Positions 1 through 64,000 of a stretch of DNA of 64,000 nucleotides are shown in pieces. This stretch comes from Citrus sinensis (Eukaryota; Streptophyta; Magnoliopsida; Sapindales; Rutaceae). The stretch lies in contig NC_068559.1 of assembly GCF_022201045.2 (NCBI RefSeq), positions 434,001 through 498,000 on the forward strand, read 5' to 3'. Below the pieces are notes generated by a model. It was not told where the DNA came from, made no database searches, and saw nothing but the letters and a program-made list of their open reading frames with translations. A program made the translations under genes and the position numbers. Position 1 is the first letter of the stretch; each line of letters starts with the position of its first letter.

Positions 1-150
1 CAGATTCACATTTTGCTAATTTCGTTGGCCTTAGGAAGTGCCAATTACTTCGCTGAAGTTGGGAACCATACTTGCAGTTTCACTCTTTTCTATACGTATT
101 GTGTTTAACATTGTGGATATTTAAATTAATGGCTGTTTTGCGTGCTGTAG

Positions 151-3100
151 TGATGACATAAGTGAAGACAAATTTTTGGCATATTTTTGGTGGTGTTATG
201 ATAGACTGAAGGTATGTTCTTGCCTTGTTTACTCTTTTTTCCTTCTATTTAAATATTATTCTATCCCTATACTTTGGATTGTTCCATCCTAAAAAATTCT
301 GTTAGTTGTGATCCATATGCTTGGAGAATGATTCAAGTTGGGTTAATTGTATCAGGATACATTTACTTAAAATTGGTGGAATCATGCTTATTCTTGGATT
401 AAATATTTACGTACTGCAAGGGAATCATATTGATCCATGAATGAAAGAGTTGTCTCTTTTATGCAAAGCTATGTGATTTCATGGTGTATTTATTTGCATC
501 TTTTTTCCTTTCCTTCATTTGTGTATGCAGGAAAAAGCTACTGAAGACATACCCATGCCTTCTTACTTTCGCTTCCTTGCATTACTTGCCTTCAAGATAT
601 TTACAGCAGAGCAGGTTTGATACATATAGTTTACCTCTTGCAAAAATTTCGTACCTAGTACCTGAATATTATTTCTGTCCAGATGTGTGGAGTGGGAAAT
701 ATTACCTTTACCATGTTGTTCTATGCAGATAGATGTTGCTATCTTAGAGGTTGGATTAGGTGGAAGGTTTGATGCAACAAATGTGGTATGTTTTGATGTT
801 GTTTGATGAAGAAATCAATATATTCATATCATTTTTAGATCTCTTGTCATAAACATCATTTTATAAAATTATTCCAATTGTATCAGGCCATCTACGCGCT
901 AGGATACATATTGTTCTGAAAGTTCTAATAGGCATAACAAACTTCATTTTTCAGGTTCAGAAACCTGTAGTATGCGGCATTTCTTCCCTTGGGTATGACC
1001 ACATGGAGATTCTTGGTTAGTTCTATTATTCCTTATATTTAGGTAATTGCTCATAGTTACTCAATGTGTAAATAGTAAGCAGAGCTTAATATAGTGCATC
1101 ACTACATTCTAAATTCTATTAGAACTTTCTGTCAAATGCAATAGGTGCAGACATGTTCTGGTCTTGATTTATGTAGAAAATGGCCATTACAGCAGATAAG
1201 AGAATGATTTGTGCCATACTATTCTAGTTCAGTGTTACTCACACTGAGGTTCCAACCAAGAGTGTTGCCTGAATTAGTAGCTGGCATGAGTCCATGCCAT
1301 TGTTTTAATTGATGACTGATACGGGGATTTGTTGAAAGTTTACTTTTAAATTCCCTTTCAAGGCTACTTGTTGATATGTAGATGTGCCTTGATGACCTAA
1401 GAGTTTAAACTAACTTGCAGAATCCATACTTTAATGATGACATGAATTCTCAACAACTGATTTTTGGGATAGTCATAGTCAGTATCTTAAACATTTGGAG
1501 TTTTTAGCTTTCAAAGGCATCCAAGCTTAAATGATAGCATAAAAATTATTGAAAAAGCACACTCAAAACTTGAACGTATTAGATGCTATCCAAAACTATG
1601 CTCTCTGATGATTATTTCGGCTTATAATAATTGAAATTTCATTTCTTTTGTTGGCTGCTAAAAACAGGAAATACACTTGGAGAAATTGCTGGGGAGAAGG
1701 CTGGTATCTTTAAGGTTTATACAGATTACCATTTACTCAGAAAAATCTATGCGAGTAGTATATGCTTTTTCCAGGCAACAGAGTTGGGAGTTTCTTTTAA
1801 TACTTTTCTTCATTCCCTTTCTGTTTCCTGATGCAGTATGGAGTTCCTGCTTTTACTGTACCTCAGCCTGAAGAGGCAATGCGTGTACTTGAAGAGAATG
1901 CTTCCAAGTTGGATGTAGGTTGCATTTTCTTTCATGAATGAGTTTGTTTTCGTGCACAAATGGAAAATGCATGACTCAAAACTTAGCTGACAGTTAGTAA
2001 GATTGACTTGTGTAAGTCAATTTGATGATCATGCTAAGCTAAAACTGAGATATCAATCAAAAATCAGTTTGTGTTCTGGTACATAAAATGTGAATCTGGG
2101 TTTACAATACTGATTTAGTGTTAGCATTTTCTTAGACCTCATCAGGCTTCCCGGTGGTTTAAATCGCAAGTCCAACTGCATTCTTACTTGATATTATGAT
2201 TTTGAGGGTTGATACGCTTAGGATTTTGAAGAATTGGCAAGTCGTATACAACCTGGTATATATGGTTTTGAGGCATTTTGTTTTACAAATTATGTCTCTT
2301 TCATCTGCTCCACCAAGGTAGTTCTAAGAGTATCTTATCCAGTTGTCTGATCTTAATTTAAGTTGGGGCCTCTAATTGTTGAAGGCTCTAAAATTAGTGA
2401 ACACTGACATTGTATCATGTAAAAACTTGATACTTCTGATTTTTCTGATATAATCAGGTTATGCTGCATTTTAGAAAAGAATGATAAGGTTGCCTTCACT
2501 GAGCACTGAGAAAATCATACTGATGACAGGTACCTCTTCAAGTAGTACCACCGTTGGATGCAAGTTTGCTGAATGGTTTGAAGCTTGGGCTTGAAGGTGA
2601 ACATCAATATATGAATGCTGGTCTTGCTGTTGCTCTAAGTTCTACTTGGCTTCAGAGGACCAGTCAACTCGGAATTAACTACCTGGATACAACAGTATGT
2701 TCTTTTCATATGAGTTTGGCATTTTTTCTTCTACTTTGTGACTCAGGCATATGTTCTCTTGTTATATTGGTTTCCTCTTTCACCTTATGTTGTATTTATC
2801 TGCATGGCGCAGAGTCCGCTTCCTGAGCAGTTCATCCAAGGTCTAACAATGGCCAACCTGCAAGGACGGGCTCAGATTGTTCCTGATCGATATACAAACT
2901 CTGAAACATCTGGAGATCTGGTGTTCTATTTGGATGGAGCACATAGTCCTGAAAGCATGGAAATATGTGCAAGATGGTTTTCTCTGGCAATTAAGGAGGA
3001 AAATCAGCAAGAAACCTTTGATTTTCAACCACCAAATAGTTCTGGATCTTCCAATGGATTGCCACAGAGACAGCATGATGGAAAAATTAGAAAGAACTCT

Positions 3101-4488
3101 GCACAGGTAGAGAAAGTGGCGTCATGCTTCAAGAGTATATATGCTTTAATTGGTAAATCCACTCTGATTGATTTCTATACTCCAAAACCACAGGAGAACT
3201 CGTAATTTAGTTACGCAAATTCTTTAAAGTAGAGAATATAGGTGCTTCAGGTCACATGCCTTTTCCAGTGACTGCAGATCATATGCTTTAAATGAAGAGA
3301 GCCACTTGATTATGTGATAAACACAATATTTACCAATAAAAAATAGCTGAGATGGACTTCATTCTCACCTCTATATATGAGATTTTCACTGAATTTGGCT
3401 TTCCTCTATTTTCAGACCAAAAGTTTGCATTACTTTCAGTTGACACATCTATAAAAACAGCTTTTGATAGTGTCTTCATATATTTGCATGTGATTTTGTG
3501 GGAGCATCCTGAATTTTAGATTGTGATATTTATTGTGTACTCAGAGAATATTCCGCTGCACTGGGTCACATTTGTGTTGATGGTGAACTAAACTTGTTGA
3601 AAAATCCTTGCAGATTCTGTTGTTCAATTGTATGTCGGTGCGAGATCCTCAGTTGCTTCTTCCTAGCCTGATGAAAACTTGTGCCAGACATGGTGAGTGC
3701 AAGTCATCTTTTAGAGTTATTCTCCTACGTTTTTTTAGAACATGTAGGACTCATATATGGTTGAAGTACTTGGTAGTTTATTACTGTATTTTACAGAAAA
3801 GAAAAGAAGATATTTGATTTTTATTTTGATGGTATTTATCACGTTGGTGTAGCTTAAACATCTCATTGTAACTGTAGGTGTTTACTTCAAGAAGGCTCTG
3901 TTTGTGCCAAATGCATCAGTGTACAATAAGGTTGGATCCCATGCTTTACCGCCAACTGAGACTCAAATCGATCTGTCCTGGCAGTTTGCTCTTCAAAGAG
4001 TGTGGGAAAACCTCATGCTGGGTGATAAAGGTATCAATTATATGTGCGGTACCCATCGTTGTGATAATCATATTGCATCAGCCTGAACTGGTGAAATATC
4101 TCGCGATTTTCCTTAATAGAAATAAGTAGTTTATCTAAAGCCAGCTGTTTTTGTTTTATCTATGAAAATGTTATTTTTTGAACTCACTAGCAGGGGAGGC
4201 CAAGAATACAGATAATGCATCTGAAGATGTAAAAGACGACACAGAATTGAGTGCTAGGAGCTGTGAAAACAGTGCAGTCTTTTCTTCTCTGCCACTGGCT
4301 ATTAAATGGCTCAGGGACAGTGTCCAACAGAATCAGTCTCTTCGTTTTCAGGTAACCGTTGTCGTCATGTAAGGTCTCTGTATTGGATTTACATTATTAT
4401 CAATCAAAATTTTCTCTTCAATTATCAGGTCCTTGTAACTGGTTCGCTCCATCTCATTGGTGATGTGCTGAAAATAGTGAAGAAGTGA
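151..4488 (+). CDS. FPGS: Folylpolyglutamate synthase (3' portion of gene)
   Basis: Adds gamma-linked glutamates to folates (ATP + tetrahydropolyglutamate + Glu), retaining folates in cytosol, plastid or mitochondrion. The 5' exons lie outside the window. Visible exons: 151-211, 531-614, 729-785, 955-1015, 1668-1714, 1837-1914, 2530-2694, 2813-3106, 3614-3692, 3878-4030, 4194-4351, 4429-4488; all phases join and the frame ends in TGA. Mur-ligase/FPGS signatures are visible: [35 protein letters not shown] (the folyl-polyglutamate synthase signature), and LDGAHSPES in the C-terminal domain. The exon at 2813-3106 includes a low-complexity insert rich in Ser, Gln and Asn, as is common in plant FPGS. 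It is convergent with the GT47 gene, stop codons 354 bp apart. The paralogue (plastid, mitochondrial or cytosolic type) cannot be told without the N-terminus. The family call is firm. Confidence 0.93.
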
Positions 4489-4841
4489 GGGGGAGTGACA
4501 AAATTCCATGTTCATTGACGGCAAGTTTCTCTTCAGATCATCTTGATGCAATTCATGTCAGCAACATGGGGCAAATGACAAACACATTCGTTGGTCAAGA
4601 AAACGTATTCAATTAATTTTAACCCGACGGCAGCATACAATTTCTCCGAAAGATTTACAGCTTCGTAGGGCCTGTACTTCATTAGAAGATGACAAAATTT
4701 TTACCGACACTTGAAAGTTGTTCACTTGAGAAAAAAAGATTTTGTAATTGATACTGCTGTTGGTTCAAGGAGTTGCAAGTTATTGGAGAGATTACAATTC
4801 GATGGTTCATAGTATTATTAGTACACATGCAAAAGACAAAC
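4489..4841. other. Convergent intergenic / 3' UTR region
   Basis: This 353-bp gap separates the FPGS stop codon (+) from the GT47 stop codon (-), so both 3' UTRs must lie here and may overlap. No other coding potential was seen. Confidence 0.6.
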
Positions 4842-5900
4842 TTATGCCACTTCTCTGCGGGCGTATCTAATCGTGTGTCGTCTCAACCACAGCTGATACA
4901 TCAACATATGAAACGCATCGTACGGCTGTGGTTGCTCATTCCACACAAAGTGCTTACCCGCCGTTACACCCAATCCCCTCACCTCCCCGTACCTGTCATC
5001 CCCACCACACGTGCGATACAACACGCGCTTCAACTCCTCCACCTTAACCCCGGCCCGGCCTTTATTCCATCCCACAAACACCGCCATCTCCTGCCACCTC
5101 AGCACGTCCATCAACGGCAGGTCCTGGATCGGACGGTCAGTAATCACCACAGGTACGCAACCATGACGCAAAGCATCGTTAATCCCCGAGACATCCCCTT
5201 TACCGTACTCGAACAAACAAAACTTGCTAATTCGGATTCTCTCCTGAAAACCCAATTGATCCAGCGGCTCAGAATCCACCAAAAACTCGGAATCAGCTCT
5301 CAATTCTTTGATCAAACTATGCTCTTTGATGGCACCGTATCTAACATAACCCAGGTGCAGATGATTTTTGGCCTTTTCCATCGGCGAGTAGGGACCCGCA
5401 AGGGAAGGAGGCAAAGTGATGTCCTTATGGGGGACAAATTTATCTGGAGCTGTCGGAAAACAGGAGATCTGAACAGAGTTTTTCTTCAGCTCAAGTACAT
5501 TTCTGTCAGAACCGAAGCTAAGACCTTCGCAGGAGACGTAAAAATGATCGGCGCCAAGAGTGCGGTTCCAAAACGGGAAGTCGTATCGGAGGGCATTGAC
5601 AAGACGCGAGAGGGAGCGCGCGGAGACGTTTATAGAGGAGAAGGGGATGAAAAAGAGGTCGGCTTGCTCTGGGTCTAGAGTGAGAAAAGAGCTGTTGAGG
5701 AGAGAAGAAACGAAGAGGGGCTCCGAATCAGATGGGGTGGAGAAAACTAGGGGAGCGGTGTAAGGGAAAACTTTGAAAGATTGGAGCATTTTTTGGTAAT
5801 TCGGGAAAAGCGTGGTAGGTGAGAGGTAAGGAGTGGAGTACAGAGGGAGAGAAAATGAGAGGAAGAGGGAGATGAAGAGAGGGATGTTGGTGAGAAACAT
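4842..5900 (-). CDS. Exostosin-family (GT47) glycosyltransferase
   Basis: Single-exon ORF of 352 aa starting at ATG 5900. Plant GT47 proteins are Golgi type II membrane enzymes that build wall polysaccharides or glycan side chains; the donor sugar cannot be read from sequence. An N-terminal hydrophobic segment (about residues 4-25) fits a signal anchor. Then comes the exostosin pattern: a segment around residues 75-95 with LDPEQADLFFIPFSS, and the C-terminal block SKFCLFEYGKGDVSGINDAL followed by GCVPVVITD and a DVLRWQEMAVFV stretch (about residues 225-280), which matches the conserved nucleotide-sugar-binding half. The length is shorter than the 400-500 aa of many GT47 members, mainly for lack of a long stem. 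It is transcribed towards FPGS. The family is fairly sure; the exact subgroup is not. Confidence 0.85.
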   Translation of the reverse strand: MFLTNIPLFISLFLSFSLPLYSTPYLSPTTLFPNYQKMLQSFKVFPYTAPLVFSTPSDSEPLFVSSLLNSSFLTLDPEQADLFFIPFSSINVSARSLSRLVNALRYDFPFWNRTLGADHFYVSCEGLSFGSDRNVLELKKNSVQISCFPTAPDKFVPHKDITLPPSLAGPYSPMEKAKNHLHLGYVRYGAIKEHSLIKELRADSEFLVDSEPLDQLGFQERIRISKFCLFEYGKGDVSGINDALRHGCVPVVITDRPIQDLPLMDVLRWQEMAVFVGWNKGRAGVKVEELKRVLYRTCGGDDRYGEVRGLGVTAGKHFVWNEQPQPYDAFHMLMYQLWLRRHTIRYARREVA

Positions 5901-6155
5901 TTTCTAAGCTTCAACTATGGACAGGGTGAAGAAGGAAAGTCAAGTCTAGTTAGAGCTTTGAAGCACCTCTTTATTATTGGAGAATGGAGGGAGAGATTTG
6001 CATTGGCAATGGTCCAAATGTACACACAAAACTGTCTCAAAATTTACGTTATACTCGTTCAATTTTAGTAATATTTAAACGGAGTTTATTTTTGACTTCA
6101 TGAAGATTAGATCGTTTTGGATAAATAATTACTCAATCGAAAACATGATCGAAGC

Positions 6156-6229
6156 GTCTGGGTGGTGTAGTTGGTTATCACGCTAGTCTCACACACTAGA
6201 GGTCCCCGGTTCGAACCCGGGCTCAGACA
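6156..6229 (+). tRNA. tRNA-Val (CAC anticodon)
   Basis: A 74-nt cloverleaf. The acceptor stem GTCTGGG pairs with CTCAGAC (one G-T pair) and the discriminator is A. The D-arm contains the A-box TGGTGTAGTTGG. The anticodon stem CTAGT/ACTAG encloses loop CTCACAC with anticodon CAC at 6190-6192. The T-arm contains the B-box GGTTCGAACCC. A T-run at 6241-6245 can serve as Pol III terminator. There is no intron and no encoded CCA, as expected for a nuclear tRNA gene. Confidence 0.95.
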
Positions 6230-6528
6230 TCAAATTTATTATTTTTATACGCCACACTAACTGTAAAGTAACAAACCAACGCGTGGCAGTACCGGTCGGT
6301 CGGGAGACCAGTCTTAAGTCTTGTTTCGTTTCGTTAACCACTCTGAGAAAGAAAAAGGCAACATTTAGGGCTCGCTTTTTAACTGGCAATTTTCTTTCTT
6401 TCTTTTTCTTTTTTTTTTAAATCTCAAAATCAAATCTTGATCCATTTTCTTTCTCAAAATCCAGAAAACAATGCTTCTCTAATCAGCAGCGGAGTTTTCT
6501 TTTTTGTCGATCGATCTGAATTCTTATC

Positions 6529-9154
6529 ATGGACGAGTCTTACAATAACCTCCCCTCAAGCCATTTGCTCGGTTCAGTCCCCGTAAGTCTGATCCAATTT
6601 CATTTCATTTCCTTCATTTTTTATTTGAAATTAAATAAATTTCTGAATGTTTAATTTTATTTTGAGTAATTAGTTCGTTTAGCAAAAGCTGCGAGATATT
6701 TTTGGAAGGTGTTATATTAATGACTTACTTTTCGTAAATGATGTGTGTTAATTACTAATTACTGTCGCTTATCAGAAAGTATAAAAAGAGTTTTTTTTTT
6801 TTTTTTTCCTTCTTCTCCTGTATATAGGCCGTTGTGAGTGAAGAAAAGCACGCCACAAGCTATGAAGGTAATGGGGGTGTTCTATAAAAAATTCTTTTGT
6901 TGTGATTGAAGTGCTTTATTGTTTGATGCGGAGTTTTATGAATTAAGTGAACAATATTGCTACTCTTTTGCAGCTCCGGAAGCTACTATGCAAACATTTC
7001 CCCCAGGTAATGGAGGAGCCAGCAGGCCGGGTTATCAATCTCTTGGGAGTTCAAGTGGTATGCTCATTTCTTGTTGATTTTAATGTGTTTGTGCTTTTAT
7101 GAGAAAACATGGCTAACTTTAGTCATGTGAATTATTAGAACCTTTCTTGTTGCTTTTGGTTAAAATATGTTTCCCTATTCATACAGCGACAACAGATAGG
7201 TGGTAAAGACTAGAAACACAAGATGAAATGATTCAGAAACACAAGATGACATTTACTAATAAGTCTCAGTTATTAGATCTGAAGTTGCTTGGGGCTTAAT
7301 ACCAAACGTAGGAATATGGCCGACTGGTGTCAAAAGTTTATATTTTTGTAACGTAGTGAGAAGGAAACTAGCAACAGACTGGTAAAACCTTCTTTTGCTT
7401 GTTTTGAATGGCAATGGATTTCGTCTGATTTGAAATTTTTCCTTGAAATATGCGCTACTTTTCAACTAGTCTTTGTTTTAGTAGGCATTTAGCTGCATAT
7501 AAAAAATGCCACGTGAACATGCAATTTCATATTAACTTCTTGTAAATAAAAATAAAATAATTGAAAAATATTATATCTTGTGGCAGTCGTGGCTAGCTAA
7601 GCTCTTTAGCTTTTGGCTGAATGAATAGGAACATGGGAGGTCTGTTCAGTAGTGCTTTATCTTCTATGTTGGGCCAGGGAGGGGATGAGAAGATGGTGGC
7701 AATGGGGCTCTCTTACTTTTAGAATTGAGTCTCACAAATGTATAATTTTCAATTAGGAGTTACTGAAAGTATAGTCAGGGGCAAATTAGTGATGATATGT
7801 ATTGCCATGGATTTGTTCTTGCGAACAGATACTGCCATTATGTTAACCTTTAACAATATGTCTGACTTTGCCTCCGTGCAGAAGGATTTGAACAACAACC
7901 AGCAAACAATTGGAAGGGGTTTTTTAGCATCTCATCCTACACACAGTATTTCAATGTGGATACGGACATTGTCATAAACAGATTGTTTAGTTCATTGCAT
8001 CCCCTTTCTGGAGATTTTTTCAGCAAGATTGATGCTAATCCCGATCTGTGAGTTTTGATTTTCACTTCCTCTTGTTGCCATTATAGTGAAACAGATAGAC
8101 AGGTCTATTTCTTTTTGTATAGATACAAAAATAGATTTTGCTAAGAAGTTGTAAATCATAAAATGTTGTGTTTTGTAATAGCCATACAAGTCATCTACAT
8201 ATAGACAAATCCAGATCTATACAATTTTTGTAATTGGAACAACGGATGTAGCTACATAACTATGGGTTTATATTTTTTTTTGGGTGTTTGGCTTGTTTGC
8301 GATCTAATAGTTACTGTATAAATTGCCTTTCATTTTATTTTGCGGGCTCATTAGTTATGATTTTTCTTTGACATGTTAGATATGGGCTTATCTGGATCTC
8401 CACTACATTGGTATTTATGCTTGCTTCATTTGGAAACTGTGCCACGTACCTCATGCAAAAATATACTAACAGCAGTGCTTCTTGGAGCTTTGATGTCAGC
8501 TTTGTAAATGTGGCAGCATGTACAGTCTACGGTTATGCAATAGTGGTGCCATTGGCATATTACTTTTTGCTTCAGTACATGGGATCAAGTGCTAGCCTTG
8601 TTCGGTTTTGGTGCCTCTGGGGATATTCTCTCTTCATCTTTGTTGTCACCTCGGTGAGCTTTTGTCTTTTTTGCTGAAAAGGTTTCTTGTCAAAAAGAAA
8701 AAAAAAAAAATCCTCACCGTTTCAAGCTTTTTCGGCTTAAGCATATCTACTGATGCTAGATTATGTGAACATTATAGTTCTTGGTGATAGTGTGAACAAG
8801 CGATAACCTTTAAAAGAATAAATTAAATATTGCCGAACCTTTATATTGTCGAAAAATGGTCAACAGTCCCTTTTTATTGTCTTGAGACATCTGAGAATCA
8901 GTTTGTTTTTTGCATCTTCTATTACTCTGACAATCATCTAACATACGCCGTGCAATTTTCAGTTTCTGTTGCTTATTCCTATTGAGCTTCTCCGGTGGAT
9001 CATCATACTTCTTGCTGGCACCACCTCATCTTGCTTCGTTGCCTTCAACCTCAAATCTTACATGGAGGGGAATGATCTTACGGTGCTGGTGGTTGCTTCA
9101 TTCTGTTTGCAAATGGCTCTAGCAATCTTCATCAAGGTCTGGTTCTTTCCATAA
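6529..9154 (+). CDS. Yip1-domain family Golgi/ER membrane protein (YIPF1/2-like)
   Basis: Six exons: 6529-6582, 6828-6867, 6974-7057, 7882-8047, 8380-8653, 8963-9154; together 810 nt, 269 aa. Yip1/YIPF proteins bind Rab GTPases and act in ER-Golgi vesicle traffic. Layout: a soluble N-terminus (about 1-95) rich in Ser, Pro and Gly; the SISSYTQYFNVDTDIVINRL block around residues 75-95 typical of YIPF1/2; then five hydrophobic segments, including DLYGLIWISTTLVFMLA, a stretch with YGYAIVVPLAYYFLL, and the final exon's LLLIPIELLRWIIILLAG. The start ATG is the first in frame, after a T/C-rich leader. Length is normal for the family. Family call firm; which plant YIP paralogue it is cannot be said. 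Confidence 0.9.
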
Positions 9155-10631
9155 CCTGAATCTGTTTAGTTGGTTCAGGGGGAATATAACAACAATATGA
9201 TAGCTGCATATGTTTGCATGTATTTGGAAGTAGAGGTTTCTATCTGCTTTGAGATCAGTCAATTGGTTGTGATGAGTTTAATACATGGAATGGAAGTGAA
9301 AAGACAAACTTTTGGGGGAAGTGCTCATGATTTTTTAAAGCTTTTTTAAAGACCAACATCAGGAAAAGGATAGACAAGCTGTATTAGATCTTGGAATTGC
9401 TTCCCTTAAATTTTGGTCGTGTAAATATATTGGCCTTTTAGTTATTATTATTATTATTATTATTATTTTGGTGTGTTTGTTTTTGTTTTTATTATAATAA
9501 TTTCTTTTGTGAGTTAGGAACCTAAATGATTCAGAAATGAGGTTCATGAAATCTAGATTTTCAGGACAAGCGAGTAATATGTTGAATAATTTAAGGAATA
9601 CTGAGCATATTGGTGAAAGTTTACCGAGATGAATATATTTATAGGTGTGAATTAATACCGCCTCGATGTTGTAATTGGCCCCTTGTATTCAATCATGGCG
9701 ACTGGCGAGAGATTCCTTAAACATCTAATTCAATGTTTAAAGCCAACAACTTTGAATTGGCAGCCTTAATTGCTCCAGTAAGATGAATTAATTTATTTGA
9801 AATTTTTCATAGCTAAAGAAGGAACTTAACTGAGCCATCGTAAAAACAGTCTGCATCTATTTCTTTCTAAATATTAGAGAAACAGAATCAACTTGTGCAG
9901 AGGAAGGATATATATTCAATCAAGCTCGAGTCACATGCATGAAGGTCATTGAAGGGAAGGAAACCCCAAAATAATCCCTAATAATAATGATAATAATAAC
10001 AAATAAATTAAGTCCTTACACGCCATGCTCCCTCCGCAAAATTATGAATCTTCAGCTATAATAATATATTATATTATATTATAACAAATGTCTACGACCT
10101 CTGACCAGCCGCACGACACGGATCTCAACTTCGACTTTTGAGATAATTAATTAATTGAAACTTTTATTCAGAAAAAAAAAAACATGCTTTTACTTGTTAA
10201 CTCATTTTGTCGTGTAGCCCCAAAACTTCATCTGCATGCGCCGCGTATGGTTTTGAAATGCGATACAAACTCCCTCCATCCTTCAATCAGGTTCCCCAAT
10301 CCTCCGGTTTATTCTCTTCCATCAATAATCGCTCGCCACGCCTTTTATATCTCCCTGTTTTTCCCCCATTTACGTGGCATTTCATTATTCGCTTAAGCTG
10401 CGCAAATAGAATAAATTCTTAAAAAGCATCACCCAACAGGTTGATGTCTTTACGTTTTTGTCTCTTTGTTTTATATGATGATACATATTCTCGGCCTCAG
10501 GTTGGTTGAGTTGAGTAGCATTTATTTGGTAAAAATTTAAAAATAGGTTAATAAATAAAATCTTTTAAACAACCCGGCTGGGGGTTGTGTATGCGGTATC
10601 GTGTTGTCCTGGGACTGAGCGAGATACGAGC
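9155..10631. other. Intergenic region between Yip1-family gene and P5CS
   Basis: This 1.48-kb stretch holds the Yip1-gene 3' UTR, a (TTA)n microsatellite at about 9440-9471, AT-rich filler around 10060-10085 and the P5CS promoter/leader. No convincing ORF was found. Confidence 0.6.
10371..10378 (+). promoter_or_regulatory. ABRE-type ACGT element upstream of P5CS
   Basis: TACGTGGC matches the ABA-response consensus YACGTGGC and lies about 260 bp upstream of the P5CS ATG. P5CS genes are known to be induced by ABA, drought and salt. A TTTTATAT tract sits about 25 bp further upstream, so the element may be in the promoter or the 5' leader. Single-motif evidence only. Confidence 0.35.
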
Positions 10632-17030
<6,399 letters not shown>

Positions 17031-17645
17031 GTATATGTACCAAAAAGTTCTACAATATGCAGAAAAGAAGCGATTTTTATGGGCTTTTGCTGCAAATTTT
17101 TTTTCCCCCCTCTTAAGGCATAGTTATATCGGCAGTGCGAAATCTCTTTGATTTCCGAGACTGTAGCAAGCGAATTACTGCCCTCTTGAAATAAGCAAAT
17201 TGTATCCATTTCCAGCTTGCTGAGATTAATTTAGCAATAGCAGTATACACTACAGATCCTTTCTGGAACATAGCGTTCGTTCACTTAGATAATTCTCGTT
17301 ACTGATGCAAGTGCATTCTGATAGTATCTTGTCAGTAATTGCAAGAGTTAGAAAACTCATTATTCAAAGAATGCAGTTCAGGAGTATCGTATTTTTCAAC
17401 CTTGATTGTTGAACACTGCAATTAAAAAGATTTTATTGAGACCTCAAAACCCGCCAATATTAATCTAAGCATACTTCACGACAAGTAGATACCGTTTAAA
17501 TCACAAGATTTAATAAGTTCCTCAAACTAGAATCGGTGCATTTAATAGGTATAGTTATGCTTTACTCATAAAAGGCAGTGACTGAATGAATGCATTAACA
17601 GTACTTACATAACCAAAAAACTAAAGCTACTCCATATGCAGAAAG
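17031..17645. other. Convergent intergenic region, P5CS / MAM33 3' UTRs
   Basis: A 615-bp AT-rich gap between two stop codons on opposite strands. It must carry both 3' UTRs. No ORF, tRNA or repeat was recognised. Confidence 0.55.
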
Positions 17646-19308
17646 CTAAGCCTCAACGAAGTCCTTGAGTTTCTTCAACCAAATCAGATATTCACGACTG
17701 TCTTTGTTCAGCATGTACTCAAACAAGAAATTTGTTGTGCTAGGCTTTATTCCTCGAATCTCCAAGTACTTGTGGAAAGCTTTCTTCAGGTTCTCATCCA
17801 AATCACTTCAAAAAACCAAGAGGAGAAAACTCATATCATATCTATAAGTAAAAGATTATAAATCATTGATGAAAAATTTATGCAAAACTTACTGGAAGTC
17901 AGGCCCCTCATAGCCAGCTTCATCCTCCAAATTTTCTGTCTTTCTAACAGCCAAGCTATCAATTGAAATCTCGTCGTGATAAGCAACACAATTAAACTCG
18001 AGTGAGGTTCCACTACTCTTAGAGACAGTAACAACCAGCGGGATGCTAGATTGATTAGGCGTTTCCATATCATTGTCGTCATCAACAGCCTCGGGTTGTT
18101 CACCACTAACAAGATCAGGCATCTGAACCTCCACTTTAACAAGTTCACCCTCATATTCTCTAGTCAGTGTTATGGTCTGCAGTCCAGGATTGTCTTCAAT
18201 TTTGAAAGGAAAGCCACCAGGAGTCTCTTCAACCTATTCATCAAAAACAAAGTAAGAGCATACTACACAAGAAAAAATACCATAATATAGACATAGGTAT
18301 AACAATTAAAAGAACAGTAACAAAGTAGGCTGCAATTGTAGAGATGAAAACTTTCTTATAGCACCAATGTGGTCAACATGTGAACCGGCACAAAAGCTTG
18401 CCGCTGCAAACCAAGAGAACTCAAACACACGACAGCTATTGTTATTCGAAACTAGTATAATTCTTAAAAAAACAAAACCATTCACATCACAAGTTTCTTT
18501 TAATAACTAAAGATAGCTATCTGCTCACTTTAATCGAAAGAGGAATTTTGGGAAATGATATAAACTAGGAGAAAAAAGCTTGCTAATACAACATTGTGTT
18601 ATATAGAACATCAGCTTGTAATATTTACAACTAGTTTTACTTTTCATAATAACTTTATGTTAATGTTAATAATAACATAATATCATTCACTATTCAGGCA
18701 GGGCAAAAAGCACCACCCATCTAAAACTTAATTAGCTTCTAATTTTCCTTCATTTTCTCAGCAATCAAAATAGGGTATCACACCTAAGAAACTAAGTGAC
18801 ACATAAACATTCACTCAACTCCAACCAAACATGCCATGCGAGTTCTTTTAATTTCTAAATCCAAAAACACCACAAAAACCTCAAATTTCTTTCATTCTCA
18901 TTCATTTTCTCAGCAATCAAACAGAAAAAAAAAAAAAGTTTGTTTACCAATTAAAATTCAAAAGAAACAAAACCCTCAACAAAATTCTAATTTTCTTTTT
19001 TCAGTTTCCACTAATATCTCGGCAACCAAAGGAAATTTCCTCACCCGGTCATGATCATCAGTTTCCACGGCACACTTGATTTCGGAGTCAATGATTCGGA
19101 GAAGTGAGTCATCAGACCTCGGCTTCGCAGTCTCAGTAGCCGTAGAGAAGTAAAGATTCGGTGCAAAAGGGCCCAAATTTGGCGTCTGATAGAGAGTTTT
19201 TGAAGCGGTGAAGATGGCAGAGTGGTAATTTCTGTTAACTCGGGTAAGTCGAATAGCGAGTGGGGCCAAAGAGGAGGCCGATTTCCGAAGAATTGAACTG
19301 AAAACCAT
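17646..19308 (-). CDS. Mitochondrial MAM33/p32-family acidic glycoprotein
   Basis: Three exons on the minus strand: 19308-19045, 18233-17893, 17805-17646; 765 nt, 254 aa. The family (MAM33 in yeast, p32/C1QBP in animals) forms acidic doughnut trimers in the mitochondrial matrix and supports mitoribosome or OXPHOS assembly. The N-terminus (MVFSSILRK...) is rich in Ser, Arg and hydrophobics with no acidic residues for about 40 aa, as a matrix targeting peptide should be. The mature part shows VEETPGGFPFKIEDNPGLQT, then an acidic linker (about 130-155), and the C-terminal YEGPDFHDLDENLKKAFHKY block, which with IRGIKPSTTNFLFEYM is the family's best conserved segment. The chosen ATG (19308) has context AAAATGG. 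Its upstream sequence beyond about -95 belongs to the duplicated unit. Confidence 0.93.
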
Positions 19309-19859
19309 TTTGAATTGGAAGGACAAAATAAGTTTCAGGGTTTTTGTTCGGAGACAAGAAAATGTAGGGTTTTAGACTGTTCGTGTGTACGGAAGGATTT
19401 TCACGAAGGTCACTCAATTTCTATCATTTCTATATTTAAGCATATAAATTTTCATTTTGTTCATATAAGCCCATTCTCGTATCTGTTGTGATTTGTGAAC
19501 TACATGGTGATGGTTTCTGTTCTGTACCCCTCAACTCTGCCCACATGTACATACCCATTCACAATTCTCTGCCCATACATGTCAGATGAGCTTAATTGTA
19601 TGCGTATCAATTACCCTACAGTGTATTTCTTTGTTCACTTTCAATGAATTTCCGGCGAGGTTCGGCCAAAAAAAAAAAAAAATTGAAAGACAACAATTTT
19701 TTTTTAAGGAAAAAATGGGAAAATGATATAAATCAAGAAAATCTCTCATACATCTTAGGAAATATCATAATATTATTTGTTTATAAAATGACATTTTGAG
19801 ATGTCACATCACCACTTTGTTTATAATCAAAATAAAAACTATTCGAAGCATAATATTTT

Positions 19860-20300
19860 ATGTAATAGAAAACAATTCAAATTTAGCCATCAGTTAATTA
19901 CTTTGGCCAAGGTTCTCCTAAGTCGATCAACATAATCTCATCAATAACACTACTCTCAACCGAATGAAAAAGAGTGAGCCGAGAGCGTCTCCATTTTGTA
20001 ACAGGACAATTTGTGCTTGCCGCTCAACAGAAGTGGAAAAATCGTATTTACCTTTTTACCTGAACATCATATTAGGAAATTTATTCATAAACAACATGCA
20101 CAGAATAATGCGAGGATTAGAAATGGCATTCAACTGAACTCAGCCTAAATGTGTACCTGTGCAAAAGAAGTTTTCTTAATCTTCAATCAACTCAGGATAG
20201 ATTTTTCTCCCCCTGTCCTTGCGTGTAGTCAAAATTAAGCAAGTAGCTGAGCGAGTTCCTGCATGAGTTTCTTTAATCGGAGTCAGCTTTTAATTAAAAG
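19860..20300 (-). pseudogene. Decayed paralogue of the small gene (module A, copy 1)
   Basis: On the minus strand, TTGCACAG|GTACAC at about 20150-20170 aligns with the exon 1 donor of the 24.3-kb gene, but the ATG is replaced (ATTAAGAAAACTTC for ATATGGAAGC). Further downstream (20060-19890) the exon 2-like sequence includes ATTGATGAGATTATG, corresponding to GCTGATGAGATAAG. It is open only in pieces in three frames. The 3' flank (GATGGCTAAATTTGAATTG, then CATTTTATATTACTTTG) also aligns. So each unit carries two paralogous modules, one decayed. Confidence 0.45.
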
Positions 20301-20853
20301 TATCCAAAAAGACTGAGATTCTGACGATCGAGCTGGTTTGAGATGGTTGGCTAAACAATGGTTGATCAAATTGTAATTAATTTATTTGTTATCTCATGTG
20401 TTGGATGTCACTAGATAGTTTATTTATTAGGTAGGAACCAGAAAGAGAGTATAAATTGACTCACAATTTGGAGAGAAAATCGTAATCGTAATTGGTAGTT
20501 ATTTTTGAAATTTTAGAGAGGGTAAGAAGTAAATATAAAATTCTTTAAATTTTGAAGTAAAAGACATTTCAGAAATTGAATACTGAGAGAAATTTTATGG
20601 ATATAAATTATCTTTACCCGAACTAAAATTTGATATTACTATATCACATTGTCGTTTATTTTTAAGGCATTGGTTCTCTAGAATTTTTAAGTTCGAAAAT
20701 GAGTATTCTGAATAATTTTATGACTGTAAATACTAAATAGTCTCACTCTTTTTTAAAGTAAATCTATTAACACAGTAATTGCACAAGTAAATAAAAATTA
20801 ATAAAGAACGTTCTGTTCAAATTAATTATTTGCTCCATCACTTAATAACCCAA

Positions 20854-20883
20854 ATGATGATGATGATGATGATGATGATGATG
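20854..20883. repeat. (ATG)n microsatellite, unit copy 1
   Basis: About ten perfect trinucleotide repeats. The same tract, with the same length by eye, is at 26642-26671 in copy 2. Confidence 0.9.
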
Positions 20884-21661
20884 GTAATAGATGACTTCCT
20901 ATCAACAGATTAATTAATATAAAAAAAAATGTTATGGCCGCAGGACAGACAGGCAAGGCAATACAATTTTTATTGTTATTTTTACGGACTCGTGAAACAT
21001 AAAGAAAACGTAATTACCCATCAGCGGCAACAAAACATAGTGATTGGCAACACACCAATTGTAGTTGATTACAATCAAGTTGATTGGTAAAACAAATTCA
21101 CCAAAGAGCCAAATTATGGTAAAAAATGGTCAAGGGATTCATACAATAAGAATTGGTTTGAGATTTATTGGAATTTCTTATTCCCAAATTATAGTGATTT
21201 CATATTTCATGAACTTATGCTGGCATTTCTTGACAATATTTTTCACGTTGGTGTTCTATTGGTAACATTATTGAATTTTCTTTATCAAGAAATTTCTTAA
21301 ACATATATTATATCATCCATTACAACGAAATCTGCCAATCTTGTTTGAGTATGGGAAATACGTGACCGTAATTTTTTTTAACATTAGTATTACAATCAAA
21401 ATAAAACTAATATTACATTAGACCATAGTTTAATCATGCAAAGGTGATGGTACAATTTGTCACATCGATCATTTGCTTTTGCTGACTTTTTTTTAAATTC
21501 ATTATAGACTTACAGTATTTGACAGATGTTTTGAAATGATAGAAATTTTGAGGGAAAAAAAGAAAAAAAAAAGCTGAAAACGACGCTCATAGTGCTGTTT
21601 TGTCATAAGTTTGTCATGATTTATAGTCTCCATATCATTTTTCATTTTGAGAATGGAGATT

Positions 21662-21889
21662 GTTATCTTACGTAATTATGTTAGATACATGATTCCTCTA
21701 CTACTGTTTGATGAAAATCCAACGGTTATAGAAATATAATATAATAAAACACAAGTCTTTGAACACAAAGTCTCTATCTATATTTCCTTCTGGTATCAGA
21801 GCCAATGAGAGGATTATTTCTACAACTGTTGGATTTTCATTTAATAGCTGTGGAAGAATCATGTATCTTACATAATCACATAAGATAAC
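21662..21889. mobile_element. Short MITE with about 75-bp terminal inverted repeats (copy 1)
   Basis: Left arm GTTATCTTACGTAATTATG and following bases return as the reverse complement at the right end (...CATAATCACATAAGATAAC), including ATACATGATTC and GAAAATCCAAC. The centre holds CTATCTATATTTCCTTC followed by TGGTATCAGAGCC (21791-21803), identical to the initiator tRNA-Met primer site of many LTR elements. The centre is about 56 bp shorter in copy 2 and lacks this motif. Confidence 0.6.
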
Positions 21890-24031
21890 TAAAGCCTTTG
21901 AGAATATGTGCTTTCAAAATCACGTGACAGATATTGAAAGTCCAAATAGTCATAAAAAATTTCAATCAACAATTATTAAAAATTTATGCTAAATTTTATC
22001 TTATACCTGATAATTTAAATTTGCAAAAATGCATATTTACTCTTTTGTTTATCATAGGCACAATTTTAACTTTGAAATTTTAAAAATGACAAACGTACTA
22101 TCTTCATCACAACAATTCATCTTCAATCCTTTTTTAAAAGAAAATGAACTGAAGCATCATTGGCGATTTCAAGTTTAGCTAAATATCCTTATTAAAACAA
22201 TAAACAAAACTAATTGCAAAATCATTATTTTGTTGGGATTTTAATCCGTCCAATGTCTCCCTTATATTGGTTGGAGACAATCCTTCTTCAATTAGAAATA
22301 GGATTTGAGCCTATTCTATGACTTAGGTTTGGATGTGGTCTACGAAAGTTGTTCTGATGATATTTTGAGGATTAAGGTTCATAAGATTATTTAGGTATTG
22401 ATGCGGTCAGAATAAACTCGTGTTAAAACTTTGACCATGGCTTGCTTGTCGAACAGGTGCATCTGGGTTTGAATAATAATATAGTGCCATGAATAGCAGA
22501 CAACCAGGGTTTAAGATCCTGCCTTAGTGACTTATACAACAAAAAACGGGAAAAAAGTCCTAATGTGATTTAAGGGTTAAAGGTGGAATTCTGAGATAAT
22601 TGAAACCTTAAAGTGTGATTGGACGGTATTTAGGGTGGTTTTGACACTAGTTATAAGAATAAAAGTATTTGAGTGGCGAATTTAAGAACATTGTTGTAAT
22701 AGTTCGTTGGATTTAAAGTCAATGCTTGAGGGTTGAAACATGTTTGACTAAGAATGAAGGATTATTCCTAGTCAAGGAATGTATTTTAATAGTGATATGA
22801 TGGTGAGGACGACTAGCTTAGGGTTTTTTAAGATTAAAGAAATCTAAACTATGGTTATTTGGTCAACAAGAAGACCTTTCCTTGAACAAAGAAGGTGGAT
22901 GGTTGCAGAGGTTGCTATTTAAAGGGTGTTTAGGCTACTGAATAATAGCTAGGATGTTGGTGAGTGCTTAATGGTCGTTTAAGCATGCTTGAATAGTGTA
23001 TAAGGTTTGAAGGTAAACCTAATTGGCAGTAATCAAGAATCTCAAAAGAGGAATAGATCCTCAGGGTTTCATAAGTATTCTAAGAGGGTTTATGGGCTTA
23101 AGCTACAGTTAACCAGTAGATCGAAAATACTGACCTTGGCATAGACTCAATAATGGGCCTACATAGCATTAGGCAGTATTAGGTCTCTTATGTGCTTTGT
23201 ATGGTTATTGGTTCTCTACTAATCCGTTCTATAAAGCATTCACTTATGAGAAAGGTCCCCAAGTAGGCTTAGCTAAGAATTCTGTGTGAATTAATCCTCA
23301 AATTAGTGCATTCATACTTTCCAAAGCATAGCTCACAATGGTTACCCTGGCATAGTAGCTTAGATCCCTTATAAAATACATATCTAATGGACTGGATAGG
23401 ACCTTTGAACCTAATGTCAATTTTTAAGTAGTAATAATCATTTATAAAAATCTCAATATTAAATAATGTATGAAGCCTCAGTTACCTCAGTATTAGGACC
23501 CCATTTATTTATGCCACCATTGTGTTGCCCTTTGCGCTCATATCATTACTCATCTTTATTTGTTTCTTTGTATTTTGTTTTTAATTTTTTACTTTGTTGA
23601 GCTTCTTTCTAGGCTCAATCTTTGTCCTCCCATTTAAATTTCTAATATTTTTCCCTTTTCTCAAAAAAAAAAAAATCGTACTTAGTAGTGCTTTTGCTCA
23701 ATAATAAGAATAACAAATCAACACACAATCAACCTTTTTTATTTTTAGGAAAACTAAAGTACATGATGCAATCAAAAGATATTTTTTTACATCTCAAGAG
23801 ATCATCTTATTTATTGAATTAAACTGCTGGCAATAGTACAAGTCTTTTATTTATTTAATACAGAAGAGTAACGCTATGCTTATTTATTAAATACTACGTA
23901 TTTCATATATGTCTTTCATGCAAAGTGATATAAAATTGCATTTTGAGGTACCAAATCCACACTTTGTTTATGAAATACAAACTCTTGAAAGCATAACATT
24001 ACTCAACATAAAGCAACTCGTATTTAGCCAA

Positions 24032-24249
24032 TCAACCAGTCTCATTAAGGTTTCGCCCGTATTGAGGAACTTCAAGAAGATCAAGATTATCATTTCTTAT
24101 CTCATCAGCAAGAATACTATCCCAATACGGCCAAATATCAACACCCTCCTTCATAACAAACATCTCTGACCATTGGTTCTTACCTGATAAAATTTCTTTA
24201 TTAAAAAACATAACCTTAAAATACATATATAATTTAATTAATAAAGAAT

Positions 24250-24282
<33 letters not shown>

Positions 24283-24359
24283 AGAGAGAGAAGATAAGAA
24301 TTCGAAGCGGCAATCAAAGTGAACTTGTCTTAAAATGTACCTGCAAAAACAGCTTCCAT
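24032..24359 (-). CDS. Small two-exon gene candidate (56 aa), duplication copy 1
   Basis: I do not recognise this protein. On the minus strand, TATAAATA (24465-24472) lies about 105 bp upstream of ATG 24359. Exon 1 (24359-24341) encodes MEAVFA plus one base and ends in a good donor, CAG|GTAC. Exon 2 (24183-24032) would follow an acceptor TATCAG and continue in frame (GKNQWSEMFVMKEG... to NLNETG) to TGA, 56 residues in all. The peptide is acidic with several Trp. A caveat: the acceptor is also CAG|GTAAGA, a perfect donor, so the exon order could differ and a longer ancestral gene is possible. The ORF is preserved in copy 2 with one visible change (Asp to Pro), which argues mildly for function but may only reflect recent duplication. 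Confidence 0.35.
24249..24282. repeat. (AT)n(GT)n microsatellite
   Basis: Lies in the predicted intron of the small gene in copy 1; the orthologous tract in copy 2 is (AT)n(AG)n and longer. Confidence 0.9.
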
Positions 24360-24597
24360 ATTCTTCAAATCAGAAAATTAAAGAACTCTTCCTATTAATG
24401 CAATGAAAAGCAAGTAGTTTGAGAGACTTGAGCGAGGTGAGATTTTGGTTCCGCCTTGAGATGGTATTTATACACATCCAAGTAGCGACGGCCAATTACA
24501 TAAAAGCCATTGGCCCCGCACGTGGGGCCCGTGGCAATTGGCATACACGACTATCATGTTTCGGAGATTCCCATTTCATAATATCTATTAATCAGTT

Positions 24598-25107
24598 AAA
24601 ACTAGACACATTGTAAATATGTGAACTCTAATTAAATCTTGATACTTGTAATATATATGAGCCATATCTAAAAAAGTGAGTTTTAATTTCTACTTCCATT
24701 TTTTTTAAATGCTAGGTAGATGTACTGAATAGGAAGCAACACATGAATATGGATTCTTTTTTTGCTGGACACTGATTTTTATTTTTCATTTTTTGCAATT
24801 ATTCAATGGTGCTTGGTCCACCCATGCCCGGTTCGTCGAGCAAAAGCATGTGAAGCTTGCTGAATTATTCATGGCGGTGGGGCCTGCCTCTGGCTTTTGC
24901 TTCACTTTGGCGTAATTATTGATGGCCGTGGGGCCTGCCTCTGAATTATTGGTAGCGGGACTTTTCTTGTTTTCACATTAGAGCTATTTCAGTTGTGTCT
25001 ATATCAATCATTTAATACACATTAATCGTCTTGTTATTTTATTAAGTATATCTATTTAATAAATAAGTCGAATTTATATTCAGCTAAAATTTTGTTATAA
25101 TTTATCT
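24598..25107. other. Spacer between duplicated units with two short GC-rich repeats
   Basis: 510 bp absent from the ends of both units. It contains a pair of similar segments at about 24864-24892 and 24913-24943, each with GGCGGTGGGGCCTGCCTCTG or its GGCCGTGGGG variant, and each followed or preceded by AATTATT. GTGGGGCC fits the class I TCP-factor consensus GTGGGNCC; similar sites lie at 24522-24529 inside the unit. No ORF. Confidence 0.5.
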
Positions 25108-25639
25108 ACGAAGGTCACTTAATTTCTATCATTTGTATATTTAAGCATATAAAATTTCATTTTGTTCATACAAGCCCATTATCGTTTCTGTTGTGATTTG
25201 TGAACTACATGAAGATGGTTTCTGTTCTGTCCCCTTCAACTCTGCCCGCAAGTACATACCCATTCACAATTCTCTGCCCATACATATCAGATGAGCTTAA
25301 TTGTATACGTATCAATTACCCTACAGTGTATTTCTTTGTTCACTTTCAATGAATTTCCGGCGAGGTTCGGCCAAAAAAAAAAAAAAAAATTCAAAGACAA
25401 CAATTTTTTTTTAAGGAAAAAATGGGAAAATGATATAAATCTTAAGAAATATCATAATATTATTTATTGAAACAAACCAACAGTCTCGCAATTAACTAAT
25501 CACTATATTATATCTCATTTTATTTATTTAAACATATAAGTTTGTACGGTCATATTCTATGTACAAAGTAATATAAAATGACATTTTGAGATGTCACATC
25601 ACCACTTTGTTTATAATCAAAATAAAAACTATTAGAAGC

Positions 25640-26080
25640 ATAATATTTTATCTAATAGAAAACAATTCAAATTTAGCCATCAGTTAATTACTTTGGCCAA
25701 GGTTCTCCTATGTCGATCAACATCATCTCATCAATAACACTACTCTCAACCGAATGAAAAAAAGTGAGCCGAGAGCGTCTCCATTTTGTAACAGGACAAT
25801 TTCTGCTTGCCGCTCAACAGATGTGGAAAAATCGTATTTACCTTTTTACCTGAACATCATATTAGGAAATTTATTCATAAACAACATGCACAGAATAATG
25901 CGAGGATTAGAAATGGCATTCAACTGAACTCAGCCTAAATGTGTACCTGCAAAAGAAGTTTTCTTAATCTTCAATCAACTCAGGATAGATTTTTCTCCCC
26001 CTGTCCTTGTGTGTAGTCAGAATTAAGCAAGTAGCTGAGCGAGTTCCTGCATGAGTTTCTTTAATCGGAGTCAGCTTTTA
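25640..26080 (-). pseudogene. Decayed paralogue of the small gene (module A, copy 2)
   Basis: Equivalent of 19860-20300 in the second unit, nearly identical and broken in the same way, so the decay predates the tandem duplication. Confidence 0.42.
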
Positions 26081-26641
26081 ATTAAAAGTATCCAAAAAGA
26101 CTGAGATTCTGACGATCGAGCTGGTTTGAGATGGTTGGCTAAACAATGGTTGATCAAATTGTAATTAATTTATTTGTTATCTCATGTGTTGGATGTCACT
26201 AGATAGTTTATTTATTAGGTAGGAACCAGAAAGAGAGTATAAATTGATTCACAATTTGGAGAGAAAATCGTAATCGTAATTGGTAGTTATTTTTGAAATT
26301 TTAGAGAGGGTAAGAAGTAAATATAAAATTCTTTAAATTTTGAAGTAAAAGACATTTCAGAAATTGAATACTGAGAGAAATTTTATGGATATAAATTATC
26401 TTTACCCGAACTAAAATTTGATATTACTATATCACATTGTCGTTTATTTTTAAGGCATTGGTTCTCTAGAATTTTTAAGTTCGAAAATGAGTATTCTGAA
26501 TAATTTTATGACTGTAAATACTAAATAGTCTCACTCTTTTTTAAAGTAAATCTATTAACACAGTAATTGCACAAGTAAATAAAAATTAATAAAGAACGTT
26601 CTGTTCAAATTAATTATTTGCTCCATCACTTAATAACCCAA

Positions 26642-26671
26642 ATGATGATGATGATGATGATGATGATGATG
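26642..26671. repeat. (ATG)n microsatellite, unit copy 2
   Basis: Duplicate of 20854-20883. Confidence 0.9.
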
Positions 26672-27486
26672 GTAATAGATGACTTCCTATCAACAGATTA
26701 ATTAATATAAAAAAAAATGTTATGGCCGCAGGACAGACAGGCAAGGCAATACAATTTTTATTGTTATTTTTACGGACTCGTGAAACATAAAGAAAACGTA
26801 ATTACCCATCAGCGGCAACAAAACATAGTGATTGGCAACACACCAATTGTAGTTGATTACAATCAAGTTGATTGGTAAAACAAATTCACCAAAGAGCCAA
26901 ATTATGGTAAAAAATGGTCAAGGGATTCATACAATAAGAATTGGTTTGAGATTTATTGGAATTTCTTATTCGCAAATTATAGTAATTTCATATTTCATGA
27001 ACTTATGCTGGCATTTCTTGACAATATTTTTCACGTTGGTGTTCTATTGGTAACATTATTGAATTTTCTTTATCAAGAAATTTCTTAAACATATATTATA
27101 TCATCCATTACAACGAAATCTGCCAACAATAATTGAGTCGATCAATTTAAATTTAAGATTTTGTCTTGTTCGAGTATGGGAAATACGTGACCGTAATTTT
27201 TTTTAACATTAGTATTACAATCAAAATAAAACTAATATTACATTAGACCATAGTTTAATCATGCAAAGGTGATGGTACAATTTGTCACATCGATCAATTG
27301 CTTTTGCCGACTTTTTTTTAAATTCATTATAGACTTACAGTATTTGACAGATGTTTTGAAATGATAGAAATTTTGAGGGAAAAGAAGAAAAAAAAAAGCT
27401 GAAAACGACGCTCATAGTGCTGTTTTGTCATAAGTTTGTCATGATTTATAGTCTCCATATCATTTTTCATTTTGAGAATGGAGATT

Positions 27487-27658
27487 GTTATCTTACCTAA
27501 TTATGTTAGATACATGATTTCTCTACAGTCGTTTGATGAAGAAAATTCAATGGTTATAAAAATATAATATAATAAAATTATATTATTTCTACAACTATTA
27601 GATTTTCATTTAATAGCTGTGGAAGAATCATGTATCTTACATAATCACATAAGATAAC
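27487..27658. mobile_element. Short MITE, copy 2 (deleted centre)
   Basis: Counterpart of 21662-21889 with the same inverted-repeat arms but a shorter centre without the primer-site-like motif. Confidence 0.58.
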
Positions 27659-29870
27659 TAAAGCCTTTGAGAATACGTGCTTTCAAAATCACGTGACAAA
27701 TGTTGAAAGTTCAAATAGTCATAAAAAATTTCAATCAATAATTGTGCACCACCTATAGTTTTTAAATTGCATCAAGTAGTCATTTTTCAATTAACTTTGT
27801 TAAATATGTTTAAAAATTTATGCTAAAATTTATTTTATACTTGATAATTTAAAATTGCAAAAATGCATATTTACTCTTTTGTTTATCATAGGCACAATTT
27901 TAACTTTGAAATTTTAAAAATGACAAACGTACTATCTTCATCACAACAATTCATCTTCAATCCTTTTTTAAAAGAAAATGAACTGAAGCATCATTGGCGA
28001 TTTCAAATTTAGCTAAATATCCTTATTGAAACAATAAACAAAACTAACTGCAAAATCATTATTTTGTTGGGATTTTAATCCGTCCAATGTCTCCCCTATA
28101 TTGGTTGGAGACAATCCTTCTTCAATTAGAAATAGGATTTGAGCCTATTCTATGACTTAGGTCTGGATGTGGTCTATGAAAGCTATTTTGATGATATTTT
28201 GAGGATTAAGGTTCATAAGATTATTTGGGTATTGATGCGGTCTGAATAAACTCGTGTTAAAACTTTGAGCATGGCTTGCTTGTCGAACAGGTGCATCTGG
28301 GTTTGAATAATAATAATATAGTGCCATGAATAACAGACAACCAGGGTTTAAGATCATGCCTTAGGGACTTATACAACAAAAAACGAGGAAAAAGTCCTAA
28401 TGTGATTTAAGGGTTAAAGGTGGAATTTTGAGATAATTGAAACCTTAAAGTGTGATTGGACGGTGTTTAGGGTGGTTTTGACACTAGTTATAAGAATAAA
28501 AGTATTTGAGTGTTGAATTTAAGAATATTGTTGTAATAGTTCGTTGGATTTAAGGTCAATGCTTGAGGGTTGAAACATGTTTGACTAAGAATGAAGGATT
28601 GTTCATAGTCAAGGAATGTGTTTTAATAGTGATATGATGGTGAGGACGACTAGTTTAGGGTTTTTTAAGAATAAAGAAATCTAAACTATGGTTATTTGGT
28701 CAACAAGAAGACCTTTCCTTGAACAAAGAAGGTGGATGGTTGCAAAGGTTGCTCTTTAGAGGGTGTTTAGGCTACTGAATAATAGTTAGGATGTTGGTGA
28801 GTGCTTAATGGTCGTTTAAGCATGCTTGAATAGTGTATAAGGTTTGAAGGTAAACCTAATTGGCAGTAATCAAGAATCTCAAAAGAGGAATAGATTCTCA
28901 GGGTTTCATAAGTATTCTAAGAGGGTTTATGGGCTTAAGCTAGAGTTAACTACTAGATCGAAAATACTGACCTTGGCATAGACTCAATAATGGGCCTACA
29001 TACCATTAGGCAGTATTAGGTCTCTTATGAGCTTTTTATGATTATTGGTTATCTACTAATCCGTTCCATAAAGCATTCTCTTATGAGAAAGGTCCCCAAG
29101 TAGGCTTAGCTAAGAATTCTGTGTGAATTAATCCTCAAATTAGTGCATTCATACTTTCCAAACCATAGCTCACAATGGTTACCCTGGCATAGTAGCTTAG
29201 ATCCCTTATAAAATACATATCTAATGGACTAATTAGGACCTTTGAACCTAATGTCAATTTTCAAGTAGTAATAATCATTTATAAAAATCTCAATATTAAA
29301 TAATGTATGAAGCCTCAGTTACCTCAGTATTAGGACCCCATTTATTTATGCCACCATTGTGTTGCCCTTTGCGCTCATATCATGACTCATCTTTATTTGT
29401 TTCTTTGTTTTTTTTTTAATTTTTTACTTTATTGAGCTTCTTTCTAGGCTCAATCTTTGTCCTCCCATTTAAATTTCTAATATTTTTCCCTTTTCTCAAA
29501 AAAAAAAAAATTCGTACTTAGTTGTGCTTTTGCTCAATAATAATAATAATAACAAATCAACACACAATCAACCTTTTTTATTTTTAGGAAAACTAAAGTA
29601 CATGATGCAATCAAAGGATATTTTTTTACATCTGAAGAGATCATCTTATTTATTGAATTAAACTACTGGCAATAGTACAAGTCTTTTATTTATTCAATAC
29701 AAAAGAGTAACGCTATGCTTATTTATTAAATACTAAGTATTTCATATATGTCTTTCATGCAAAGTGATATAAAATTGCATTTTGAGGTACCAAATCCACA
29801 CTTTGTTTATGAAATACAAACTCTTGAAAGCATAACATTACTCAACATAAAGCAACTCGTATTTAGCCAA

Positions 29871-30086
29871 TCAACCAGTCTCATTAAGGTTTCGCCCGTA
29901 TTGAGGAACTTCAAGAAGATCAAGATTATCATTTCTTATCTCATCAGCAAGAATACTATCCCAATACGGCCAAATAGGAACACCCTCCTTCATAACAAAC
30001 ATCTCTGACCATTGGTTCTTACCTGATAAAAATTTCTTTATTAAAAAACATAATCTTAAAATGCATATATAATTTAATTAATAAAG

Positions 30087-30148
<62 letters not shown>

Positions 30149-30233
30149 GGGGGGAGAGAGAGAGAAGATAAGAATTCGAAGCGGCAGTCAAAGTGAACTT
30201 GTCTTAAAATGTACCTGCAAAAACAGCTTCCAT
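29871..30233 (-). CDS. Small two-exon gene candidate (56 aa), duplication copy 2
   Basis: Counterpart of the gene at 24032-24359. Exon 1 30233-30215 and exon 2 30022-29871 keep the same frame, start, splice sites and stop. The only residue difference I see is EGVPIWPYW against EGVDIWPYW in copy 1; the relic near 46.15 kb also has Pro, so Pro is probably ancestral. The intron is enlarged by an (AT)n(AG)n microsatellite. Function unknown. Confidence 0.35.
30089..30168. repeat. (AT)n(AG)n microsatellite
   Basis: Compound tract with a short G run, about 80 bp, in the predicted intron of the small gene in copy 2. Confidence 0.9.
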
Positions 30234-30726
30234 ATTCTTCAAATCAGAAAATTAAAGAACTCTTCCTGTTAATGCAATGAAAAGCAAGTAGTTTGAGAGA
30301 CTTGAGCGAGGTGAGATTTTGGTTCCGCCTTGAAATGGTATTTATACACATCCAAGTAGCGACGGCCAATTGCGTGAAAGCAGTAGGCCCCGCACGTGGG
30401 GCCTGTGGCAAATGGCACACACGACTATCATGTTTTAAAGATTCCGATTTCATAATATCTATTAATCAGTTAATAGTAATAATAATTTATTTTGATACTT
30501 ATCTACAAGTCAAATTTATATTTCACTGCTCTAGTTTGCTTAATGTAATATTTTCCCCAAATCAAAATAATCCCTATAAGTAGTGATTGGGAAGTGAGGA
30601 ATCACATTCTTTGTTTGTAAGAACCAAGATAGCAAGAATAACTAAAATGGTAGAAAAAAATTATTTGCCAACAAACAATCTATTATTCGATTCTCAATTC
30701 TAGTTGATATGCACCAATGTGACAAG

Positions 30727-32065
30727 TGTTGTGCAAATTTTAATGTACTCGCAAGCGCACGAATCTATTGTAGTATAGACTAATGGTGACGAGTGTCGAT
30801 CCCACGAGAAGGTGGATTTTAATTATGTGTAGAATTAATTTTGTAAATGGGTGGTTGGATTTGTGGTGGAAATTATTTGGAATATGCTAAAACTTAAATT
30901 AAAATGGCGAGAATAAATTCTAAAATTGTAATTGAAATGACAAGAATAAATTGAAGAGAATTCTATTGAGATGACTTACTTGGGTATCTAGATCTGTATC
31001 AACATGCATCATGGGCTAAATAATCCGTATTAATGCCAATTAAATCATGAGGGGGGAATCCACACCTCATGAACCACGCTCTAATCAATATGGTGCTAAG
31101 GGTTTATCGTGCCAAATAATAATAACCTTGTACTAGAGGGTCGGTGAAACCAAGGCGGTACTAGACAAGATTAGTATTATTTATCGACGAGAAGTAAAAA
31201 CATCCACAAAAACTAGAGGGGAAGAGAAAATAAATTTACCAAATTAAGCCCATGACACATGTTGAGACTTCACCTTCAACCCAAGCTTGAAAGAAAATTA
31301 GCCACTCATAATTGAACTAGGGGCAAAATGGGAATTTATTAAAATACAAAAAAAAATACAAGATAGAGAGGGAATTACAGAAAACAAAGTCCAAAAATGG
31401 ATTCAGAGGTATCAAATTAGGGGGGGAAGGCCCCCTTTTTATAGATACATGGAGTAAATCATGGCCATCGGATTAAAAACAGTTTGGACGCTCAGGATTG
31501 CGCCACGTCATCAGTCAACAGTACGCGGTTTGACCACGCGGATGAACAGTAACACGGTTTGACCTGGATGAATAGTAACGCGGTTTGGTTGAAAATAATC
31601 TTGTGTGATGCATGTACCGTACGCGAGATTTTTCGTCCACTAATATGCTGCCACGTCACCATCAACAGTACATAAGAATTTTAGCCCAACAGGATCGTGA
31701 CACCTCATTAGTCAATGCCACATCATCAGTCAATGCCACATCATCGTCCGTCTATGTGAACAGTGTCGTGAACAGTAACATATACAGTACCGTACATGTG
31801 AACAATGTCATTTTTTCTTTTATGCTCCTTCTAAGGTTTTCGACCGTCCTGAGTTCAAAAGTGATGTCCGTTTTGCCATCTGATCTCTCGTTTATTGTGA
31901 AATGACTATGATGCCCCTAAAATACATAAAATACTTAATTAAAATAAAACACACGGAATTAAATCAAAAGAACGTTAAATTCATAAAAGTAAAGGTGTTA
32001 GTAAAACTTGTAGTGTAAAATGACGATTTTCTCCTTTATAAATATATATTTTCTAACACTCAACA
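30727..32065 (-). repeat. 3' LTR of the Athila element
   Basis: 1339 bp, about 96-97% identical by eye to 41737-43074. The differences cluster where this copy keeps CG and the other has TG or CA. Confidence 0.95.
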
Positions 32066-32078
32066 CACCCCCCAACCA
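32066..32078 (-). promoter_or_regulatory. Polypurine tract
   Basis: The minus strand reads GGTTGGGGGGTG directly before the 3' LTR start TGTTGAG; this is the expected primer for plus-strand synthesis. Confidence 0.8.
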
Positions 32079-33507
32079 GCTTATTGCTAGTCCCTAGCAA
32101 ATAAAGCGAAAACAAAATTCAAAACCAAAATGATTTTTTTATTTTATTTTATTTAGAAACACTCGTGTTTATTCAATCAGATTAATGATAGCAATCAAAT
32201 AAAAGTATAAGCATTATCTCCAGTCTAAAGTAACATCACACCCACATCAACCATCCACATGAATCAGCCCAGTAGACTTTGTTATAGCTACTTTCAAGAA
32301 TGACATGTCAAACCCCAAAATCTCACTGGAAATAGTGACACTCTCACAAAAAAAAAAAGTTAAACCCAATAAAAATAGTCACTCCAATGAATGGTAATTG
32401 AGAGAAAATAATAAAGAAGTGATCTCACATGCTCTCACCAAAATGAAAGAAATATACCCTCAGCTTAAAAATAATACGATCTCCAATCAAATAAAAATGC
32501 TAGTCAACCCAATTTATTTTTTTTTTATTTTTTTTATGCATCACTACATCTTTTTAGCCCATATAACTAGCTTCTACTTCAGATTATAGTTCCCTAAAAT
32601 CAAGAAGGACTTTTATTAGGACGAAACATAGGCTAGGGACATGGTTAACAAAGAAGGGAAATAAGAAAAACAAAGTATATGTTTGAGAAAAATGCAGAGG
32701 AATGTTTTTTTTTTTTTTGAAAGTTGCAAGGTGCATTTCACCTATTATTTTTTTTTTTCTTTTTTTTTTGCTTTTGCTTGGCACAACGTCACTGAACAAA
32801 ATAATTATTTACATTTTTCTCAAACATAAATAGGTGATGGAACTTATAAGACATTGGGTAATACTCCAAATCAGAGTGGGTCAAGATGATAAGTTAACAA
32901 AGAAAAAGTTTTTTTTTTTTTAAGGCTCAAAAGGGGTAACTATGGATATTTAATAAAAGGGATGGCTAGAAAGGCTCAAACGGATCAAAGATGGCCTTTC
33001 CATCGTCTTTTAGGGCTCTAAATAATCATCCATATCTACTAGTTAGATGGGCCTCCCAATGTAGCAACACATTTTTTTTTACCATTTTTTTAAGGGTTAA
33101 CTCAAAAGAAATCTAGAGATCGTGTATAAAATAATAAACTGCTAAGCTGTATAGAGAATGGGCAAAAGGGTTACTCTCCAAGAAAATGATAGGCTCAACA
33201 ACTCACTTGGTACTTATTTATGACATGTTCATTCCTTCAAGCAACTCATATTTGTCTCCGACATCAACATGTAAAGTAGCAAACATAGCGTAACATCACT
33301 TAAGACCAAAGATAATATAAATACTAAAATTTGAAATTAATCATGTCATCCAATGTTAAAACAAATCACACAATTTTTTTTTTAAACAACATTCTACCCC
33401 CCAACCTATTCTAAACATGAAAGGAAAATATGCATGCAGAAATGTGAAAATGATGCAGAAAAATTAATTAGAAAAGTTACACGTAAAATGATAGAAAACG
33501 AAAATGG

Positions 33508-33538
<31 letters not shown>

Positions 33539-33926
33539 TTAAGAAGATGCGTTTCTAGAGGCACTACACTCCATATTCAGCCATCTTCGACTCACAAGTT
33601 GGAAAATGTATATTTATAGAGGAGAAATTAAAAAGAAGAAAAATAAACATAAAAACATAATAAAGAAAAAAAATGTCTGAATTTTTTTTTTAACGATGAA
33701 GATGCGTTTCTAGAGTCACTACACTCTATATTCGGCCATCTTCAACACAAAAAGTTAGCAACAGTTAGTTTCTACAACAAAAAATTAGTAAAAACTTAAC
33801 CAAAATTTCACAATTGTCAACTATTCCCTCCCCCCAACCAGAACGAAACATTGTCCTCAATGTTTGAAAGGAAAGAAGTAGAGTTTAAAAGACATCACCT
33901 GGGTGGTGCAACACAGAAAACAATAT
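32079..33926. other. Non-coding 3' internal region of the Athila element
   Basis: 1.85 kb between the LOG-like ORF and the polypurine tract, rich in A/T homopolymers. Two 46-bp near-copies (33543-33588 and 33698-33743), each beginning GAAGATG and ending CATCTTC, so each can fold back at its ends; each follows a T run. No ORF supported. Confidence 0.6.
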
Positions 33927-34595
33927 TTACAAGCGGAGAGTTAAATCTAATTTGTACTTCTTACTGCGGCTACTATTACCATCATTATTTGGATGCTCCA
34001 ACACAAAGGTCCAGGGGTCTGGCTCCGGTCTATAAACTTGTAACATATCAAGTAGCTCATTAGCAGTGTGAGCACAAATAAAGAGTTTTTTCGCATTAGA
34101 GGGAATGAAATAATTTTTTATTGCATGGTTAAGAAATGCGATAAAGACATCATAAAAGTTGTTGACATTTAACAAACCGATGGGTTTCTGGTGGATGTGC
34201 AGATGGGCCCAAGATGCTAGTGTGATAAGTGCCTCTAGTGTTGCAAGATCTCCTGGAAGGAAAATAAAAGCATCAGCATGATTAAGCATTTCAGTTATTC
34301 TTTCTTGCATACCTGAGACGACTAACTCTTCTCCAGTTGATGAGTCAGACGAACTGCCCAATGGTTTTAGGACTCTTGGGATGATGCCTAACACTTGACT
34401 TCATCTGATAAAAGCTGCTTTTGAGACCATTTTTGATAACCCTCGGTTACCTCCTCCATACACCAAGTGTAATTTTCTCTCTGCTATACTTCGACCAAGA
34501 TCGATGGCTGCCTCAACGAACTCTTTATGTTTGTCATAGGTAAATCCAGAAAGCACACAAATGTTCTTGAATTGTCTATTTGGAGTAGCTGCCAT
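33927..34595 (-). pseudogene. Accessory ORF 3: intronless LOG-like (cytokinin riboside 5'-monophosphate phosphoribohydrolase) copy
   Basis: LOG enzymes release active cytokinin bases from their ribotides. From ATG 34595 the frame runs 222 codons, the family length, with one in-frame TGA at codon 65 (34401-34403, where Gly is expected). Rossmann-like features: NICVLSGFTYDK, LGRSIAERKLHLVYGGGNRGL, QVLGIIPRVL, Arg99 in MQER, DAFIFLPGDLATLEA, IHQKPIGLLNVNNFYD. The PGGxGTxxE catalytic motif is altered to PGDLATLEA (residues 114-122), so even before the stop codon activity is doubtful, unless it comes from a host clade with this variant. Plant LOG genes have several introns; this copy has none, so it was captured through RNA. 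Confidence 0.85.
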
Positions 34596-34912
34596 TGTGA
34601 TACTTCTTAAAAATAATTTGTGAGTGCTTGACAAAAAAATCACATTTAAGAGTCTTGGTGACAGTGGGTCACAGTTGTATATGAGATAACATGTCAGTGT
34701 CAAATAACGCGTAAAGCACGTGGCTCGCGAGTCAAAAATGAAACAGTAAAAAGGAAAAAGCAAACAATAATAAAATTATTAAAGAAAATAATGCACACAA
34801 TAAAACAATAGTGAAATAAAATAACAATAAAGTGAAAGGATATTTACAGGTAGTTGCGACTGTGGCTCACATCTTCCTCTGGTTTTACGTCCAGAAACGG
34901 CTTGAACGCTCT

Positions 34913-35470
34913 CTATGGGTCGAGGATAGGCTTCCTATCTAGTTTTCTTATAAACTGGCAAACAGGGTCGTTTATAGTCAGATTCCCGAGACTATATCGT
35001 GCATGCTCTTTCTGAAATAATGGCCATAACTGGAGAATCGCTCCTTGCACATATCCACTGTGATGCGTTTCAAGAGACAAAAGGATATCATCCAATGACT
35101 CCTTATTCAAGCCATTCCTAATGAATTGAATCTTATATTCCCTGTTATCAGACACCATTCCTAAAGAACATGGGTTTTTATTGCAACTCATTCTGGCACA
35201 CTTATGACAAGCAACATAAATTTTTTGAGCTCGTCGTTTTCTTGCATAATTTCCTTTACCACAACCAGGCAAGTATGCAATAAATTTTGGAGGTAACTCA
35301 TCTGCCGATCGTACTTTAGCCTCGATTAACCAACGGATGTCAGCAGGTATGTTATTCCTCATGAGTAATCGCATGCATTCAGATCGAGCTTTATAGATCG
35401 TAAGGAGGGCATTCTGAGGAAGTGAAGGGAATCGCTTGTGAAGCTTTGCTAGAATCTCGTTTCTGTTCAT
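34913..35470 (-). CDS. Accessory ORF 2: basic cysteine-rich protein, viral NABP-like
   Basis: Intact 185-aa ORF (ATG 35470, TAG 34913-34915). A basic patch (residues 71-83, GKGNYARKRRAQK) runs straight into a putative zinc-binding cluster with Cys88, Cys91, Cys96 and Cys101 (CHKC, then x4 C x4 C). The order G-x-x-x-Y-A-R-(R/K)-R-R-A, then CHxC, then two more Cys, is the hallmark I associate with the cysteine-rich nucleic-acid-binding proteins of carlaviruses and relatives (Viral_NABP family), several of which are reported as RNA-silencing suppressors. The N-terminal helical region (1-60) would align with the family's N-terminal part; the C-terminal about 80 residues are extra. The resemblance is from motif memory, not a search. 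It is the only fully intact cargo ORF of substantial length. Confidence 0.6.
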   Translation of the reverse strand: MNRNEILAKLHKRFPSLPQNALLTIYKARSECMRLLMRNNIPADIRWLIEAKVRSADELPPKFIAYLPGCGKGNYARKRRAQKIYVACHKCARMSCNKNPCSLGMVSDNREYKIQFIRNGLNKESLDDILLSLETHHSGYVQGAILQLWPLFQKEHARYSLGNLTINDPVCQFIRKLDRKPILDP

Positions 35471-35611
35471 ATTTTTGCCTCAGAATATCAGTTATTATGG
35501 GAAACTGAAGTAACCGACTTGATTGTCATGGAGTACCGTTATCCGCCACTTCACCGGGGTAACAAACTAAAGCACACAAACAGAAAAACAAATTAAAACA
35601 CACAAAGAAAA

Positions 35612-35845
35612 TTAAAATCGTTCTCTTATTGAATTCACCTCAAGCTCCAACTGGATGTCGTAAACACTTCTCTTAATATCTCTGAGTTGGCTTTCTAGAC
35701 CCTCAACATAGGATACTAACTCTGGTGGTTGTAGAGCCCAAATGCGATGTGTTTTACAAAATTGAATCTGCCTTTTGAGATGAGTTTTGACACATTGAAG
35801 TGGTTTAAGAATGTTCAGGAGGAACGGTCTAAGTAAGGTACTCAT
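35612..35845 (-). CDS. Accessory ORF 1 of the Athila element, 77 aa, unrecognised
   Basis: ATG 35845, 127 bp after the integrase stop. The first half is basic and hydrophobic; the second half (about 44-77: YVEGLESQLRDIKRSVYDIQ and on) has heptad-like spacing suggesting a coiled coil. No family recognised. It shares the strand and spacing of the two following cargo ORFs, so it may be the first cistron of a subgenomic transcript. A short chance ORF is possible. Confidence 0.4.
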   Translation of the reverse strand: MSTLLRPFLLNILKPLQCVKTHLKRQIQFCKTHRIWALQPPELVSYVEGLESQLRDIKRSVYDIQLELEVNSIRERF

Positions 35846-35972
35846 GATTAAAAATGATAAGAGAAAACTTAATAGTTAAACAAACACACTTATGTAAAAA
35901 TAATTTCAATTAGCAAAAGAATAATATAAAGAAAGAAAGAAAGAAAAAATCAAATCACCAAAAAGAAAAAAA

Positions 35973-36872
35973 TCAATTCAAATTTGGTGGGTCACTCAAA
36001 TTTATTTCGATGTCTTCTCCATGTGGTTGGTATTCTAGACATGGCTTTAATCTTTGACCATTAACTTTAAACGTGACATCGTTCTTTGGGTCCTTAATTT
36101 CAATTGCCCCATGTGGAAAAACAGTATGTACAATAAATGGGCCAGACCAACGAGAGCGTAACTTACCTGGGAATAGGTGCAAGCGAGAATTGAATAAAAT
36201 CACTTTCTGATCTAGAGTGAACTATTTTCTCATAATTTGCTTATCATGGAAGACTTTCATTCGTTGCTTGTAAATCTGGGCATTTTCGTATGCATCATTG
36301 CGAATTTCTTCAAGTTCTGCCAGCTGTAATCTTCTTTCTGAGCTGGCTTGCTGCATGTCAAAATTGAATTTCTTGATGGCCCAATATGCACGATGCTCGA
36401 GTTCCACGGGTATGTGGCAAGCTTTTCCATACACTAGCCTGTAGGGTGACATCCCAATCGGGGTCTTGAAAGCTGTTCTGTATGCCCATAATGCATCATC
36501 AAGTCTTAATGACCAATCTTTTATGTCTGGCCTCACCGTTTTTTCTAATATGTACTTTATTTCTCGATTGGATATCTAAACTTGGTCACTGGTTTGCGGA
36601 TGATACGTAGTCGCCACTTTGTGTGTGATTGAATACTTTGTCAAAAGAGCTTTTAATGCTTTGTTACAAAAGTGGGCACCACCATCACTGATTATTGCTC
36701 GAGGGAATCCAAAGCACGAAACAATGTTGCTTTTCAAAAATCCTATCACCACCTTGTGATCATTGGTCCTACATGGAATTGCTTCTACCCATTTCGATAC
36801 GTAGTCAACAGCAACCAATATGTATTGATGGCCAAAAGAAGGGGAAAATGTCTCATGAAGTCGATACCCCAT
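35973..36872 (-). pseudogene. pol: Athila integrase core and C-terminus (broken pol, part 3)
   Basis: The frame resumes with [36 protein letters not shown] and [15 protein letters not shown] (DDE core), is cut by TAG at 36576-36578, continues ([29 protein letters not shown]), is cut by TAG at 36222-36224, and ends with [15 protein letters not shown], the integrase C-terminal module. Stops 35973. These are point lesions in otherwise collinear sequence. Confidence 0.88.
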
Positions 36873-38400
36873 ACATCAAAAATCTCAACCACTAAAATTG
36901 AATTTAGTGGCATCATGTTCCTTCGTGTAATACTCCCCATTCGTTGACACCTATCACATGAAGAACAGAAAGTGTAAGCATCTCGAAATATAGTTGGCCA
37001 ATAAAAACCACATTGTAAAATTTTAGTTGCTATTTTCTTAGCACTGAAATGGCCTCCACAAGCTTGTTCATGGCAGAATGAAAGGATATTCTGAATTTCA
37101 CTTTCTGGGACACATCGTCTAACAATTTGATCTGCACAATACTTGAACAAATACGGGTCATCCCAAAAGAAATTCTTTATTTCCGCAAAGAATTTAGCAT
37201 TGTCTTGCTTAGTCCAATGCTCTGGAAGTTGACATGTAACAAGATAATTAACTATATCAGTATACCATGGTAATACTTCCACACTCATTAATTGTTCATC
37301 TGGAAATGACTCATTCAATATTAATGGCTCTGTAATTGTGTCAAAATGGAGACGAGAGAGGTGGTCCGCCACAACATTTTCTGTCCCTTTCTTATCTTTG
37401 AATTCCAAGTCAAATTCCTGCAAAAGTAACACCCAAGGAATTAGTCTAGCTTTTGCATCTTTCTTTGTGAGAAGATATTTAAGAGCAGCATGATCTGTGA
37501 ACACGATTATTTTACAACCAATGAGATAAGATCGAAATTTCTCTAATGCAAACACTACTGCTAGCATTTCTTTTTCAGTAGTTGAATAGTTCAATTGTGC
37601 ATCATTCAATGTCATACTAGCATAGTAAATAACGTGGGGAATTCGATCAACTCTTTGTCCTAATATTGCTCCTACTGCATAATCAGATGCATCACACATG
37701 AGCTCAAATGGTAAGCTCCAATTTGGGGGCTGAATGATGGGTGATGATGTCAACAACTGTTTTAACTTTTCAAATGCCACAAGACATGAATCATTAAAGA
37801 TAAAAGGTACATCCTTAGCAAGTAAATTGCATAAGGGTCTAGAAACTTTACTAAAATCTTTAATGAAACGTCTATAGAAACCAGCATGCCCAAGGAAAGT
37901 TCTTACTTCTCTGACTGTTTTGGGTAGAGGAAGATTAGAAATGAGATCCACATTGGCTTTGTCAACCTCAATACCTTTGCTCGAAATGATGTGACCGAGA
38001 ACAATACCTTGTTTTATCATAAAATGGCACTTCTCCCAATTTAAGACCAAGTTCTTCTCGATACATCTCTGCAGAACTAGTGTTAGATGATGTAAACATT
38101 GATCAAACGAGTCACCAAAGACAGAAAAATCATCCATAAAGACTTCAAGGAATCGTTCAACCATATCAGAAAAAATGCTCAACATGCATCGTTGAAATGT
38201 AACAGGTGCATTACATAATCCAAATGGCATTCTCCTATATGTAAATGTGCCAAAAGGGCAAGTGAAAGTAGTTTTCTGTTGATCTTTTGGTGCTATGGGA
38301 ATCTGATTATATCCTGAGTAGCCATCTAGGAAGCAATAAAACTCATGGTCTGCCAATCTATCAAGCATTTGATCAATAAATGGTAAAGGAAAATGGTCTT
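36785..38400 (-). pseudogene. pol: Athila reverse transcriptase, RNase H and integrase N-part (broken pol, part 2)
   Basis: A frame of about 530 codons. RT core: [18 protein letters not shown], the FMDD catalytic box (about 38129-38140), [13 protein letters not shown]. RNase [45 protein letters not shown]. Integrase zinc-binding HHCC: ...[10 protein letters not shown]... to CSSCDRCQR. Near 36840 one base is missing (after FMRHFP), which throws the DDE core out of frame. Confidence 0.9.
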
Positions 38401-38436
38401 TACGTGTGACGGAATATAATCAATGCATACACGCCA

Positions 38437-39693
38437 TCATGTAGTTACTCTAGTGGGTACCAATTCATTATCAGCATTCGTAACTACTGTGACTCCTGAC
38501 TTTTTGGGGACAACTTGCACAGGACTGATCCATGAACTATCAGAAATTGGGTAAATGATACATGCATCTAATAGCTTAAGGACTTCAGTTCTAACAACTT
38601 CTTTCATGTTAGGATTTAACCGATGTTGCATCTCCCTAGTAGTTTTAGCATTTTCATCAAGGTAAATATAATGCATGCAGTCTACTGGGTTTATACATTT
38701 AATGTCTGCTATGGTCCATCCTAATGCTCCTTTGTGCTCTTTTAAAACATCCAACAACTTACCTTTTTGTTCGTCATTTAGGGATAATGAGATGATTACC
38801 GGCAGACTACTTTCTTCTCCCAAAAATGCATATTCCAGAGTGTTGGGTAATGGTTTGAGCTCGAGTTTCGGTGGTGATTCTGATGATGGGATGAGTTTCT
38901 TCTCTGATGGTGCTAGTTGTTCAACTCTTGACTTCCATTTATTAGTGTCCATGGATGGTGCTGAGTCAAGTAGGGCGTTGACCTCATCGACTGATCTGTC
39001 AATATCAAAATCCAAACCAAAGTGAGTTAAGCATGTTTGTAAAGGATCATCACTAAAGTTTGAAAGAAAAGTGTCATCAACTAATGCTTCAATTAAATCC
39101 ACATCAATAATTCCATCATCTGCATTGTGAGGTTGTTTGGCAATGTTGAAGATGTTCAGCTCCATAGTTATGTTGTCGAAAGACAACTGCATATTTTCAG
39201 TCCTGCATTGAATGTGAGCATCCGCAGTCGCCAAGAAAGGTCGGCCTAGAATAATGGGGATGTGCTTCCTTGAATCCTGTATTGGTTGAGTGTCAATTAC
39301 AATGAAATCAACAGGAAAATAAAACTTGTCTACCTGGATAAGCACGTCCTCCACAATACCACGAGGTATTTTCGTGGACCGATCTGCGAGTTGTAACACC
39401 ACTGAAGTTGGGTGTAATTCTCTCAGTCCAAGTTTCACAAATACTGAACAAGGCAACAAATTTACACTAGCTCCTAAATCCAACAAAGCATTCTCAATTG
39501 TGTGGTTCCCTATACTACATGAGATAGTGGGGGAGCCTGGGTCTTTGCATTTTAAAGGAATTTTATGTTGGAGTATAGAACTAACGTTTTCTGTTAAAAA
39601 TGCCTTCTTTTGAACATGCATATTTCTCTTTTTAGTACAAATGTCTTTAAGAAACTTGGCATAAGATGGAACTTGTTTAATAGCATCAAGCAA
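38437..39693 (-). pseudogene. pol: Athila protease and start of reverse transcriptase (broken pol, part 1)
   Basis: Open frame continuing gag after the junction frameshift. The protease active-site region is LDLGASVNLLP and the flap-side LGRPFLATADAHIQ is present. The end enters RT (HRLNPNMKEVVRTEVLKLLD, SDSSWISPVQVVPKKSG). It stops at an in-frame TGA at 38437-38439 where a glycine codon is expected. Just downstream (about 38395-38425) roughly ten bases of the conserved IDYRKLN region are missing, which shifts the frame again. Confidence 0.88.
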
Positions 39694-41353
39694 AAGGGAT
39701 GTTAATACTTACCTGTTTGAAGATTTCAAGAATCTCACCTGTGGATTTTCCCTTTTTTCCTTTAGCTAACCTCTGAGGAAATAGAGCTTTGGGAACATAT
39801 TCCTGTGGGTTGGTTTCTTCTCTCTCCTCCGGTGATGAGTCTTCAACATTCACAGGTACAATTTGATTTTCTTTTATCACCGGCATCTCCACTTTGTTAT
39901 CGACTTCTTTTCCTTTTCGCAAGGTCATGACGACTTTGACTTCTCCATGCTGCTGTGGTGAACTGGTACTTGCTTCATGCACTCCTTTAGGGTTAGGCAC
40001 TGGTTGACTTGGAAATTTACCTTTCTCAACGGTCATTGCCAAGGTCTGAACTGAAGAAGCAAGTTGTCCCACCATCTTCTCAAGGCTTGAAACTGATTGG
40101 GCTTGTGAATTGAAGCCTGCTCTCAACTCATTTCGTAGTCCATCAATGGTGCGGTTCTGTTGCTCAATCATAGAGTGAGTAAGATTCTTGAGATTCTGGA
40201 ATGAATCCTCCCATGGTCTGGGTTGAGAGTAGTTCTGGTTCTGATTGTATGGTCTAAATGGGGGCTGAGAGGCTTGAGGAATTTGAGGAATTGGTTGCAT
40301 TGGTGGAGCTGAAGCTGCTGGTCCATTCTGTTGGAGTCCTTGAGACCATGAAAAATTGGGGTGGTCTCTCCATCCAGGGTTATATGTGTTGGAGTATGGG
40401 TTGTAATTTGATGGCTTTCTCATTACACCTATGGCATTGGCTTGATCTGAGTATGAGTCATGGTCATGTGGTTCTGTTGAGTTAGCAGTCGATAACGATG
40501 CTATTTGTCGAGCAAGACCTTCAACCATCTCCTTGACTTCTTCGATTCCCGAAGTTGACTCGCCAATGTGAACCTCATTTACTCCCTTAATTCTTCTAGT
40601 ATTCCTGAGTGATCGACTCCGTTGTTGGGAATTATCCGCTTGTCGCTGGAAGAATTCCCAAATCTCTGATGCACTTTTTGACATTAGCTCTCCTCCACTT
40701 GTTGCCATTAGCCATTCTTGCACATTCGGCAATAATCCCTCCAAAAAGTATTGGCATTGGTGCCATTTCTCGTACCCATGATGTGGACACTTCAAGAGTA
40801 GCCCATCGAATCTCTCCCATGTTTCGAAAAATTGCTCGTCCTCTCTCTGGGTAAACTCCGAGATTTCCCTGCGAATAGCATTGGTTTTATGCACTGGGAA
40901 ATATTTATTCAAAAATTTTGTTACCATTTGTTCCCATGATGCAATGCTATTAGCAGGCAATGTATTAAGCCGTGAACGAGCTTTATCTTTTAAAGAAAAT
41001 GGGAATAGTCTAAGTTTTACATCATCATCTGAAAAATTTTCATATTTAAAAGTTTGACAAATAGCATGAAAATCATTCAGATGATTATATGGATCCTCAT
41101 TTTCTAGGCCATAAAATGTGGGGAGACAATTTAGCACACTAGGTTTTAATTCAAAACTCCTAGTAGCTACATTTGGGTATCTTATGCATGATGTGCTCAA
41201 ATTTGCTAAAGGACTGAAATAATCCTTAAATGGCCTCTCATGTGATGCTTGTAAATCCATTTTATTTTTAACGTGCCTGTGTGTGCGAAGTGTTTTTTCT
41301 AATTCAAGGTCTATAGATTCAAGATTAGGTAATAATGACCTACGACCATGCAT
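39686..41353 (-). CDS. gag: Athila gag polyprotein
   Basis: 555 aa from ATG 41353 to a stop that arises only because of a frameshift at the gag-pol junction. Retrotransposon gag domain at about 65-250: FYGLENEDPYNHLNDFHAIC, RLFPFSLKDKARSRLNTLP, ANSIASWEQMVTKFLNKYFP, EYF-type EGLLPNVQ. The C-terminal half is rich in Asn, Gln and Pro, with NPGWRDHPNFSW and a predicted coiled region around 370-430. No CCHC knuckle is visible, which is usual for Athila gag. The protein forms the virus-like particle. An extra T near 39690 ends the frame; the ancestral frame ran on into protease. Confidence 0.9.
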   Translation of the reverse strand: MHGRRSLLPNLESIDLELEKTLRTHRHVKNKMDLQASHERPFKDYFSPLANLSTSCIRYPNVATRSFELKPSVLNCLPTFYGLENEDPYNHLNDFHAICQTFKYENFSDDDVKLRLFPFSLKDKARSRLNTLPANSIASWEQMVTKFLNKYFPVHKTNAIRREISEFTQREDEQFFETWERFDGLLLKCPHHGYEKWHQCQYFLEGLLPNVQEWLMATSGGELMSKSASEIWEFFQRQADNSQQRSRSLRNTRRIKGVNEVHIGESTSGIEEVKEMVEGLARQIASLSTANSTEPHDHDSYSDQANAIGVMRKPSNYNPYSNTYNPGWRDHPNFSWSQGLQQNGPAASAPPMQPIPQIPQASQPPFRPYNQNQNYSQPRPWEDSFQNLKNLTHSMIEQQNRTIDGLRNELRAGFNSQAQSVSSLEKMVGQLASSVQTLAMTVEKGKFPSQPVPNPKGVHEASTSSPQQHGEVKVVMTLRKGKEVDNKVEMPVIKENQIVPVNVEDSSPEEREETNPQEYVPKALFPQRLAKGKKGKSTGEILEIFKQVSINIPFA

Positions 41354-41713
41354 GAAAAACAAATAAAATAAAAATAAAGATGGGAACAAAACAAATAAAA
41401 ATAAAGAAGAGGGAGAAATTACGATACTAACCTTATTGCGCTATTACAACCTTTCTATAAAAATACACAAAAATAAATACATGAAATAAATTAACGAAAA
41501 ATAAATTAATAAGATAAAAAAAATTACAAAGAAAAATAAATTAAAAATTAAATTACAGAATTTTAAAGAAGAGAAAAATAAAAGAAATACTAACCTTTAA
41601 ATGTAGATTCACTCTTTTTTTTTCTTTTTTTTTAATAACAAAAAAAAATACAAGAAAACAAATAAAAGAAATTATTCACAAAAATTAATTCTATTAATTA
41701 AAATTACTTACCT

Positions 41714-41730
41714 CCCCGGCAACGGTGCCA
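41714..41730 (-). promoter_or_regulatory. Primer binding site, tRNA-Asp type
   Basis: The plus-strand sequence CCCCGGCAACGGTGCCA equals the 3' end of plant tRNA-Asp(GTC) plus CCA with one change (T for C). It lies 6 nt inside the 5' LTR, as in Athila elements. Confidence 0.85.
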
Positions 41731-41736
41731 AAAACT

Positions 41737-43074
41737 TGTTGTGCAAATTTTAATGTACTCGCAAGCGCACGAATCTATTGTAGTATAGACTAATGGTGAC
41801 GAGTGTCGATCCCACGAGAAGGTGGATTTTAATTATGTGTAGAATTAGTTTTGTAAATGGGTGGTTGGATTTGTGGTGGAAATGATTTGGAATATGCTAA
41901 AACTTAAATTAAAATGGTGAGAATAAATTCTAAAATTGTAATTGAAATGACAAGAATAAATTGAAGAGAATTCTATTGAGATGACGTGCTTGGGCATCTG
42001 GATCCGTATCAACATGCATCATGGGCTAAATAATCCGTATTAATGCCAATTAAATCATGAGGGAGGAATCCACACCTCATGAACCACGCTCTAATCAATA
42101 TGGTGCTAAGGGCTTATCGTGCCAAATAATAATAACCTTGTACTAGAGGGCCGGTGAAACCAAGGCGGTACTAGACAAGATTAGTATTATTTGTCGACGA
42201 GAAGTCAAAACATCCACAAAAACTAGAGGGGAAGAGAAAATAAATTTACCAAATTAAGCTCATGACACATGTTGAGACTTCACTTTCAACCCAAGCTTGA
42301 AAGAAAATTAGCCACTCATAATTGAACTAGGGGCAAAATGAGAATTTATTAAAATACGAAAAAAATACAAGATGGAGAGGGAATTATAGAAAACAAAGTC
42401 CAAAAATGGATTCAGAGGTATCAAATTAGGGGGGGAAGGCCCCCTTTTTATAGATACATTGAGTAAATCATGGCCATTGGATTAAAAACAGTTTGGACGC
42501 TCAGGATTGCGCCACATCATCAGTCAACAGTATGCGGTTTGACCGCATGGATGAACAGTAACATAGTTTGACCCGGATGAACAGTAATGCAGTTTGGTTA
42601 AAAATAATCTTGTGTGATGCATGTACCGTACGCGAGATTTTTCGTCCACTAATATGCTGCCATGTCACCATCAACAGTACATAAGAATTTTAGCCCAACA
42701 GGATCGTGACACCTCATCAGTCAGTGCCACATCATCGGTCAATGCCACGTCATCGTCCGTCTATGTGAACAGTGTCGTGAACAGTAACGTATACAGTACC
42801 GTACATGTGAACAGTGCCATTTTTCCTTTTATGCTCCTCCTAAGGTTTTCGACCGTCCTGAGTTCAAAAGTGATGTCCGTTTTGCCATCTGATCTCTCGT
42901 TTATTGTGAAATGACTATGATGCCCCTAAAATACATAAAATACTTAATTAAAATAAAACACACGGAATTAAATCAAAAGAAGGTTAAATTCATAAAAGTA
43001 AAGGTGTTAGTAAAACTTGTAGTGTAAAATGACGATTTTCTCCTTTATAAATATACATTTTCTAACACTCAACA
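41737..43074 (-). repeat. 5' LTR of the Athila element
   Basis: 1338 bp, TG...CA ends. On the minus strand a TATA box (TATAAAAA, 42445-42452) is followed directly by a G-run/C-run hairpin. The upstream part carries repeated TGAACAGTAAC-like and CACATCATCAGTCAATGC-like words. Confidence 0.95.
42445..42452 (-). promoter_or_regulatory. LTR TATA box
   Basis: TATAAAAA on the minus strand, immediately followed by GGGGGCCTTCCCCCC, which can form a hairpin. The same arrangement is present in the other LTR at about 31436-31443. Confidence 0.55.
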
Positions 43075-43079
43075 ACAAG

Positions 43080-43856
43080 CTTACAAAAGATAAGAAGGGC
43101 ATAAAAAAAAGGAGAAGCGCTACATTAATTAAATTTTTAATGATGCTTAATTAGTCTTAGTGGCTTCTAATTTTCTCTGCATGCTTGCATTTTGAGCATG
43201 CATGTTTCACATGTTCTATCCATACCCCAAAAAAAAAAAAAAAAAACGTGTTTCACATTCACATATATAGACTGTTAGGTTGTCGATCCAAATTAGGAGT
43301 GTATATGTGGCTAGTTAAATTAAAAATACAACTAATGATGATGATTAATTAAGTAATTAAAGCATTAGAGGGGGGCCTCACAGGTCCTTCAATTAATAAT
43401 GTTTCACGTTCAGTAAAGCAAAGATTAATTCAAGTATCACGTTTAGTAAAGCAAAGGGACTCATCCACCATGTTATTTTAGCATACGTGAGGTTTGGTAG
43501 ATAATCTAATGAGCATCAGTGTCCACCATTAAACACATGGTAAAATTTTGTGACTATGAAAAAAGTTGAAGCTGTGGATTAATTAGAATTACAAGCGCGT
43601 CGCTCTTTTCACCCATTAAATCATTATTAAATAAAATTTTAATGGTGAAGTGAATATTGTTGTTAGTCTATCCTTTATACTTTTCCATTATTATGGTACT
43701 TCTATTAGGCCATATTAGAATCTATCTCATACAAACTTGTCAACAGTAATTGACTTTGTAAAAACATCTACTAAGTTGCGTTTAATATTATGCATGCTTT
43801 GTTCATGCATTAAATTCGAGCATGCAATTCACATTATCAACCATATGTATTCAATT
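43080..43856. other. Intergenic sequence right of the retrotransposon
   Basis: AT-rich with an A-run at about 43228-43246. Nothing recognised. Confidence 0.5.
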
Positions 43857-43864
43857 GTGATGCA

Positions 43865-44042
43865 TAGGGATGGGCAAACCCAATCCAACCCGACGGACTC
43901 AACCCAACCCAACTCAATTTAATTTTGACAAGTTGAATGGGTTATTATGGGTTAATTGTGTTAATTTTTTCAAATCCAATTAATAATTAAGTTGAGTTGG
44001 GTTAATTATGATGAACCCATCTAACCCAATCCAACACACATA

Positions 44043-44086
<44 letters not shown>

Positions 44087-44590
44087 GATAATTCTCAATT
44101 GCAAAATCCTAAAAGTCGAAATGGCTAATCTATTTTTTTAATCCTCTTTTTATTCTTTTGTAAAAGAGACTATTTTATTCTTGTATCTACTACTCTAGAC
44201 TCTAACTCTAAAACTAAAATTATTCTCTTAAATTTCAATTCTCAATCAACTTAAGTACTTTTCTTATTTATTCATTCTATATTCTTTTAGTTTTCTTGAT
44301 CGAATACTAAATAGTGAATATAATTTTCATAATATAATATATTTATATTTGATTTCAATAAATTTCATTTCAACTTTCATATCTTTTTCTTTATTCAATT
44401 TTTAATTTTAATTTGACTTCAAGTCTTCAACCCAATCAACTCAACCCAACCCGATAATTTAAGGGTTGGGTTGGATTGGGTTAAACATGTTTATTTAATT
44501 GGGTTAGGTTGATTTTATGACAACCCATTTAATAATGGGTTGAGTTAGGTTTTCACAAACTCTATCCAACAAAACCCATACCCACATCTA
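43865..44590. mobile_element. hAT-type MITE rich in AACCCAA words
   Basis: 726 bp. The left end TAGGGATGGGC and right end (reverse complement TAGATGTGGG) fit the hAT-MITE terminal pattern. Flanked by 8-bp duplications GTGATGCA (43857-43864) and GTAATGCA (44591-44598), one mismatch. Sub-terminal arms carry many degenerate AACCCAA/TTGGGTT repeats in inverted orientation; the centre has an (ATA)n tract at 44041-44087. No transposase. Confidence 0.8.
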
Positions 44591-44799
44591 GTAATGCATT
44601 CTCGTCAAACAAGCCTCTTTAACTACAAATTATCCACTAACTTTTTGACTTTTAAGTTAAAAACAAATAATATAGTTGATGCATGTGAATCGGCAATGTA
44701 TGTACGTGATTTAAAATTTAATATTTCAAAGTAGACTTTCTTTCTTTTCTTTTCTTTTTAAAGAATAATTTGTTCTCCATTGTCTTATTTCACAAGGCA

Positions 44800-45250
44800 T
44801 TCCGTTATGGGGTAAGGTTCTCCAAATCGGTTTAGCTTAAGGGTTCAATACAAATTGAGTTTCATTTTCGTGTATCCATACCTTCTAAATTACGGTCTGT
44901 AACGGTTGTCCCAGCACAACGACTTAGATCCACTATAAAATATGTATATTATGAGTTAGACTAGTCCTTTAGACTTAACATTAATTAAATTAGAAAAGGA
45001 CATGTATTATTACGGACGAAACTGAACTTGTCCTATAAGTGGTTTCCATAGTTATAAAACCATATGTGATAATAGAATAGAAAGCAAGTAGTTTGAGAGA
45101 CTTGAGTGAGGCGAGTTTTTGCCTCAGCCTTTAGATAGTATATATGCATTATACACATTCAAAGTGGCCAACAGTTAATCGTGCGAAAATAGTGGGCTAC
45201 GACACGAGTATCACGCAGTGACTTTCGGATGTGGAGGATATCGAGTACTA
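44800..45250. pseudogene. Diverged relic of the duplicated unit (promoter side)
   Basis: 44810-45040 aligns with about 23240-23440, sharing CTTAGATCC(C)..TATAAAATA. Then 45080-45190 aligns with about 24410-24520: GAAAGCAAGTAGTTTGAGAG, ACTTGAG(T/C)GAGG, TATA region. Both are in the same orientation as the units. The 960 bp that lie between these blocks in the units are missing here. Confidence 0.6.
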
Positions 45251-46072
45251 CTTTTTCTCTTAAGATAAGGGTAATTATCCGTGTGCGACTTAACCCAGAT
45301 TTCATTCCGATAAGGGCATTCGTACCAGATGTTTAATTCTTGTCATCTTAGCTCCTCCAATGAAAGAACAGCTAGCAAAGTTAATAAGCATGTCTCACAA
45401 TTAAATGCATGTTGCTGAGAATGGTGAAACATGCACCACCTTCAGTCCATGGACAAGGTATGCGTTGATATTGAATGGCTAAGCATGCATGAAATTTAAT
45501 ATGAGTATGCATATAAATAAATGTAAAGGGATAAATGAAGCCTATAAATAATAAGTTTCACAATTCGTTTATGGGCATTCATTTTTTGTTTTAAGTTAAG
45601 TAATTCAAGAGAGAATTAAAGTAAGTTAAGAATATTTTCAAAACTTATTTTTCTTCAAAAGAATATTTTTTAGATTTAATCTGAAAATGATTCCCAAAAA
45701 CAACTGAGAAAATATTTTTAGTATTCTCCTAAAAGCACATTTTTGAGAAAATATTTTCAATTTTTTTTAAAAACATTTCATTTTCTCATATTTTTCTTAA
45801 TTACACTTTCTAGATTATAACAATCTTAAAACATTAACATTAAGTTACTGGTTCTTCATTATTTACTAGTACACTCAGCGCATACACTACTATTTATAAC
45901 ATGTGCAATTACTCTTTAGGTGCAAATACACTACTCAATAAAACAATAACCATAGTTAAAATTGTAATTGGTGTAATAGGAATTTATTTAGGTCATACCA
46001 AAGCCTAAATCTGCTTTTGGGCCTTATTTCAATCAAGGAGCCAACCCTTGTGACGCATAGCCTGGTGAAATT

Positions 46073-46497
46073 CTAGCCCAAAACAATGATTAAGTTTTTT
46101 AATAAGAAATTTTTAGGTAAAAACCAATGGTCGCAGATGCCTACTCTGAAAGAGAATGTTCCTATTTGACTGAATTGGGTTAGTTTTTTATTAGTGAGAC
46201 AGAAAATTACAATATTGATTCTCTTGAAGTTCCTCAATATGGAAGAAACATTAAAATAACTTGTTAATTGGTAAAATTTGAGTCGTTTTATGTTTGATGA
46301 GTAATGTTTCAATATGTTTGTATTTCATCTTCAAAGTGTCAATATGGCACCTCAAAAGGCCATTTAATATCACTTTGTATGAAAGATTATAGATGGAATA
46401 CAAAGTACTTACTTTTTTTTTTTGAGAAGACAAAGTACTTACTTAATAAGCGTAATGTTACTCTTCTAAATTTTGTACGAATAAACAAAAGGACTTA
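46073..46497 (+). pseudogene. Inverted relic of the small gene's exon 2 region
   Basis: On the plus strand GGTAAAAACCAATGGTCGCA and CTTGAAGTTCCTCAATATGG align with exon 2 of the small gene, which is on the minus strand in the units. The frame is shifted and has a stop where the conserved Trp stands. Similarity continues (CACCTCAAAAGGCCATTTAA; CACTTTGTATGAAAGA) up to the Harbinger insertion at 46498 and resumes at 47643-47790. Confidence 0.65.
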
Positions 46498-47642
46498 GGT
46501 GGCGTTTGTTTTTTTGTCTGAAATCTGAATTAGTCTGAATTCTGAATAGATCTAAATGTCTGAATCTGAATAATATGTTTGTTTTTTTGTCTGAGTCTCG
46601 AAAAATAAGAATTAAGTTGTTTGTTTTTTTTCAACTTAAAAAACTAAAAATATGTACTTTTATATTTGTATCGTTATTAAATTTGAATGTCAAATAAATA
46701 ATATATTAAATATCACAATATTTTAACATTTATAAGTAAAACTAATGATGAGATTATTATGTGGGGTAAATGTCTATGGGTGAGTTTTGGGATAGACATG
46801 AAAAATAAATTATAAAGCAGAGATATTTTTGACATTAGCAAGTAATTGACTTAATTCAGGTTTCTCCATTAAGTAAAAAGCCAAAAAAATTGGTGTGACA
46901 TTTGTTTTTTAACTTAATGACTTAAAGTGACTTAACTTAATTAATTAAGTTAATTAGAAGTGTTTGTTTTTATAACTTAATGGGACCTTTTAGATAATTT
47001 TGACATAATAAAATAAGCCAATTTTTTTGGCTTTTTACTTAATAGAGACATCTGAATTAAGTCAATTACTTTGTAATGTCAAAAATATCACTGCTTTATA
47101 ATTTATTTTTCATGTCTATCCCAAAACTCACCCATAGACATTTACCCAACATAATAATCTCATCATTATTTTTTTAGCCGTCATGAAATCGCTCCTCACT
47201 TTGGTATCAACTCCTCAACTATTGAAGATCAAAATTACATGCGACAACTTCGAGATGAAATGACAAATCAATTGTTTCAAGCATCTTATTAGTTTTTTTC
47301 TTTTTTATATTATATACGATAAAATTTGAAATTTATGGTATTTTATATATTAAAATTTCAAAATCATTATGTATTCACTTAAATATAGTTTTACTTATAA
47401 ATGTTAAAATATTGTGGTATTTAATATATTATTTATTTGACATTCAAATTTAATAAGAATACAAATGTAAAAGTACATATTTTTCAGTTTTTTAAGATGA
47501 AAAAAACAAACAACTTAATAATTATTTTTCGAGATTCAGACGAAAAAATAAACATATTATTCAGATTCAGACATTCAGATCTATTCAGAATTCAGACTAA
47601 TTCAAGTCTATTCAAATTTCAGACAAAAAAACAAACCCCAAC
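46498..47642. mobile_element. PIF/Harbinger-type foldback MITE, 1145 bp
   Basis: Flanked by TTA target duplications (46495-46497, 47643-47645). Termini GGTGGCGTTTG and (complement) GTTGGGGTTTG. Long arms repeat in reverse complement, for example GTCTGAAT..GAATAGATCT near both ends and ATGTCTATGGGTGAGTTTTG at about 46770 with its complement at about 47140. Arms of 390 bp or more surround a short centre, so a transcript would fold into a very long hairpin. The right arm is longer and holds a transposase remnant at 47176-47292. Confidence 0.8.
47176..47292 (+). pseudogene. C-terminal remnant of a Harbinger (PIF/ALP1-like) transposase
   Basis: A 38-codon open stretch ending in TAG, including STIEDQNYMRQLRDEMTNQL. 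Plant Harbinger DDE transposases typically end with a helix of this kind (x-R-x-x-R-D-x-I/M-A/T-x-x-L/M-W/F), and the element's TSD and termini are of the same superfamily. This suggests the MITE is an internal-deletion derivative of an autonomous element. Confidence 0.5.
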
Positions 47643-47645
47643 TTA

Positions 47646-49794
47646 GTGTTATTGTCAGTCAGTTTGATTCAATAAATAAGATAATCTCTTGAGATTTTGA
47701 AGAGATTTTCTTTGTGCATATATCCATGTACTTAGATTTTCTTAATAAAAAAAAATTGTTGTGTTTTAAATCGTTGATTTATTATTATTATTCTTCTTCT
47801 TTGGGTGCAAATCCACAACTAATTAGTAGGAAAATTTTTTGGAGAAAAGAAAACTGAAATAATTAAAAAGTTATAGCAGGACAAAGATGGAGCCCTAGAA
47901 AAGAAGTTTATGGCAAAGCAAAATCAAGAAACAAAGAAGCGTATAAAGATGATCGGTAATGATATGATCAGCCCAAAGGGCAACACAATGGTGACATAAA
48001 TGGCACCCCAGCGAGCCAGTTTGGCAGCCCTTTTTAGACCGATGAAGTAAAAGTGTGTGTAGAACATATTATTGTTCAGATTAATTTATTACTTACCTAT
48101 ATTTGATAATTTCAGAAGCTGCATTGTCGTGCATCTGTGCCAACTTTTGGCTCAATTGAGGCATTATCTATAACAGGGTTTATACAAACACATAAATACA
48201 TGGATCCATACATTTCAACTGGGAAAGAATCAATAGAAAAAGAAAGAGTCAGAATTAATCGATATATTTCTTGTAACAAACAAGAAGGAAACCAACGATG
48301 AAACATAAAATATGGATCAACTAAGCCCTCTGGGGACTTGCTTAAGAATGAAAAAAAGTAATCTCATATAAATATCATGGAAGACTAAGGTACTGAGGTC
48401 AATGAAGCTTCGCGGATGATTTAAGATGAGAAATTTCTGACAAAATGGCACCATGATTCAGCTGTAGAACGTGTCCCATTCCTTAATTTTTCCCATCACA
48501 AATATTTAAGTACCTTGGATTGCTATTGCTACTGCTAGCTACCAACCGGAATTAATGACAGCTGACCTATGCGAGGACATCGGTTCAGCAGGCGAAGAAA
48601 TGAAGCTGCCGAGTTTCGTTTCAAATACGGATATGAAATGCCTGTGGACGTGTTAGCTGAATCGGTGTGGGTGAGGGAGTTTATTTCACAGAATATTTCA
48701 AAGAGAAAGCCTAAACGAAGACGAAGACATCTCTCTCACCGACTCTGCATTTTAACAACGTAGCCAAAGACAGCTCAGCACTCGGGAGAGGCCATTTTCC
48801 TCTGTGGATGTTTTTATGCCTTATTCTATCATTTTACTACATCTCTATGGGAAGGAACCATCTATTCATCTCAATACCCATATGTTCTTTTCGCCAAGGA
48901 AGAAGATTTTGATTGTTAAATATATAGCTTGAGCCACAAGCTATAGTCTTAAGGCAATGGACACTTAACCAATCGCCATCTCATTATTGTGATCAATTCT
49001 TGCTAATCTCCACAATTTTTTCAATAATATGCTTTGGATCCCCAACATATTAAATGAAATGATAATGGAATTAGACAAGGCCAATCAATGCTGCCAACGA
49101 CTGGCAACCCCCACATGCTATGCTTTGCTGTGCTGTGAAACTCAACATCAAAATAGTATATAGTATGCCTTTGCATGATTTTCCACCACAAAAAGACAAC
49201 CAATTCTATCAATTTTGGACACCATGGCTTGTATCTTTTGGTATGACAACTTTACCCATTCATGAAATTAAAAATGTGCACAATAGGGTCCATATATGTA
49301 CCTGCTGAGGCACTCATCCATTTCTATTTTTTGCTTAAGTCGACTGTCCACCAAATCCTGACCCATTTTCAAATTCAATTTATACATAAGGGTCCACAAA
49401 AAAAAAATGATACATCATTGAAACCTGAGCACACCGACAATTGAATTTGATAAAGTTGAGAAAAAAATTTATATATTACAAAAATAAATGCATTTATACG
49501 AACATCATTGACAATTACTGACACAGAAACCAACCTGATGGTTTATTGCCATATCTTTATCTACACTAAAGTTACAATTTCACTTCCCACACCAATGATA
49601 ATTTTGAGCATTTTACAAGAGAAACTAAAAAAGCCTTCAACTTTAGAACTCACACAACTCAAAAGACTAAAACACACGGAGTTTTACAATTGTAAAGAAG
49701 ATGAAGAAGGGATAAAGAACACATTACCGGGCACAATGACTGGATAACTTGCTACTCTCCGACCACATTCTCTACTTGCAATCTGATCAGTGGC
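47646..49794. other. Intergenic region downstream of GMPP
   Basis: 47646-47790 continues the inverted relic of the duplicated unit. The rest, 2 kb, shows no coherent gene. A 64-codon Arg-rich open stretch near 48569 has no supporting splice or family evidence. Confidence 0.5.
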
Positions 49795-51784
49795 TCACAT
49801 GACTATCTCTGGCTTCAAAATGCTTGATTTTATCTCTTTGTGCGGCAAAACCACACCCCCATTGCTATAAATTTCATCGCAGACATGAACGTCTTCCCCG
49901 AGAATGGTCATGTTCTCTACACGAGCCCATTGCCCAACAGTGGAGTGCCATCCAATGATACTGCTGGATATGCAAGCATGTTTCTTGATGCGCACTCCAC
50001 GCATCACTGTGCAGCGAGAGAGTCTAACTCCTGACTCAACAACACAACCCGGGCCAACGGCAACATCGGGTCCAATCAAACATCCCTCCCCAATTTGAGC
50101 ACTCTCATGCACCAAGACATTGCCTACAATGTTAGCACCAGTGGCCAACTTGAATGAGGACTTCTTCCTCAGGGAGTCCAGATAGAGTCTCAAGCCTGTA
50201 ATGTAATCCCTCGGCTGTCCAATGTCCATCCAGAAACCTGGAAGAACCATCGCGAAGAGCTTTCCCTCTAAAGCAATTTTTGGAAAGACCTCTTTCTCAA
50301 TGGAGGTGGGCCTCAGCTCAATGCGATCAAGAACCGCAGGGTTCAAAAGATAAATTCCAGCATTAATTTTGTTACCAACAAATAATTTAGGTTTCTCTAC
50401 GAATTTCTCAACTTTTCCAGTAGAGTCTTCCATAACCACCACACCATATTTTGATGGCTCATCCACCTACAAGATAAGGGGGTAAAAATAGCTTAAATTA
50501 TTGAATTAAAATCACAGTGTTTCCAACAAAGGGGAATTAAAATAATCTAAAAGGAAATTTCAATCAAGATTACCTTGGTTACCATGATGGAGGCCTCTCC
50601 TCCATGTGCTTTGTGGAATTCAATCATTTCTGCAAATGGGTACTCACTAATAACATCACTGTTAAGGACGAAAAATGGCTCACCAGTATCGTCAATCAAT
50701 TTGTCTCTAGCCAGAGCCAGAGGACCAGCAGTGCCCAGTGGCTCAGTCTCTTGTGAGCAGATGATCTTGATCCCAAGCTTTGCTTCAAATTCCTTCAAAA
50801 AGTTCAACATCACCTGCGAAAACAAGGAATAGCACCATAAACACTCTCGGAGATCCTCGAAGACTATTAAATCAACTTTCGAGTTCAAAAGAAATGGCAT
50901 TGTTCCTTCACCTCTGGCTGGTAGTTAATAGCCAAAACTACTTCAGTCACTCCAACTGCCTTAAGGGCCTCTATCTGAGGAAATTTCAGTAACACATGTC
51001 AGCCCATGATAGCACATATAGTCCATATTGAACAAAGAACTGGACTAGCAACACTGTCATAGCTTCTCAGAAAAATAAAATTAAAACACTGTCATAAGAT
51101 CTCTGGTAATTCTAAGGGTGTGTTCCAATATTATTTTTTTTCCTTTAAGCAAAATAAAATTCATTTTTTTTCTTTTAACTTTTTCTTGAAAACAGTTTGG
51201 TCTGTCACTAAAGGAGGAGTAAGAAGGACAATATACACGCTACCCCTCAAATCCAACGATAAAAGCAAGCACAAAGCCAATAGAGAGGTCAAATTTCAAA
51301 ATTCTATAAACTGGGATTGACAAAGTGCATCATGGCAACCAATTAAACATATAATACTTGGTAAAATGTTGAATTTTTCTTAGAACCGTTGGTAAAATGA
51401 TGACTTTTTCTTAGAGCCCACCATCTTACAGGTTCTCTTATCAGCGGATTGCTTCTAGATTGGGGATCTCAAACAGAAAAATCAAAAGCAGCAGGTTTTA
51501 CTATAGCTTCCAGGATTTTAAAAAAAAAAAAAATGAAGCCAAGATGATAAAGATTGCTATAGTAAGAACAATTTAAAGATGTAACAAGTAACCGTAAAAG
51601 GTGCTTCCAAATCAAAGACATAAGAAACATAGCTCAGATTTATTGATGAAAGGTCATGCTGGCAAAGTTATACCTGATGCAGGATCATGGGTTTGTTAGC
51701 AAATTCAACAAGTGGCTTAGGGACACTAAGCGTCAACGGCCTCAACCGTGTTCCGAACCCTCCAACAAGAATAAGTGCCTTCAT
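49795..51784 (-). CDS. CYT1: GDP-mannose pyrophosphorylase (mannose-1-phosphate guanylyltransferase)
   Basis: Makes GDP-mannose from GTP and mannose-1-P for ascorbate, wall polysaccharides, N-glycans and GPI anchors (CYT1/VTC1 in Arabidopsis). Four coding exons: 51784-51674 (37 codons), 50974-50912 (21), 50813-50574 (80), 50466-49795 (223 plus stop), all phase 0, giving 361 aa, the exact plant length. N-terminal nucleotidyltransferase motif [20 protein letters not shown], then [12 protein letters not shown] with the metal-binding Asp, and [18 protein letters not shown]. The C-terminal left-handed beta-helix runs from about residue 255 ([31 protein letters not shown]), ending KPEIVM. A 5' UTR exon is placed upstream (53020 to about 53150). 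No breaks. Confidence 0.95.
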
Positions 51785-53019
51785 TGTGATACGGAGCCTG
51801 CTTTATCCTGTACATCGCACAATCAGTTTCACAGATTATGCATGGAAACATATTATTAAAAGATGAAACCCAGCCCCTCTTATGTTTGTTTGTGACAAAA
51901 AGGAAAACAACAATGAATTCCCTAAGTAATCTACATTAACATTTATAGATCTGAAACAATTTAAGAGACAGAGCTCATCCTTCAGGGAAAGTTGCCATAC
52001 CTGAACCAACAGGTATACAATTGAGCTTGAAACAATTTCAAAACATGCAAGGAAAAACAAACATCAAATATTTAAAGCCGATTTCACAGAAAACAACCAA
52101 AAGATTCAAATACGTGTCTTGAGATGAAAACTAACGCTTGTAGAGTTAGCGGAAATGCTTCCAAATGGAGTAGCTGGTATCAGGACACAAATTCCAGCTA
52201 TACAACAGGTTGGAGAATTGAATGAGAGCGACAAAATCAGTTCTTATTTTATGATCGGTTACTCCATATAGGACATAGAGAATCCAAATTCAAGATAACC
52301 ATCGCATCAAGTAAACGACAAAATGTTTTGAACTGCTTCATTTTTCTTCACACTAACCGTGAGATTTTCCTACTTTAACAGCTGGAAACAGAAAAACGTT
52401 TCCTTTTCTTAACTCATCAGTGATAGAGCACGAAAAATAATCACCAACGGGAACAAAAAGCAACTTCTAAGTGACAGCATTTAAGTGGTTACATTCTGCC
52501 ATTGAACGTAGTGCCATATCACCACCTTTTGAATTATTTAGAAGACAATAGAACCCCAAAAATCTTACCAAAAAAGAGAAGATTGTGAAAAGAATTGGAA
52601 ACATTTATTATGATTTTATCAAACAAATGACAAAAGACAATACTAACTCAACAAAGTAATCAAGTTTTGCAAATGATCGGTACAAAAATGCACGTCAATG
52701 GAAGACCTCAATGGCTCATAAAAATTCAAACTTGCTATCATTTCTTTTCAATGAAATAAGACCAACACACAAACACATAACAAAGAAATAAGAATGGAAG
52801 CAATAACACAGACAATCGCCGGATCTAACAAAATTCACATGATTTAACCCCCAAAAATCTTTTTTTTTCTTGTTACAACAATTTAAAACCAAAAACATCA
52901 TAATTAAACCAAATCAATCCAATAAAAACACGCGAACTCCAAATTTCAATCAAATCCTATCCACATTGCTTCTAATCCACCACGGATCTCCAAAACGACA
53001 CGCAAAATTGAAGAATTAC

Positions 53020-53150
53020 CTTTAATTAAGACCGGATCCGAACGGCAAACAACTGAGTTGAAAAACAAGAGTCGCGAGTCGTGACTCGGGACCGACAGCT
53101 CAGTCAACGGATGAGGCGAGCTTCGCGCGCTTCGCTTTTGCTTTGCTTTT
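53020..53150 (-). other. Probable 5' UTR exon of the GMPP gene
   Basis: On the minus strand AATTAAAG|GTAATTC gives a donor at 53019, and the acceptor TACAG|GATAAAG at 51807 lies 22 bp before the ATG, so a 1.2-kb intron splits the leader. Intron in the 5' UTR is inferred; the 5' end is approximate. Confidence 0.5.
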
Positions 53151-53178
53151 TGTTGTCTGAGATAACAAGCTGATTGGT

Positions 53179-53190
53179 TATTTATTTATA
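53179..53190 (-). promoter_or_regulatory. TATA box of the GMPP gene
   Basis: TATAAATAAATA on the minus strand, followed by a CCAAT word, about 30 bp upstream of the presumed leader exon. Confidence 0.5.
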
Positions 53191-54130
53191 CATATTATCT
53201 GAACAGACGCGCACACATTCATGACGAATAATTAACGTGTGATTAGCGGATCTGAAATTAGAAATTATTAAAATTTTAAATCTTGCTTCTGGTTGTGCGG
53301 GTGACGTCCGCTTTGGGTTAGGCTTTTTAGAGTTTTATTTCGAGTGTAATTTCGTCGTCGTTTCGACTTTTGGAAGGTTCAGGTTTCTGATAAATTTGTA
53401 CTTTCGTACTGTAACCACACTGAAGTGTCTGTTGCTGAATTCCAAGGACTCGAGATTTAAAGTAAAAGAAATAAAATTTTGACATGTAAGTCTTTGTTCA
53501 AAAAGAAATTGGGAAAATAGACACTCTTAATTAGATAAAGTGCTTAGTGTCCAAATTAATGCAAATGGGTGATATCATATCAGAAGATCAATTAAATCAC
53601 ATCGAAGGTTTATTTATTCTATCATGTACCATCTCATAGCTGCGAGTTGGCAGCTTGCAGCGACTACAAGAGAATATTCCAAATTTAGATTCTTTACTCC
53701 ACATTTATACTTTTGTATTATGAAAAATAGTAAGTTTAACTCTAGTGGGACTTGTGTAAATACGGATTTTAATAAGTTATGTCACATCATAAAACAAGTT
53801 GGATCAATCTTTAAACAATTGAAAGAAAAAATATATATATATATATTGATACACACACACGTATATATATATAAGTTGTGAGCAGTTCTATAATCCATGT
53901 TTACTATATCAAAGAATTGACTCAAGATCTATAAATAATAGTATGAAATAAAAATATAATAATATTGTACTTTACATAGCTCGAATATAAATTTATACCA
54001 AAATTGATGAGATAGTAAACCGGTGCACAAATCACCATTAATGCACCAAACTGATTGAAAACAATATAGTTAAACACATGAATAATACGCTAAATCTTAT
54101 TAAAATTATGAAATTATGTGTAGGTAAAAG

Positions 54131-54311
54131 AGTAATGATAGATATTTTAAATTTTTTATTTTAAATTTGATCTCAAATGACGCGTCATTAATTGAGTGGT
54201 TGACAATTTTTTATAAGATGCAAGTGAATTAATTGTATAATCCCACTAATTAATTGATGAATGCTTTAGGATAATTTTTTGAGATAAAAAATTTAGAATG
54301 TACAGTATGAT
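54131..54311. mobile_element. Short MITE-like inverted repeat
   Basis: The left ATTTTAAATTTTTTATTTTAA and the right arm (complement ATTCTAAATTTTTTATCTCAA) are imperfect inverted repeats about 180 bp apart end to end, with a GATCTCAAATGACGCGTCA core. No clear target duplication seen. Confidence 0.4.
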
Positions 54312-55943
54312 AAAAACAATAATTTAATAACTCTTTTGAAATAAAAATTAAAAAAAATTAATATATCATGGATAATTAATTGAGACTGATTCATATGCAT
54401 GAAATCAATAGAGCTTTCCGATTAATGAACAGTAATGACTGAAGAAAACACAATCTTGCATCAAAACCGATTTCAGTAAAGCCTAGATGTCGGCCGCAAA
54501 AGCCGATCAAGAAGCACCACCAATAAATAAAGAAAACAGAAATAATTAAGGAATTTTTTTTTTTTTAATAGTTCATTCAATCGACCTATGGTCTGAATTC
54601 AATTCTGGGTATTTTTATATTTTGAAGTTGACATGTTGGGGTTCCCATTGATAATAAAGCAAGTCAAATGTTTAATATTCAGTTGAATATTCATGCTCAT
54701 TTATTAAGCAATTGGGCGGCCTAATTTTAGAAACTTGTATTTCATTATGGCCTAGTGTTAAAAGTACCACCATTCTAATTGAAAAAAAAATAACGTGGAC
54801 GTTGTGTTATCATACATTACATCGTACCTGAACTTGATTGAAGTGACATTAAAATTAATAAAAGAACAGGAATTCTCGACGGAACATTGAGGATCAAAAT
54901 GCAAAAAGCATGGATATAAAATTTCAGCGAGGCATAAATCTTTTGTTGATGCAAGCAACTGAGGAGGAGTGACGAAGCGAATGCGTGACAGAATCAAAGA
55001 CTTCTATTTTCAATGACTCTCTTTTATGAACTTACAAAAAACAAAAGGTGGTTTGGAGTATTCGAATTATGCCACAACCAAATAGATCAATGACAGAAAA
55101 CCCATGTGAGAATCTCGTCATATGCAAGTCTTTCCTGCTTTGCACACCCAGCAAGCAAATAAATAAATATTAATTCCTTTTATATATACATATATCATGG
55201 CTACTATAAAATTACAAATCTTGCTAAAGCTGCGCGAGGACAGCTCGGAATGATTCATGGCATCGGCTATTTTTTCAACAATTCAAATGAGTTGAAAATA
55301 GTTTGTTCTTGCTTTTTTATTCTTTTGGGGAAAAAAATTGTTATATATTTTGAAGATTTTATAGACAATGCATATAGGTAAGATGATAAATCAAATGGAA
55401 GATGGACCAAAAAAGAGAATATTATTATCAGAATTCAAAAGTGGACCGGTCAAGAGGCTAAGACATGATGTAATATTGTGATAAGTAAGTGTTTTAGGCT
55501 TTATTTTCCATCATCACCTACTTTCAATTGGTGTCTTAATAAGGATGGAACACCTCTTCCAGTTTGACTCAAATCATATAACTCCCCTCTCTCTCTCTCT
55601 TTCTATATGTGTGTATATGTATTATTAAATATGGACACTTTCATTATTTTTTTTAATACGGACACACTATTAAAACATATAATTTTACAATTAATTGAAT
55701 AACGACTCTATTAAAATACATGACTTAATAGTAAGTTAAAACTGATCCTATTAAAAATTATATCACAAATAGCATGCTTGCATAACAAAAATAAAAATAA
55801 AAATAAGGGGGTCGCACTTGAAATAAGCCATGTTATACAGAATTGTTTTACTGGTTGCAAAAAGTATACATGCACATGTAACAAAAATATAGTCCATGAA
55901 AGCCCAAATTCCTTGTTAATGCCATAGGCCCGATTCTCTTTTA

Positions 55944-56118
55944 ATGGAGAACCCACATTGCTTTAAGTTGATCTGCGCGTTACTCCGACGTCGTATCGAG
56001 CTAACTCCTCATCTTTATCAAACCCCAAACCCTTTTGTCCCTTCGCCTCATTTCCTCCCAACTCCAAGCGAAACACACACTCTCATCGCCGCCGCCCTCG
56101 CGGCCCCAGCCTCAGGTA
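55944..56118 (+). other. Exon-like GC-richer open stretch, unrecognised
   Basis: Starts ATGGAGAACCC and stays open to GCCTCAG|GTATGC, a good splice donor at 56119. The composition (Pro, Ala, His, Leu rich) is clearly unlike the AT-rich surroundings. No downstream exon could be identified. It could be the first exon of a short or lost gene, or captured DNA. Confidence 0.25.
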
Positions 56119-56901
56119 TGCATATGTAACGGAGTTCGTTCAAATATATTATATTGGTTCAGTTAAATGAATAAAGGTGGTTTTAACTTCCATCAGCGGT
56201 GGCTAATTAGCCAATCACATAAACGGCTTAAGTGCTGTTGTTATTGTGTGAATGGTCAGTAAGCTCACCAACATCAACGCTGTGTTTGTGGCCTTTTCAT
56301 GGTGAATCGCAAAATCTGCTTTCACTTTCAGGCCATTAACTACATTCCCACGCTTTGCGATACTAATATCCTAGAGCGACCATTCGATCCTGAATAGTTT
56401 GGTACGATCCTCAATTTATAAAGGTTTTGATTAATAAATTGATGTGAACGTATGTAACATATGTCTAATAATAAGAAAACAGATGTTGATTACGTTTGAT
56501 TAAAACTCACATCATCAGGAGATGATTTTAATTTCGAGGAAATAAACTTGCTTCTTTTTGGCATCTGGAATTGGTTTCGGTGTCTTTTCGCTAATCATTT
56601 TGGTTTTGGTTCCCCTTAATCATTTGTTATAAATTTCTCAGTTCATGTTACATTTGATTAAACCTGAAATTGCCTGTACATGGGTTGGGTAACAACAACT
56701 TTAACTCAATTTCTTACACACCGTCATATTTCCGTAAGACATTACTGATTTTACATTCCAAGCAACATGCAACATGCAACATGCAACAAGCAAACCATAA
56801 TTGATTCTTGAAAAAAAAAAAAGAAAAAAAGAAAAGGAAAAATATACGAGCAAACCAAAACTAAGCTATAAAATACCGGCAATTAAAACCCATAAGTAAC
56901 A

Positions 56902-59900
56902 CTAGTTCTTTGCTGTCTCAGCTTTGGCAATGCTGATAATATATTCAATTTCCTCAGCTACTTCTTTCATTGAAGGCCTGTTCTGTCTCTGCTCCTCTAA
57001 GCAACCGACTGCTAGGAATGCCAATGCCTTAATTGTTTCCTCTTCTAATTCACTTGCTTTCTCTTTTAACACCGGATCAACCGTCTCCATTAGCTTCTCT
57101 TCCTCCACCATCCTACGCACATAAACTGCCAAGTTCACGTCATCCTCTGCCCGGTTAAAATCAATCGCCTTTTGAGACGTCAGGAGCTCTAACAGCACAA
57201 CCCCGAAGCTATACACATCGCTCTTATCAGTCAGCTGATACTTCTTGTAGTACTCGGGATCCAGGTAGCCCAGAGTCCCCTGTGCACAAGTTGATATGTG
57301 ACTCATATCGGTATGAGCCAACCTCGATAACCCAAAATCGGAAACCTTAGCATTGAGCTTCTCGTCAAGAAGTATGTTGCTGGACTTGACATCCCGGTGG
57401 TATATCGGAGGAGTAGCCGATGAGTGAAGATAAGAAAGACCCTCTGCGGTGTCATGAGCAATCTGGAGACGGCGAGGCCAAGTGAGTTTGCCTCTGCCTC
57501 CAGGTTTCAGACCTTGCAAATGCTCCAAAAGGGTTCCGTTAGAGATGTACTCGTAGACCATAATCGGCTGCTCTAGCTCTACGCAACAGCCGAGGAGGCC
57601 AACAAGGCTCCGGTGATTCACTTGGCATAAGATTCTGACTTCGTTGAGGACTTGATCAGTGCCCTTGGTGTTTCCAAGCTTGGCACATTTGACAGCTACT
57701 TCAGTCCCGTCTTTAAGGATGCCTTTGTACACTTCACCGTAGCCGCCGGACCCAAGAAGCCGATCTTTGGAGAAGTTGCTCGTTGCTTTCTTTATCTCTT
57801 TGCCGGTAAAGATTTTTGACGCTTTGCCTCCGCCGCCGGAGTTGAGGATCTCTTCTCTTTCTCTTGCCAAACGTTCTTGTGCTTCTTTGATGCGTCTATG
57901 GCGTTTGTAGAGTAAAATGGCAATGGCAGCAGCGATGAGCGTTGCTCCAATGCCAGTAGTTAAACCTAGACGTGTATATATGCCAAAGGAGCTTAGCCTT
58001 AAGATCAATTTTAACGCTATAAGGTTTAGATCATTGTAAAAAAAAGATGTCTAAATTTGTCTACGTTGTCAATTGACAATATTTTTTTTATCAATCATGT
58101 GAGAAACATTGAAAATCCATTATTAGGCTGATCATACAATTCGAGGGAGTGCTTTTCTAAGTTGTTTACTATATATCAATCCCCAATTTCCAACTAATGA
58201 AAAAGATTAAAAAGCTCATCATTCGAGAACAATAATTAAGGAAACATAAAATCATCTAATTATTAGACAAATATGCAGTAGATTTTATTATAATAACGAA
58301 GGCAAGTCAGCAAATCGATACTCTAACATCATACCGGCTATGAGTGCAGTTTTATCAGATGAACCTCCGCAACCTCCAGGATCTTGACACGTAATCTCTG
58401 CCGGACCAAAAAAAATCAGAAGTCACGCCCAATCAAATCAATTTACCCGTTTGTTTCTTTATTATTATTATTTTTTAGGAGCCGCCTATGTTGCAACAGT
58501 TGCAACGTATCACTACTTTTGTCATTTTATAATTTAACCATTGGATCCAAGGCAAGAATGGTAAAAGCAAATCCAACGGCAGGGTGTATTTATTTTGGTT
58601 TTTTTCATTGCAATCCCTCTTATTTTTTAAAATACCAGGAAAAAATATAATTATTATTATTTTATTTATTAGCTTGGTTGTTTAATGATATGAATAAGGA
58701 ATAAGTATGAAATTTAAGAGAACTTTTATTATTGATATTAGGCAATTACAATGCATGATTTAATACCCGTTTATTTATTCCACAAATTCATAAATATTTC
58801 ATAATTTATTAATTATTACTATCATTTCTAGATCTACTCTCATTATTTAAATTTATTAATTATTATTTTATATTAATTATTAATAAATAAATATAATATA
58901 ACAAAATAATATTATAATATAATTTATTTTTAATATTATAATTATTATAGTGAAAATAAAAATAATTTAAATATATTTAATATTTCAATTAAGACAAAAG
59001 TTAGCACACTATAGTGAATTATATAATTGACTACAATCTAACTTTTAAAACTTCCAAACATAAGTAAGTAATAAATTAATGTGAACAGTATTATAACAAT
59101 ATACAATATTATGTTCTAAACACATTCTAATGGTGTGTTTATTAAATAAGAATGAAATGAGCTAGAATTGTAATAAGGAATTTAAATTAGAATAAGTTAT
59201 TTACTTGAGCTATAGGAATTGGAATCGGAATGAACAACATTCTCATTGATGTGTTTACTTTATTTTATAATTGGAATAGACTATTATAAGTTATTAAAAT
59301 ATCATTTGTTAATTGTGTTCCTAATATTATTTGTATATATTATAATTAAACAATAATAATAATAAAACTAAAAATAATAATTATGACAATAATGTTAATA
59401 AAAAAATTAACAGTAACAATAATAACAACAAAATTAACTGAAATAATAATATTAATAATGATAATAATAAAAATAATAAAAATTATTAATAAGTTTTAAT
59501 AATAATAACAACAATAATTAAAATAATAAAGTTAATATATTTTAATAACAATAATTTTAATCATAACAAGATAAATATTAATATTAATGAATTAATTACA
59601 GTATAATAACAATTAAATAATAAAAGAAATAAATTTTAATAATAATAATGACAGTAATAAAAATAATTAAAAAAACAAAAATAATAAAAATAATAAAATT
59701 TAATAGAAATAATCTTATATAATAATAATGATATTAATAATAATAATAAATTAAAATTCTTTTCAAATGTCATTTTATTCCAAAAAAATGGACTTATATG
59801 TAAAAGTTTGTAACCTTTAGTGGCTATTGAATTTTCCAAAAAATATAAGGTAGTGTAATGTAATCAAACACAAAATAACAAAAGTTGTTATATGTTGCAA

Positions 59901-60751
59901 CTGTTGCAACATAGGCGGACCCTATTTTTTAAGTGCTAATTGTCAGAAAAATAATCAGTCAAAACGTCAAAGAAAGACCCACTTTCAGCGCAGACGCCCT
60001 TGATTGGGTCCCACAAAAGTCCAGACATGCAGAAACATCTCCTGACCCCACTCTCCCTTGCGTCGGGCCCACAAGTGGAGTTCCTGTCACAGTCAGCTTG
60101 CGAACCGCACACCGGTTCCCTGGGCGACAACCACTGCAGCTCCAAACCCGGTTCGCCCCACCGGTTAAGCGGCAAATTGGGGTTCAAGTTGACAAAGCTC
60201 GTGTAAGCCCTGCACCCGGATTGCCTGACCCTTATCATATAGGAAGTGGAGGACCCGCCAGCTCTAAACGTACAACAGATCCCATCCTCACAAGGCGCCG
60301 CGTTGCTAGTACCATTAATGTAAACGTGGCACAAGCTGGAGGAGGTGCAGTTCAAGGGAGAACTGAGCAAAGTGGGGGTACAATTCATGTACATGATGGT
60401 GTTGCTGCTGGTGATGTTAAAAGGCAAGCTGTCGTTGAGCCGGATGCCTTGGGACATAAGATCGGATGTGACGCAAGAGTTGGGTAAGAGACTGGAGGGC
60501 TTGATCACAAGCCGTTGGCTTGAGGGGTTGATGGCAGTGATGGGATAGGAGTTGTTGAGGGTGTCAAAGTGGAGGTTCCCGGATGAGTCGCAGCGGATTT
60601 TGTAGTCCTGGTCGCCGCACGAGGAGCTCGTGCTGAGCGGGTAAGGGACTGGGGTGGTGCCACAGTTGGGGCAGCGGATGGCCGAGAGTGCGCATCCGGC
60701 GTATGTTAGTAGCGACACCACGAGGAGGAGGAGCTTGGTTGGAGGATCCAT
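56902..60751 (-). CDS. Wall-associated receptor kinase-like protein (WAKL20-like)
   Basis: Plasma-membrane receptor kinase of the WAK-like group. Exons: 60751-59983, 58397-58335, 57965-56902; 631 aa. A signal peptide (about 1-25, LLLLVVSLLTYAGCALS) precedes the GUB_WAK-type Cys-rich ectodomain (CPNCGTTPVPYPLSTSSSCG onward), with the WAK-associated C-terminal part around CRAYTSFVNLNPNLP and CDRNSTCGP. Exon 2 encodes CQDPGGCGGSSDKTALIAG. TM about 273-297. Kinase: G-loop LGSGGYGEVYKG (348-359), Lys about 370 in VAVKCAK, HRDVKSSN (467 on; RD type), DFG (487-489), GTLGYLDPEYY. ATG 60751 has context AAATGG; an in-frame upstream GTG is not a start. Intron 1 is nearly filled by a MULE-type element. 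All key residues are intact. Confidence 0.92.
58478..59922. mobile_element. MULE-type non-autonomous element in intron 1 of the WAKL gene
   Basis: 1445 bp flanked by a perfect 9-bp duplication TATTTTTTA (58469-58477, 59923-59931). The terminal inverted repeats (GGAGCCGCCTATGTTGCAAC... and, complemented, GGTCCGCCTATGTTGCAAC...) extend about 40 bp. The interior is extremely AT-rich, and the part from about 59127 to 59880 may be a second nested element with Harbinger-like GTGTTTA termini. No transposase ORF. Confidence 0.85.
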
Positions 60752-60798
60752 TTCAGACACGAGCCCGTACGTGTGATGTGAAGATGGATTTCGATGTT

Positions 60799-60808
60799 GT
60801 TTATAAAC
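60799..60808 (-). promoter_or_regulatory. TATA-like box upstream of the WAKL gene
   Basis: GTTTATAAAC lies about 50 bp upstream of the ATG; it is palindromic, and orientation is set by the gene. Confidence 0.4.
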
Positions 60809-60809
60809 T

Positions 60810-61415
60810 GAGGTTTTTCGTCAAATGTTGGTGAAGAGGAAATTATAGCCGGCTTGACTTCTGTAATATTGTGAATATTAAATAAAGGGAAAATAACACC
60901 CTACACCCTCTTTTTATATTGTAACGATTTTTTCTCAACATATTTTAAGATGTTCACACTAACCCCTTTGTACGGTTGTAGATGTAGTTTGGGCATTGAT
61001 TTTATTATTCCATATAAATCATGAAAACAGAAATCGAGAATATATTTTTATGTTCCTAATTTAACAAAAAGAATTAATAAAAGAAAAAGGTATATGCATC
61101 CAATCTTCAACTTCAAACACTTTCGAGGGGATAAGTGCTATTTTCCTTGAAAATTCTTTACATCCAATGTTTGTATTGTCTTTATACATTATAATACTGT
61201 TGTTGTACTTATCTTGCGGTCTTTGATTACGACTTTCGGACTAGCTTGCAAGTTTGACACGTAATCACGGGAATAATAGTATATTTTAATTTCCAAAAAG
61301 TCAAAAATTTTGTTGGGATAGCATGTCCATTTTGCAAAATGGGAGGCGTAAATTCAGGATTGGTCAAATTTTAACTGAATGTGTATAATTATAAAAAATT
61401 TATCAGATAAAACCA
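60810..61415. other. Intergenic region upstream of the WAKL gene
   Basis: AT-rich; probably the distal WAKL promoter. No ORF or repeat recognised. Confidence 0.5.
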
Positions 61416-61420
61416 TAATG

Positions 61421-62010
61421 GAAATTTACCTATCTAGTCATTTGGATAAAATTATTACAAAAACTGACCATGTTACAAAATTTCTTACTATACTAGCCAC
61501 TTATACCTATTTTGGACTAAATTACCCTTTAAAAGAGTTTGGTTTGTTGTGGGCGATGGCACGTTCATTGCAGGTTAGTTATGGGCGATGGAGCCCATTG
61601 CCCATGAGAGTGGAGCTTAATGCCCCGTTGGCATGCTCTGATTTCTTTGTCGCACACTAAACAATATAATTTAAATAATTTTCTTACTTATACCTAATGC
61701 GTCATATGTGACACAACTTAATCTTAACAAAATTAGGTTGAAGAATCGAAGGAAGCAAGCTTGCCATCGATGGAAGTCGTCGTTGTCAAAGAAAGTTGTT
61801 GTCGAAGCTAACAAAACCGTGAAAAAGACCTAAGGGTGGTGTGGGCAATGTTGTCCTTATGGATTCAGAATTTTTATTTTTATTTTTTATTTTTACTCTA
61901 AGGGCAATTGGTTCAAAATGGGTAAATATGGCTAATATGGGTAAGAAATTTTGTAACATGATAAGTTTTGACAATAATTTTATGAAAATAGCTAGATATG
62001 TAAATTTCCT
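61421..62010. mobile_element. MITE-like element with about 110-bp inverted arms
   Basis: The left arm GAAATTTACCTATCTAGTCA and ATGTTACAAAATTTCTTAC return in reverse complement at the right end (GCTAGATATGTAAATTTCC; GTAAGAAATTTTGTAACAT). The interior has GGGCGATGG words in tandem and inverted form (about 61552-61610). No target duplication could be fixed; no transposase. Confidence 0.55.
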
Positions 62011-64000
62011 GGTGCTTTCCTCTTACTTACAACTTTTCCAAAATAAAATGGTGCAATTATTTAGAAGACGTATCAATTTTTTTTTTTAAAAAAATGATCA
62101 TTTAATGATTAATTTTGAGAAGAATTTAGATTTTGTTATTTAAAACACTTTAAATAAAAGGGATATCGCTAGTTTTATCTACTAAAATTAATATATATTG
62201 TTATCACAATAGGGGCAAATGGATCATCGATATTTTATCTTGAGAATATAAAAATATATTTATTATAAGAAAAATATTTAAAAAAAACAAAAAGTACAAG
62301 AAAAATATCTTATTATTAATCATTTTATTTACATGAAAATCTATATTTCTTATTTTTGATATTTAATTTTTTTTACTTTAGTTTCTGTTTATATAAATAT
62401 GAATAAAAGTGTATTTAAATGTAATGACAATATTGTAAAACCATGGTGCCAGAGATTTTATTGGATATTATGAAAGTATTATGAGGGTAACCGGTATATA
62501 TTGATTCCAATATGAAAAAATGACAACATCCCCAAGCAAAATTTAAGATCTTTAATGGAATGAGTGCAACTCAAAAATTAATTTTTAAAAAAATAATAAT
62601 TTACTCACATGTGTAATAAAAAAGAATTGTATTTTTTTTCTTTTTTCCAACAAGATCAAGAAAGAGAATTTGGTGGTTTTTCAATGGATGAAATAGTTTA
62701 TTTCAATCATTAGTGGTTAATTTTTCTTTTTAGTTATTATATACCATACTTTAAATATATTCCCCTAAATTTGAATCATTGACCTCTTATTTTCATAACA
62801 AGAGAACAAACAACTGATTAGTTATTATTTAGAGATAATCAGTGGTTAATTTACAATATGGTTTGAAGAAGGGAAATTAGAGAGATAAAATAAAACCAAG
62901 GATAAAGTGGTTGATTCATTAGCACTATAATAACCTCTCAGCATTCTGGAGGAAAATAATGTAAATATCAAGTAACATCCCCAGTGTTTCTGAAAGAAGA
63001 TCTTCACTTAAAGAAACTCATGTTTTAAGATTGACAAACGAAGACTTGACCAAAACTAAATTAAATTAGTATATAGAAGCTGCATTTATCTAGAAGACGT
63101 AGAAAATCTTCTTTCAAAATAATGGCTAGATGTCATCTTTATTTATTATTGATGTTGGTCAAATGACACCATCATTAACAGCAATGAATTCCTCCTTTGC
63201 AAGTTAAATGAATGTAAAAGTCTTCTCTATATCATATAATGCTAAATGTACAGCCCGCCAATAGATTTCAGATAAGATTAAACATATTTTTTTTTCTGGG
63301 TTTAAGTCATATCATCTATGCAATTTAACAATCACCACCATTGGAAATCATAAATATATTCTCTTTGTTTATTTGGGGCTGATTATGAAAGGCACATTTC
63401 ATCAATTTTTCTTTCTTTTAGTCTTTTTCTATTTCCTGGTCCTAGCTAGGAATCATCCACATGAATGCATGCAAATTTGCAATAAGCCAATAAATATAAA
63501 ACAGTTTTTTCTTTGACTCCCTTCCCCCGCCCATAGTTTTATTCTAGTTTAATTGGCATTTATTCCTTCTGAGCGGCAAGCATATATGGCAACACATTTA
63601 CCATACAAGTATTCCGTAGCTTCTCGATCAAGGCAGGTAAAACAGAAGGACTTAGTTCAATTGATCATTGAACTTGTTCATCTTTTAAATAAAAATCTCA
63701 TCTCATTCCATGTGAATATGTTACAGGGTTGGACTTAGAATTTTAAAACATCCAATCTAACATATTAGTCTATCGAGTGGAGAGACTTATCTTATTTATA
63801 AACTCAAAGTAACTCCTCTTTACTAATCAATATAGGACATGACTCAATAGAATATTTGAGGATCTTTACATAATAAAATATAATAATTAGGGTGTTGCCT
63901 ATAAAATTTCGTTAAAATATAGGCAATCAAAGTATTTTTTATAAGATGCAAATAGTCGCATTCCATTGTTTTTTTTTTTTTTTTGGTTCACTATGGTAAC
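62011..64000. other. AT-rich intergenic sequence to the window end
   Basis: No ORF with supporting features, no tRNA; poly-T tracts near 62080, 62630 and 63970. Confidence 0.5.

What the first reader, a model, noticed from the sequence alone, without database searches (positions are those of the whole stretch)
33927..35845. Athila-type retrotransposon carrying a three-ORF cargo cassette between integrase and 3' LTR
In the slot where Athila elements often have an env-like ORF, this element has three same-strand ORFs: a 77-aa coiled-coil-like ORF, a 185-aa basic cysteine-rich ORF resembling a viral nucleic-acid-binding protein, and an intronless LOG-family copy. A putative RNA-binding or silencing-modulating protein next to a cytokinin-activating enzyme is what one expects of a plant pathogen's accessory genes, not a retrotransposon's. 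Cassette ORFs carry one lesion in about 1.5 kb, while pol carries six in about 3.7 kb. If other copies keep these ORFs, this is a distinct retrotransposon lineage with host-manipulating cargo.
Basis: partly seen in the sequence, partly recalled or inferred. Interest (0 to 1): 0.88.

Follow-up and report, generated by a model that had tools for sequence, protein, structure and literature searches.

The report
Citrus retrotransposon with virus-like accessory genes
A very abundant retrotransposon of a citrus genome carries three extra genes that natural selection has kept: one resembles a nucleic-acid-binding protein of plant RNA viruses, another is a captured plant hormone-enzyme gene whose active site has been altered; this suggests the element uses them for itself, though their job is untested.

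Summary
The window contains a 12.3-kb gypsy-type LTR element of Athila-like layout (1.34-kb LTRs, 5-bp target duplication) with ORF77, a 185-aa basic cysteine-rich protein ("NABP") and a LOG-like ORF between integrase and 3' LTR. It is no single-copy accident: the genome has over 1,200 matches to each of two sequences flanking NABP. In 40 copies fetched at NABP hits, LOG follows in 40 and ORF77 precedes in 39, at least in part, in the same order. Between subfamilies A and B dN/dS is about 0.2 (NABP, LOG) and 0.34 (ORF77). What changes: (1) LOG in gypsy elements of Citrus is already published; (2) this LOG has lost the PGGxGTxxE signature in every copy where it could be read, so cytokinin activation is unlikely; (3) NABP is probably a remote homologue of carlavirus-type nucleic-acid-binding proteins, seems older than LOG here, and is flanked by two blocks conserved far better than its third codon positions. 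I read the cassette as element-serving accessory genes: an RNA-binding, possibly silencing-counteracting protein plus a repurposed LOG fold. "Host-manipulating cargo" is not shown.

The parts
30727..43074 (-). whole LTR retrotransposon copy (Athila-like gypsy layout)
   Evidence: LTR pair and TSD
41737..43074 (-). 5' LTR
30727..32065 (-). 3' LTR
41714..41730 (-). primer binding site TGGCACCGTTGCCGGGG (TGGCGCC... in the other A copies read)
41706..41713 (-). AGGTAAGT, splice-donor-like, directly after the PBS; in 7 of 7 subfamily-A sequences incl. window, in 0 of 3 subfamily-B copies
39686..41389 (-). gag (PF03732)
38437..39693 (-). protease region (PF13650)
35973..38368 (-). RT, RNase H, integrase region, broken in this copy
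35612..35845 (-). ORF77, conserved small ORF of unknown fold
35488..35548 (-). 5' conserved noncoding block just upstream of the NABP start
34913..35470 (-). NABP ORF, 185 aa, basic region plus C4 zinc-finger-like motif
34844..34927 (-). 3' conserved block across the NABP stop codon, followed by GTAAAT
33927..34595 (-). LOG-like ORF, intronless, one in-frame stop in this copy, 222 aa in intact A copies; PGDLATLEA in place of PGGxGTxxE
32068..32079 (-). polypurine tract CTGGTTGGGGGG
43075..43079 (.). target site duplication CTTGT (upstream side)
30722..30726 (.). target site duplication CTTGT (downstream side)

Best explanation
The cassette is a set of accessory genes kept by selection on the element's own replication, in the slot where other Athila elements carry env-like ORFs. 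NABP came first: a small basic zinc-finger-like protein probably sharing ancestry with carlavirus-type cysteine-rich proteins. It most likely binds RNA, either the element's own transcripts (the two conserved blocks that bracket its ORF are the obvious candidates) or silencing RNAs, and so protects or regulates the element RNA. LOG was added later as an intronless copy of a host LOG mRNA. Its catalytic loop then changed before the Citrus subfamilies split, and it was kept under purifying selection as a nucleotide-binding fold with another role. Shown: structure, copy number, order, purifying selection between subfamilies, motif loss, conserved blocks. Inferred: expression (probably from spliced RNAs), RNA binding, silencing link, the order of gain, the role of LOG and of ORF77.
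For: Copies: 1253 and 1264 genomic matches (up to 2 mismatches) to 24- and 23-base pieces of the two blocks, reversed-pattern controls 0. The NABP search gave 1879 candidates, of which the best 150 were scored; 149 of 150 have no stop inside. Of 40 copies fetched at NABP hits, LOG is found in 40 and ORF77 in 39, some only in part; four of them (L036-L039) were picked because the LOG search also listed them. Of 8 fetched at the 5' block, NABP 8, ORF77 8, LOG 7, all three stop-free in 3. dN/dS with bootstrap range: NABP A-B 0.22 (0.13-0.33), A-L001 0.15 (0.08-0.26); LOG A-B 0.20 (0.13-0.31), A-C 0.17 (0.11-0.26); ORF77 A-B 0.34 (0.16-0.63). Homology: 38 of 38 aligned NABP relatives match Carla_C4 and 35 of 38 Viral_NABP at E <= 1, best 1.7e-7 and 2.8e-8; 0 of 8 reversed sequences match either. 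A 3.3-kb plant-like contig (L001) has integrase and NABP, and no LOG or ORF77 match. Blocks: 5' 55/62 and 3' 76-80/84 identical between A, B and L001, where NABP third positions are 55-61% identical. Motif loss. A host LOG with the canonical motif is split into exons.
Against: No expression, splicing or binding data. The window's own NABP is below both Pfam cut-offs, and reversed controls reach 22.5 bits to an unrelated family, so the viral link is remote. The predicted structure is poor (pLDDT 57 and 62) and no fold search was possible. The splice donor after the PBS is absent from 3 of 3 subfamily-B copies. Within subfamily A constraint looks weaker for NABP (0.42) and ORF77 (0.69; one pair 1.12), on few changes; one ORF77 A-B bootstrap value exceeded 1. 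Many copies have a broken cassette ORF: all three are full length in only 16 of 40 and stop-free in 3 of 8. The post-stop block could also be coding by read-through. A sample chosen by pol was never obtained.
Confidence: 0.6

Rival explanations
1. Host-manipulating cargo: LOG raises active cytokinin and NABP reprograms host transcription or silencing, enlarging the pool of dividing cells in which the element can move.
For: The LOG fold family is clear (TIGR00730 121.9 bits over a cut-off of 96.35; At2g37210 E 1.3e-43). Carlavirus cysteine-rich proteins suppress silencing in Potato virus H and M (PMC3689765, passages). Purifying selection on both ORFs.
Against: The signature E of PGGxGTxxE is absent wherever it could be read (119 of 120 homologs, 40 of 41 LOG-bearing sequences), and D stands for its second G in 116 of 120 and 40 of 40. 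No expression evidence.
Confidence: 0.12
2. The 185-aa ORF is unrelated to viral proteins; a basic stretch next to four cysteines arose independently in an env-like slot.
For: The Carla_C4 match centres on the basic and cysteine region. Finger spacing differs: C-X2-C-X4-C-X3/4-C in 88 of 120 listed relatives, no C4 match of this kind in 29, others in 3, against C-X2-C-X9-C-X4-C in Potato virus H (PMC3689765).
Against: Of 8 relatives shown in detail, 6 pass the Carla_C4 and 8 the Viral_NABP cut-off, the latter with matches of 61-96 profile positions; 0 of 8 reversed controls match these families.
Confidence: 0.25
3. Passenger cassette: LOG, and perhaps ORF77, hitch-hiked on a recently successful element and are not selected; low dN/dS reflects earlier history.
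For: Many copies have broken LOG or ORF77. NABP and ORF77 constraint within subfamily A is weak, and single pairs such as LOG within B reach 0.56.
Against: dN/dS of LOG is about 0.2 between three subfamilies (A-B, A-C, B-C) and 0.12 pooled within A; intact 222-224 aa ORFs occur in A, B and C.
Confidence: 0.1
4. A cluster of host genes or a virus insertion that happens to lie inside an element.
For: Names such as LOGL10 on annotated Citrus proteins.
Against: Same order and strand in all 40 fetched copies; over 1,200 matches to each block piece.
Confidence: 0.01

Closest known systems
Gypsy / Athila-like elements with a LOG-like extra ORF (Steinbauerova et al. 2011; YgdH domain in Citrus and Populus consensuses, Alvarado-Marchena et al. 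2022, PMC9289625)
   Same: LOG/YgdH domain inside gypsy-type elements of Citrus sinensis and C. clementina (one section read). Very probably the same family.
   Different: 'Nucleic acid binding' and 'carlavirus' do not occur in the main text of PMC9289625; the section read says nothing of ORF77, the LOG motif or conserved blocks. The 2011 paper is not held; that it names Athila-like elements with LOGL4 similarity is recalled.
Carlavirus and allexivirus cysteine-rich / nucleic-acid-binding proteins (PF01623, PF05515)
   Same: Basic stretch followed by four cysteines; relatives pass the Pfam cut-offs.
   Different: Encoded by an LTR retrotransposon, about 182-185 aa with a predicted helical N-terminus and a conserved C-terminus, shorter finger loop.
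Orchid gypsy elements with an AlkB RNA demethylase (PMC9289625)
   Same: A plant LTR element that fixed a domain also used by flexiviruses, perhaps against host control of RNA (passages).
   Different: Other domain, other lineage; activity was shown there, not here.
Athila env-like elements of Arabidopsis, Calypso, Diaspora (PMC2410132, PMC1142308; passages)
   Same: In Arabidopsis, 3' env ORFs under purifying selection and modular recombination among lineages.
   Different: No ATHILA domain was found in the ORFs scanned here; Diaspora lacks an extra ORF.

Membership tests
Athila lineage (gypsy, OTA) | LTRs, 5-bp TSD, gag-PR-RT-RH-INT order | tested here: met
Athila lineage (gypsy, OTA) | PBS complementary to tRNA-Asp, as in Diaspora and Calypso | tested here: inconclusive
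   PBS-like site found; I did not align it to a citrus tRNA-Asp; the tRNA-Asp primer is from PMC1142308
Athila lineage (gypsy, OTA) | RT placed with Athila in a phylogeny | not tested
   no reference RT set was at hand
Athila lineage (gypsy, OTA) | no chromodomain after integrase | tested here: met
   no such match in the 8 ORFs scanned
Athila lineage (gypsy, OTA) | ATHILA ORF-1 domain (found in 16% of Athila elements only, PMC6317226) | tested here: not met
   not a defining feature of the lineage
LOG (cytokinin riboside 5'-monophosphate phosphoribohydrolase) | SLOG/TIGR00730 fold family | tested here: met
   121.9-124.4 bits against 96.35 for 3 of 3 proteins
LOG (cytokinin riboside 5'-monophosphate phosphoribohydrolase) | NCBI equivalog model NF058542 above its cut-off | tested here: not met
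   82.7-87.9 bits against 300 for 3 of 3 proteins; I did not test whether plant LOGs pass this model
LOG (cytokinin riboside 5'-monophosphate phosphoribohydrolase) | PGGxGTxxE motif (as LOG signature: recalled) | tested here: not met
   final E in 0 of 119 readable homologs (of 120) and 0 of 40 readable LOG-bearing sequences (window and 39 copies, of 41); D replaces the second G in 116 of 120 and 40 of 40
LOG (cytokinin riboside 5'-monophosphate phosphoribohydrolase) | enzyme activity | not testable with these tools
   -
Carla_C4 / Viral_NABP | score above the Pfam cut-off | tested here: inconclusive
   met by relatives (6 of 8 for Carla_C4, 8 of 8 for Viral_NABP); not met by the window's own copy
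Carla_C4 / Viral_NABP | finger spacing C-X2-C-X9-C-X4-C as in Potato virus H | tested here: not met
   C-X2-C-X4-C-X3/4-C in 88 of 120
Carla_C4 / Viral_NABP | nucleic-acid binding or silencing suppression | not testable with these tools
   -

The most novel reading that the evidence does not exclude
A plant retrovirus-like lineage has for a long time encoded a homologue of flexivirus RNA-silencing suppressors that works on two conserved RNA elements bracketing its own ORF, like a combined suppressor and RNA-export or packaging regulator; the Citrus branch added a LOG-fold protein that senses a nucleotide rather than making cytokinin. If the retroelement family is the older one, it may be the source of the viral cysteine-rich proteins.
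Probability: 0.2. Interest if true: 0.85.

Novelty: new variant of a known kind. Interest (0 to 1): 0.62.

Why it matters
Extra domains fixed in plant LTR retrotransposons are few enough that a screen of 121 genomes listed 15 (PMC9289625), and what they do is mostly unknown. A conserved homologue of a plant RNA virus cysteine-rich protein in an element with over a thousand copies would tie transposon and virus counter-defence together and make the question testable with a single protein assay. Dozens of the 120 Citrus-type LOG entries listed carry a cytokinin-enzyme name; the lost signature says that such names are probably misleading for this family. The conserved blocks around NABP look like unrecognised cis-acting RNA elements.

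Tried and rejected
Rejected: single-copy accident; neutral cassette between subfamilies; a chance LOG match. A retrovirus-like splice donor directly after the PBS looked general from subfamily A but is absent from 3 of 3 subfamily-B copies in which the PBS was found, and no PBS was found in the region fetched for one C copy, so I do not claim it for the lineage. Read-through of the NABP stop (TAG in 39 of 42 rows) is possible but undecided: by eye, in the rows printed, the A to B differences in the extension (L010 against L022) change the amino acid, while against L001 some are silent. RNA structure: a consensus fold shows both-sided changes at three pairs of the 3' block (4 cells among 34 rows) and one pair of the 5' block (2 cells among 27), beside broken pairs; too little for a covariation claim. 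YAG within 55 bases before the 5' block occurs in 37 of 42 sequences, which is not much more than I would expect by chance in such a stretch; GTAAAT after the 3' block in 40 of 42. Rfam on 33800-36300: one sub-threshold hit. The viral-contig scan found no relative; phage records none. Two structure predictions were poor. One search was a mis-specified fold and is not used. Paper searches bearing on a viral-type NABP in retrotransposons: no papers; 4 papers listed; 17 of 18 listed; on LOG in such elements: 1 paper; 17 listed, YgdH in one; 15 of 432 listed. From listings only, none but PMC9289625 was on the subject; this covers open-licence PMC only.

Not done: choosing copies by pol and asking how many lack the cassette. 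That search did not complete. The nearest substitute, 8 copies chosen by a noncoding block of the cassette itself, is not independent of it.

Full report
What is there. The window lies in a 300-Mb genome of 11 contigs. Three contig lengths equal those behind Citrus sinensis protein records (C5 38998145, C9 33998288, C6 26176707), so I take it to be Citrus sinensis (inference). The element runs from 43074 down to 30727 on the minus strand: LTR, PBS, gag, protease, RT-RNase H-integrase, ORF77, NABP, LOG, PPT, LTR, flanked by CTTGT. LTR divergence is K 0.0347; with commonly used plant rates (recalled, 0.7-1.3e-8) that is roughly 1.3-2.5 million years. This copy is dead: pol has one frameshift and two stops in its last 2.4 kb, LOG one stop.

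The cassette is a family trait. A search with NABP gave 1879 candidate places; of the best 150 scored, all are at least 94% identical and 149 have no stop inside. Another query brought a second subfamily B, about 85% identical to P0030 with its own set of equal-scoring copies, and other branches that I call B2 and C. Queries with distant relatives put subfamily A places first; four of the places listed were fetched (L019, L047-L049) and are of type A. I fetched 40 copies from these lists, most of them high in score and therefore biased to intact NABP; L036-L039 were picked because the LOG search also listed them. LOG lies downstream in 40 of 40 and ORF77 upstream in 39 of 40, some only in part; the exception is a region that I cut short. 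All three ORFs are full length in 16 of 40 by my reading. Of 8 copies fetched at the 5' noncoding block (of 100 places listed and 1253 found), NABP and ORF77 are found in 8, LOG in 7, and all three are stop-free in 3.

Selection. Pairwise Nei-Gojobori values on individual copies (no consensus): NABP A-B dS 1.06, dN/dS 0.22 (bootstrap 0.13-0.33); LOG A-B dS 0.74, 0.20 (0.13-0.31), A-C 0.17, B-C 0.20; ORF77 A-B 0.34 (0.16-0.63), A-C 0.21. Other A-B pairs give NABP 0.22-0.26, LOG 0.20-0.26 and ORF77 0.34-0.41. Against the plant-like contig L001, NABP is 0.15 (A) and 0.21 (B) and the shared 3' part of pol 0.12 (B). Within subfamily A, pooled over 3 pairs (2 for ORF77), pol is 0.09, LOG 0.12, NABP 0.42 and ORF77 0.69, with few changes for the last two. 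Some single pairs are high: ORF77 within A 1.12 (5 changes), LOG within B 0.56, NABP within A 0.42-0.55, NABP B-C 0.53. Pol dS between A and B is beyond the method's range while LOG A-B dS is 0.63-0.76, which would fit exchange of the 3' cassette between lineages, as described for Arabidopsis Athila (PMC2410132, passages); I did not test this further.

NABP. 205 proteins match at E <= 1e-3 and 120 are listed. The named ones are from Citrus, Xanthoceras and Acer; most carry no name. In the 38 and 60 members aligned the family is conserved over its whole length, with invariant or nearly invariant basic and cysteine positions. All 38 aligned members match Carla_C4 and 35 Viral_NABP at E <= 1, best 1.7e-7 and 2.8e-8. 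Of 8 shown in detail, 6 pass the Carla_C4 and 8 the Viral_NABP cut-off, the latter with 61-96 profile positions. None of 8 reversed sequences matches either family, though 7 of 8 match Stress-antifung, at up to 22.5 bits and below its cut-off. So I take common ancestry with the viral proteins as likely, not proven. Carlavirus cysteine-rich proteins suppress silencing in Potato virus H and M, while that of Chrysanthemum virus B did not suppress locally induced silencing (PMC3689765, passages); whether NABP does is inference.

LOG. 525 proteins match at E <= 1e-3; 53 of the 120 listed are exactly 222 aa, and one cluster holds 705 sequences. It passes the TIGR00730 cut-off but not that of the equivalog model NF058542, and its best solved relatives are Arabidopsis At2g37210 and At5g11950. 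Where these have PGGYGTLEE or PGGYGTMEE, the element proteins typically have PGDLATLEA: the final E is absent in all 119 readable of 120 homologs and all 40 readable of 41 LOG-bearing sequences (window and 39 copies; L043 not covered), and D stands for the second G in 116 of 120 and 40 of 40. That this motif is the LOG signature is recalled knowledge. One genomic place has an exact match to a degenerate pattern of the canonical motif, in a host LOG that matches in separate exon-like pieces, so the element version fits a processed mRNA capture. L001, a plant-like contig filed under a bacterial MAG, has integrase and NABP but no LOG or ORF77 match within its 3330 bases, which suggests that NABP preceded LOG; loss there is not excluded.

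Conserved blocks. Just upstream of NABP, and again across its stop codon, lie stretches that are 55/62 and 76-80/84 identical between A, B and L001, where NABP third positions are only 55-61% identical. The genome has 1253 and 1264 matches to pieces of them with up to 2 mismatches, controls 0. They border pyrimidine-rich spacers, and GTAAAT follows the second in 40 of 42 sequences, as an exon end might. Spliced mRNAs are therefore my guess for expression. An AGGTAAGT directly after the PBS supports this in subfamily A (7 of 7 sequences) but not in B (0 of 3).

Verdict. The LOG part is known in print (PMC9289625, section read). The viral-like NABP, the altered LOG site, the selection on all three ORFs and the conserved blocks were not seen in the searches made, which cover open-licence papers only, in part through capped listings. 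The mechanism remains inferred.

Noticed in passing
window 19403-24582 and 25108-30456: Tandem segmental duplication with a spacing of about 5.7-5.9 kb, copies 95-99% identical in the blocks listed, ending next to the element's 3' LTR.
   Followed up: no
window 33528-33597 and 33683-33752: A 70-bp direct repeat (83%) in the noncoding stretch between LOG and the 3' LTR.
   Followed up: no
window, near 33836 and 33400: Two further polypurine-like GGTTGGGGGG tracts inside the 3' noncoding stretch, besides the one at the LTR.
   Followed up: no
L001 (DAIEQH010000041.1): A contig filed under a Candidatus Nomurabacteria MAG encodes a gypsy-type integrase and NABP; it looks like plant contamination.
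   Followed up: partly
G000:C5 about 10.73-10.77 Mb: Several subfamily-B copies in a row, two of them about 9.9 kb apart, as if sharing LTRs.
   Followed up: no
proteins P0005, P0011, P0078, P0110: Citrus gene predictions that join NABP and LOG into one protein; probably annotation artefacts, but they might reflect real splicing.
   Followed up: no
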